A stretch of 64,000 bases of DNA from Branchiostoma floridae. Its lineage: Eukaryota > Chordata > Leptocardii > Amphioxiformes > Branchiostomatidae. This document shows positions 1 to 64,000 of the stretch, one piece after another. Below the pieces are notes generated by a model. That model searched no databases. It worked only from the letters and a program-made list of their open reading frames with translations, and was not told where the DNA came from. The position numbers and the translations under genes are program-made. The DNA lies in NCBI RefSeq assembly GCF_000003815.2, contig NC_049984.1, forward strand, positions 14,051,664 to 14,115,663. The letters run 5' to 3'. How positions within the stretch are numbered: position 1 is the stretch's first letter; each line of letters opens with the position of its first letter.

Positions 1-802
1 GCGGTCAAACTTGGTATCATTACAAAGGTATGTTGGTACAGATTTGTAATCTGCAAACCGGTTTTGAAATCGGGTGCTTATTTGCCGAGATATGACTTAA
101 GCACTAACCGCTAGCGTTAGGGTTAGGGTTTGGGTAGTGCTAAGAGGCAACATTGCTAAGAGTGTATGCTAGGCGGTCAAACTTGGTACCATTACAAAGG
201 TATGTTGGTACAGATTTGTAATCTGCAAACCGTTTTGAAATCGGGTGCTTACTTGCCGAGATATGACTTAAGCACTAACCGCTAGCGTTAGGGTTAGGGT
301 TAGGGTTAGGGTAGTGCTTAGAGGCAACATTGCTAAGAGTGTATTCTAGGCGGTCAAACTTGGTATCATTACAAAGGTATGTTGGTACAGATTTGTAATC
401 TGCAAACCGTTTTGAAATCGGGTGCTTACTTGCCGAGATATGACTTAAGCACTAACCGCTAGGGTTAGGGTTAGGGTTAGGGTTAGGGTTAGGGTAGTGC
501 TTAGAGGCAACATTGCTAAGAGTGTATTCTAGGCGGTCAAACTTGGTATCATTACAAAGGTATGTTGGTACAGATTTGTAATCTGCAAACCGTTTTGAAA
601 TCGGGTGCTTACTTGCCGAGATATGACTTAAGCACTAACCGCTAGGGTTAGGGTTAGGGTTAGGGTAGTGCTTAGAGGCAACATTGCTAAGAGTGTATTC
701 TAGGCGGTCAAACTTGGTATCGTTACAAAGGTATGTTGATACAGATTTGTAATCTGCAAACCGTTTTGAAATCGGGTGCTTACTTGCCGAGATATGACTT
801 AA

Positions 803-1745
803 CCCTATTCAGACCGGGGGGGGGCTTTTGAGGCCCGCGCTAACTTCGATGTCCTATATCGCCAGAACGGCTTACGCTAGAGCCACCAAATTTAGTGAGT
901 TTTCCTAAAATATTGTTGGCAACAATTCTACGAAGTTTGACAAATTTTCCATTTTTTCTTGTTGCCATGGCAACCGTTTGTTGACAGGCAGTTTTGCCAA
1001 AAATCACTATTTTTGGTTCTAACAATGTATTTTTCAAATTTATTTGTTATATTACTGTGATTTTGTTACATAAATAAAATCTTATATTATTCAGCATATC
1101 TTTCATAATTATATATGCATAAATTATGCTAATTTGATGACGTCATCAGCCCAAAATCCAAGATGGCGGACGGAATGGCCAGATCAAGAAAAACAAGCTA
1201 ATTATCCCTTAAAATTTGCAACTACCTGGTATTTTTTCATCAAAAACCATCTAAATGAATGAATTTAGTCTATTTCCATTGCCCTTTGTGATTATTTGTT
1301 GCAAAAAAAGTATTTTTAAAAATTCAAGGTGGTGGATATAATATGGCGGAGCCCGACTCGTATCTTAGATGTGCATGACGTCATTTTATGACGTCATATT
1401 GACGTCATTGATGTTGCTATTGGCAACGCAAGTCGTAATAAACATTATTATTCTGTTATCTGCACTTGTTGTTACATTTTTGCAGCATAACTTGAAGTTT
1501 TCTGAGAATACCCATTTTTCATGGGTTTGGCCAATGTAATCAAATTGATGACGTCATAATTACGTCATCTTACGTCAACGTAACGTCAAACGTCACATAC
1601 TTGTCAGATATTATGTCGAAATCATGTCCTGAAAATTTGGTGGCCCTACGGCACGTCGTATTAGAGTTATAGGACTTAGAAGTGGAGGGCCTCAAAAGCC
1701 CCCCCCCGGTCCAGGGATGACCAAAAAAGCCCGGTCTGAATAGGG
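803..1745. mobile_element. Non-autonomous piggyBac-like TIR element (943 bp)
   Basis: The element begins CCCTATTCAGACCGGG and ends with the exact reverse complement, CCCGGTCTGAATAGGG. TTAA lies directly outside each end (799-802 and 1746-1749), and the satellite monomer resumes seamlessly after it. A second inner inverted pair (GCTTTTGAGGCC and GGCCTCAAAAGC) lies inside. TTAA target duplication with CCC-starting ends is the piggyBac signature. No transposase reading frame is present, so it is non-autonomous. Confidence 0.85.
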
Positions 1746-2129
1746 TTAAGCACTAGCCGCTAGGGTTAGGGTTAGGGTTAGGGTAGTGCTTAGGGGCAAC
1801 ATTGCTAAGAGTGTATTCTAGGCGGTCAAACTTGGTATCACTACAAAGGTATGTTGGTACAGATTTGTAATCTGCAAACCGTTTTGAAATCGGGTGCTTA
1901 CTTGCCAAGATATGACTTAAGCACTAACCGCTAGGGTTAGGGTTAGGGTTAGGGTTAGGGTAGTGCTTAGAGGCAACATTGCTAAGAGTGTATTCTAGGC
2001 GGTCAAACTTGGTATCATTACAAAGGTATGTTGGTACAGATTTGTAATCTGCAAACCGTTTTGAAATCGGGTGCTTACTTGCCGAGATATGACTTAAGCA
2101 CTAACCGCTAGGGTTAGGGTTAGGGTTAG

Positions 2130-2624
2130 TTCAAGTTTTATTCAAATTCAGACTTGCAGGATGTCCATCCTGAATTGCTCTGAACATCACAATTCCACTG
2201 AAGTGCATTAAAAACAATACAGGTTACCAATCCATATAAAAATATAGGTCATTAAAATATTTGAACACTGATTTCATTAAATATCAATTACGTGGTACGG
2301 CAGATCATCTGTGTTCTTTATCTGTTACGTGTAAACATTAAACTGACTGAAACAATTACAAGTAATCTCTGAACACATATCAAAATGCACTGAAACAAAT
2401 GAGCGGAGACCAGGTTAGAAATATCGGTTTCAAGGAACCGTTATGAGTTGAAAAGTCCAACCATGTATGGGATTGGTGAGTTCATATAACGTGTTCGGCG
2501 ACACAATGGGGTATCCAACTTGTGCGAGTTGCGGGTTTGGCGTCCTGAAATCTCCTGCCGGAGGGGGGGTAGCCAGTTTCGGAACTCGGAGTTTAGCAGG
2601 GACTTGGCGAAAGAGCGTAGCTGT
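2130..2624 (-). mobile_element. 5'-truncated non-LTR retrotransposon, 3' end
   Basis: Read on the minus strand, 2624-2451 encodes an open frame ending in RTRYMNSPIPYMVGLFNS and a TAA stop. That resembles the extreme C-terminus of many LINE reverse transcriptases (basic pair, aromatic, Ser-Pro, small helix, Leu-x-Asn). About 320 bp of untranslated sequence follows, and AATAAAAC lies at the very end, directly against the CTAACCC repeats. The insertion sits inside a TTAGGG block of the satellite. The LINE clade is not determined. Confidence 0.6.
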
Positions 2625-3111
2625 TAGGGTAGTGCTTAGAGGCAGCATTGCTAAGTCTATATTCTAGGCGGTCAAACTTGGTATCATTACAAAGGTATGT
2701 TGATACAGATTTGTAATCTGCAAACCGTTTTGAAATCGGGTGCTTACCTGCCGATGACTTAAGCACTAACCGCTAGGGTTAGGGTTAGGGTTCGAGGGTA
2801 GTGCTTAGAGGCAACATTGCTAAGAGTGTATTCTAGGCGGTCAAACTTGGTATCATTACAAAGGTATGTTGGTACAGATTTGTAATCTGCAAACCGTTTT
2901 GAAATCGGGTGCTTACTTGCCGAGATATGACTAACCGCTAGGGTTAGGGTTAGGGTTAGGGTAGTGCTTAGAGGCAACATTGCTAAGAGTGTATTCTAGG
3001 CGGTCAAACTTGGTATCATTACAAAGGTATGTTGGTACAGATTTGTAATCTGCAAACCGTTTTGAAATCGGGTGCTTACTTGCCGAGATATGACTTAAGC
3101 ACTAACCGCTA

Positions 3112-3857
3112 ACTCCTAACGTGAAAGACAGCGGGGCATGAATTTGACTATATGGTAGTACAATGAGTCGACTCTCAGATCGTATGTATAAGATGATGAT
3201 GTTTGCCCGTACAGTACATCAAAGCGCGTGACCTTTTACTTTTAGTACAGCTGACTACCTCGATGAGTCGGCTGCAGTTCCGCATGATCCCATTCAAAGA
3301 TTGCATAAGATTGTTTTGGTTTTCATCCTTGTTTTCATGTAGTGTATATCCTCGACTTTAACATTCTCATTTGTACTGCTTCGAAAGTACACCCTACTAT
3401 GATTTTATCCGCGTCGATGTCAGTCACCTTTGTGTGTGTCCTGTGTGTGACGAAAACTGTACTCTGCAACCCTGCAGATTTATAACCCTAAAGGAGTTGG
3501 TGGGTGGGTCCAGGGAAGGCAAGAGGCTGAGAAGACCATCATAAAGAGAATAGCTTAAACTACAGGTTTATTTCCATAATCTACTAGATTAAAATTTGAA
3601 GCGGTGCGTGTACAGAGGCTCAAAAGATCTATAAATATTTCATGGAGTTATGTGGTGCCTGAACTCTTCTCTTGGTTACCCTCCCTAACATATTGGTTCA
3701 GCCCAGTGAACTTCAACCCGTTCTTACGGACGTTGCCCTATATTGCGCGAGAAGGTCTTTGTTCATACATCCGGTTTGGTACATGTAACGTTTAGAAGCA
3801 CCACACCCCCACTTTCACTTGTTCGGTACAACAACCTCCTTGGGTGCACACCGAATC
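3112..3857. other. Intergenic / GST upstream region
   Basis: This is unique sequence between the satellite and the GST start codon. It holds a TATAAATA at 3630-3637, about 220 bp before the ATG, which could be a core promoter element. No other gene is seen. Confidence 0.5.
3630..3637 (+). promoter_or_regulatory. Possible TATA box of the GST gene
   Basis: TATAAATA lies about 220 bp upstream of the GST initiation codon, a spacing that would leave a 5' UTR of roughly 190 bp. The call rests on sequence match and position only. Confidence 0.3.
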
Positions 3858-6800
3858 ATGTCATCCGACATCACCCTGTACTGGGGGTCTGGCAGTGTCC
3901 CGTGCTGGCGGCCCATGATCTGTCTGGAGGAAAAGGGTCTATCCGGCTACAACAGCAAGCTGGTCTCATTCGAGAAGAAAGAGCACAAGTCGGACGAAAT
4001 CATGAAGATCAACCCACGCGGACAGGTCCCTACCTTCAAGCACGGAGATGTAGTTGTGAACGAGTCCATGGCCATATGTCTGTATCTGGAGGTAAGCCAG
4101 CATTTGTGTAACGTTTTATGTAGATTTATGTGATTTACTGATACCACTGCTTGACTGCATGAATTATCATGGGCCAGCCAGGCAGGGAAGATGTGTGCAT
4201 GGCAGCCGTGCAGGGGTGGCGACTGTTGGAGGGCTTCTTTTACTTGCAGCCTTCTTCATAGGCCCTATCAACGTAACAGTTGATGTGGCAAATACAGGAT
4301 GTATACAGCTGTTATACAGGAGAGGACTTTAATAACAGATAGGTTTGGATACCAGACTAATGCTGACGTCATCACTGCCACATGCCATCGTGGCATTCGT
4401 GGGTAATATTAGAGATTCAATTCTGAACCTCTTTTCCAATTCTGATTGTAGTTTATTTGTTTTCAGGTGCATCATCTGATTGAACACTTTGTTAAGGTTT
4501 TATAGGCATTTGCTGATTATTAATCAATATTAGATAGAGTCCATTCCAAGACACCATGAGGGTTTTTAGGCGATATTTATAATTAGTCTGAATTATTTTG
4601 AACAAAAGAATATCTGAGCCACGATAATTAAATTATTTTCAAAAAATTGACTAAGAAAATACTCACTTATTTGAATTTCTTTGAATATTTTAGAAACATT
4701 TTGAAAGTAACTGTACAAAAATATCTTTATTTAGAATAATTGTGAAACCTCTCTGTGATTATTTCACATTTACAAATATTTACAAAAAATGGTAAACCTG
4801 GCCAAATGGTAAAATTAGTTTATTGCCCCCCTAAAAGTAAGCCCTATTGTTGCATCTGTATATTTTTAGATTTCACTGCTGGGCAATGGCGGATCCTTTG
4901 TGGTGGGCCATTGTTGCATGGCACCCAATCATACTTTGCAAGGATGTGTGAATTGCTATCTTCCCAGCCCACCGAACCATTTACAAAAAATGGTAGAAAA
5001 TGGTAAATAATGGTAGAATGCTGTTATCATTATTTAGAAACCATTAGAAGTATCAAATTCCTCACCATGAATATTTCCAAAGTTTTACAGGACCAGGGAA
5101 ATATTTATAAAGTTGAAACAGTGTTAAAAATATTTCTGAAGTATCAAATGTCCTAGACATATAATTACAAAACTTTAGAATCAATTCTAAACAATGGCAA
5201 CAAACATCCGCATGGTGTCTTGGAATGGACTCTAGCAGTGATTGTTATTTTGCTGCAACAAATATGTTCCAAATTATGAGAAAGCTGAGAAGTTACTTTA
5301 CAGTAACTATCGGGCCATCACGGCAAACATTATCTAAATCCCGTCAGAATTCCAAATAGAATTGTCTTGCTTTATATGACATTTACTGATTTAACCAGCA
5401 CGTGCATAATACAAATCAACACTAAGCAGCAGTGATTGTTATTTTACTGCAATAAATGCTTTAATGTCCAAATTATGTAATACAGAACACCTTCAAGAAC
5501 CAGGGAACCAAGCTCCTCCCAGATGACCCTTCCCAGCAAGCACTGGTGCTGCAGAGGTTCATGGAGACACAGAACATCATGGACAAGAACAACGCTCTTG
5601 TCTATTACAAGTTCCGAACAAAACAAGAGGACTGGGATCAGGCAAGAACATTCCTTATTCCCTGTGTTCAGTGACCAATATCTGTGTACTTCATACCATA
5701 TGTTTCCTACTTAAAACCTTAGGGCTCAACATCATATTCCAAAAAGCAGTTACGCAACAAACTGGATATGGTTTTCCAACTGGATATGGTTTTGCTTGAG
5801 TAATTGCTTTTGGGCATATCTTATTATCTGGATGTCTAGCCTTCATTGATGTCAACATCATATTGATATCACACTCATATACACCTGAAATAAGCTGTCA
5901 TTTCCCATGCTTGCAGTAATTGTCCCCTTTATCTTCAACAGGGATTTATTGCAGAGAAATCCAAGGCTTTGGCTGAAGAGTTACCATTGTGGGAAAAGTA
6001 TCTGTCCCAGGTAGGGCAAACTTTAAGTACAGCAATGTCATCAGTAATGACAGGCAGATCTTATTATGACAGTTACCACACATACATGTACTTTGCAACT
6101 TAGTACATGTATTCATCTACTTCATGCATACCTGAAAGACAAGTCTTCGATTGTGTAAACTTCTTAAATATGTTGCAAAATGTTTCAATATTTGTGATGA
6201 AAAATTGAACGGAATTGGTCCCCTCAGACTTAGTTTCTTCCTTCATTGCACCACGAGTCCATTTTATCTGCAGAGGCATCAAGCAATGCATTTGATATCT
6301 GCAGAGGTATCAAGAAATGCATTTGAGATCTCTCCATTTTATGATCATTGGTGTTGTTACTATGAGAGCCCCCTAGTGATTTCTGCTTTTACTGCAGGGT
6401 GGAGAAGGATCTTTCATTGCTGGGAAGGACTTCACCCTCGCTGATGCAGCGTTGATTCCAGCACTTGCCTACCTTGTACGGATGAAACTACCAATGAAGG
6501 AACGTTTTCCTCATCTGGCCAGCTACTATGAAAGGGTAGGTGTACTGATCCTTATGACAGCACATTGGTATTCTAGGGCCACACCAATTTAATTTCTTGG
6601 TTCACGGATTCGCTCGCTCCTATTTTTTGGAAAACAAAATAAAAATAAAAATTACCACTCAGCAAATTTTCACCATTAATGAAACCATTCACCAACTTTC
6701 CGGGGTAGCAAATTGGCCTTTATATTATAAGCTTCTTAAAATGTGGGTACAGGTGCTGTTACTGTAAAATAATAGTGTTTTTGTACTTTTTTCAAGCTGA

Positions 6801-7334
6801 AAACTTTTTTTCATGTTTTGGATTAGTCGTTACCTTTACCCCAACCATTTTACAATTTTTATTTTTATTTTGCCCTCTCGCTCCATATGTTTTATGAAAA
6901 AATCCGTGAACCAAGAAATTAAATTGGTGTGGCCTAGAGACAACAAATCTATGTATGAAATTCTGTGTATGAAAGTACTCCACTGAGCTTCAGTGCTTTA
7001 TACTTGTTTATACTGGAAAGAAATTTCTCCCAGTTCTCCTAAAAAATAAGAAATTGTACATTTGTGTAAGCTTAAGATTATAGATATAACAATGAAAACT
7101 GAAAACATAGGCTCCCAAACGAGTGATTTGAAAAAAAAGTTGGGGTTTGTCTTTTCCTTGTCTACGGCTGTATCTAAAGGTTATACGTTTTGCCTCTAGA
7201 TAGTTTTGATAACTCACTATACGCTATCTATTCCCTGGGATTGCCACTAGATGAAGGACCGTCCCTCAGTGCAGTCAGGATGGCCCCCTCACTGGAAGGA
7301 CACACCTGGGTATGACTATCTGAAGGATGTGTGA
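3858..7334 (+). CDS. Glutathione S-transferase, rho-class-like (5 exons, 226 aa)
   Basis: Exons are 3858-4091, 5486-5641, 5942-6010, 6398-6535 and 7251-7334. All introns are phase 0, and the joined frame gives 226 residues, the usual cytosolic GST length. The N-terminal thioredoxin-like domain (1-80) shows the conserved cis-proline (RGQVPTF, Pro58) and the glutathione-binding Glu-Ser pair (NESMAI, residues 69-70). The alpha-helical C-terminal domain includes FTLADAALIPALAYLVR, the usual GST N-capping/hydrophobic-staple region with its Asp. Start region LYWGSGSVPCWRPMICLEEK is close to fish rho-class enzymes. Expected role: cytosolic conjugation of glutathione to electrophiles. Exon 2 appears to end in a GC donor (CAG|GCAAGA). 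AATAAA occurs near 7424. Class assignment is from motif recall, not alignment. Confidence 0.9.
4536..5234. mobile_element. TIR element in GST intron 1
   Basis: GAGTCCATTCCAAGACACC at the left end is matched by its reverse complement, GGTGTCTTGGAATGGACTC, at the right. A TA dinucleotide lies outside each end, as for Tc1/mariner-type insertion. The roughly 700-bp interior is AT-rich with no credible transposase, so it looks like a miniature or decayed element. Confidence 0.65.
6577..6934. mobile_element. TIR element with TAG target duplication, GST intron 4
   Basis: Terminal repeats of about 35 bp begin GGCCACACCAATTTAATTTC and are mirrored at the right end (AAATTGGTGTGGCC). TAG flanks both sides. 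A three-base T-N-A/G duplication and GG-starting ends fit PIF/Harbinger-type non-autonomous elements. A second, more decayed copy is at 37027-37258. Confidence 0.7.
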
Positions 7335-8309
7335 TGGGACTGTCTCACAACCACGCCATCAGCTGTCATCGAGGCTGTCATCAACTGGCTCAATCTATCT
7401 CAAGGAAAATTAATAGGAGAATAAAAAAATAAAAAAGCTTGCTATTCTGTCATGCTTTCTTCCTGTGCACTCGTATAGAAGCTATGTATGAGAAAGCTGA
7501 GAAGTTACTTTACGGCATCAGGCCATCATGTCAAACGTGTATCTAATCTAATCTAAGAAGTTGTCAAATAGTATGTTGCAGACCATGGCCAACACATGAA
7601 AGTTTAGGAACAAAGAGGTTTGTTTCCAAATGATGCAGTTGTCCTATCCTGTTGAAAACACTGATAGCAAACTGAATCTGTGAAGTCTGGTTGTCAGTTT
7701 TGAATCTCTGTGAGTACAAGTTATATAACTATGTGAGTAATTAATCTGGGTTTCATCCTGATTAATGTACATCTGCTCCTATATTTGGTAGGAATGATAG
7801 CAAACAGCTGTAGGATCAGACCATCACTAACCAGGATAGTACCCATGCTAGAGTACATCTATGTACTATGGAGAAGAAAATGATGCGAGAACAATGAATA
7901 TGGATGTCTTCTCATCGTTTTCACTTGAATTGCATACAAGTCCTTCAATCCTACCTAAATATTCCAAACTAATAGGGAATATCATTAAAATTTAACTATG
8001 CATGACTTAACATATAATCGTATTAAATTGTACATTTCATTACAATCAGTCCCAAAGAGTCAATACATGATTTATATATCATAAATCGTAGATACTGGGA
8101 CATGGAATTAATCATTCAATTGCCTTAAAATCATTAAAGCTCAATTCATTTAGTGTTTACAACTAGTAATTGGGTAATTCAATTTCATTCGTAAAACTCA
8201 CATCTAAGCTGTTCCAGTACTAAATAATATAACTTATGTAAAAGCCAGTACAATACACTGACTGGCTATGATGTGGTTATGCTTCCAGGATACTAACACA
8301 ACTTTATAT
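7335..8309. other. Intergenic, GST to MPHOSPH6 (convergent 3' ends)
   Basis: AT-rich sequence between two convergent genes. 7490-7555 repeats a stretch also found in GST intron 1 at 5276-5340 (GAGAAAGCTGAGAAGTTACT). Otherwise only the presumed 3' UTRs are expected here. Confidence 0.5.
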
Positions 8310-11300
8310 CTAGTCCTCTTTAGGCTTCAGGAACTTCTTCTTTTTCTTTTTGACCTGAGGTTCATCCCCTGTTGAGTTTCTATGTCTCTTCTTGCCAAAT
8401 TTCTTCTGTATTGTTCCCACGATAGCTTCATACCTGCAAAAAGACATTAAACAGCTTTAAGTGTAATGTAATTGTAAGGCAGCATTCAATGACCACAAGA
8501 GAAGCCTCCTAAAATGGCAAACTAAAAATCATTTGCATGTTGATACCCCAGGATCATTAAATGCTAACATCTAATATAACAAATACAAAAAAGATAAAAT
8601 GCTAACCTTCTAGCCATTTCATCATCTGAAACACTCTCTTCCTTCTCTTTGGCTTCTGAGGCCTCTTCCTCCTTGGCAACCTCAAAGCTTTTGGCTATTT
8701 TCTAAAAAGGTAAAAATAGAAAAAAAAAACAAGCTTCAGTGAAAACACATTATGTAACGTTAATTAGATACACTATCTTAAATTCGTCTACATATCATGA
8801 ACAGATTTAGAAATGATATAAAAACTAGTCAACCACTTTTGACCAAAATTCAAGAGGAAATTGGAAAAATATTTTATCATCTCAATTCTCTCTCACCTCT
8901 ATTGCAGGGTTGAAGCCTTGGAAGGAAAAACGACCATACTTCAGGCCTTCACAGGGCACAAAGCTGTCTATAACTTCATATCTACTTCTGAAAAGGACAA
9001 AGAACAAACAACATTTAACAATGCTGTAACCAGTATGCTATATTTCAAAGCAATTGCCAAACCTTCAAATGGTGACCAAGAAATACTGTAAATGCATTTA
9101 CGTTCGTGAGGATTTAACTTCGAGGTAGCACCATGCATTGTAGTCTCTTACTGCAGGGCTCGAAATACTTTTTTCTGCATACCTGCACTGGTGTAGGTAC
9201 CATTGAAGATTACCTGCACCAGACAAATTTTACATGCACCACTCTAAATTTAGGAAGTATGGATCATACTAAAATTGTTCAGGAACCATTGCTATTTTTC
9301 TGTTATACTTTATAGGTGGCAACATTCAATACAGCTAATAACAATCCAGATATACCTACATCATATGACATTTATGTATAAAACCCAGTACATGGACCAG
9401 TGCAGGTTTGGTGCAGGAAGACACTAGAAATACCTGCACAGCGCCAATTTTACCTGTACTAACCTGCATATGCAGGTGGTATTTCGAGCCCTGTACTGCC
9501 ATGGATGAAATGTTCACAGTGGTTTTAAGTTCAAGGTGACCATAGCGAAAACCGCGCACATAAACCATTGTGAAAATTTCTGCATTTACAGTAAGCTTTT
9601 TGGCAGATTTCACAAGTGCATTGGACAAGAGTAAGCCCTTTCACAGAGATCATGACACACGTGCGGCAACAGGAATGCTACGTAATATGTCAAAGGTAAA
9701 GGCCTACAAAAAGGAAACAAACCCGTCTGAACGTTGTTATGCAAATCGAAACAATGGTCAGGATAAGAACTGTTTTCTTTTTTGAGGCCTTTACCTTTGA
9801 CATATTTTGTAAAATATTCCTGTCGCTGCACATGTTAAGGCCCATGAGATGTAAACAGTCTCCTCTCCACCATTGTTTCGATTTGCGTAACACTAATGTC
9901 CTAAATGTAATGGTGCCTGCAAAATGGCAGAATGTTTACGAGTCAGGGGCCTTCACCTTTGACCTAGCGATATTACAAAGCCTCTTGCCGCACAGGCAAT
10001 TTTATTTCAACGTTATATAAAAAAGTATAAATCGATGACAAAACATACTTACTCTAATTTCTTGAGTTCAGGAATGTCCAACACCCAGTGTTCCTCATCT
10101 ATAACCCGCTGCTCCTCTTCTTCTAGTTTTTCCCTGTCATCTGATTGTTGTTTTCGTTGCATAAACTGGAAGGAAAGTTAGCTCAGTCACTGAATTTCTT
10201 TTGATGGATAAGGTCTCATTGATGAGTTTCTTCTTTCCATAGACTTCTATGTTATAATTCGTGGTTTAAATGGGCGCGTTCATAATGAAGCTGCGTGAAA
10301 TTTCAGCAGATTTTTCATTCTATGTCGAGCACATTTACCCTATATCGTGGGAAAAAATTGCCAATGTAAACTATACGTAGGAACTTTTTTTATAGTAATT
10401 ACAACCTACGATTAGTCAATCCCCACAAAAGGCACTTTTTTCGCTGCTATTGTACAACCGCACCACTCAGAACCCACGACTGTGTACCTCCGACCTAGCG
10501 CGCGGCTGCAAAACTTTACCTGCTAATTTCTTCAGTTACAAATAAGCTTTCACCAATCTAACTTTTGAGATCAGTTCCGCTGGCTAAAAGGGAATTTCTC
10601 ACCGCTAAAAACATGCGTCCGTGCAGCCGTTCATTTTTGGCTCGGATCTCTTTTAGGGTGTCCACTCGCGGAGTAATACATCAATGAGACCTTAAGGCCA
10701 TGTTGATTTGATTATATGGATGACATCCTCTGGGTACTCCAAAACTGATGCGAGCGAGCGAATAAAAAAAAAGTTTGGCCAAAAAAAAAAAGTTGCCTCC
10801 AGTATGAAATCAAAGTGGCCAGGAAGGTTGAACATATGACTTAACACACATAGTACATGGTATACCAACAGTTAGGTGTAGGGACCAGTACATTATACGG
10901 GTGCAAGACATTTTTTTTCTCCTTGGACCGATCCGAAAAAAATCAGAGGAACAGGTTTCGCCAATATTACAAAATGGACACACTATGTCGGCAGGCATTT
11001 AGGGTCTTACCGGGGGCCAAGAAGACAACAAGTCAAACTGTACCAAGTTTCTACAGTCAAAGGTACAGAGACAGTTAGCCTTAATTACTTGGAGATGGGA
11101 TTTTTAAATACCAGTGGGAGTCCTATAATCCACCAAACAAATTCCTTTGTAGCAAAATTGACCAATTACCATTGTTTTGAGTATTGCCAGTTCTCAAGTT
11201 TCCACAGACAATCAGGTCCAGGTTCAGATCCGGACCTGAAAATGATCCTCTGGACCTGAACGAGACCTGAATTTTTTGTACTGGTAGTGGTACCTCCCCC

Positions 11301-12432
11301 TACCAACAGTAGATTTTTTTGTTTCTGTCCTTTCACATCTTATTCTTTGACTTTAGATTTATTTTGGCATTCTATGGCATTAGACTATGATTAGTTATCT
11401 GTTTTCTGATACTATTTTTTTTTCAATCTACGGAATATTTGTGCTCATTTTACAGCTGCTTTGCACAATTTATTGTGTGGTCGAAAACTTTTCTTTTTTG
11501 TTGGAAACGGCCAAAAATTGGTGCGAGCGCGGATGTCATCCATATAATCAAATTAACATGGCCTAATTGAAAGCTGATCTGTATATGCGTTTATCAAGAG
11601 ATGGCCACTTAGTATGGCGATGATTTATATAATTATGTAACTTACTCAATCGTTTACGGCTGTACCAGATCAAATCATCTCAGGAAACTCCAACAGTATA
11701 ATATAATTCTGAAGACTCTACTCTAGTGGTGCGTACCTAAACTCAAATTCAGGTTCAGTTCCGGATTCAGGTCCAGCAGTTGAGGTTCAGGTCCCGACTT
11801 AAAGTCCGGACTCGAACCCATCATTGCATATACAAACATGTATTATGTGCACTAGAAAGTTGTCTTTTTTGAGGGGGAGGGGGTATGGTGCATATAAAAT
11901 TGCATGTTAGCATGAATTGAAATGCAATGTGAAAAATACATGTAAATTATATACAACCAGTGTAAACATGAAATGTTTTTTGTCTTTTTCCAGTGCAAAT
12001 TCCACTGTCTATGGAAGTTTTTAGATGCTTTAGAACAAAAAAAAAAAAAAAAGAATATAACTGACAGGTAGCTTTTTGCAAGTCCGGACTTGGCTCCGGA
12101 CATTTAGGTTTTTTTTGGACTTGGACATTTTTAGGTTTAAGTACAAGTCCGGGCTTTAGGTACGCACCACTACTCTACTCTTTTATATACGATCTCGTGG
12201 GGCTGCAGGAGGCATGGCCAGACATATCTCGGCTTTGCCCCCCTCCCCTAAATGAAATGGATTTGATTAAGCTAGAGTAATTTCCTGAGCACCAACCAGA
12301 CTTATCATTTACACGGGTATCAAAAGGCCGTTGTGTATTTCAAAAACCCAAATATATTCTGTAAAAGTTCTCCTATACCTTCATCTGCATCAGATTCTTG
12401 GAGAGCTTCGGTTTCTCAGTATCGTTTGCCAT
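8310..12432 (-). CDS. MPHOSPH6: M-phase phosphoprotein 6 (5 exons, 158 aa)
   Basis: Minus-strand exons in transcript order are 12432-12379, 10165-10053, 8987-8897, 8701-8607 and 8433-8310. Phases agree and the product is 158 residues; human MPP6 has 160. Matches to the family run end to end: PKLSKNLMQMKFMQRK at the N-terminus, the acidic LEEEEQRVIDEEHWVLD stretch, YGRFSFQGFNPAIEK in the middle, DDEMARRYEAIVGTIQKKF near the end, and a lysine-rich tail ending KKFLKPKED. MPP6 is a nuclear RNA-exosome cofactor that binds the RRP6 side of the exosome, helps dock MTR4, and is needed for 5.8S rRNA 3' processing. The gene is convergent with GST and divergent from TDRD12. Intron 1 is large and carries two TIR elements. 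Confidence 0.95.
9154..9493. mobile_element. TIR element, CAGGGCTCGAAATAC family
   Basis: CAGGGCTCGAAATAC at the left is answered by GTATTTCGAGCCCTG at the right, and TACTG lies directly outside both ends (9149-9153 and 9494-9498). The 340-bp interior has CCTGCA-rich inner inverted repeats and no gene. A half copy starts at 35338 and a decayed end lies near 16202, both in TDRD12 introns. It sits in MPHOSPH6 intron 2. Confidence 0.7.
9640..9840. mobile_element. Palindromic miniature element, copy A
   Basis: Long inverted repeats carry ATATGTCAAAGGTAAAGGCC at the left and GGCCTTTACCTTTGACATAT at the right, with outer ends resembling GTGCGGCAACAGGAAT. A partial second copy follows at about 9868-9985 in the reverse sense. 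Related copies are at 13262-13460 and 52485-52604. Confidence 0.65.
10697..11563. mobile_element. TIR element with TAA target duplication, MPHOSPH6 intron 1
   Basis: Ends are GGCCATGTTGATTTGATTAT and, mirrored, ATAATCAAATTAACATGGCC, with TAA immediately outside each. The inverted repeats extend about 34 bp through GGATGACATCC. The interior has self-complementary AGGTCCAGGTTCAG motifs and no transposase. Interior homology recurs at about 41150-41560 and 50440-51712. A three-base TAA duplication suggests a PIF/Harbinger-type non-autonomous family. Confidence 0.72.
11725..12171. mobile_element. TIR element with repeated ACTCT flank
   Basis: AGTGGTGCGTACCTAAA and TTTAGGTACGCACCACT are exact inverted ends. 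ACTCTACTCT lies on both sides, so the target duplication is 5 or 10 bp. The interior contains AGTCCGGAC-type palindromes. It sits in MPHOSPH6 intron 1, next to the previous element. Confidence 0.7.
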
Positions 12433-13843
12433 CTTGGATCCTCGCTCACAAAAGTAGCAGATAATTCGAACAGATGCGAGCGATTGATTATTTTCAGTGA
12501 AAAATGAAGCGAATAATTAAAGAATTTGCAAAAAACGTCATTGAAATATAACATTTATATATCTAAGTCCAGTATATAAGTATTAAAACTTTTTAAAAGA
12601 GGTAGTCTTTTTATTGATTTTATTCCGTATGTCGTACTGAGTGGTAGCAAATTATCTGCTAGTTTTATGGTGAAGTTTAGAAGGTGGCGGACGACGTGAA
12701 AGTGTCAGGAGGTGTGGATTTTAAAATTTGTTTGTTTTTATTTATTTAGATGAAATGCAAAGTTCAGTGGGTTTATGGTGACTTATACTTACCCATAGAA
12801 GTAAGTGAAGAAGGGGTTTCTACGTCACAAGATGGGCTACTTTTGTAGGTGAGGGAAGTTAACTCCAGGAATTTATGAGAAGTGTCAGCCACTCCAAACT
12901 TTGGTTTATTTTAGCACGTGTGTGACAGTGCAGTGCAGTATATTGAGTTGTGGTAGTTGCCCCAGTGTTTTAGATAAGTTAAGCATTTACGAAGATGTAG
13001 TGGTAAAATCTTTGACGTTGTTCATCTGGACTCCAAGTGGATTTTTTTTCTCCCAGACGCCGGCCATTGTTTTTTTTTCTTCTCCAGATTTGCAATTCAA
13101 TGCCTAGGATTGTTTAGAAATGCAAAGTTCAAACACATTGGCGTGAAAAGTCACTTTGTACTAAATTCTCGTCTTTAACGTTTTCGTTCCTTCCTTTTAA
13201 TTTAAGCTCAATAAAGTTTCATATTCATTACAATTAGCCATTTCAAGATGAGAATGCATGTGCTGTGACAGGAATTCTGGGTAATAAATTATGTCAAAAG
13301 ACTAAAAGGTAAAGGCCCTGAAAAAGAAAACAAAACCTGTCTGGATACTGCCAAGCTTGCGCAAATCGAAACAACGGTTGAGATGAGGACTGTTTTTGTT
13401 TGGGGGCCTTTACCTTTGACATATTACCTAGAATTCCTGTTGCTGCACATGCGTCCTGATCCCTGTGAAAGGGCACAGTTGCAGTTTCAAATCAAAGTTG
13501 CATGTGCTGTGACAGAAATTGCAGAGAATCTGTTTGGAAAAAAGTTCAAAATAGTTCATGTCGATATGTTCAAACTACAAGCATAGCTTTTACTGCCTCT
13601 CACTTCTGCATGGGACCTAACTCCTTTGAATCTGCATAAGGAAAAAGGAATCCTGTCGGGATCCAAGTAGTTGTGAGTGGAGTTGAGATTGATCCATGTT
13701 TTTTTTTTCAGTCCTCACAGTCATGACAACAGAGCTGAAATATAGGCAGGAAGAAGGTTGTAGGAGTCAAGAAATTGTTTGGACATCATATTCCGTGCAA
13801 GAAAGGAAGTCGTGTGTTCGTTCCTGAGGAAACAACAATCAAA
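12433..13843. promoter_or_regulatory. Divergent MPHOSPH6/TDRD12 upstream region
   Basis: This 1.4-kb interval separates the start codons of two genes on opposite strands and therefore holds both 5' UTRs and presumably both promoters. No TATA box is obvious. A miniature element (13262-13460) has inserted on the TDRD12 side. TDRD12 5' UTR exons are probable but their limits cannot be set from sequence. Confidence 0.5.
13262..13460. mobile_element. Palindromic miniature element, copy B
   Basis: The ends read CATGTGCTGTGACAGGAATT and, inverted, AATTCCTGTTGCTGCACATG. The inner arms are GGTAAAGGCC and GGCCTTTACC, as in copy A. The centre shares CAAATCGAAACAA with the other copies. Confidence 0.7.
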
Positions 13844-16800
13844 ATGGAGATCACAATTTTGAAGGTTTGTTTTTGCACTGCTGACAACTTTTTAGCATAC
13901 AAAAAGTACATGTACATGTATAAGAACTTGGTAAGCAGGTTTGTATTGTTATTATAAAAGTGTCAGTCAACAATGCATACCAATTACTATGTAGTATTCA
14001 GTTAAGTAGTATTTCTTTTCTATCAGTAACACATCTACATTTGTAGTTATGTACTCCTTGATTTGTAACAATACTGGTAAGTTACATATCTTGGATAGAA
14101 TGCTGTTCCCTCAGTGCTGGAGATACATATAAAAGATTCTTTTGTGATTGATAGCCATCAGTTATTTATTATGGCTACTTGAGTTGATCATATACACTTA
14201 ATTTTTTGCTCCTCCAGGTTGTGAAGGCGGACCATTTCTGGGCCAAGGAGGCCCCTGGGACACAGATGTCGGAGGAGACCAGGCAGTTTGTACAGTTATC
14301 CCAGCAGATCAATGACTACTTCAGTATGGATCAGACCATGTGTGTGCCAGCACAGGGACAGGTATGGAATGTTCAGTCATTTGAACAGTTATTATGAATA
14401 CAATATGGTAGATGCAATAGTATATCAGAGATCTCAGAGATATGTGACTGGAAGTAAGAACACACCAGTATGCATATGCCCCCTTCATTCATTTTCACCA
14501 TGGTAAAACCCTGATTGATATCAGCCCTACGGCTTTGGCCATGGCCAACAGTTCTATATGTGAATCACAGTCTCTGCCACATAGGTCACATCTGGAAGTT
14601 GACTCAGGTCTGTTGCAGAATTATTTTCTCAAGATTTGCCTTTCTTCTGCCATGTGTTACCAGTCTGGCTTCTTCTGATCTGATTTTAGCCTAGACAATG
14701 TGCATCTCTAGCTGGTTTTGTCATTTACAAGTCCCTCTTGCAGACTCTTACATACTGCTAATATATAACAGTATCGTGAATACAAAATATGTGAGAATAT
14801 TTAACACCATTACACAGTACACTTATGTTCTGTCAATGCTGTTGTCCCCTCCAGTACTGTGTTGGCAAACGTCCAGAAGACAAGCTGTGGTACAGAGTCC
14901 GGGTGAAGACTATCTTACACTCCAAACATGGACCACAGGCTTGGTAAAGATGTAGATCTGCATTGGTCGAACTGTGTTTAAGTACTTTTAGTTACAGCAT
15001 ACTGGTACATGTAACATTCTAGCCTTGCATGCATGTGTCTGTGTCTGGTTTTACTACTATTGCATGAGATGATTTGTCAAAGATAGGTCCCACTTATATG
15101 ACTAAGTACATGTATATCTTAGATCATATAACAGCATCAGAGGTTCCTTTTTTGTGTGCATGTACATTTTCCATGAACTTTCTCCAACATGTGCCATGGG
15201 GCAAAATTGATTTGACATTTTTTCTTCTTTTCACTTGTTGCAGTTGTTTCCTGCTGGATTATGCAGCAGAGTGCCAAATTCCATGTCATTGGTAAGAAAA
15301 AAGGACTAAGTAATATGGCATAATCTCACGTACATTTATATTTAAACGTAATGTGTTGCTTGTAGAAGAGACCCAGATACTAGGTATTGTGGTTTAAGAC
15401 TTGGCGCCTTTTGTCTTGGATCCTTTTCCTGTAGGACTCTTAACCAAGCCCTCAGAGAATGTAAACTCTAAGTTGCCTTGTCTCTGAATAGTGATAAAAG
15501 TTTGAGTAGGTGTTAGGAAGGGCATTCTACTGTAAAAATCCTGCTTCAAACTCAAGACTTGCATGAGATGACTAGGAGGTCAAAGACACAAAACAGCCCC
15601 AAGAATATGAGTGACTAACTTCTACCTTTTTGTATTCTTCGATAACACTACTCAGTGCTATGGCGCCAATTCATGTAAGTAATATTGGTACTAAAATGAA
15701 CACTTAACCAAGTTAGCTCATATTAAGTATCACATAGATATTAGCTACATACCAAAGTCCTTAAAAAAACTATTCCCATCTATGTGTTGTAATTTACTAT
15801 ACATGTACATTCTATTTTCTTGTTGCCAGGTTGAGAGAAGCCCCACCACGGTTTATGCAGCTTCCCTGGCAGGCTAAGGAGTTCCGTCTGTACGGTCTAC
15901 AGCCAGTCACGTTAACCACTTCTAAAGAAACCTTCGAAACCACCAAAGAGTATGTACTTGTGTTTATATTAAGGCTCAAAGTACACCTGCATAAGTTGCA
16001 TTCTAAGGTTGAATAGTACACATACCTGCACTAGACAAATTTCAGTTGGACGACTCAGATTCTAGGAAGTTTGTATCACACTGAATTTTTCATGCAATTC
16101 TTTTGCAATTTGTATGGTGTGGATTGGATGCAATAGATACTTGCACATCTCCAAATTCCCCCACACTTACCCACATACATATGCAGGTGGTATTCTGAGC
16201 CCAGGTTAATGCACAGGCATTTATACATACATGTACTAGTAAACAGTTTCACAAAAATGTTTACTTGAAAATGTTTTGTTTGGCATCTCTATGGTCCGCA
16301 TCCTTACACTGTCTTATTTGTCACAGGGCCTGTAACAGGTATGATACCTCAGCAAACGAGTATGTGGGCAAGCTGGTGAAAGGTAAGCTTGTCGTAATGT
16401 CTGGCTTCATGTATTATACAAGACTTTTAAAGCTTCTTTCATGTTACTCTCTAGTAAACTTTGGATTGATGAAAAGTTCTTTGACGTTTGAGTTCAAAGT
16501 GTGAAGGTGAATGTAGACCAACATCATAATCTTAAACACCAGGCATCGTATTACTGCTGAATTTTACATGAATTTCTTTTTCATTTTACAGGTGATAACC
16601 GTCTTTACAACAAACAAAAATCCACATACAGCTTCAAACCTAGAGCTTTCCACTCTTACAAATGAATATGTACAGTGCTATTGTCTCCAAGGTAGAATTG
16701 TGTTGTATGTTGAAATGTTTCAGAATCCTCTGCTGGTGCCTATGTGCGTGTCCAGTCTGTGGACAGCGACGGTGTCCATCACGTAAAGCTGTACTTGAGA

Positions 16801-16876
16801 AGGACCAGTGGCACTGTGTGTGTGAACGATGACCTTGTCTCAAAGGAGTATGCTGTGTACAATGAAGACAAGGAAG
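13844..16876 (+). CDS. TDRD12: TDRD12 exons 1-7: first Tudor region (aa 1-210)
   Basis: Exons are 13844-13864, 14218-14361, 14855-14943, 15244-15291, 15830-15949, 16327-16382 and 16724-16876. Residues 1-140 form the first Tudor domain: WYRVRV with FLLDYA is the WxRxxV and (F/L)xDY pattern that makes the methyl-arginine pocket. Residues 150-210 hold the conserved post-Tudor segment with GTVCVNDDLVSKEYAVY. Exon 1 is short; its donor is GTTTGT, and exon 2 begins after a pyrimidine tract. Confidence 0.9.
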
Positions 16877-19800
16877 GTGAGAGTTTTATCACAACACTAA
16901 CAGTCTGCGAGGGGATATTTATCATTGTCGATATAGTAATATGTTTTCTTTTGCATCCAGTTTTCAAAATTTCATTCATCATTTTATCCTATATTCATTC
17001 AACAGATCATCCAACTTTCATCATTTCATTTAACAGATTCTTTGAATGGTAAAGTGGTATAACAACGGTCTTACATGCTGTATTGCTCTGTATCTAGGTC
17101 CTCGCCAAGCAGCAAAGTTGGGGGCAGGAAAGACGAGTAACCTTCTTCATATTATCTTTGTTTCAGTGTTGTGGTCAAGTTAAGATTTGTGTCAACAGGT
17201 TTTGTCCATGTTATGTTGGCACCTTCCTTTTCTTACAGTTACAGTGCACCATAACAATTTACTCTAACAAACTGTTTTGCGTTTTAGGAATTGATTTCTA
17301 TCAGCAGATCTCTTTGTTTGTGTATTATTATTTGCTGTTTTAAGAGTCTAAATCTTTGTCATATATTGTTTTATATAGTCAGGAAAACTTAACAGCTGTA
17401 CGTAATACCGGCCATAAGATTCTTGAAAATTTGTGTGTTGATTACTGCACCAATATCAATAAATAGGAATCCTCTTTAAAATACTAATATACTGTATTTT
17501 ATCTCTTCATCGTCTTATGTATGATATATAATAGGTTGGCTAAATATTTTCCATCTCTTACAGTTCAGACAACCCCTGAGATTGTGAGGTCTCTTTCTCC
17601 AATGGCAAACGTCCCCAGCTGTCCCCAGCAGGGCGTGTGTCCCCTACCTCCCCCCCCACCTCTGTCACCAGCCCCTAGTGAAGAGTCTTCTCCGCCCAGC
17701 GGACTAGCAGCCATGCTGGGTCTGAGTCCATTGAAGGTGACTGAGCCAGTTAAAGCCATCCCAGCTGCCAACACACAACATCAAGTAGATAGAAAAGCAG
17801 AACAAGAAGATAGTACAGGAAACAACAGTAGCAGTGCTTTACCAGTTTCTGGTGCTGCTGCGGAACTGTCCAGATTAATATTGAAGTCTCCAGCTGAGAA
17901 GAATGGAGAGATTCTAAAGCAGCAGATATCTGTAGGGCATTCAAGGCAGAGTTCTTCTGTGACAACAGGCCCTTCTGTGAGGGCAAAAGAATCTGGGTAC
18001 AGTTTGCAGCGCAGACAAGGGATGGCAAATGGTGCAGGAACCCTTAAAGAACCTTCACTTAAGCCTGCTGGCAAGAACCTGAGTCCTAGAAGGATGCTCA
18101 AGGCAGCCCGTACTTTGCAGCCAAGCTCTGGACGTATCATAGGGAATGGTTGTATTGCTGTGAATCCCGAGTGTTTGAAAGGTAGCAGTCGTCAGGAATC
18201 TTCGTGGATTCCCGGTGCAATGAATGACAAATCTCTACAGCCAGTGGTAAGACAGCAGGAGGTCAGAAACAGGCGAAGTTTTCCACCAGATCAGATAAAA
18301 TCCACTGGACATGAGGGGATCCCAGGAAGTTCCCGATCTGTAGAGAGTAGGCTGAATGCAGCATATTCACAGACGTCGACATTGGGGAAGGAGTGGACAC
18401 AACTTGTGGATAAAACAAGACCTGTGAGGCAGAGATCATTGTCACCCATTCCTGTTAACGTTGGTACTGTTGGTGGTAATGCAAAAAGTCCTCCCATGCT
18501 TGGAAGTAGGGACTTATCAGCAAGTCCTAGAGTATCTCCAGGAAGGACCTCAGCAGCCAGTGATGCCACAAGTAGCCATGCAGTACATACTGCCCACAGA
18601 ACCAGTGCTGGTATGTCAGGAAGTGATATGCAAAGCACAGGGCTGACTCAAACTGCAGTTTTGGGGAATTCTGCTGGAAGGAATGACATCTCTGGTAGCA
18701 AGGCTGATAGCTCAGGTGGTGCAGCAAAGAGTGATGCAAAATCTGAAGGAAGTAGTATATCTGGTGCTGATGGATCCATCTCTGGAGGAGGTGATGAAAT
18801 GGTGACTCCATCTGTACATACAGGCTACACACCAGCGAGGCTGCCCCGGATCAACCTACATGGGAACCCACTCAGGGATAGGTAGAAGCCATAGTCTGTG
18901 TTGATGTTCTAACTTCACCTTGTTAAAAGCTGAGAAAAGCCATCACATACTAATCGTTATATATCCTAGACATGAAACATACCTTAATGTTATGTGATGC
19001 TTGTTTTTTTTACACTAAACAGTATTTCACCCGTAAGGTTATGAATATCACTGTAACAACACATGAAAATATTTAGTTGCTAAAGTCAACCAAGACGTCT
19101 ACACGTTGTTGCTTAGTGTAGTGTATCAGAGCCTGGCACCGTTTGTGTCTTTTGTACATTTTGGCAAATGTAAGCCAATTGTTGCATCCTGTACAAATTT
19201 GTTGCATTTACAGACAATGTAGTTATATTGTGCCCTCATTTTCTTCAAAGAAATACAAATTTGTACAAAGTGTTTGTTGTTCATGTTTGTCTCTGAAGTG
19301 TTCTAACACTGTGATGTTACTGTTATACATGTTTGATATTAACACTAACAGATCAGAAGAGTTCAAGACCCACATCTGTTTTGAGTTGTCAATGATATAG
19401 CCTCACCTTTAGATCTAATAGTAATAAAGCACCACTAACACATATTCAGTAATAGTCATCACATGCTCAGTTGTGCACCATGCATAGTACTCCAACCTTC
19501 GTACCCACCTACCTGAATTAGAACACCACATGTATCCACTTCATTGTCGAAAACAAAGCAATATAGACTGTAGACGCCATAAATGACACATTTGCCAGTG
19601 CAGAATATGGGCTGTGTGTCTGCTGAATGGAGAAAGATTAGTGTCTGTTGTAATGTCTTAAGTGTCTGCTCTGTACACAGACAAGTACATGCTCTTAAAG
19701 TTTCACCCCGGAGCTGTCTTGAATATTTCCTTTAACTTTTCTTTATTTAAGAGTCTTGTGCTGTAGCTGATGATCTCTGCCACTTTATATAGTTTCATTG

Positions 19801-22800
19801 CTATTTCTTTGCCACTCCATCTAGTTTCAGAGCTGTTTAAAGCTTTTTAGCCATTTGTTCCTTGGACATATCTTTTTTTTTCAAGCAGCAATCAACTTCT
19901 TCCCTCTTCTCCCAGCCTTTTCCCTTCACTTTCCTCTGGCTCGGGCGACCTCTCTACAACAGAGCCCTCCGCAAGTGAGGGAGAGGAGTCTCCTGTTCGC
20001 AGGAGAAACAAGGTTCCCAGTATCGGGGAGAGGCTGCTGCAGGGGCTGATGCCTCAGAAATGGGAAGAGCCCAGCAGAACACAGGCCCAGTTCACCAGCC
20101 ATGTAAGTTGTTAGGAAGGCACTACACAGAATGTCCTGTACTTGCACATATCAAGTTTGAAACATTTGATAAAAGTTATAACAGTTGTTTGGTGGGCTGT
20201 CTCCAGGACCCCTCCCTCCGTCTCAGGACAGAAATTTGCTTGTTGGGCTGGATATAAATTTCACCATGTTAAAATATCTGAGCTACACGACATGAAATGT
20301 ATAAAAATGTATTTTGCTAGCTTAGAATGACAACAACAAAGATCAACAACATTGGCACAATAACAAGAAGTTGGAAAAAATTTGAAGCTGGAGAGAAAAA
20401 TTTAAATCTCTGATAAACCTGTAATTCAGCTAAGACAGTAATAGACCAATGGCATTTTACTCATGTCACAATGTCCACAGCCCCCCTCTGGGAGTGGGAG
20501 ACCCTGGTCACTTGCCGGCCATCAGATGTCTGCAGTTGGTCAGTACGGGGATGGTGTGGCAGTGAAGGGGGACATTCCACCCAAACCCTACACCATGTTG
20601 GAGAAGACACCTTTCCCAGACTTTATACAACAGGTAGAAATAATGGAATGTACCACTTCTTTGTGTTACTAAGTCAATGGTATGATGACTATACCAGGCC
20701 AAAGGCATAATTGATGACAATGAATAAACTACCTAATTACCTATAAGAAAGATAGTAACATATCTTTGAAGTATTGCACTTTCTCTCATTGTCCTTGCAC
20801 GATCAGTGAATATCAACGCAATGTACGTCTTTGTAGCATACCTGACATTTTTTGTTTTATTAAAAACATTACATTTCAGAAGCATTGGATGGAGAGAGGT
20901 CACATACAAATGTAGCATGACATTCTTTTTCTAGTAGTAGTACCGACATATCATTAAAGCAGTAGATGCGTTTACTCATGTTCCATTTCTTTTCTTTTTT
21001 TCTCCTTGTGTCATTAGTACCTGATTTCCCAGGACTTCCCTGCACCCAGCAAGGTGCAAGCCTATTGCTGGCCAGCCATCATGAGGGGGCGTGACCTTGT
21101 TGCCATGGCACCAGCAAAGATGGGCAAAACCTTGGCTTACCTACTACCCTTGATGACTCAGCTTGCACAGACCGCTGGGATGGAAGGATTGCCAGAGGGG
21201 AATGGGGTAAGGGGATTTGAAAAAAAATTAAATTCAAAAGTCTCTTCCAGATGATATTGTGGAGGAATTTGTACATCCATGGCTTCATCAGCTTTCAAGA
21301 TAAAACAAATCTGTTGTCCTCCTCGTGCAAAGATTTTGTAGTATTTTTCTTTGCAGGAAGCTTGAACTGAATGTTAACTGGCACCGCCGTGTTAAATTAC
21401 TGAAAGACCCAACTTTTCTGTAATATGCATTGTATGATCATGTGGAGTTCAAAACTCTTGTCAGGGTAGTTAACTAGGATTCATCATCATCATCTTTGCC
21501 ACATGTAATGCGGATTTAAACTGTTTGAGATTGGGTCTGGTTTATCATTGGATTAAGTGTGAAATAACTTGTGAAAAATCAATAGTAATAAGTTTTAAGG
21601 AATAAGTTTTACTGTTAAACTGTAATGTTGACAATTGTTTCAGCCGAGGTCCATCATCCTGTGTCCCTACTGGAACACTGCACGCTATGTGTATGACCAG
21701 TGCTGGAACTACATCGCGGATCGGAAGTCTACCAAGGTGCTGCTCATCTTTGGAGCTGGGGCTGAGGATGACCAAATGGTACATAAATGTAATGTGGTTT
21801 TAAGATAATTTTAGGGACACTTTGTGATGTTTTGTATTCTTTGTTGATATATTAACGTGACATAAAAAAATACTGGCAAGTATTTTGGTGTTTTAAGAAC
21901 TGTAATTTTTGTTAATTGAGGACCTCCTATATGCATGTACCCCAATAAAAAAACTCTGCCTTGAAAGAAGTTGTTCTGATAATGATGCATATATAGAATA
22001 CAACACGGTGTATTCTGTATCACTCTTGGTACCAGAGGCTAGAGGGTGACTAAACCCACTGTAGGGCTGGGACCAAGAGTAAATACAGAATAGACCATGT
22101 TGTATTTTATTTATGCTATACCCACCCCCAAGGAAACACAGGTTTCCATGCGAAATGCACCAGAAAATTGTAACAACAGTGATTCCAAAGTCCAAATCAG
22201 GTGTTAAAAATTTTGGACAGTGTCGCATGCAAAGTGCAGTTGATTTATTTTATAAAAGCCTGTGTGAAATAAGTAGAACCCATGTGATATAGCAAGTTAT
22301 CACCCTGTCTGGAACACTTGTATGGAACGTTATCACGGCCCAGGTATAACGAAAAAGGGTATGAATGTACGTGTTGAAGTACAATGGTGTGTGCCACATT
22401 AAACTGTAATATCTATTCTTGCACGTCAGATTCCCCTGATCAATGGGTGTGACCTGCTGATAGCCACGCCCCGCTGTCTGCTGAGGATGTTAGAGAAGGG
22501 GTACACCAACCTGGACAGGCTGTGTCAGCTGGTGGTGGACGATGCTGACACTCTGACGGAAGTCTACACAGACGAGGTAGTTAGATATCCTGGAGACTCT
22601 CAAAGATGTCTTAGATATGGATGTTTTTCATCTACATGTGTGTTGTACGAATACTGATATGGATATATGTAATATGCAAGTCCACATCAATTCAATTAGT
22701 GGTTTGTCTGACCCAATGACCTATTTATCTTTTTGGTGTATTTCTTTGTCTGTGGTTCGCAGTATTTGATAGAAATTCTCTTTAGTATCTTTATGTCATG

Positions 22801-25800
22801 TGCTACTAGCAAGAAAATTGTTGAAGGCATCATTATGGATGCTGACTTTTGCTAACTGAAGGATCTTCATGTACCTATGATAGGTACCGGTAATCCTCCT
22901 TTTTGTGTGCAAGCTTGAAGCAGGGTAAAGTGGCCTATTGACTGATTTTAACTTCTCATGAATAAACAAAGGTTCAAATATAACCTAAGAATAAGACTAT
23001 CCAATTGAGTTAGTGTTGACAACTGAGGATGTTTGTTGCTAAGGATTTGTTGCTCTACATGATGTTGTAGATTAAGTCCTTGATGAGGCTGTATGGTAAA
23101 GTCATTGCTGACCAGCCTGACCGCAGCGCACCCAGACAGATCGTACTGATGGCCAGACAGTGGACAGCAGGGATCGAGTCCTTCCACAGAGCCTACATGA
23201 CTCAGCCTCTCCTGGTCTTCACCAGTAAGGTGGAGGAAGCTGTGTACAGTAAGGTCAAGCAGGTGGGTTGCCTATGTGCACACCAAATCTTGAAATATTT
23301 GTGGTCTGTTAATTAAACATCTCTGTAGTTGTTGCCCTTACCTCTCCATCACCTTCCCCCTATTATTTTGAAGTGTGAGCAAAACTGTAGCCTCTACCAG
23401 CAGGCTCTGTTGGCTCAGTATGGGTCACATACTGACTCCCTGATATGGCTGGCAGACTCCCTTAGCACACTTTCCCCTCTATTTGTCCAATTTCTACTAT
23501 TTGACCAGCATTCCACAGAGCCTGGTAGAGGCTAGCAAAAATGAAGAATTTACAATATGTCAAATTTTTAAGAATGTAACAAATTGTACCTACAGTTCTC
23601 AGCTTTTTATGCTCTATTTGAGTATATAAGATAACAGAACTTTTTGCACTGGTACTCTGGCATGAAGGAAACTTGTTTCTTGTTTGTTCCTGTCCAGTTT
23701 GTGTTGGTGGTTCCGTCTACTTTGCGGTACACCCAGCTCCTGAGCTTGCTGGACCAGTGTGAGGGGGCAGGACACAAGATTGTGGTGTTTGTTGGGTCTG
23801 ATACAGAAGCTGAAGATGTCACACAGGTAGGAAATGGATACCGGTACAAGTGTTTTATTCAAAGCCTGAGTTTGCTGCTTTCAGCTCCAATAATGGTACA
23901 GTCTCTATTGTTTTGCTACATAGACACCTGTTCTTTATAATACTGGGGTGCCTCAGAAATGACATGTGCTTGAGATGGTTATTTTAAAAGAAGAAATATA
24001 GCTTTTGAGAGTATGCATTTGAATGAACACAAATGAAACACTGACATATAGTTTCATTTCTGTATTTAAGACACAGTAACAATAGTTCCTTTTTACTGCA
24101 TGAAATTGGCATGAAGTTTCACTTCCCTAAGGATAGACCAAGGAGGATTGTGGAGTGGGGTGAGAGTTTTCATGATGTAATTTTTATGTTTTCTATACAG
24201 TCATTTTGTTTCTTGTGGCCATCAGCACTTTTCGTCATTCTCACACTTTCTTTTCATTCTTTTCTCTTCAACAATTCGTTTTTCATTCTTCTACTTTAAA
24301 CAATCACCTCTACCACCACCCCTATCATAGAATCCTTATGGTCTAACCACAACTTAGAGTGCTTTACATTCATAGCTGTTGGTGTAGAAGGGGTTGGTAA
24401 TGAATGATTTATGGATGACAAACTTCATGATAGGTAAGTTAGAGTTGTACATTGTACCATTACATCTTGTTACATGCGATAAGACCTGGCTAAGCGTTTT
24501 TATTAACAGTCACAGCACTGTACTGGCTTAAGTAATTGGTAAATATTCCTATTTTCAAGGACGTAAATACATTTGTTAACAACAACACAGGGGCAACCTA
24601 ACCATGGCAATATTTTTTTACAGTGCTAGTGTTGTTTTAACTTTGTAACTTGGCAAGTGAAGACTTAGATACTCAAAACAAAGCCCATGTAACATCAGTT
24701 CTAACTGCATTAGACTTTTGTTGATGAGGAATGGTTCAGCAGCAGGTCTTTGTACTCAGCTCCATTGGGTTGAGACATAAGTTTTCCTTTGTTTGTCATG
24801 GTCAGTACTTCATGTAGCGTACCATCAGTGGTTTCTAATTCATCTTGCACACCACCATCAACAGCAGACCTTAAGTTTGAGATCAAAAACAAATCATGGT
24901 TTTATTGCTTTGATGGTCAAGAAATCTACAAAATGCTTACATGAATGCACAGTATATTAGTACATTACTGGTATATGTATGTTAAAACTGTTACCTTGTA
25001 CTTTGCAGTTGAATATAGAGCCAATATGGGCAGCATTTTCTCCCTAGCTGTGATGTTTATCTGCTGTAGTAATTGAATGTTTGATTTCACTTTGTTGTTC
25101 AGTTCTTTTTTTTTTATAGACCTTATCAGTATGGGTTGTTCATATTATGCAATGACAGGGTGATGTAACATTTCCCTGTCTTTACCTTGAAGTTATTGAG
25201 GAGATGATCACCATGGCTACCGCTGCTAAGACCGCAACCAGTCCAATCACTGCAACCACAATGCCAGCAATAGTCCCTGAGTGTAATGTACCTGTGGTGT
25301 GATAACTTAATATGTTTACTTCTATATAAAAGCTAGAACTAGCATTTCATAATGTAGTTGTTTGATATGTAATAATTTATGGTACATATATGCTGTTTTC
25401 ACTAGCGGTGACCATTAGAAACATGTAAGATTAAGGCAGAAAGAGGTTTGTTTTCCATACGAGTCTGTGGTATGCAGGTAGAAATATGATCAACATATAT
25501 CCTACTTTCTTTTGAGGGTTTAGGGAAGGAGGGCTTTGATGCATGGAAGTTTTTGTTGGGAGTCACAACAGAAGATGGGGATTCCCTTTCTGAAAGGAAA
25601 AGTCCATTTGTAAACATTCCGGAATGTATGTTGCTCCCAATTATCTATTGTAGCATCCTTTAACCACCCCCCCCCCCCCCCCTCTGGAAAGACTTTTATC
25701 CTACCTTCATTTGATGGATTATCCAAGGGGGTCCTTGATGTAAAGAAGATGTTTTTGTTGTCTGGAGTCACAATAGAAGAAGTGGATTTCCTCTCTGAAA

Positions 25801-28800
25801 GGAAAAGTACAAATTTTGTAAATATTTACTGAATATATCTTGCTACCAATCATCTATTGTATGTTAGCAGGACTCTGTGTCTGTGAATCGTACATCGCTT
25901 AAGCCTGTTCGCATGGAATGATAAGAATACATAATTGTGAGTCTCAGATCATAAATCTTACAGGTATGCTCCCTGTGGCCATGATAATCTAAATCATACA
26001 TATACTAGTATTTAGATTGTGGAGTAATGTACATGTACATGACCTCTGTATTAAGCTTGGGCATATGTTTTTAATGCTGCATTGGCTTACATGTCAAAGA
26101 AAAGTTATAGTCACTAGTAAGGTTCCAAACCTAAACATGAAGCAGTAGCCCTATGTTTTGAGAGGGCACCTCAATAGCATGTACATTTGATATTGGTTTA
26201 TCTTTGTTGCTTAGTACACATTTCAACCATACCCCTAGTAACAGTGATGTTGAAGTTGCATCTCACTCCCAGGTGATAGAGTGGTGGGGGTGATAGATGT
26301 ATCAGGAACCTGAAAGGGCCATTTGCCCAGTGGCTGATGTTGGTGATGGTCAAGATGATGTCTAGTTCTCCAGGTCTTACTCTCTCTTCCCTCACACTGA
26401 CATCAGGGAAATCCAAGTAGCTGGCATTGGCACCACCCATGCCTTCAGAGGAAGAAATTTTTGAGAAAGTCTTGTCTTCAACTTAGTTCAAGTGCAACAT
26501 TTTACATGTCATGTGCATACCTTGCACAAACCAGTGGGTTTAAATCTGAATGTACATGATTTCAGCATGCAAAGACTTTTGAAAAATGTTAGGATTGAGG
26601 GTAACAGAAACTTTAAGACAATATATGTTCTACATACCACCATTTTCATAGAAGGAAATGATCTTGAAATCTCCTTCCTTTTGAGCTGGTGTCTGCCCAA
26701 ATAGTTGGACAGTATATGATGAGTGATCATCTGGCACTCCAGTGGCTTTGGCGACAATAGAGAGGCTGGCACCGTCATGAACCGTCTGGTTTGGAGGACA
26801 TTTGTCGAAAACAATAGATCCTATAAAACAGAATCATGCTTAACTTACTAGTATTGAATATGCTGTTGCTCATTAAGTGCTTACAATTACAACATATACA
26901 TTTCAAACACGTAATGTCAGGCCCTTTGTGTAAATACTACTAAGTTCTGTGACTGGGTTTTAAAACATTTAAGATTTTTTTAAAAGATACTTTACACTTT
27001 TCTACAGTGTATAAAAGAGGTCATTGACATGAGGCTTTGGTGTCAAGTATGACCAGCCTAGAAACATACACTTGACTAGTTTGATACCCTGACATGTTCT
27101 TATACAAGTCTGATTGATTAGTATAGATAGTGACAGATATGTATAGTACACATTGCTCATGGATTGAATACTTACCATTGATACCTCTTTTATGGGGATG
27201 CAAGAAAAGTTTAACAGAACTGGTATTAGTTGGTTAAAGAATCTTTCATTTGAAATTTGATCATTTGCATTCGGACTGTCTTCATGCCATGCATAAGAAA
27301 AATATAGGCAAAACCATCATAATTATCATCATCATCATCATCATATATTATAAAATGATATAATGTAAATTACCATTTTTGTCAATTGCTCCACTTCTTA
27401 AGATGCTCAATTTTATGTTATGTATATGGTGAAAATATCAAGATTCTTACCTTTTGCATATGGCAGCAGACAGGTCACAAGGATTCCCCAAAACTGCACC
27501 ATGATAACCATCAAGCTTTCTGTGAAAAGAGGATTCTTTGTGTCAATGTATTTTATGCAAAGAAAAGTTGATTTTAGGCCAAAGCAATTTAACTTGTTCT
27601 TTTAAAGATAATGCTGGGCCAGACCCTGAAAACAGAGTAAAAGGTCTGTCCCTTGGCACACTCATGTCGTTTTGGTCACAACAAAGTCAGCTGCAAAGTC
27701 CCTGCCTTTTTTTCGTGTTTTGGCTGCCTGTTTTGTCCCATACTCAGCAAATGAAAAGCATATTCTGGCCACTTCTTATGCCTCTGTGAGTGCTCTGTCG
27801 GAGACAAGCCCAGTCAGGCTCAGGCTATGTTTCAGGCTACCTGTACATTACAAATTAACTTATTGTGTACACAGCTTTTCATGCATGAATAGATGACCTT
27901 CTCTGTTTGAATAGCTTCCGTCACTAACAACACACATACCTTTTGTGCCATTCTATTTTTACACCACAAGTTAAAGGCCACTCACCTGAAACTGCGAATG
28001 AACCGGAAATAGCCGTAGGCCTTTATTGCGCCTGCGTCCACATCTGCGCATTGCATGACGGTTGTTGAGTTTAATGCCACATGAAAAGACATTTTTCCTT
28101 GATTCTTCAGATTAACAGAACAAAAATGAAATATCAAGTTAAAAATTTATGCAGACCAAAAGCTCTTCCTAGTGGCACAGAGACAGAAAGTTTTTTCAAT
28201 GTGGTGTAGTTCCTTCACAGTCTGCTAGGTGGTGCTTATTTCTGAAAATTTGGTGTTGGTTCGTTTGTGTGACTGTAGACATTGTGCATAAATTTTATAG
28301 TTTTGGCATGTAGGTATAGATGATGGTATCATGCTCTTATTGTACAAATTATGACATCATTTGCATAACGTAATTTGCATATTTAAAGCAACAAGAAAAT
28401 AGTACAATGCACTAATGATTGTAATAATATATTCATTAATTTTGTAGGTTAGAGATGAATGTCATTAGATGTAGATTAAGGAATGACTGAGTGCCTGCAA
28501 AATTACAGCTTTAAGATTTGTTATTTGTACTATGCAGATTGCTGATGGATATTTTGAACCCTCAAGAGATCGATACTCAAATTTAGCAGAATTGCCATTT
28601 AAAAATTTTGCAAATGAAGAGTAAAGACTAAAAGTTATATTAAGCGTGAAAATAAAAGTCCTAGGTGGCACTGCAATAAACTGGAGCTGAAGTGGAGTGA
28701 ATTAGTGGGTATTGTGAGAAATAAATTTAACTTTCTACAATATGATAAATGAATGCACGATTGAGAAGTAGGGCTTTATTGGACAGTAGGGGACAAGACT

Positions 28801-31800
28801 AAAGCGAAAGAGAGCTAGGATGGATTTTGTGTAAAATGTATTTTTTCCCTCGATTACAATCACATTTTGGTTCAAAAGAAAGGTCTCTTTTGCATAAGGA
28901 ATGTTTTGAGAGCTAACAGGTGTTGCAAGAATCCTTAAGACGGCAAAATTGTTGAAGCTAAACAAAATTTCACGACCATTCCCACCACCACAGAAACACA
29001 ATCCTTCTTTATCTGTGCAGATATGCATTTGCCTTCAGGTGAGAACTTCTGCATTTTCTTAAGAGATTTAGTTAATGACAGTGAATTATTTTTCTGTGTT
29101 TCAGCTCCTCAAGAGCTATAGCCACTCTACGCTGTATGCTCATACGGACCTCCATCAGTATGAGATAGACAAAGTGAAGAAAGAATGGTCGACACACCAC
29201 AGCCGAGGCTCCCAGCCTGTCCTGGTCATGACAGACACAGTCATACAGGACCTGCACATCAGGGACGCCACCTGTGTCATACACTACAGCTTCGCACTCT
29301 CTCCGCTCAAGTTCAGCGCACGGCTGGGATGTATGTCTCACAGCTTCAACAAGGATGCTACCAAGGTTTGCGATTCAGATCTTAGGCCTTCACTGAGTTG
29401 TAATGACATGTATTTCAGCAACTCAAAGTTGACTAAAGATGAAATCAGTCATGACGTATGGTAGGCATGTATTGTTGTCTGGGTGTGATGTAATTTTGTT
29501 TGATGTCATTTTCCCACTTCTCTGTCAGTAATGCTTTTTGACGACGCCTCAGGGGAGTCGTCAAGTGGTATATTTTGCATTCAGTCTGCAAAAATTCTAG
29601 GAATTGCACAGGCATTTCCACAGGAATGCAGTATGCTGGGTATGCAAGCCCTCCCCCCCAAATCTGTTCCAGATGTATCTCTGGTATGCAATGGTGGAAT
29701 GTAGGTCACACTTGCTCCCTGGAGGAATTTGTCCTTTGAAACTAGACAGGGAACTCTGCACAATGGATCACGTTGTCTTGGTTGTTGTGTTATGTTATGA
29801 AGGATACATTTTCTTTTCTAGAGCTTGTTCAAGCCATACGCCACAGGCAGACAGGAAATACTTCTGTAGTGCTCAGCTTTAGGTTTAGGTCACTGGCAGA
29901 CCATTGTGCTGTACCGGGGATAGTACATTTCTGCTGGCTGTAGGTTTATGTTACATGTGGGCTAGTATTTTGTGCCAGGGATAGTGCGACAGGGAAGTTC
30001 CAGTCTATTTCTGATTTGAGCTGTATTGTTGTACCCTCAATCGTCGTCATGGCAATAATACATTTTTATTGCCAGTCTTGTTTGTAGTTATTTCTTTCTA
30101 CAAACAGCTTTACTTAATGTATAGACAGTTATGCTGTTGTAAATATGACTTGTTCAGGAGAAGACGAATGGAGACACAGGCTGTGTGTCTAATAATCTCT
30201 CTTTCTACGAACAGCTTTAATAAATATATACATGACAATCATCATGGATTTTTTGCAATGCCCTTTGTACAATATACACTGTACCTGTTGTGGACATGAC
30301 TTGTCCAGGAGAGGAAGAGTGGAGACACAGAAATGCATGTCTAACATAATACTGACCCCTTCTCTATTATGTTGCACAGGAGAAGAAGAAAAGCCCAGGC
30401 TGTGTTTCGTATATCCTGGTGACGGAGACCTGTACCACGTTCCCCGTGGGCCTGCAGGAGATCGTGACCCTGTTGAGGAGGTCAGGAGGTCATGTGTTGC
30501 AGGAGCTGTTGGACATGTGCAACAAGGCCTGGCTGGTGGGTAAAAGGGTTCACTAAGTCATTTTCACAGTTGATGATGATGACAAAAATAATTGTTCCTT
30601 AACTATTAACCTAAAAAGATATGCTTCAACATTTTTTTATTACTTTGACAGTGTATCCTCTTGTAATTCTTTCAATCTGGTCTGTCCCTTTAATTAACAC
30701 TTATTCTATTCTAAAGAATGTGGATTCCTATGATGTTTGACTCAGGCTAAGCAGGTTGGGAGAGTGGACAACAGTTTCTGCCATGCTATGAAGGCATTTG
30801 GCCACTGTGCTGAGCAGGCCAGGTGTAAGGCCAGACATGTTGTACTACCAGAGGTGGACCAGCCAGGGGAAGGGATGCCTACTGTAGGATATGTGAAGGT
30901 GAGAAACCTACTTGTGAACAGAAAATAAAATTTCTGTTACTGGGGATGTTTTGTCATCTGTACAGTAATGCTCGTAGGTAGCCTGATCTTATCCTTCCAA
31001 GTGACTGCTGGCTCAATACTTTCACTGAGTACCAGTAACCCAGCCAGCGAAAGTATTGAGCAAGCAGTCACTTATCATTTGGTCAGGGTAGCTAGTAGGA
31101 TGTAGTGAGATTAACACCCAATATTACTGCTGAAGTGAAATTGAAGAGATTAGTTGGCGTATACTTGACATTCTTGTATAGCTTTTAACACAGTCTGTTT
31201 CATTGATGCACATGTATGGCAGTTAGCATTCCAAAGTAAGAATAGCTATCCTATACACATTTGCATCCAGTCATACAAAAATGCAAGTCATTGTAATGCT
31301 CAAACAGTTACCTTTATGTGGTGCCTATTTTGTGTACCTGTAAGTATTTTTTTTTCATGACTGAATGATGAAATTTTTAAATTGTCAGGTCCTGGTGACG
31401 CATGTGGTAGATGCCAATTGTTACTATGGACGTATTGTTAAACACTGGGACTGGGACAGGAGGGCGGTACCCAGGGAGAACACGTGTCTGCCTCTTATGG
31501 CAGACATAGGGCTGCACTACAGCAGACAGGAGAATAAAGTACCAGTCTGTAAGTACATCTACAGCATGTATAATTCAATGTCCAAAAGTATGTGTATGAG
31601 TATGACAAAATTTAGTATGTCTAGATCAGTTGGTAGAAAAAGTAGTAAAGAAGAGGCTTGCCACAAATTGTTGGGAGTTGAAGCCTTTTGCTCATTGTCT
31701 TGACAAAATTTGTCTGGTTTGTTTGTTAATAACTTAAAGATTATACGAAAATTGTAGCCAGATTAAATCTCACTTATAGCAGCCTGCTCAACGTTTGGCC

Positions 31801-34800
31801 TGCCTCCTAGAAGGGGAGGGGCCAGTTACAGCCCTGGACAGCAGAGTTTTTGTTACACAGACTAATTTCTCCCCTCCCCATGTTTTTCAGCTGGGAATGT
31901 GCATTGAACTGTAATGATATAAAAAGAGAAACAATAATGACAAATGATATTCTCCTTCCCCAGTGACAGCCCAGGTAGGTGACATGTGTGCTGTACGGGA
32001 CATGCAGAACACGTTCCACAGGGTCCGGGTCACCAAGATCACAGCTACTGACTTCACCAGCAGGGCCAGGGTCTTCTATGTAGATGAGGGGAAGACAGAG
32101 GAACTGGAGGTTACAAAACTCCTGGTACTACCAGAACACTTGGCAACAGTACCAGCACAGGTACAGTACACGAATGTGTGTGTGTTTGTATGTCTTTGTA
32201 TGCATCTGTGCGTGTGTGTGTTTGTGTGTCTCTCTCTGTCAATCCCTTTGTGTTTGTGTGTGTATGTTAGTGTGTGTGTATGTGTGTGTGTGTGTGTGTG
32301 CGTATGCATATGTGTCCTTTGCATGGCCATTGGTTTATTGGACAAGGTACGCTTTAAATTTAAAATTCTTATTGAAGTATGATATGCAGTACTGTACATG
32401 TTGGACATGAATAAACTTAGTCTTATCATAGTCTAAACTTAGTCTAATCTTAGTCATTTATTTCTTTTATATTACCTAAATCTGAATGGTTGTTGCACAC
32501 ATGTCCCCAGGCTGTGGAGGTATTTCTCTGCGGAGTGTGTCCAATTGATCAGGACAAGCAGTGGACAGACAAGGCCTCGGCCTTCACCCATGCACTGGTC
32601 AGTAGCAAGGAGCTGGACGGCAGGGTGGCCCTGTGGTCAGTAGAAACAATTACTTAGTAAACTAGTCTTTAAGTCTTAACCTTCTCCTTGCTGTAATAAC
32701 ACTCTGGCTCTTTGAACTGGTTATTCCAGTGCTGGCTCATTGTATTGGTTATTTCAGTGCTGGCTTGTTGTATTATATCAGGCAGCTAGAAGATTAAATC
32801 ATTCTATGTAATAGTTCATATAGTATGTTCTAAGTCAAGCTTGAAACTTACTTGAACCACAAACATTATACATTTGTCTTACATGTATCTTTGATAGAAG
32901 ATTTGATGTTGATTGAGTACACAATTGTTGTTACTTGAATGTTAAACAAAAGTTGTAACACCAATCTGTTTTCCCCTAGTTTGGGGCACACCTTGTGGAT
33001 GGAGTCCTTGGTGGAAAGAAAAGTTTTACCAGGCATCAAAGCTACAACCAATAAACACAACATCAGGAGGGAGCTTGTACATGTATGCCTGGCTGAAAAC
33101 AACCCAGATGTAGGTGAAATCTTTGCATTTCCTCTTATTCCTAAAACATCTTCCCTCCTTTCAGGATATGTAGTACTGTTTGATATGGTGTTGTATGCAT
33201 TGGCATTGTCAGATCAGTGACATGTAACGGAATATCTATTTGTTCCTGTAGGAAAGATTGTTCCATTGACCTAGAAAGAGTTATTTGATATACTTATTAT
33301 AAAAGATGGAGATTTTGATGGAGTAAAGACGTCTCACATAACCTGGGGAGATATCGTGATCAGTTTGTGGATCAAATTGGCATGACAACCCTGTATGATC
33401 TTTAAACCCACTGACAAGTATCATAATCCCAACACATTCTTTGATTTCCAGCATGTATCTCTCCTGAGACAAGCCTGTGATGGAAAGATTACCCTCCCTG
33501 AGTACAAGCCTCCATCTAAGGCTCCCCCCGCCAAGTCTGGGCTGAAGTACAGCAGAGCCAACCCTCCCCCTACAGCCACCCTGCCAGGGGGTGGGTTTGA
33601 TGAGGTGTATGTGTCAGCAGTGGAGCATCCTGGGTTGATGTATGTGCAGAGAAAACACTATGCCAGGAAGTGAGTTTTTCAAAGTATCTTACAGCAAATA
33701 TTTAGATACAATTTGAAAAGAGACACAATGCATGTTTTGTACTCAGCCTGTTTAGAAATAGTCAGCCTATTTAGAAATAGTCAAGACTTGGATTCAAGTA
33801 GCCTCTTTTTACAATTATAATGTTTATCACTGACACTGTTCATTGTCACATGTATGTCTCTTATGTATCCCCAATGTACTTGCAGTTAGCTTCTGGGTAT
33901 GAATATGAACTTAATGCTTGGTACATCAGACATCTTCTGGATCTTTGGTTTGAAAAAGAAGGTCTTTCTATTTTAAGTTTACTCACAGTAACACATCCTA
34001 TTGTCTATACATTGTGTAAGGTATTGTTTAAAATTTCTTACATGACTTTGTGTAAAATTTGACAAGCATTTGGGAACACTGAATTTGGAGATGATTTACC
34101 TGAGATCTTGGTACAGTCACCAGTCTGTTAGATTTTAGATGTTAAGAACTTTTTACTGTCAAGTCTATTCACAACATATTTACTCGTGTGTGTAAGGCTG
34201 GAAGTTCTGACAGCAGAAGTCAACAATGAGGAGAAGCTTGCAGCTGCACCTGCGCTGCAGCAGGTAGCACCTGGGCGGCTGTGTGTCGCTGTCTTCCCTC
34301 AGGACAACAGGTAACGTTATTCTTTTCAACAGCCACTTTTTTTTTTTAAATCAAACACTGAAACCGCCAGAACACTTTGCAACATTGCCAGATTTCCTGG
34401 GGTTTGTTTAAACTTGAAACTGACGGGAAACTCAAACTCAGGCAAGCTACCAGGCCTACTTTGCATAGCAATGCTGATGACCCTGACTGTGCTTACATGC
34501 AGCACAGGATCAAACATATGATATCATATGTTATGGGACTAAATGAACACTAGCACCCATTTTCCATATATTCTTTGCTCTAAGAAAATTAATTACTGAT
34601 TTTCTAAAAACATTTATCTAATGTTTAGTCAATAATGTCCATACCAACTAAGTCCCATAAATTCCAGCTGTTTTCAAGAGTACTTTTTACCATAGTAGTC
34701 AGACAATGTGTTTATGATGTCAGCATAAACAACAAATCTATTTGCATGGTAGAACAGAAAAGTTAGAGTGCCTCTCAGACTTGACCTTGATTACCTGCTG

Positions 34801-37800
34801 ACAGATGGTACAGAGCTCGGGTAGAGGAGCTGCAGGGTGACGAGATGTGTGAGGTGTTTTACCTGGACCATGGAGATACAGCTATCATCCCCAGGAGCTC
34901 CTTAAAGGAACCATGGAAGGAAGTCATGCAGGTAAGTGTGAAGATTTTAGCTTCTTTGCACCAATCAATGGGATGTACTGAAGCGAGTGTGAAAGAAGGT
35001 ACAATGTGTATTACATTACAGGTTTGATACTGTTTGTTGTCATAAGTTTCCTGAGATTCCGTGTACTTCCTTTACTCTTACTGTACTTTAGTTGGACACA
35101 GAGATGACTGGTACTTTTCCATTTGTACCACAGCTTCCCTTCCAAGCCATCGAGGCCTGCCTAGGCTCTGTCCAGCCCCTGCATGGCCAACAGTGGACAG
35201 AGGAGTCCGGTGACGAACTGTGGGACATGGTGTTTGAGAAAATGCTATTTGCTCAGGTAAACTGCACTGTTGATATGTAAAAAAATGCACTTGTTGACAG
35301 ATCAATCATGATAGCTGGATAAAAACTACAGCTTACAGGGCTTGAAATACCACCTGCATACAGGTTGGTGCAGGTAAAATTTGTGCCCCAGGCATTTTTT
35401 TTCATTTCTTTATATCCGCCCCTAGAATTCACAATATTAGTTCACTTTTAGGGAGAATGTTTCATTTTCGCACAGGGGTAATTTGGAACAGTTCAGTGTT
35501 GCATGGGAAGGGGTATGGCTAAAATATGCTGTTTTTGCTCTCAAGCAAATGTTGGCCTTTCTAATTACATTTCACTTTTTCTTGTTGTATTTTGGTCAGA
35601 TATCTTTCATGATTAATTTCATTGATTATGAGGATCTTTGTTGTTTGATTTTTTGTGTAGGTCCTGTCTGTTGGGCCCTCTGAAAACGGGAATGCCAATC
35701 GCTACAAACTCGAGCTGTATGACACATCAGCAGAGTATGATATTATCATCAGCCAGGAGATGGTCATGCAAGGTCATGGGGTCATGTCGGGGTCACCAGA
35801 GTTTATCAACCTGCTGTTTCCCATGGCAAATGACCCTGCTTGGTTAGTTCTACATGTTTCACATTAACTATTTGTATTACAATAACTATGTTAATTATCT
35901 ATATCATTTTGTACTAACTTTGTATACCAAAGACTCAATGAAGTCAATGATGTCCCAGAGACTTGGTAGAAATCCAAAGTCCGTGCCTCATGTGGACCAA
36001 AATCCACATCTGAAGCTCAAAAGGTCTTCAGTAGAAGTACCTATTAAAGATTTGTTTTACATTAAAACTAAAAAGTACTCTTGCTGCAAGGTTTTGAATT
36101 TGCAGTGCAATTCATATCTTTATCTTTATTAACTTGTTTTGTTCAGGCTTGAGTCCCACCCTACCCCTGCAGAGCAGATCAGTCTCCTGTGTGCACAGCT
36201 GTGTCAGACTTCTGACCCAGAACACATGGTGGGCCTGGCTAAGCAGATCGACAGCGTTGTCATCAACAACCCTACGTGAGTTCTTCCTGTCTCTGTCACT
36301 AGATGGTATGACAGATTTATTTACAGTGAAATGTCAATCTGGACTCATCTTGCCATTGTTGTAAATGATCATCTGTACGTTATTCACCATATCAGTGATA
36401 ATAAAATGCGACAATAGCCTCTGTTTCTATAGATTTTTTTCACTGGTCATTGAACATGTTAGGGAATACAAATACTCAATTTTATACACAATTTCCTACA
36501 CAATTTAGTTTTTCCTATTTTGCCACAATCTGAATCTGTATGTACAACTTACGAACACAACTCTTATTGTTTCAGGAAACATGAGACCATGCGAGAGACC
36601 AGAGGAGTGAGCTCTGTGTGCCTGATACTGGGGTACTGTATGGAGCCTGCCGTGTTGGAAAACCTGGCGGTCAGTCTGGGGCACATGGTCATCAACAGTC
36701 AGGCCAACTGTGAGGAGGTCAGGACCTCTGGTGGACTCAGGACACTCTGTAGACTGCTGAAGAAGGTATGGCTGATGCTGAAGTTTTTTTTGGGGTGTAA
36801 TTTCAAAGCTTTCATCTCAGAAACATCGCAAAAGCACATCTGAGTAACATGTCCTTGGTGCTGAAGTGCCTTTTGCCGGATTAGTCTTGGATATGGGCTG
36901 GTAAAGGCAAGTCTGTCATGATAATGTCATTCTTATAAGTTATGTTTTTTGTGTAACTTATAATACACTATTTGTTGGATGAAAATAGAACACTGCCCTG
37001 GTGCTGAATGTCTCAGGACATCATCAGGCATCACCAATTTAATTTGTTGGTTCATGGATTTTCAAAGAATAAAAAAAAACTATCATGAAAACAAAACCCA
37101 AGGACCAGGTTTATGCCTTGGTGCACTCAAGTTTATGGAGAAGACATGGTCATATTCAAGTTTTCCTCCCTGCCTGTTGCATTTATGATGTCCGCATGCT
37201 ATATTCACTATTTTCACTTTCAAAAATCTATAAACCAAGATATTAAATTGGTGTGGCCTCATGCTGTTAAAACATGCATGACGGTTCTTTGGTTTGTGCT
37301 TTGCAGGACTATACACCAGAAGTTCAGAAGCAGCTGGTATGGGCCCTGAAACATCTGGCTCTGAATGAGAAGAACAAACAGGCCATAGAGGAGCTGGGTG
37401 GGCTGAGAACTCTGTGCCAGCTTCTGGCAGACACTGAGAGCGTGCAGGTCCAGGAGAATGTGTGTCGTTGTCTGGGCAACCTTGTCACTGAAAATAAGAA
37501 GTAAGTTATGTGTCTGAGATCACAGCCAAAAAAGAAGTGTTCTGATATGATAGTTCATTATGTTTTTAAGTTCTGTTCAACATATCGCCACTAGCAATGT
37601 TTAGAGCAAAGCCCTTTAATTTTTTTTCAGTGCTGATGATTATGCTTTTACAAATTTTCTCGGCATTGTATGTCTATTGGTCATGGCTTTTAGTATGTGA
37701 TCAAGGACCAGGTTACCTTTGCCCAATAAGAAGTGCCTCCTATCTCCTTGACAGAAACTGCAGTGCAGTTGCAGAGTGCGGAGGCCTGCACACCGTATGC

Positions 37801-40800
37801 CAACTGGTCAAGGGCTGTGCCAACAACATGGTATTGGAGCATGCCCTACATCTGTTAGGGCAGCTTGCCACACTGTCTGCTAACCGTGCAGCCATCATAG
37901 AGGAAGGAGGTGTGGAGATGTTGTGTGAGAGGATACAGAACAGCTGTGGTGACAAGGTTCTGGTGCAGGCTCTCAAGGCACTAAAGGCAGTCATCTTCAG
38001 GAGTGAGGAGAATGTAGCTGTCATGGTGGCCAGGAGTGGAGTAAGAGAAGTGATGGAGAGGTGTGTAACATGCTGTGCCTTCTAATGACATTTTAAGGAT
38101 TTAATTAGGGTTTAATGACATTTTTAGGGTTTAATGACATTTTTAGTTTCTTTTCAGGCAGTCATAAACAAATATGAAAATCAGGAACATTTTCTAAGAG
38201 ATCCTAGAACTGTCTGGTGGAGATTGTACATTGGGCCAGGTTTTGATAATACAGTGAATATTGTAGTTTTCCATTAATTTTGTATTTTGAGAAAAAGTTG
38301 TTGAAGTCTAAACTCAGCCAGGTGTATGTTTTCCATAGTATTCTATCTTTGCAGTATTGAATAGAACAATGTTTGTATCATATATGCAGGTATGCCTCCA
38401 GCCACCCGAGTGCAGAGATCAGTAGGCACTGTAATGACCTGCTGTCCAAGTTTGGACTTCCCTCAAAGCCTGTCACTCCTCCTGCAAAACCACCAATCAA
38501 TCATTTCAATGGTAACCAATCAGGAGTTAATACAAGTAACCTACTCCCCTCCCCTAAGCTGAATTCCAGCCAGTTGGTTTCTGGCATGAACAAACCAAAC
38601 TTCTTTCATCATTCCAGTCCTGTCCAATCAGGATCAAGCAAGGGCAGGCCAACAGCCTCCAATCTAAATTCCAACCAATCAGCATCTCTCATTAAGAAAC
38701 CCAGTAGGTCTCCTCAGCTCCCGACTAGGCAAACTACCTCTGGTGTTAACAGTCAAAACTTCTCCCATCCTTCAAATTCAACCAGTCGTAATTCAGCCAC
38801 TCAGTATCATGATATCAGTACGAGGAAGGCGCAGGTTTTGGCACATCACTGGGAAAGGCACAGGACAAGGAAACCAAATCTGGAGCCTGTTCCAGAAGGG
38901 AATGGAGAGGTGCATCTAGATGATGATAATGGTGATGATGATGATGACTATGATGATATGCCACCATTGGAGACAACAGAAGACGAAGAATCCCAGGTAT
39001 CTACTAATGGTGACCACAAAGTTCCAAGGTGAGATTATGAGATGTACTCATCATCTTTGTTACTGTACTGAAATTTTGTCATCAGCTCAGATACGAGAAT
39101 GTTAGAGGCAGGCAATCTTCTTGGCAATGATGGAACCTGGTATTATATGATTAACCTTCCCTGTTCCTTCCCATTGACAGCCTTCATCCAAAAGTGCTGT
39201 GGTCCCAGCAGAAAGAAACCGTGATGCTGAGTGTACAGCTGCGAGGGCTGGTACAAAAACCAAACGTTACCTTCGTGCCTACAGCTTTACACTTCAGGTA
39301 AGGCTTATTCACGTTCAGATCCAAAGCTCAAGGTATACAATATATAGTAATATAGTAACTAGCTGCAGGGTGGAAATGATTTGTGCTTGGTCCAATTGAC
39401 TCATGAGACTTTTCAGATTTAGAAAGCTGTTGTGAGATTTTAAATATCCACACATAAAAAATGCTTAGGCCATCATTAGGAGACATAAAAGGTAATTGAA
39501 ACCAAAACAACTTTTATAACATTTGCTCTTAAATGCATCCATGGTATCCTTCTTCCATGTGCCTAACTCCATACCCAATGCAATCCCATAGCAAGCCAAA
39601 TGGCTACCTTAATAGGTTGAAGGTCAAGTCAAATCTGCACATAGTACTGATGAGTTGTTCCCTCCATCCCAGGACGTTCTTCAGAGGCACAGACTACAAA
39701 CTGAACCTGGACCTGTACGACAAGGTGGTGCCTGATGGATGCACCTGTCGGCTCACAGGAAGTGATGTCATCCTGACCCTGAGGAAGGAGAAGCCAGGAC
39801 CATGGCCTCGACTCTCACGAACCAAGGCCAAGGTTAGTAGTATGTTTCCCTTAAAACTTGTGCGTGGAGGTCGTGTTTGTTCTTGTGACAACAGAGAATA
39901 CATAGTGTATATCTTTTACCTTACGCATCCCCGGCCCCGCCTTGTAATTAGCCATCAAAAGGGTATGTCACCCCGTAAGGGGCGGTATCACCCCGTCGTG
40001 TGTAGACATGTGCGAACATGTGTGATCACGTCGACCGATGATGATGATGATGATGATATCTTTTTAGATGTACATGTTCTGTTTTGTTTGAAAAAAAACC
40101 ACAATGATACACTGTCAGGGACACCTTCTAGATATTTGTACATTGAATCATTATTGATTTTCGTTACAATCTCCAATCTACAACCATTCATGTTCTTTTT
40201 ACGATGCCATTTCATGGTTGGTTGATGGACATGAAATAACATTGAGACCCCCATTTTATTTCAGTATAAAGTTTGCCAGTCAGAGGTTCTTAAGATTCTT
40301 AAAAAATTTCTTGCTCCGTCCCCAGCAATTTACTGAATGGATTCAATTTGATATATTTTTGTTCTGCAGTACCCATGGCTTGGAATAGACTTTGACAGAT
40401 GGGAAGATGTTCCATCGGACACTGAGTCAGAGTCGGATCCACAACAGGCTAAAAATGTGCCACCACTGGAACAGCACAAACATAAAGGTTAGAGCCAGCT
40501 TCCTGACTGTCAAATTATTTAGTAAAATTAATAACTATCTTTGTGTCAGCTTTTTTACATTCTGTCTAGTTGAATGTATTTGCCAACTGTGCCAATTTCG
40601 TTGCGCACAATATTTCCTATATTCTTTTTTCTGAATATTGTGTTTGTATGTTGTGTTTTTGCTATGGAACAGAAAGAGGAGGTCTGCCATCAACCATGTG
40701 CAACGTGCTCCTGCCAGAAATGGACATGTCGTCAGACACCAACAGTCACCTCCACGACTCAGATCACTTCTCCGACTCGGACGGGGAGGTGGGAGGCTCG

Positions 40801-40836
40801 GGGTACAAGATCGACCCACGCTTTATTGGGCTCTAG
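13844..40836 (+). CDS. TDRD12: TDRD12-like Tudor/helicase protein (36 exons, 2347 aa)
   Basis: Thirty-six exons join with consistent phases into 7044 nt ending in TAG. Orthology with TDRD12 rests on several anchors: start MEITILKVVKADHFWAK, FMQLPWQAKEFRLYGLQPVTL (the family has FMQLPYRAKKF), VCVNDDLVSKEYAVY, RDATCVIHYSF, and the CCCH finger MKAFGHC. TDRD12 acts in germ-granule piRNA biogenesis, feeding secondary piRNA production. This protein is longer than the vertebrate form (roughly 1200 residues, from memory) because of a long linker after the first Tudor domain and a C-terminal extension with armadillo-like repeats and a CS domain. Intron 15 (23827-29104) contains an antisense gene. The start codon was chosen because it aligns with the vertebrate N-terminus; the first coding exon is only 21 nt. 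Domain blocks are listed separately. Confidence 0.93.
17564..20102 (+). CDS. TDRD12: TDRD12 exons 8-9: Ser/Pro-rich linker (aa 211-712)
   Basis: Exons are 17564-18881 and 19916-20102. The 1318-nt exon 8 encodes a low-complexity, probably disordered segment rich in Ser, Gly, Pro and basic residues, starting with a polyproline tract (PLPPPPPLSP). Exon 8 ends GATAG|GTAGAA: without this splice the frame would stop two codons later, and with it exon 9 continues the frame (FPSLSSGSGDLSTTEPS). Exon 9 ends near the helicase. Rapid divergence is expected for such linkers in Tudor proteins. The exon 9 acceptor (CTCCCAG) is inferred from frame. Confidence 0.8.
20481..29365 (+). CDS. TDRD12: TDRD12 exons 10-16: DEAD-like helicase core (aa 713-1114)
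   Basis: Exons are 20481-20633, 21018-21206, 21644-21778, 22430-22576, 23071-23262, 23698-23826 and 29105-29365, all phase 0. RecA1 has a Q-motif-like stretch (FPAPSKVQAYCWP), Walker A APAKMGKT (aa 794-801), IATPRCLL for motif Ib, and DDAD (aa 908-911) in place of DEAD. The SAT motif is replaced by LMARQW. RecA2 keeps the fold (VLVVPSTLRYTQLL, DATCVIHYSF), but motif VI, normally HRIGRTGR, reads ARLGCMSH. So nucleotide binding may persist while coupled unwinding is doubtful. Exon 16 is separated from exon 15 by a 5.3-kb intron with a nested gene. Confidence 0.92.
21987..22116. repeat. Foldback repeat in TDRD12 intron 12
   Basis: Two arms of about 45 bp are inverted: GAATACAACACGGTGTATTC on the left and, mirrored, GAATAGACCATGTTGTATTT on the right, with TACTCTTGGTCCC-type inner ends. 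The unit could extrude as a hairpin. It has no coding capacity. Confidence 0.6.
23398..23535. mobile_element. Short TIR element in TDRD12 intron 14
   Basis: TAGCCTCTACCAGCAGGCTC at the left is mirrored by GAGCCTGGTAGAGGCTAG at the right, 138 bp in all. No coding content is visible. Confidence 0.6.
24710..27511 (-). CDS. Nested type I membrane protein, unidentified (7 exons, 297 aa)
   Basis: Minus-strand exons are 27511-27451, 26820-26638, 26442-26233, 25794-25705, 25589-25506, 25291-25186 and 24869-24710. Together they make 894 nt with every junction in frame. Residues 1-20 look like a signal peptide (MVIMVQFWGILVTCLLPYAK). The ectodomain has only two cysteines (28 and 143), so possibly one disulfide as in an Ig-like fold, and sequons NQT, NAS, NIS and NIT. 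A 24-residue hydrophobic segment (about 217-240, IAGIVVAVIGLVAVLAAVAM onward) precedes an acidic 57-residue tail with a YKDLLL tyrosine/leucine motif. The whole gene lies in TDRD12 intron 15, on the opposite strand. I do not recognise the family. A minus-strand AATAAA occurs near 24500. Confidence 0.78.
25506..25794 (-). repeat. Tandem duplicated stalk exon of the nested gene
   Basis: Exon 4 (25794-25705, ERKSTSSIVTPDNKN) and exon 5 (25589-25506, ERESPSSVVTPNKN) are clear duplicates, and their acceptor tracts (CTTTTCCTTTCAG) are also alike. Both are 1-1 phase, so either one or both can be spliced in without a frameshift. A poly-C run lies between them (about 25668-25682). Confidence 0.75.
30380..30898 (+). 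CDS. TDRD12: TDRD12 exons 17-18: CCCH zinc finger (aa 1115-1217)
   Basis: Exons are 30380-30535 and 30746-30898. Exon 18 encodes a CCCH finger with spacing C-x8-C-x5-C-x3-H (Cys1178, Cys1187, Cys1193, His1197), in FCHAMKAFGHC followed by CKARH. The same spacing occurs in vertebrate TDRD12. CCCH fingers generally bind RNA; a function here is inference. Exon 17 finishes the helicase C-terminal lobe (VSYILVTETCTTFPVGLQE). Confidence 0.88.
30978..31094. repeat. Foldback repeat in TDRD12 intron 18
   Basis: GTGACTGCTGGCTCAATACT and, mirrored, GTATTGAGCAAGCAGTCAC form long arms around a short loop. The ends are GTAGCCTGAT and GGTCAGGGTAG. Confidence 0.55.
31389..33109 (+). CDS. TDRD12: TDRD12 exons 19-22: second Tudor region (aa 1218-1421)
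   Basis: Exons are 31389-31548, 31964-32160, 32511-32635 and 32980-33109. This is an extended Tudor unit: a leading SN-like part (VVDANCYYGRIV), then the core FHRVRVTKI with ARVFYVDEGKTEEL, where the Tudor Asp-Tyr/Phe-Gly pattern is V-D-E-G, then LPEHLATVPAQAVEVFLCGV typical of the staphylococcal-nuclease-like half, and LGHTLWMESLVER. The donor of exon 21 is the uncommon GTCAGT. Intron 20 holds a TG microsatellite (about 32177-32310). Confidence 0.9.
32177..32310 (+). repeat. TG-rich microsatellite
   Basis: Imperfect (TG)n with a pure run near 32280-32300, in TDRD12 intron 20. Translations of it are low-complexity and not coding. Confidence 0.9.
33452..35842 (+). CDS. TDRD12: TDRD12 exons 23-27: third Tudor region (aa 1422-1676)
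   Basis: Exons are 33452-33669, 34197-34310, 34805-34931, 35134-35256 and 35661-35842. A proline-rich hinge leads into FDEVYVSAVEHPGLMYVQ, the usual start of an extended Tudor domain. The core is RWYRARVEEL with CEVFYLDHGDTAII, a near-canonical methyl-arginine-binding pattern. LPFQAIEACLGSVQPL follows as the SN-like lobe. This copy looks better preserved than the second Tudor. It lies downstream of the point where the vertebrate sequence I recall ends, so it may be a genuine third unit in this lineage. Confidence 0.88.
36147..39028 (+). CDS. TDRD12: TDRD12 exons 28-32: armadillo-like repeats and Ser/Asn linker (aa 1676-2162)
   Basis: Exons are 36147-36275, 36576-36765, 37307-37500, 37755-38060 and 38390-39028. 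From about 1720 to 1965 there are armadillo-like repeats of roughly 42 residues, each with a leucine-rich helix and an N-x-x-x-I/V-x-x-x-G-G-(L/V) turn: ANCEEVRTSGGLRTLCRLL, NKQAIEELGGLRTLCQLL, NCSAVAECGGLHTVCQLV, NRAAIIEEGGVEMLCERI and a weaker last unit, ENVAVMVARSGVREVMER. Helices such as VQENVCRCLGNLVTENKK complete them. Armadillo repeats form protein-binding superhelices. The rest of exon 32 is Ser/Asn/Pro-rich and ends in an Asp run (about 38918-38960). Both flanks are in frame with the Tudor and CS parts. Confidence 0.87.
37027..37258. mobile_element. Decayed copy of the GGCCACACCAATTTAAT family
   Basis: Left end ATCACCAATTTAATTTGTTG and right end ATATTAAATTGGTGTGGCC match the element at 6577-6934, with losses at the left terminus. 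It lies in TDRD12 intron 29. Confidence 0.6.
39181..40836 (+). CDS. TDRD12: TDRD12 exons 33-36: CS domain and acidic tail (aa 2162-2347)
   Basis: Exons are 39181-39297, 39673-39832, 40370-40487 and 40673-40836. The CS (CHORD/Sgt1, p23-like) fold is indicated by HPKVLWSQQKETVMLSVQL, then VTFVPTALHFR, LNLDLYDKVVPDGCTCRL, VILTLRKEKPGPWPRL and finally YPWLGIDFDRWED. Such domains often contact HSP90 or its partners; insect Yb-type TDRD12 relatives are also known to carry a CS domain. The tail is Asp/Ser-rich and the stop is TAG at 40834-40836. Confidence 0.92.
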
Positions 40837-42582
40837 ATGAAACACACAGTGTTAGTTTGAAGTCAGTCTTTGACATTGACAGTTAGGCCATACTATATTG
40901 TTTCTTTGGTTGTTGAACATTGTAGATAGACATAGACATTTAGAAAGAGTACAGCATATAAAAGCACATGACTTTATCCGTATCGTATTAAGCAGTACAC
41001 TGCCTCAAAGCGTGACATTCCAGTTTTTTTGTACTGCTGCAAGGACAGGCTGCACTCTCTCAGGGTAATTGGCCTGATCCATTCACACTAGGGTGTACCC
41101 CTACCCTCAGCAATATGTATGCTGGCGAAAACAGTCAGGATTAGGGCGAAAACAGTCAGGATTAGAAACTGCTTTTTCTTGTTGGCCGGTCCAAAAAAAA
41201 CTTGACCTGAAAAAAAATGAGTTGACCAGATTTTGGATCGGCAGGAATTTACGTAGGTTAGCGCTTATCAGTTCAAGAAAATAATAAGATCAAAGTAGTG
41301 TAGAGTTTATGGTCATTTCTACCAAGTTTCTACAGTCAAACTTACAGAGTTAACATGAAGACAGGATTATAAATGCAAGTAGGAGTCAGATACTCCATCA
41401 AGTTGCTTTGAAATAAATTGAGCCATTGTTTTGAGTATCGCCCATTCACAAGTTTTCACATACAATGAGGTCCAGGTTCAGGTCCAAACCTGGACCTGAT
41501 CCTCTAGACCTGAGACGTACCTGTACCTGAATTTTCTGTACTGGTACCCACCCCTAGTCAGGATTCGGACTCTCAACCTCCATCTTTGGAGGCAGGGTTG
41601 CTCCACTCTTGCTTTGATGAAGTATGCTGGGTGAAAAAGTTGAATCTGAAACTTGGTGTATCAATATGTACATACTTTCTCCTATGTTTTCATGTTGTTT
41701 TTTGCAGTACGGCATTGTATTTCTAAATTGGATTTCCAGTATCATAAGTCAGTATAGCTAAAGGTTAGCTACTGTGCATAGTGCTGATGTATCTACAGGT
41801 GTTTATTTGCCACAAGATGTTGGCAATTTCTCAGAGTCCATCAGGACTGCAAATTGTTCTTGAGCAGTTCAGATATGTACAGTTGGGTCAGAGTTATCAG
41901 AGTTAATGTAATGACATTCCAAATTGTCACTTGCTGGAGACGAATCTAAACAAGAGTCATTGTTGCATTTTTCATTTAATCAATATACTGTGATCCATTT
42001 TCTATTATGAAGGTCCAGACATATATCTGATGAAAAAAGAGGCATTTGGGGCTGTAGTCATGTTTCCCAACTTGATACAGCAAGGGAGATACGTTGTCTC
42101 CTTGTTTTTGTCTCCTATTAATTGAAAATGAAGGATCTACCATACTCTTTTGTTACTCAGTGGGTAGGACTAAAACAGACCTCAGGTACATGTTTTGATT
42201 TTTTTTCATGTAAGAGGGTCTGAGAAACATCAAGTTAAACTGTTGAGGCATTGAAGTCAAAACCGCATGGTGGAATCCTGAAGATACTATAAAGTAATCT
42301 ATTTTTTAACTCAAGGTACTTAAGTTTGTTGCATGAGGGGGAATAAGGTTATTATGGTGATTTAATTTCATGGTTGAAACAATTCTGTAGTACAGTATTG
42401 ATGCCACATTTTTGTGGTACTAGAAGTTCACTGCAAGAAGTATGAAACTAAAACCACTACAAACATTGTAAGATTTACAGTTAGTGAGGAATAATGAGGA
42501 CTATTGAATATCATTGCAGCCATTGTAAGCTGCTCTCCAGGGACTAGATTTAGCTGGTGTGTTATGCCGAAGAGCGGTTATA

Positions 42583-42775
42583 CCTACTCTCCAAGCAGAG
42601 GTTAGGCTACGGCTGTTTTTTTAGTCGTTTTTATCGGGCTTTCTACTTTGTCATTTTTCTTGTACGCCAGCCAAACGATACAGCAAGATACAAGACAAAA
42701 TAGAAAGGCCGATAAAAACGACTAAAAAAAAAGTTTAAAAAACAGCCGGAGTCTAACCTCTGCTTAGAGAGTAGG
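42583..42775. mobile_element. Foldback element with TTATA flank
   Basis: Nearly the whole 193 bp is an inverted repeat. The arms start CCTACTCTCCAAGCAGAGGT and, at the other end, reverse-complement CCTACTCTCTAAGCAGAGGT. They continue through GTCGTTTTTATCGG and CCGATAAAAACGAC. TTATA flanks both sides. This is a miniature foldback/MITE-type insertion. Confidence 0.75.
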
Positions 42776-43328
42776 TTATACCAGCCATATAGATACAGAT
42801 ACTGATACCGACACCAGTTGGCAGAATGACTTTTCTCCTGTATTCCCTGAAACGTTATGTTGTTCAGTAGACCAATGTTCTGTCTCCTTAGGGTAGTTGA
42901 TGGTTAGTTATTAAGAGGCAGTTTACTGCAGGAAGGTGCAGTCAGGTGCACATTGTGCTGCACAAGAGATTGTAGTTTCATTCATCAGAACAGATGGTTG
43001 TAGCATGAAAGGATATTTTGCTTCAGTTGCAACAGAAGAGAGACTTGATTTTCTTTGAAACCTATATTCAAAACCTTGGTGTTCTCACCAGGATATTTTC
43101 ACAGCATAGGAGCATCTCAGTGCAGCAAAAATATGCGGTAGGCAAGGCAGGTGTGAGCATTATAGGGGGTTAAGAGAAATCCTTCCCCTGAAAATTTTTA
43201 AAATCATAACTCTCAGAAACACTATTTCCTGCATTTTGAGGGCCAAATTTAATGGAAATAAGTTAACACCTTTGTTACACAACATCAGAAAAGCCCCTCT
43301 CACTGTTTGAAACACGGCTAAACCACTG

Positions 43329-43418
43329 TGTGGGGGCCCAAATCACAGTATAGGGGTCCAAAACACAGCATAGGGCCCAAATCATAGCATAGGGGATCCA
43401 GATCACAGCGTAAGGGTC
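43329..43418. repeat. Minisatellite, about 20-bp unit
   Basis: Four to five imperfect units of the form TAGGGGTCCAAAACACAGCA. An open frame runs through it on the minus strand, but the repetition explains it. Confidence 0.7.
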
Positions 43419-43592
43419 TCCTATGCTGAAAAGGCTTGGTGAGACCACCGAACCTTGGTGCTGATATATTTGCCTTGGTTGATATATGCTGTAACCCACC
43501 GGAAGACCTGAGTATATATTTTTAGCCTTGGAAATCAAGTTGTGTTGGGCAGGGACTTTAAAACAGATGTTGTTAACTTGTAAGAGTTTGGT

Positions 43593-44045
43593 AGGCCACC
43601 CTGACTGAATTTTATGGATGACATCCTCTTGAGCTCTCAAAACCAATGTGGGGTCAATAAAAAGAAAAATCCAACAAAAAATGCTGCTAAACCACAGGAC
43701 TACAAAACTGGTATTACAAATTGAATCACAGGACAGTGTGTCCAGTGAAGCAAGTCTTTATTTGTAAGAGGCACATGTTGGTTGTCTTGTTCATCTTAAT
43801 AGACTCAGCTGTTGTAGTGAATGTTAGATATATTGACAAGAACAAGCATAGAAGTACACTATTAGAAGGCATATGGCTCTAAGGACTGTGGAGCATATAT
43901 GACCGTCATGAGACCATTATGATTTGGCATGCAAGTTCTGGACTTGCGTCAAGGCTGGGAGGAGGTGAACCATTATTTTTTTTTTAGAACAGGCGAAAAG
44001 TAATGTGCGTGCAGATGTTATCCATAAAATCCAGAGCTCTTCCCT
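43593..44045. mobile_element. Decayed TIR element
   Basis: ATTTTATGGATGACATCC and, mirrored, GATGTTATCCATAAAAT near the ends resemble the inner inverted-repeat part of the 10697-11563 family. The outermost bases have diverged. Confidence 0.4.
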
Positions 44046-46140
44046 CTGTATGTGGCCATATGCTGTGCACAGATGTAGAAAGTGCTAGTTATCTCATCAT
44101 TTATGTGCAGATTTTGCCAAACTGTCCAGATGTTTTATTTGCTCTGCATTCTGTGTGAAGCTAAAATACATGTATGTTTATAACAAACATATTTTTAGAA
44201 AAAAAGTTTATGTGCACTGGTACAGATGTAACTTTGTTGTAGCACAAAGAGAGTAGGCTCTCAAAATTTGATCTGTCCAGCTTCAAACCACTTTTGAACC
44301 ATTGTTGACATTACACTTTCAGATGTTCCCCTGAAGTTATCCTTCCTTATAAGAGGATTAGAAACTTATAAAGCACTTTGTTATTCTACCCTTTTGGTAT
44401 TGAAAGAAAGCCAAATCCGTCACCAGACATTATATAATTTTCTTATATCCTGCTATTCATTTTTCTACATGCAAACTTTATATTGCATAGTTTACAATGT
44501 ATATGCAAACTACTCAAGTATGTTTGCTTTTCTGATGTTTCCTTTTCAAAGTTAATTTGTTGTTATTTGCTACGTCTGAACATATGTCTACAAAGGATGT
44601 TGAACTTTTTAAGTGATGATGATGATTTTCAGTAGTTAGCGAATCCGATCTAAAGCCCGTAATGAATGCAGCCATTGTAGCGCATGGCATGTAGAATTTT
44701 ATTTGTTAAGCTTCTGTAAAGAGCGACAACATCAACAGTTTGATGTAGAGGATGCATTTGCTTGTAATGTAGCTTGTATGTTTTTACTCATATGACTGAC
44801 ACAAGTATTGTCTGCCATGTTGGACATTAGAATTACTCAGTCAACTTTATTTCTTTTGCCAAGATGTTCATGTTTTTGCAGTGCGAGTATGTTGATGAAC
44901 GGCATAATTCAAGAAGCTATGAAAGGATTGTCATGAAATTTTATTTGTTGTTAGGTCTTTCCTATTGAAAAAATGATTTAAATTTTTGGTCCCCTGGCAG
45001 TTTGCCTTGGTATTGCAGCATTTGTTTCTCTTGTAGAGAAGCCATCAACTGGTAGTTCATGCTAGTTAAGACCTTATTTTCATAATCAATAAAAAAAAAC
45101 CTGTAATATGTCAGTCATAGAGGATAACACTATTTGGTGAAGGTACGAGGATGTGAAATTCTTCTCTGTTTATGCATTACTGTCCTATTATGATAAGTAC
45201 ATTGAAATTTATAAGTTTGCCTTCTCTAGTTTCAACCAACCAGATTGTGAGCAGTGATATCACACACGAATAACGTATTGATAACGTATTGAATTCATGG
45301 TTTGTATATGAGTTATGTATTTGTCAACTATTATTGTGTTGTTGCTTTGTTTTGAAACTTGCTCAGCTTTATACTCAGTACTTAGTTATGTCTTCATTGC
45401 AACTGTTAAAGATGATTTAAGAATATTAACGTACAAATGATGATGTGTTATAAAACAAGAACATGATGTTCTACCACATACAAAATGTATAACAAGAAAT
45501 AGACTGCAGAAAGATGAGGTCTCAACGATTCTATTTGAATAGAGGAATTTTGTAATGAATCAGCTGTGACAATTCAAGACAGATTTTACAGAACTACATG
45601 TATAGATACCATTTTCTACCAATCAAAAGATACTATTCCCATACGTTTTCAGCTCTATATCCTTGTTAACAAGTGGATAAATGTTAACGTTATGAAATAT
45701 CTTGCACACTATTTACAATCAATCCATGACAATGTGTTCAGTTTACTTGTTATTGAAGTGTAGCCTGTTATGAAAATATTCAACTTTTCCTTCATATACA
45801 CATTTCTTGAAATAAACTGAAAGTAAGTACAGGACATGTGAGTAATAATGTGTCTGGTTTCACTTCGTCTATGCCAAGCCTTAATGAACGTTATATCAAA
45901 ATACTAACGTTACAAATCAGATGCCATTGGTTTCGTTGTTTCCAATGAGCAGAGTCAAAGTAACGAACACAGTGGTTTGTTTCCATGGATACTGCAGACT
46001 GTCGACTAGTAATTTCCAACATACTATGTGAGACCAATGCACAATAAATAACGATACTTAGTATTTGAAACAGACTTCAGATTACAACTACGTACTAATA
46101 GACCTTTCTAGTGATACTGCCTTTGACAATTTGACCTGTT

Positions 46141-46660
46141 TTAAACACCGCGGATCTCCTCAAAGATGAACCCCGAGATTCTCACGACGCCTCCCGGGAA
46201 CGTGTCGTGAAGACGGTGACCCTGGGCGATACCCTTCACCTGCCGGCTGCCCTCACCTCCTTTACCGATCGAGGGTAGGTACTTTGACGTACGGTGCGAT
46301 TCCAGTAGAAGAGACGGGCTTGCGTCAGCTGCCTCGCCACCGCTGCAACAAACAAAACACAACAGAAACGGCTGTTCAACGGTATTAAAGTGGGGATGTG
46401 GCCACATACTAGTAATTTGAACTGGACACCTCTGATAAACAGCAATGAATAAATGAAGCCTACCAACCGTTAATAGCTAATGCATAGCCTAAGCATTGCC
46501 TGTCGTTGGCCTCATCGCGGGTCTTCTCGTACTCGTAGATGTTCCCGCGGATAATTCTTGACAACTCTCCGGGCGTCGTCATCTCCCTTCTGTGACCACC
46601 TTCGTCCTTTGCCGTGTATAGATATTTCTCCTTACGCTTGAAGAGTCGAATGACAATGGT
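46141..46660 (-). CDS. Unassigned two-exon candidate gene or fragment
   Basis: The first minus-strand exon (46660-46468) is open after a plausible acceptor (CTTCCTTAG) and encodes FKRKEKYLYTAKDEGG, then MTTPGELSRIIRGNIYEYEK. The composition is protein-like, with many charged residues. The second exon starts at 46342 after TTGTTTGTTGCAG. Two donors at the first exon's end (GTTGGT, or GTAGGC four bases later) put the second exon into different frames, with stops at 46236-46238 or 46141-46143. The first ATG within the exon is at 46582; two ATTGGT-type CCAAT motifs lie just upstream (46721 and 46781), so this could be a 5' end. I do not recognise the product. Confidence 0.45.
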
Positions 46661-46662
46661 CT

Positions 46663-48200
46663 AAGGAAGACGTGCCAAAAGTGTGCCCAACACAGGTGAA
46701 AATAATGACTGGTCTGTGATTGGTCAAGCAATAAATCATCCGCAGGCATCATTGGCTGCGAATGGCGACTGGTCTGCGATTGGTCTAACAAGCCAGTAGT
46801 CTTCTATGTATACAGTATTTGCATCGCACCTGTTTACAAGCAATAAAATTTCTCTGACTTTGTTTCTCAGCAGCCTCTGTTTTTGAGTGTATGAATTATA
46901 TCATGCCATTTCAGTACAGGAGTGCCTGACACTGAATTGATTCGTATGCATTTCACTGTATTCTTGTAAAGAAGTCGTCTACAGATTAGAACTCAATATT
47001 TTTGCCGTTAATTGTGTAGAGGTTGTTTGTAGCCTTTTAAATCAGCAGTCCTTTGTAAATGTCCCTACCTAAGGCGTAGGCTGACACTAACACTAACACT
47101 AAAATACTAATGCAACATCTTTTTGTCCAAAAATAATAATAATCAGCTCAAATGCTTAGACAATGTTGTGCAAGTTGGCATTCTAATTATGCGAAATGGG
47201 AGCACATTTGCATACTTAATGCGAATATTCTATCATAGCAGTTTTTCAAAGTATATCTTGTCCCGCACATGATATGGTCTTGACATTTGGGTGGGAGATA
47301 GCTTTCAAAGCCATGATAAAATGAGGCAGGTTTGAACCCTAACATTTAATTTTGGAACTGCAGGGGCGTTTTTGTCAAGATATTCTAAAGACGATAACTG
47401 CAGAAAGGAACGACGGATTTCCATCAATTTAGGTATGCAGGTACAGTGGTGCCTAAGCAGTTGCACGAATTTTACGTAATATGCACGAATCACCATGTGA
47501 TACGCACGAACCTTATGCAAAACGGCGGCCGGTCGCTACGTTGGGAGAAGGCATGACTTTAAATTTGAGCGTTTCTATCCGAGATAGTTCTTAGGCATGG
47601 AATGGCCATATACTATCACAAAGACGTTTGCTTCATTTCGGCGCGTTTTTCCGTCGCCGATGATCGAAGCCTCTATCTTGAAAATCCCGCTCCGTCTGTC
47701 ACGTGACCCCGTCAGTGGTCGGGCGATTTTGCATATTAAGGTTCGCGCTTTTTACATAAGATTCCTGTGTTTCACATAAGATTTGTACGTTTTCGCATAG
47801 TGATTCGTGCGTTTTTGATAGAATTTCATGAAATTCGTACAAAAGCTTAGTCCCCACTGAGTTCGTGCATTGGCCAGTCCTCAATTTGATGACTGGCACT
47901 ACGCTTGACTAGGAATGACAAGTTAGGTGTGGCAAACATCACATACACACCTGCCCATGATATACGAACTGGATGGCAGAAAAGGTTACTCATGCCATTT
48001 GCAAACAGTTGTCCTGTCTAGGATCAATGAACTGTTTGTCGTCTACTGTTTACCTAACGTGGACATTCCAAACTGAGGAGTGGAACGTACGTCAATCTGT
48101 CGTCTTGTGCGTCAACAACAAATGTTTGCAACTGCCTTAAAACTTCGGGTAACCTTCTGATTATTCGGAGTGGTTTCGAGGTACAGAGGACTAGATTAGG
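46663..48200. other. Intergenic stretch
   Basis: No gene recognised. A CCAAT-containing 22-bp segment (GACTGGTCTGTGATTGGTCA) is repeated 60 bp apart at about 46706 and 46766. A CGCG-rich patch with ATGCACGAATCACCATGTGA-like repeats occurs around 47460-47860. The first coding exon of the secreted protein follows. Confidence 0.5.
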
Positions 48201-49588
48201 ATGTTGTTGTCCGGTTTTCTCCTGTGCCTTGGTGTTGTCGGGGCCCTGGGCCTGCCGACAGTCGTTCCAAACCGCCCAAGGCCTGTTGGAGGCGGCGGCG
48301 CCCAGGGTGTGCCCACGGGGATACCACATCAGCCGCCGTGCCAGGAGTCCCATGGTTCAGATGGATGCTGGAAGTACGGAGTGTTCTGTGTCGAGGGGGA
48401 AGCCATAGCCTGGGACGACTGGGAAGACTGTGAGTCAACACTGTTTTAATAACATGTTGAAAGGGGCTTCATATCAAGAACACATCCATGCTAACTGACG
48501 TTGCTCGTGTTCCAGTGCGATTTCAAAGTACGGTATAGTTTAGATCTTTCTCAACAATTTTATCTCACTAGGTAACAAGTGTTCATACCAGGGACAACTG
48601 TACGAGCCTGGGCAGACGTTCAGCACCGGAGCTGAGGAGTGTGTCTGTCCGGATGAGGATGGGGTGAACTATGGAGGAACGTACAGAGTACGTATAACAT
48701 AACGACACACAACGTAGGTCCAACAGAACTGTATGTAGTAACGATGCCAATGTGTTATATCTATAGTGTAAACAATTCCTGTAAAGCAAGAGTTAAAAGT
48801 AAATCATTATTTTGATTCACCTCATCGCCTACATGGTAGAAGCCATTTTTTTCTGACATCACGTAGCGTTACTCATTATATCATCAAGCTCAGAAATTGT
48901 CAACTTCGATTTATGTGAGTTTGGGGTTGACTCAGGCTTGATAAATGGGAGCCCAACATGAACATATTTGTAGCAATCCATGTGAGATTTTTGCAGCACA
49001 GACTTGTCCAGAGTGGGCGTTCTTGGTCATATGTTGAAACCGTATCTTCTGTATCAACGCCTTCATTACCCTTCCCCAGGAACCTGTCTGCACCCTGGTT
49101 GGACCAGTCCCCCCGACCCCCACACCTGTCGTGCCCACCACAGTGTCCAGCTGCCAGCCCTGGTCGCAGGCGTACGGCTGCTGGGTCATCGGGGGAGCAT
49201 GTGTGCACGGACAGGAGGTCATATGGACAGACTGGAGCAGATGTAAGTAGGCTGAGTAGGTAATGTGGTCAATACTGTAGATAACTACATTAAAGCAACA
49301 CAGTACACACCTGGAGTGCCAGGTAAGCATCACTTCCCTGCCCTCAGATGTGGCTGTTCTAGAATCAACGTCGATGGTATGATCCATCCTTCCTATCTGC
49401 CCTTAAAATATGTACCTTGTTTCCAACGTGTAACGTATTGCAAATTTACCTGACATATACGTGTTACGTTAGTGAATTCAGTACAAACCTAGTTTTTCCT
49501 CTTCCACACAGGTCCCAACTGGCTGAAGAAGAAGGTTGAAAGTAGAGGCTTCAAAATCAACAGCATTGAGACCTCAGAGATAAACTGA
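48201..49588 (+). CDS. Secreted cysteine-rich protein with duplicated module (4 exons, 194 aa)
   Basis: Exons are 48201-48429, 48572-48687, 49080-49242 and 49512-49588 (585 nt with stop). Residues 1-17 (MLLSGFLLCLGVVGALG) are a signal peptide. Two modules have identical spacing C-x8-C-W-x5-C-x7-W-x2-W-x2-C: Cys47, 56, 63, Trp71, 74, Cys77 and Cys140, 149, 156, Trp164, 167, Cys170. In both, the last cysteine codon is split by a phase-1 intron. Between them residues 80-119 look like a VWC-type segment (CSYQGQLYEPGQTF, then ECVCPDEDG) followed by a Pro/Thr hinge. The product is likely extracellular; a role in matrix or growth-factor binding is only suggested by the VWC likeness. ATTAAA occurs near 49808. 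Confidence 0.82.
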
Positions 49589-50709
49589 AGACAGCACATT
49601 TACGTCCTGGTGACACACATGTATTTACCGTTTCTATCTCGGGAAATAATAGACTAATACAGTGCAATGATGATGACAGTACAATTTTACAAATGCTGTT
49701 TATTGGTAAATAGAAGTGCAGTCAAAGCATTACAAACTCATAGCGCTTTAACGGCTCTGATACATGTATAAGTCAAAAGATAAAATTTATCATGATTTTT
49801 TAAAGAACATTAAACACGCTTTACAAAAACCTTGTTGCATTTGTTGAGGAAATGGCTAGTTTAGTGAGATAATGACTAGTAACATAACCAAGAATATAGT
49901 TTCAATGACTAATATGTCTCTGTATGATGTAGGAAAAATGTTACTTGAGTCATTTTTATTAATTTACGACAACCCGTCGGCCCTTTTCGGGCGAACCCAA
50001 TTCCTTTTCTGGTCTTCCCTGCACCCTTGCAGACAGCAGAAAAACGTAATAGTGACAAGCGGCGGGTCGTTGTGGATTTTATTTATCCGCCAGGACACTC
50101 TGCAAACAAAGCCATTCACAAGGACACCTTTTTAGGAAACCAAGAACGTTCCAATGACAAATATGTCTCTGTATGATGTAAACCGCATACTGCCGATTTG
50201 ATATGAAGACACACCCATTCTACATACACGGCATGTTACAATTTGTTATGTTTGTTTGGGACAGACTCAAGTTGTTTAGTTTACCACCTTTACTTGGTAG
50301 GTAAAAGGTGTGCCTGTGTGCATATTTACCCTGCTAAAAAGACCTCACTGTCCTCTGGTGGAGGTAACTTAAGATAGTGTCGAGCAAACACAATCCAGGC
50401 TAAGGCTTGTTGTGAAGACTAAACTACTACTGTATGTAGTGGGGATGGGAGTACCGATACAAACCCGTCTTTATTTGAACTTGTACAGAAAAATCAGTGG
50501 ACCGTATTTGGGACCGATTAGAAAATGAACATATACGGCAGGCGTTCACTTTTTTTTTAGATAAACAGGTGTAATGAAATAGGAAGAGCGAAGTAGAGTG
50601 TTCATAGTCATTTTCACCATGTTTCTACAGTCAAACATTACTAAAAAATAAAGGCAGATAGTATTTTTTTTACTTAAAGATGGGATTTCAAAACGCTAGT
50701 AGACGTAGG

Positions 50710-51077
50710 ATACCATGGTAGGTCTATTTAAAACACTTTCCACCAAGCCTAATTTTAAGACCAGACTTACGTGGGGTTCAGCTTGAAACACTCATAACTC
50801 GTAAACAAAGCAAGCAATCTATAGACGGATTTCAGTTATCAACTTCCCACCAAGAGACCTTTCAAATGATACAATGGTTGGCCTAATCTGAAACACTTTT
50901 TATCAACCTTAATTTTAGGTGGTGCTTAGTCGTGGTTAACTTTAAACACTCATAACTCGCCAACAACGCATGCAATCTGACAACGGATGTTAGTTATCAA
51001 CTTCCTACCAAGGGACCTTTCCAATGATACCATGGTTGGCCTATTTTGAAACACTTTTTTTCGTAACCTTAATTTTA
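50710..51077. repeat. Tandem repeat, about 158-bp period
   Basis: Units start at GATACCATGG or a variant at 50710, 50868 and 51026; the third is partial. Shared text includes GAAACACTTTTT and AACACTCATAACTCG. Confidence 0.7.
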
Positions 51078-52484
51078 GAAACAGAAATATATCATTCGGA
51101 CCATCTTTTCACTGTCTTTCGCATGCCCGTTATTCCTTTAATATTAAAGGTTCATTAATATCAACACTTGTCACACATGGTAATTAAAGCTAGGTTTTTG
51201 CCACCTGCGAAATGGGATGTACGAACGAATGATAGGTCTGATGGTGTTCATACTTTGCATGCCAATGCGCAGTGAAGGTATGAAAAAACTCTTCAGTAGA
51301 TCTGCCAGGAAGCTGTCCTTTTTTGCATAGTCCAACACATGTAATGTTAACGTTTAGTAACATGACAGGTATATTTACGGCTGTTGGTGTTTAACTTGCC
51401 TTTATCTAATCAATCTTAAAATCTGCTGAAATATTTCTCTGCCTTTAGTGGCTTAAAACGTACCTCTTAAACTTTCATTGAATATTAGTTTTTGAGCTGT
51501 GACAATAGATGTTGCATGGTAATCTTTTTATCTTCTTTTTTGACCTCGCAATTTATACTTTGGCATTCTATGGCATCTGTCTTTCGATATTTTTGTTGAA
51601 TTTACGGTCTATATTTGCTTATTTTACAACTGCTTTGCAATATTTACAGTATGGGTCAAATTTTTTTTCAAATTTATTAAACGGCCGAGAATTGATGCGC
51701 GGGCGGACATTGACTTATAATTTAATACGTGTAATGCGTTATTTCAAGAGCAGTACTTCAAAAAACCCCATGTTACCCTCTGTGTGTTTACGTCACCATT
51801 CAGCCGCCACCGAATACCTTCCCCAGACAGGATATACACATGCATCGCCATAAAATAGTGCGAGCAAAAAGGGAACGTGAAATTGATATGCTGTCACGTT
51901 TGATTCTTTTGCTTGTTCTTGACTTATTTGATCTTATGTTTTGTAATTTTTAATGATGTAAGCTGTATGTAAATCTTTAATTTAAAGTTTGGCGGCATTC
52001 CAGATGTTTACGCGCACTGATACAAGAGAAGTGTTTCTGTCCTGCTTGGAATCCAGTGCAGGGCGGCCATTGTGAGGTGAGGGTCGATATTTGTGTCAAC
52101 AAAGTTTGTCCTCTCATTGTGCCTCAAAAACATTCCCAGTCATCTTATTGTGTAACTGTTTCGGCGGTCAGTTGGTAAAAAAAAGTTTCCGGTGAGGAAA
52201 ACTTTTTCTGTGAGGGCCATAGCGGCCTGTTGTTGGAGAAATTTCTTTCGTTGAAAATGGCGTGGCGTGGTCGGTTGAAAATGGCGTGGCTTGGCGTGGT
52301 CGGGTCACAGGCGTTCTTTGTGTTTACTGTGTTAAATATAAACTGTGTTGGTCAGTGAAAAAGTTCTTGAGGCGGTACAAGTGTAACATACAGCTTTGTA
52401 CCTGCTGCCCAGAATGTATTCCTCAGTTTTCACACAAAGTTTCAGTGTGCGTTAACTAATAAGCCTTCTCACATTAGTTAGTAC

Positions 52485-52604
52485 GCATGTGCGGCGACAG
52501 GAATTCTAGGTAATATGTCAAAGGGTAAGGCACACAAAAAGTAAACAAAACCCGTCTGGACATTGTTATGTAAATCGAAACAATGGCGAAGACAAGGACT
52601 GTAC
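52485..52604. mobile_element. Palindromic miniature element, copy C, cut by gap
   Basis: CATGTGCGGCGACAGGAATT followed by TAATATGTCAAAGGGTAAGG is the left end of the same family as 13262-13460. The right end is missing in the N run. Confidence 0.65.
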
Positions 52605-52704
52605 NNNNNNNNNNNNNNNNNNNNNNNNNNNNNNNNNNNNNNNNNNNNNNNNNNNNNNNNNNNNNNNNNNNNNNNNNNNNNNNNNNNNNNNNNNNNNNNN
52701 NNNN
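52605..52704. other. Assembly gap (100 N)
   Basis: Exactly 100 N, a common placeholder for an unknown-length gap. It falls inside an inverted-repeat element, which is a likely cause of the failed join. Confidence 0.97.
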
Positions 52705-53660
52705 TATAGCGTTAGTAAAACTACGGTGACTATAAAATGGGAACTACGTTAGTTTGTAGAATTAGAACGAATAGAGTGCGTGTATGTGCATATATCATGC
52801 TCAAGTCACAACTGTTACAGAGAATATATGTATAATGTTTTAAGCTTCTTCGTTCTTTCTAATTCTGTGTTCTTGTCTGCTGAGATGTGCAATAATATGT
52901 GTATTTCACTCCCACAGGCCAACCAAGGATCAAATTATCCAGAGGAGTACAAGATGTCACATGGGTCTGGTGATCTTTGAAGTGACCAGCTTCAAGTGTG
53001 GAAATCGTATTGATACCTACAGCAGGATGCTAATACAAAACAACCAGCCCCTTGATGAGAGCAGCAGTACTAGTAGCTGTTGCAATATTATCATCCATAC
53101 ACCCAAACGTAAATGGGTAGCAGAGCAAAACTATTGGCAATGGCAGGACATCCAGATTACTCGGGTTCTGTTAGGCAGGTCTTTAAAGTATTACAGCTGT
53201 CAAGCCTCTTGGAAACCCAGACTTCGGGGACTGTGCCTCTGGTACAGTGGGGGCTTGTTCAGCTAAGTTAGATGGGTTTTCTGGATGTCAAGGCCACAAA
53301 TAATGTTTCGTTCCTTTTGCTCTTGTTCCTGATGGTACTTTTCCTCAGCCTGCATGGCCTAGAGACGATGCTGCTTAACTTCTGCTTATGTGGCCATTCT
53401 CCGCTTGTTTTCTTCCTTGTAGTTGTACACCTCATTCAGCAGCCACTTTCTCTGTAGTGTGGTCTGACTATGGTCTTGGATAGCAAGCTAAGAAAATCTG
53501 GTTTGGACAATAGTAACATCATATTACAGCTGGAGTGGTGACATCCAACCTTTTCTCCAAATAGATCGAAGTAGCACTTTGCGTAAACATGGACTAACAG
53601 GCTAATGTATCCATGGCCATATTGTCTGGCAGTGCATACATTACTGCTGACACAGATGAC
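52705..53660 (-). pseudogene. Decayed coding remnant, possibly transposon-derived
   Basis: On the minus strand, 53470-53270 reads as an alpha-helical, charged stretch (WLLNEVYNYKEENKRRMA, later EEKYHQEQEQKERN) broken by two in-frame stops. This resembles the coiled tail of Myb/SANT-type DNA-binding proteins of transposons, but the match is weak. The rest of the interval has no recognisable gene. Confidence 0.3.
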
Positions 53661-54078
53661 TCAAGTTTCAAACGGAAAGTAATTTGGCATTCTCCCATCG
53701 CCCTGACCAAGCTCGAAGGAGGGCAAGGTCGGGTCGCTCAGAATCTCTCGTGAACCGCTAGGATGTAGTGGATTCGATTCTTCTGGGTTAGGTACCCTCT
53801 CAGGTGCTGGGGTGTCTTGTATTGGGAGGAAGCACACTTTTCCCTCCATTTTGGGTCCACGAGGTACGCCGTCCTTGTCGGCTGTAGGGGTTTTGTCCTC
53901 CAATAGGGCTCGGGTATCTATTGATACATATGCTTGGAAAGTAAATATTTCAATGAATACCCGGAAATGACTCACCATAGGCTTAAAGAGCAACTGCTGG
54001 TGTAAGTCTACAAAGTACTTCGTTAGGCTGCATTATGTGAACCATGCTGTACTTGCAGACGGCAAGTTCTGGTCCAAT
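53661..54078 (-). pseudogene. Possible terminal exon(s), unassigned
   Basis: A minus-strand open stretch (53957-53661) begins after an acceptor-like TACTTTCCAAG and encodes AYVSIDTRALLEDKTPTADK and onward to FPFET and a TGA. Upstream, after TTTTTTATTTTCCAG, another exon-like piece starts NYIGPELAVCKYSMVHIMQP but ends at a stop. The two pieces are not in one frame. Base use is coding-like, but I cannot name the family. Confidence 0.3.
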
Positions 54079-54079
54079 G

Positions 54080-55620
54080 TAGTTCTGGAAAATAAAAAAA
54101 TCAGCAACACGTGTTATGTTATTTTGTAGCTCAAGCTGCTGAAGACTTCCTTATATGTGTTCCCCTTCCCATGATGCGAAAACATTTGACTTATCTTCCT
54201 TATTCTTTCTAGTAGATGTAATTTTGTTAAAGACCAACCCCGTACTATAAAACCACCCAATAAATTCGGCTAACGTAAACTACTAGAGCTCAGTCTTCTG
54301 TTCACTGTGGTGGAGTTCACATCAGGTAAGGCTGGCTGAGACGGCTGACCAACACAAGTTTATTTTCAATTCAATTTTGATATTAGGATACTACATTAGG
54401 TATTAAAGTATGATTATACATAAAGCTTTACCTAACCCAGAATATAAAGTAATGAAAATGCTGGCTTGTCTTACTCTGGTACTGTGAGACATACCTGACA
54501 GTTACATGTACAGTCTACATAGCCCCTGTTGGTACACTTACAAACAGACACCACATTATTAGCCATATTTCTAGACACATAAATATCAGAGCTAATTCAG
54601 TTATAAGGAAGATTTTCAAGTTGTAATCATGTGTAGATACAAAAAGACATTTTGATACAAAGTTGGCAGAGCAGACTTGAAAGTTTCAATTTGAACACAA
54701 GGTTGGTTTCCCAAAATTTGAAAGTTGCTGTTATTAGGACCTCGATTATGTAACTTTGTTACAGCTATCTGGATCATTCTGCAGGGTTTGATAGTGTTTC
54801 CTTGAAAACCAGTAGAGAAAAATATTTGAATTTTTGACCAGTATTTTATGCTAATCTGTCCCTGCCTTTGTTTCCAGTGTGTAGACAGTCTGAGATTTTT
54901 ATTAGTTTATGTATTTATAGGGGTCAATTCACCCCTCTAGCTGCTGGGATGGTCACAGTAGGGAGTACTTCCTTAGTGCTGTGCCCAGGGCACTCCTGTT
55001 TGGTCTTTAAGTAATGATAAGTATGACAATAAACTATATTCAGAAAAAAAACTAGTGCAAGATTCTAATTGTCTAAAACAGATGTCTTTTAAAACAGACG
55101 AGCCTTCCGGCCTTTGAAGATATGCAAGCAATGGCCCTGATTGAATTATGTGAGCAGCATTGTAGGGGCCCTGGGTCAGAAATAAAGCGAACTGGATGAC
55201 CTGTTGACATATCTGCCTGAAGGAATAGATGAACGATACTAAAAGATTGCCGTTGGCCTTTCCACGAATGCTAATTCATTCTACTAGAATTTTATGCACC
55301 CTAGTAGAAGGCATTGCTCAAGATCAGACAGGCTGCTGTGCTTCGGTTTGCCAGGGGCGAGGGCTCTGTTCAATCACTTGCAAACTTGTTTGTGCACATG
55401 CGGTTGTGTGTCTAGGTTTTGGTTGTTTGGTGCTTCAGATTGTTACAGTCCTTATAAAATTGCAAAGGGGCGGTGTATGCCACGTCACTTCTGTAACATG
55501 CACATTTTAAAATGTTGCAGTGCTTCTTGTCCTGGCCTCTTTTTTTTCCATATGAGTGTGAAATCAAAAACTTAGCTGCAAGGCAAACATTGCTTTCTGC
55601 ATTTTCTGTGGACAACCAGC
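54080..55620. other. Intergenic, no gene recognised
   Basis: AT-rich sequence with AATAAA-like signals. The short open frames on both strands near 55230-55600 have no conserved motif. Confidence 0.45.
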
Positions 55621-55629
55621 TTCTTCCTC

Positions 55630-56640
55630 TCATTTTTCTGCATGTCGCTTTTACTATCGATAGGAATAGTTGTGCTTCTCAGCATGCTCCAGTCCCTTTC
55701 GGGTAGCACATTGACCTGCGCTCCCGTATCCAACTTGCACTTGAGGCTTTCTCTGGCTCCGGCGATGGAGGTCGACGAAAGCCTGGTCTCCCTCGACTTT
55801 TTGCTTGTACACCGTCTCTATGTGGAAGTCTTGGAATTCTTCCTCTGGAGACCTAACTTCGTTCACACTCTTCGCTCGGCACACAGCAGCGAAGTGGTTC
55901 CTTTTTCCGCACTTTCTGCATTCTTTTCCGTTTGCAGGACACCTGTCTGCTGTGTTGTGGCCTTTGCCACATCTTCCACATGTGTTGGTTGGCCTCGTGT
56001 ACTTGGGCTTTCCTCTCCCGCCACTCCCCGTTGCTCTAGTTTTTCTGAAAGGTCTGGGCGGGACGTAGCGTGCTCTGTGTTGAGTCTGAACTCCATGCAC
56101 GTCGTTGCTGGGAACTGGTTGGGCGATCGATTTCAAAGTTGATTGGTCGGACTCATAGGTCCTGGACACCCGTATGGCCTCATCCAACTTTAGTTCAGAT
56201 CCTTTGCCGATCAGTTTCTTTCTAACTTCGTTTGAGTTGGTCCCAAACACTAACCGGTCTAATACCATTTCGTTGGTATCCTTGAAATTACAATCTTTCG
56301 CTAGATTGATTAATGCTCTAATAAACTGTTCCACTGGCTCGTTCGCGCCTTGGGTTCTGTTGTGGAATTTGTATCTTGCCAGCACCTGGTTTGACTTTGG
56401 CTTGACATACGTTGCAAATTTGTCGTAGTACGTTTTCAGTTTTTTCTGGTCGTCGTTGTCCCCGAACGCAAACGTGTTCAATATGTCTCTGCCGGATTCA
56501 TTGATCCAGATCTTCAAGAACGAGACCTTGACGACTTCGTCCTTGTCTTTTAACGGACCGGAGAACATGAGCTCTGCATGTTCCTTAAATCTCTTCCATG
56601 CCTCATCTAGAGCAAGGGATACCTGAGAAGCAAAAACTCC
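55630..56640 (-). mobile_element. gag: Ty3/gypsy retrotransposon gag and first half of protease (inverted segment)
   Basis: The minus-strand frame from about 56640 to 55654 is a Ty3/gypsy-type gag. A capsid-like helical region (DEAWKRFKEHAELMF, then INESGRDILNTF) is followed by a basic linker and two CCHC-type knuckles (CGRCGKGHNTADRC and CRKCGKRNHFAAVC). Near 55738-55699 the retropepsin active site LDTGAQVNVLP is readable one frame away from gag, so either a frameshift joins gag to pol or the copy is mutated. No LTR is seen. The rest of the protease and the reverse transcriptase lie on the other strand, starting where this block ends. Confidence 0.85.
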
Positions 56641-57298
56641 AGCCTTGAGCCGACAAAAACTCGTTTGTTTGGCTACGGAAACACTCCTTTAGAAGTAAAA
56701 GGAAAGTGCAGCCTACGATGCAACTACCAGGGAAGATCCGGAACGATGGATTTCTTTGTGGTAAAAGCCAATGCGACTCCGGTCCTGAGTTTAAATGCAT
56801 GTCTGTCCCTAAAACTGATCCAGCTTGTACTCACCGTTAAGTCAAGCGAGACAGCGGAAAGCATCAAGCAAGAGTACAGCGACGTGTTCCAGGGGATAGG
56901 ACGACTCCCTGGCGAGTACAGAATTCAAGTGGACCCAAATGTAGAACCGGTAGTCCACGCACCGAGAAAGTTCCCAGTATCACTGAGGGAGCCTTTGAAG
57001 AAAGAACTCGATCGCATGGAATCTCTAGGGGTCATACAGAAGGTAGATGAACCCACCGAATGGGTAAACTCACTAGTTGTAGTAGAGAAGCCCAAGTCAG
57101 GGAAGTTGAGGATATGTCTAGATCCACGGGATCTGAACAAGGCTATAAAGCGCGAACATTACCAGCTTCCAACGCTGGAGGACATCTCCACGCGTCTCGC
57201 AGGGTCAAAGTACTTTGCTGTAGTGGATGCGAGATCCGGCTACTGGCAGATTTGTTTGGACGAGGAGAGTTCCAAACTGACCACATTCAACAGGAATA
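56640..57298 (+). mobile_element. pol: Ty3/gypsy protease end and reverse transcriptase (truncated)
   Basis: The plus-strand frame encodes the second half of a retropepsin (LFGYGNTPLEVKG), a spacer, then the reverse-transcriptase fingers and first palm motifs: a gypsy-type lead-in (GEYRIQVDPNVEPV), GVIQKVDEPTEWVNSLVVV, GKLRICLDPRDLNKAI and VVDARSGYWQI with the catalytic Asp of motif A. Homology ends at LTTFN near 57298, before the YxDD motif, RNase H and integrase. The element is therefore dead. Confidence 0.88.
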
Positions 57299-57690
57299 AC
57301 AGCTTGATTTTGGTCATGGACGACCAAAACTGTTGGCGCAGTATGGGCTGTGATTGATATTGGCGTAACACTTAACATGGGCATTCCTTGAATGTTCAAA
57401 AATTTGGTAGTTGTAGTGTGCAGAAAGGCATCCCCAATTGCCAGATCATAAGTTCCACTCTGGCTGATCTGCTCAACCATTTTAAAATAATCGTCAACAC
57501 TGAGACTTATAGCTCGTATATGTTGCACAATTATCTAGAAATTCCTGCAGCACTTTACGTTTACAATGACATCCTCCACTACGTCTGGATTGATTCCAAG
57601 ATTTTCCACGCCTTTCAACTGAATTTTATGGATTTTTTAACTGCTCTGATTAAGCAGTTTCCATCAGGGACGCACAGACTGTCTATTGAA
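57299..57690 (-). pseudogene. Degenerate OTU-like protease fragment
   Basis: On the minus strand near 57666-57640 the sequence reads PDGNCLIRAV, the catalytic Asp-Gly-Asn-Cys signature of OTU cysteine proteases. About 150 bases on, in a shifted frame, VDDYFKMVEQISQSGTYDLA resembles the OTU region in which a W/Y-G precedes the helix. Frameshifts and stops separate these, so it is a relic. OTU domains occur in several transposable elements. It abuts the truncated reverse transcriptase. Confidence 0.45.
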
Positions 57691-57699
57691 ATCCCAGGA

Positions 57700-58832
57700 T
57701 GTTAATTTCTAATAAGGCCACTTGTGAAGAGTGTTGCATGTTTTTGTACAATTCTGGAAAAAAAATTCAAATTGTATCATTGACCATTGGACAACGCCCA
57801 CTCATCCTTCGTAGGTATTTTAATAACTTAGCATTAGCCATAGTATTTCTTATTGTTAACAGTTGTTTAGAAGAGCTGTCGTTATGGTCGTTGGATGACT
57901 GAAGTAATGTCTCTAGCAGTGCCATCTGTATGTCTTGTTAAAGACATGTCTTTGAAACTGGCAAAAAAGGACAAAGCTTGAAGAAAATAAACTCGTTTAT
58001 CTTTCTCAGATATTCTTCGTGGAGCCGCTGGGCCTCCAGGGATGTCGTCTGAGAAGGCTGCCCATGCCGCTCTCAACTCCCTCGCCTTTTCGTCTTCCTC
58101 GTCGACCTAAATAAACGTTAACATTTTGGCGACATTTCGCCAGCTGAACGAAGCAAACACTACACTCTTATTTATCTTCTGTTGGGGATATTCAAAAAGG
58201 TAATATTAGCTATGTTAAGTTTCAATATTGATGTGATTGATATAATTTCATATTTGCGTGATATAGGGTTAGAGTGTTCTTTCGGGGCCAGTGAATGGGT
58301 TATGACTATACAGGAAAAGAAAAAAAAACTTGGTACAGTGCGGTAACAGATGACAAAATCTGTTCAAATTGTTCGCAAAGATCCACTATGGCGACCCATC
58401 CCCCGACTAGCAGCCGACTTTTTTCCGTGTGCACTCGCAGTCGTGCTTCTGCCTCCAGATACCTTCTAGGGGCGTAAAGACTTCGAAATATCACAATCAT
58501 ATCAATTATATTATTTGCACACTTGTTGCATACCAGAGCACCGTGTAAAAATCTAAACGTGTGATGTATTCAGAACTACTACACCACTATGTGTGCCTGG
58601 AACTGGAATGTATTGTGAACTACTGCTACAGCAGCATGTAAATCTGGAATTACCATATATTTAGAAGTAATGCAACAGCAGAATGTGAACTTGGAACTAG
58701 AATGTATTTAGAACTGTTGCTACAGCAGCATGTGAACTTGAAAATTTAGACCTACTGCTACAGCAGCATATAAACAAGGAAATGCAAGAACTTAGAAGAA
58801 TTTAGAACTAATGCAAGAGCTCAATATATACC
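57700..58832 (-). other. Short exon-like coding traces, unassigned
   Basis: Minus-strand coding-like islands occur at about 58480-58380 (RYLEAEARLRVHTEKSRLL) and 58110-58015 (VDEEDEKARELRAAW, then FSDDIPGGPAAPRR). They may belong with the open frame at 59402-59042 as exons of one gene or element, but the 209-base gap prevents joining. 58560-58800 is an imperfect tandem repeat built on CTACAGCAGCATGTGAACTT. Confidence 0.3.
58560..58800. repeat. Imperfect tandem repeat
   Basis: Units of about 50-60 bp share ACTGCTACAGCAGCATGTAA and GAATGTATTTAGAACT, next to the assembly gap. Confidence 0.6.
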
Positions 58833-59041
58833 NNNNNNNNNNNNNNNNNNNNNNNNNNNNNNNNNNNNNNNNNNNNNNNNNNNNNNNNNNNNNNNNNNNN
58901 NNNNNNNNNNNNNNNNNNNNNNNNNNNNNNNNNNNNNNNNNNNNNNNNNNNNNNNNNNNNNNNNNNNNNNNNNNNNNNNNNNNNNNNNNNNNNNNNNNNN
59001 NNNNNNNNNNNNNNNNNNNNNNNNNNNNNNNNNNNNNNNNN
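58833..59041. other. Assembly gap (209 N)
   Basis: A run of 209 N, presumably a sized gap. It truncates a minus-strand open frame and abuts a tandem repeat. Confidence 0.97.
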
Positions 59042-59402
59042 GGTGGAAATCTACCTGCTGCTTCCCGTCGGACTCTTGGGTTTTGGGCCGTACTACGGGC
59101 TCTGGTTGTCCATTTGTGAGTGGGACCCGATGTTCTGCAGCTTTCTGTACGTCCGGGATGAGCTTGGAGGTAGGAATGGCTTGAGTTGACGAGGTTCCCT
59201 CCAGCATGTGGATGTCCAACTGGATGTCCTGAATCTCGCGGCTGAGATTCAAAATTTCATCCTCTATCCTGTACCTGAAACTGGCCCTGGACGAAGCGCG
59301 GGAGACCGACTCCATGTCGGATAAGTCCTCGAGGAAGTCGCCATCGCGATACCTCTGAGGTTTGCGTGTCTTGCGTTTTCCGGCGCCTAGCATTTGAAAC
59401 AA
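59042..59402 (-). CDS. N-terminal coding fragment cut by gap, unassigned
   Basis: A minus-strand open frame runs from an ATG at about 59402 (or 59393) to the gap, 120 residues. It starts basic (MLGAGKRKTRKPQRYRDG), then an RS-like patch (SVSRASSRASFRYR) and a short acidic coiled-coil-like helix (EDEILNLSREIQDIQLD). Such starts are seen in host proteins and in retroelement gag proteins. I cannot choose. The C-terminal part is missing. Confidence 0.45.
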
Positions 59403-61200
59403 GTTCTAAGCGACTCACAGAAGCATTTATTTTCTCGCTTCAACTTCCCATAATGAAACCATCAACCGTGTTTGTGATATCTTCCCAGAAGTCAGTCTCT
59501 ATTACATCAACGACTGTTTGACGTTAAGCTTCTCTCGGTCCACGTGTGGGGTTGGGATTTCCTGTGATGTTTGTCCTGTCGATCTCAGGTATCGGTTCGT
59601 CTGGGATTGCGAGATCTTGTATTTCTTCTTCATATTGCCGAAACCAAAATCATGCAGTGCTCACTTAAGATCCCTTCTTGTGGTACCCAGTGGTCTTTGC
59701 CTGCTTATTATTGAAACTTCACCCAATTTCCAAATAAGCAACATCCACTCGTCGTGGGAAGTCATCCCACAGCCGACAAAGGTTAAGAGTTGTACCCCCC
59801 GGCAAACGGTGGACGTGACAGGTCACATTCTTGAGCCAAAAACTGCGGTCTATAGCTCGACCTGACACCGTAGAACAGTACAGAAAAGTATCAAGGCAAC
59901 GGAGTTAGTTTCTGGGCTAGCGGTAGCCATCACTGATCACTTACCCCAAGCCAGGGACGTCGGACCAGATGTTAGCGGCCAATGAACCCTCCTAAAAAGA
60001 TACGACAGGAAACCCTCCTATAGAAAACCCGATGGACAAGGAGAATTAGATGTGTTGTGCCTTACATACATTGCTAGGAGGTTAATTCCAACGGTCCATG
60101 TCCAAAAGTTGCAGCCCCTTTTCGTAGTTCCTTGTAGAATTCAAGAGTACCATATAGCGCTGAGATGCATATGGGTTTCATGTCCCTCTCTGAATTTGTC
60201 TGTTAGAAACTCAGTGCCTTTTCATTGAAAGATCAGAAGGTATCTTTTTTTATGTTTGAAATCATGCTTTATTCATCAACAAGTTTTGAATATTTCTTAG
60301 TAAACGACAGCCGTTCTCATCGCAGCTCGGGCACCGTGCGTACTGCATTACAGCAGAAAAGGATTTCCATGTATCTTGTAAAGCAAAGGGTTATCTGAGA
60401 CTTGAATATTGGATATATTAATTTCTCGTAACATCCATTACAGGCATCAAAAGCATAACTAAAACCAGATTGTCCATGATATTTGATTTGATATTAAAAA
60501 TGTACAGCTTTGAAGGTGTCTGGTGGAAAGATGTAGAAAAGAGAAGTGTAGGGGTGTAATGATAATTGAGTTTGTTGCCTTTCATCGCTGAATGCCGTCA
60601 ATCTTGTGTTGCGGTTTAAGTCCTGTTCTTGCTTGCACTACTTTACAGAGAAATGTTATTTGACACCACTCCCCACCCAGTCTCAGTGCTACTTGTGATG
60701 GAATAAGTAAATCCATCCTAGCTATTCCAATCTTTTGCATCTGACGAAGTGACGTGGACTTTCCGATCATCAATCACTATCGACATGACCATGATAGTAT
60801 CAATCATATTGCGCTCGTTTGAAACACAAAAGGATAGGTGATAAATGTGAGTGGGGAAAAGAAGTACTATCATCTGAACTTACAGACCACAGTTCAGCAC
60901 AGTATTACTCCCTTTTCTATCGTGTGTTAAATATTTGCAAGGAGCAGGAAAGAGGTTCTGGGATGATTGAGTTGTAACCTATTGACGGTAATCCTTAAAT
61001 CATTATGACGGTATAATGTTGCGGATGCGTAGGAAGTTACTCAAATTCCGAAGCCATCATGTTTCTAAGTATTAATGTTATAGTTCTGTCAGTACTTTAA
61101 TTAGTATCAGTATTTTTTTGCTACGACATAGCATTGTTAAAATTTGATACGTTTTACGGAGAAAAACAACGGAACACTAACCGCTCGATTCCTCAGATTT
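59403..61200. other. Mostly non-coding, one decayed coding trace
   Basis: Minus-strand 59840-59520 contains broken protein-like text (LNLCRLWDDFPRRVDVAYLE, later YEEEIQDLAIPDEPIPEIDR), separated by stops. Its family is not recognised. 59900-61200 shows nothing I can name. Confidence 0.35.
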
Positions 61201-61205
61201 GCTCT

Positions 61206-62080
61206 TTAAACGGACTCTACAATCTCTGGCGCCGATAGTAGGACTTGAGTGTGTTCACACTGCTCACGGCCTCTTGTACGCTCATGTCCATTTGCAATGA
61301 CTTTGGCACCTCCGGCACCTCCACCGCGCGCGGAGAAAAGGCGCTGGTCTAAATTGAGAGAAAACAGCGTGCTGAACTTTTCCAACACAGAAGACACCAT
61401 CAGCTTTCAAGCCATACTCGTCTCTTGTGGTCTCGTTCACTTTCTGCATGGTGTCCATCGTAAAGTCCCCCGTGTGGAACAGGGTGGTTTGGCCGCAACG
61501 CTTGATAGATCAGCGCCGGAGGCATATTGGGTGAACAGGGTCTTCCTCTTTGGAGAGTATGGATGATAGAATCAGTGTAGACATTTCCCAATATTGTTTC
61601 ATTTAATATCATTGAGCTCCTCAAGAATAAAAATAAAAGAAAGGTCCAAAGAAACGTGTGAGTACGCATGTGTTTTTTAATAAAGGTTCAAACAAACAAT
61701 CCTTTCCTGTCTCTTTCATAACGTACAAACCATCCAACGTCTGTATCTAATCTTATTTAATAAAAAATACTTCCAAAAATTCTTAACACTAAACTTGAGA
61801 AAAAACATAACCGTTGCTAACTTTCTATCTATGGTCAGAAAGATACCCCCAAGAAGAAGTGTATCAGTATGTCAATTTCTCTTGCAATATCCACCTCATC
61901 CCAAACGGACACTATCTGTCTGCAGGTTTATTGCAAGCATAGGTTCAATGGGTGGGCCCAACAATGGACCGGGACAGCTGCAGGCTCCCCTCGTTTTATT
62001 TGAGTTGCGACCCCAGAGCGATGGCCCTCCATGTTGGCAGCCATATCATAGACATGGCCGCAACACAGTTGCAGTTGGAA
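61206..62080 (-). pseudogene. Decayed hAT-superfamily transposase (ZMYM1-like)
   Basis: Minus-strand 62073-61930 reads VYDMAANMEGHRSGVATQIK followed by VHCWAHPLNLCLQ, the conserved G-Y-D-x-A-x-N-M-x-G and H-C-x-A-H-x-L-N-L blocks of hAT/ZMYM1-like transposases. It continues with DEVDIAREIDILIHFF. Downstream in transposase order, 61510-61230 has CSTRGTLRW (for the usual CPTRW), VSSVLEKFSTLFSLNLDQRL and, in another frame, MSVQEAVSSVNTLKSYYRR. Several stops and frameshifts make it inactive. The N-terminal zinc finger and C-terminal dimerisation region are absent. Confidence 0.65.
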
Positions 62081-62156
62081 ACCTATTCTTCCTGGAGTTC
62101 TCTACATACAATCCAGTAAAAGACATTTCAACATAATGTTGATCAATCAGCATAAA

Positions 62157-62898
62157 TCAATAACATGACCTCAGACAGGACCCCCAGACAAGGTCCACAT
62201 CTTGCATGTCGGCGTTGATTTCTGTCTCTTGTAGGGTGCTCACACCCAGTTCCAGGTCTTCAAAGTCAGTGCCGATTGCCTTGACACTGAACCCACACGC
62301 TGACAAGTCGGCAAAACTGAGTGTGCTGGAGAAGTCTCCTGACTTGTCCAGCATGACCTTTTGAAGTTTTTCTGCCAACGCTTCCTCCTGTGTACGTGCT
62401 TCTCTGATTGTTTCAAGGACTTGCTGTGCCATTAATAGTGTGCATTGTCTATTTTCCATTTTACTTTAGTACTGTCATGCAACTCGCCTGCTTCCCGTTG
62501 CTTTGAAATTGTGCTCTTGTGCGACATACAGATGTTGTTGTCTGTTCAGTCTCTGAAAAGCCCTCTTCTTTGCCCCTGCATGCCATAGGACAAAATTGTT
62601 CCTGTACTGCAATGCAGACAGAGTGGAGTACAGCACACGCAGGCATATACTTGCTGCCGTAGCAACAGCTACATCGGCATAACTTGTCCTTTTTGTAGCC
62701 ACATGAGGCACGAAGACACTCTGACATAACTGGAGCTTGATCTTCAAGCTCTTTGTTGACATCCGCGAGGTAAATTGACTTCAGGTCCTCACAACTAGTT
62801 TGGCCCAGGACTGAGATAGCTAGCATCTCCTTCATTTCCTTAATGATTGCAGGTCCTGCCTGCTTTCTTACCGACACTGACAAGTCCTTATGGCCCAT
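62157..62898 (-). pseudogene. Unassigned cysteine-rich coding remnant
   Basis: On the minus strand, 62898-62461 is open (MGHKDLSVSVRKQAGPAII), passes a cysteine-rich patch (LCRCSCCYG), and a second frame continues the protein-like text (LYSTLSALQYRNNFVLWHAG, then KKRAFQRLNRQQ). 62459-62157 is open again (MENRQCTLLMAQQVLETIRE). One protein seems to have been broken by one or two frameshifts. It looks like mobile-element ORF material; a link to DUF6589-type proteins is conceivable but unproven. Confidence 0.4.
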
Positions 62899-63108
62899 GA
62901 TGTCCTTGGCAGCCTGTTTCTACCTCTTTTCCACAATGTGTCGAATGGCAGGCAGCTCCTTATGATCTACTTCGTACACCCTAGCCTTTCTTTCAGAAGG
63001 GCGTTTTACACGAACCTGTGAAGTACAAGTTAACACCTGATGAGAATTTGAAAAATCTGAAGTATAACAAAATTATGCAAAATATTTCTACCTTGCCTTC
63101 TGCCTTGC

Positions 63109-64000
63109 ATGAGGGCTAAAAAGAAATATATTCATCTATTTATTCCATGTGGTGTTTATGGTTCTCTTGTTCATCTACGCCATACCAGCACACGCAGGCA
63201 CATAATTTTATTGTGGATGAGTTCTGTTGAGCTTAAAATCGTGCCCAAGTTTGCAGGGATGGAATATGTTCTCCACCAGATGACAGTGCGAAGAGTCTGT
63301 TTGACTTCGAAAAAGCAGAAAGTCACTCTCAGGTACGATATGTGTGACCTGAGTTGTATGCCTGGGTTCTGAAATCGCAGACAGGTTTGCAAGGAATTAT
63401 TATTGTGTACTCCTATGCTTGAGGTTGCAACTTGGCCTCTCTTTTGTCATACTTCTCCGTCCACACTCTCTTATGCTTTCTGACAAATGAGGGTATTGCT
63501 CTGTACTTGTTTGAATTGTCCTCCGACAGCTTTCTCAGCCATTCTCCAGTCTTGTTTAATTTAAACATCAGCTGGCCCTCTGCAGTTATTAGTGAAATAG
63601 ACGGTTTGGTTGCAAGTATCGAAGACCAGTAGCCAAAGTCATTCTCCCCCCATTCTTCTGTCAGCGTAGGATTGGTGTTGTCTGAATACGCTCCATACAA
63701 CTGCTCGGGAAATCTCCTTTCCAGAAACAACAAGCATGGTGGAAAGCATCACTTCGAGCGCCTGCTTGGTCATAGTGGTGATGTTGTCTGAGGTATCGTT
63801 GTAAAGGCAGTTGGAAACTTCATCTTTGCACTTGCTTTGTTGTGTGGAAGAGTGGTGGCATGTCAGGTTGGAGCAGAGACGCATCATGCATCCACTGTTT
63901 AAACTTGGCAAGGGCTACTTGTGTACGTGCTTGATTTCAATAGATTGTAATAGATTGTAGTGCCTCATTGAACAGTGTCCAGATGAGAACTACAACCTCT
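63109..64000 (-). pseudogene. Unassigned broken coding remnant at window edge
   Basis: Minus-strand segments in three frames read as protein: FKQWMHDASLLQPDMPPLFH near 63910, TMTKQALEVMLSTMLVV near 63780, and LYGAYSDNTNPTLTEEWGEN through FVRKHKRVWTEKYDKREAKL from 63700 to 63413. Frameshifts separate them. The order and spacing suggest one decayed gene that begins beyond the window and may continue into the remnant at 62.9-62.2 kb. Confidence 0.4.

Follow-up and report, generated by a model that had tools for sequence, protein, structure and literature searches.

Introduction

The closest described relatives of the protein reported here are TDRD12 and the Yb, BoYb and SoYb proteins. In the accessible part of a 2025 survey of Tudor proteins, TDRD12 and Yb/SoYb/BoYb are given a single T3 Tudor domain and a DEAD domain (PMC12147562), and the available portion of a review lists Hel-C, DEAD and eTud domains for Yb (PMC6958439). 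The initial annotation of the locus studied here had held that vertebrate TDRD12 and insect Yb-type proteins are without an armadillo (ARM) block; this accords with both descriptions, whose accessible text gives only Tudor and helicase parts. As far as the available text of a further paper goes, normal piRNA levels in mouse require Hsp90 alpha and co-chaperones, and Hsp90 has also been implicated in piRNA production in fly and silkworm (PMC4231750).

Here we describe a locus of the lancelet Branchiostoma floridae that probably holds one TDRD12/Yb-type piRNA-pathway gene with a protein-docking ARM block, read as a single transcript. An ARM block lying between the last Tudor domain and a CS domain of the p23 type was not found described for the TDRD12 family in the accessible text of the open-licence literature; among the matches listed there was no ARM in TDRD12, and the three papers with both TDRD12 and armadillo had the two words in unrelated places. 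To our knowledge, the partner choice of TDRD12/Yb proteins and the coupling of piRNA precursor handling to PIWI loading are open questions. An ARM block may add an extra docking surface to a TDRD12-type transposon-silencing protein.

Results

The window, a stretch of 64,000 nucleotides (C6:14051664-14115663; the assembly searched has 513,431,437 bases in 431 contigs), contains a TDRD12-like gene on its forward strand (Table 1). The gene was modelled with a home-made splice-aware search, in which weights for splice sites, frequencies of amino acids and preferences at the third base were set a priori. The raw output of 46 exons was pruned by hand: nine exons were removed (old numbers 16-21, 23, 34 and 35), old exon 22 was shortened, and the last two raw exons were exchanged for an alternative ending at 40836 (raw score 598.4, against 601.2 for the best). 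Pruning was guided by domain continuity and by a likeness to vertebrate TDRD12; this likeness, which we assume, aided the pruning of old exons 16-21 and 23 and does not serve as evidence of orthology. The count of 36 exons is plausible; for exon 1 and the starting Met the model is a guess.

Table 1. Features of the TDRD12-like locus, in positions of the window
Feature	Position	Strand	Evidence
TDRD12-like gene, 36-coding-exon model, 2360 aa, one open frame	13910..40836	+	splice-aware search, hand-pruned; 5' end uncertain
N-terminal Tudor domain (exons 2-5)	14218..15949	+	Pfam TUDOR 1.4e-14
DEAD helicase core (exons 10-15), altered motifs KMGKT, DDAD, MAR	20481..23826	+	Pfam DEAD 1.3e-20; DBP2 alignment
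Diverged Helicase_C (exon 16)	29105..29365	+	Pfam 0.0033, under cut-off; 3' end picked from seven in-frame donors
CCCH-spaced motif C-x8-C-x5-C-x3-H, between helicase and Tudor 2	30779..30838	+	pattern search
Tudor 2 (Pfam core, exons 19-20; inferred extension, exons 21-22)	31548..33109	+	Pfam TUDOR 2.5e-9
Tudor 3, extended type (exons 23-27)	33587..35842	+	Pfam TUDOR 9.2e-27; PDB best TDRKH 1e-17
Five-exon phase-2/phase-2 cassette, 1458 nt = 486 codons (ARM + linker)	36147..39028	+	gene model
ARM block in exons 28-32, cut by hand into six units, the first and the last of them degenerate	36163..38459	+	Pfam, PDB, period, hand alignment
Ser/Pro/Asn-rich linker ending in acidic run (exon 32)	38460..39028	+	disorder judged from composition
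p23-type CS domain (exons 33-35), WPRL..K.PWL..DFDRW tail	39181..40411	+	Pfam CS 8.8e-7; PDB

Five exons, numbers 28-32 of 36, make up the ARM region (36147-36275, 36576-36765, 37307-37500, 37755-38060 and 38390-39028). The rebuilt model returned the same coordinates and exon numbers that the initial annotation had given, with residue numbers about 20 higher (ARM block at aa 1695-1985, against 1676-1965). That annotation had also described a reading frame continuous over 36 exons; the frame is indeed open across the ARM block, and the total of 36, a product of hand pruning, is soft. Third-base GC was 0.63 in exons 28-31 and 0.42 in the linker exon 32; the exons before the block (1-27) had 0.56 and those after it (33-36) 0.59.

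The domains follow one another in the order Tudor, degenerate DEAD helicase, Tudor, Tudor, ARM and CS, and these domains, their order and the open frame are observed directly. Like TDRD12, Yb, BoYb and SoYb, the lancelet protein combines Tudor, an altered DEAD helicase, a further Tudor and a CS domain. It differs in its extra ARM block and third Tudor domain, the accessible text of the family sources listing Tudor and helicase parts. The DEAD-type core has Tudor domains before and after it, and the Helicase_C half falls under the Pfam cut-off. In an alignment read by eye, the helicase has KMGKT, DDAD and MAR where DBP2 has GSGKT, DEAD and SAT, changes that we take to be typical of the TDRD12/Yb family. 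The C-terminal CS domain, a feature that we presume to belong to the Yb/TDRD12 family, is also present; a search of the open-licence literature for papers joining TDRD12 with a CS domain found none. The gene had been called a TDRD12 orthologue; its domain composition is TDRD12/Yb-like (Tudor, DEAD, Tudor and CS by Pfam), which makes it a candidate orthologue. A TDRD12 chain was absent among the PDB matches listed for the helicase, Tudor 2 and Tudor 3. Those of Tudor 2 were weak (SND1, 0.021; beta-glucosidase, 0.0075), and the beta-glucosidase match was taken as chance. The pattern for the CCCH-spaced motif was written after seeing the sequence; it matched once in the window against 0.27 expected and at least once in 25 of 100 shuffles, and no Pfam match was found for the motif.

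The block in exons 28-32 had been described as armadillo-like, and comparison with ARM profiles bore this out. Pfam Arm matched a 253-aa block with E=4e-23 (81.1 bits, cut-off 20.6) in four stretches, and matched within a 1401-aa piece at 1.6e-19 in three stretches. Armadillo tandems have an expected period of about 42 residues; here a 43-residue period was found, with a lag-43 autocorrelation of 0.51 that none of 2000 shuffles reached (shuffle maximum -0.17). A PDB sequence search gave designed ARM proteins first, followed by Vac8, ODAD2/ARMC4, importin-alpha and beta-catenin (best 60 of 165 matches). Chance alone is ruled out as the source of the ARM match, and the block is confirmed as genuine armadillo. 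The four to five repeats originally proposed fall between the four Pfam stretches and the six hand-cut units. Scored by exon, Pfam Arm was over its cut-off for exon 30 alone (9e-13) and for exon 31 taken together with the first part of exon 32 (7.3e-6), and under it for exons 28-29 alone (0.024); the core of the block is therefore strong and its ends are weaker. A single-sequence fold of exon 31 alone predicted helices at a pLDDT of 47, too low to be informative about a three-helix right-handed superhelix.

The block lies, as had been suggested, between the last Tudor domain and the CS domain: Tudor 3 (9.2e-27) ends at 35842, ahead of the ARM block, and the CS domain (8.8e-7) comes after it. 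The proposed extent of 36147-39028 holds for the coding exons, whereas ARM proper takes up only about 36163-38459, the rest of exon 32 being linker, which forms the final ~190 residues of the exon 28-32 stretch. Since the five exons have phase-2 introns at both ends and a joint length of 1458 nt, in-frame insertion of the block, by exon shuffling, or its skipping is possible. When exon 27 was joined to exon 33 the frame was kept; the product of such a skip has a single, terminal stop and retains both neighbouring domains (Tudor 9.3e-27, CS 7.2e-6).

The CS domain matches yeast Sba1 (2.2e-10) and human prostaglandin E synthase 3 (p23; 3.5e-10) through the C-terminal WPRL...DFDRW segment. Judged by these matches, the predicted p23-type assignment is more specific than a generic CS domain. 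With the Hsp90 co-chaperone p23/Sba1 the lancelet protein thus shares both the CS domain and the C-terminal segment; p23/Sba1, however, is a small free protein, whereas the p23-type domain here sits within a chain of 2360 aa.

That all these domains are carried by one transcript is something we infer from the gene model. The alternative is that two neighbouring genes were wrongly chained, one of them TDRD12-like, with its stop at 35867 after Tudor 3, and the other an ARM-p23 gene behind it. It draws on the weak donor of exon 27 (0.2), on a stop that read-through past exon 27 meets after eight residues, and on ATTAAA motifs at 36043 and 36061 in intron 27 (304 bases). A separate ARM gene would begin within exon 28 or later, because an in-frame stop lies just upstream, and among the split models the best one begins at 36226. 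The one-gene model, however, outscored models cut between Tudor 3 and the ARM block in all seven settings, by 12.8 to 19.2 units, a comparison whose score and start penalty are home-made and which is support rather than proof. The acceptor of exon 28 is good (3.7) and its phase matches that of exon 27, and the presumed place of CS domains in the Yb/TDRD12 family would put the ARM block inside the gene. We consider two genes very unlikely.

For the single gene, two exons hold parts of neighbouring features together: the last ARM helix shares exon 32 with the linker before the CS domain, and in exon 23 Tudor 3 begins after residues that were attributed, by eye, to the tail of Tudor 2. With codon use trained on exons 1-26 only, exons 28-31 scored +13.4 to +24.0 in the frame used, and exon 33 scored +4.5 in its own frame and +3.5 in another. 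A held-out test took codon use from exons 1-26 and ran the search from a fixed exon 23 start under seven settings. It recovered exactly 8, 8, 8, 9, 10, 10 and 10 of the ten exons 27-36. Exons 27-31 and 33-35 were recovered in every setting, exon 32 was split in four of the seven and the last exon differed in three; the three loosest settings gave 18 exons, against 14 in the model.

Searches of the genome with the helicase, ARM and CS parts scored few candidates (11 for ARM, 21 and 5 for the other two), and among these the gene's own exons were the only close matches; other matches had 26% and 35% identity to the helicase part and 30% to the ARM part. A second close copy was not found among the candidates scored, and the CS search also missed the expected free p23 gene. 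The only other match to the ARM block among the 11 candidates was an ARMC5 gene (30% over 118 residues, E=3.2e-4), identified as such by Pfam (6.2e-86), so the block is either old or fast evolving. ARM_ARMC5 was likewise its best family-specific Pfam model (2.4e-16), but at 60.4 bits the block stays below the cut-off of 79.9. A recent duplication of the block in the genome was rejected, as the 11 candidates gave its own exons and the one match of 30%. Comparisons of ARM loci gave weak matches, with 2 of 697 open stretches below 0.01 over nine loci and 2 below 0.001 over 15 regions and locus L039.

There is nearly, though not quite, an even chance that the ARM block is an old and ordinary part of TDRD12 in many invertebrates, overlooked so far because the vertebrate and fly copies lost it. 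The distance of its sole other genomic match, which speaks against recent duplication, and the four introns that interrupt the block are consistent with such an age; a fast-evolving young insert, however, would look equally distant. A cephalochordate-specific insertion by exon shuffling is possible, if distinctly below even chances. The phase-symmetric 2-2 cassette fits an insertion of this kind, such symmetry being expected in about one third of cases by chance, but no recognisable recent donor was found in the genome among the 11 candidates scored.

Discussion

The spread of the ARM block over animals would show whether vertebrate TDRD12 is a reduced form. It is conceivable, but in our judgement unlikely, that TDRD12 in the animal ancestor served as a chaperone scaffold for PIWI loading, whose Tudor, ARM and p23 parts on one chain would link the recognition of methylated PIWI to Hsp90, and that vertebrates and flies lost the ARM part.

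For the lancelet protein, we propose that the C-terminal half may form a docking arm made up of Tudor 3, an ARM superhelix, a flexible acidic linker and the p23-type CS domain. Tudor 3, the cage of which was judged by eye only, would hold the methyl-arginine tails of a PIWI protein, and the ARM groove would bind an extended segment of the same PIWI client or of a partner. The p23 domain would engage Hsp90, and the scaffold would in this way offer PIWI, still empty, to the Hsp90 loading machine. RNA handling and granule assembly would fall to the N-terminal Tudor/helicase half. The Hsp90 step of this mechanism is tentative, and we would not bet on it. With the Tudor domain of the best match on one side and a p23-type Hsp90 module on the other, an ARM groove would be a concrete and testable docking site.

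ARM grooves often bind extended peptides via an Asn ladder. At the ladder position, in a register set by hand, repeats 1-6 of the lancelet block have H, H, N, Q, A and K, so that repeats 1-4 could plausibly take up an extended ligand. The H, H, N and Q of these repeats and one Trp might reflect a peptide-binding groove; against it, the ladder is imperfect, with A and K in repeats 5-6, and the Trp position is occupied by Trp in only one of the six repeats. The block could instead be a structural spacer or a granule anchor without a peptide ligand, as the imperfect ladder and an almost neutral net charge (-3 over 291 aa) might suggest. We regard this as unlikely, however, the ARM consensus being strong and best in exon 30.

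Further features in and around the TDRD12-like gene

We noted in the TDRD12-like gene a motif with the spacing of CCCH zinc fingers, C-x8-C-x5-C-x3-H. This pattern, defined post hoc from sequence already inspected, matched once in the window versus 0.27 matches expected, and at least one match was present in 25 of 100 shuffles; Pfam gave no support for a zinc finger at the motif. In the same gene, one 1.3 kb exon placed by splice-aware gene search encodes a Ser/Pro-rich stretch, which is probably disordered.

Features within and outside the TDRD12-like gene (window positions)
Feature	Position	Strand	Location
Ser/Pro-rich exon	17564-18881	+	Tudor 1-helicase interval
C-x8-C-x5-C-x3-H motif	30779-30838	+	Between helicase and Tudor 2
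GST (glutathione S-transferase) C-terminal domain stretches	5465-6589	+	Upstream of gene
Inverted repeat	42582-42776		Shortly beyond gene
Long open frame	56611-57354	+	

Outside the gene, the GST-type stretches matched Pfam GST_C_2 (4.5e-8). The inverted repeat (64 nt arms, 78% complementarity, 67 nt spacing) looks like a small hairpin element, and the open frame, judged by eye, resembles a retroelement reverse transcriptase.
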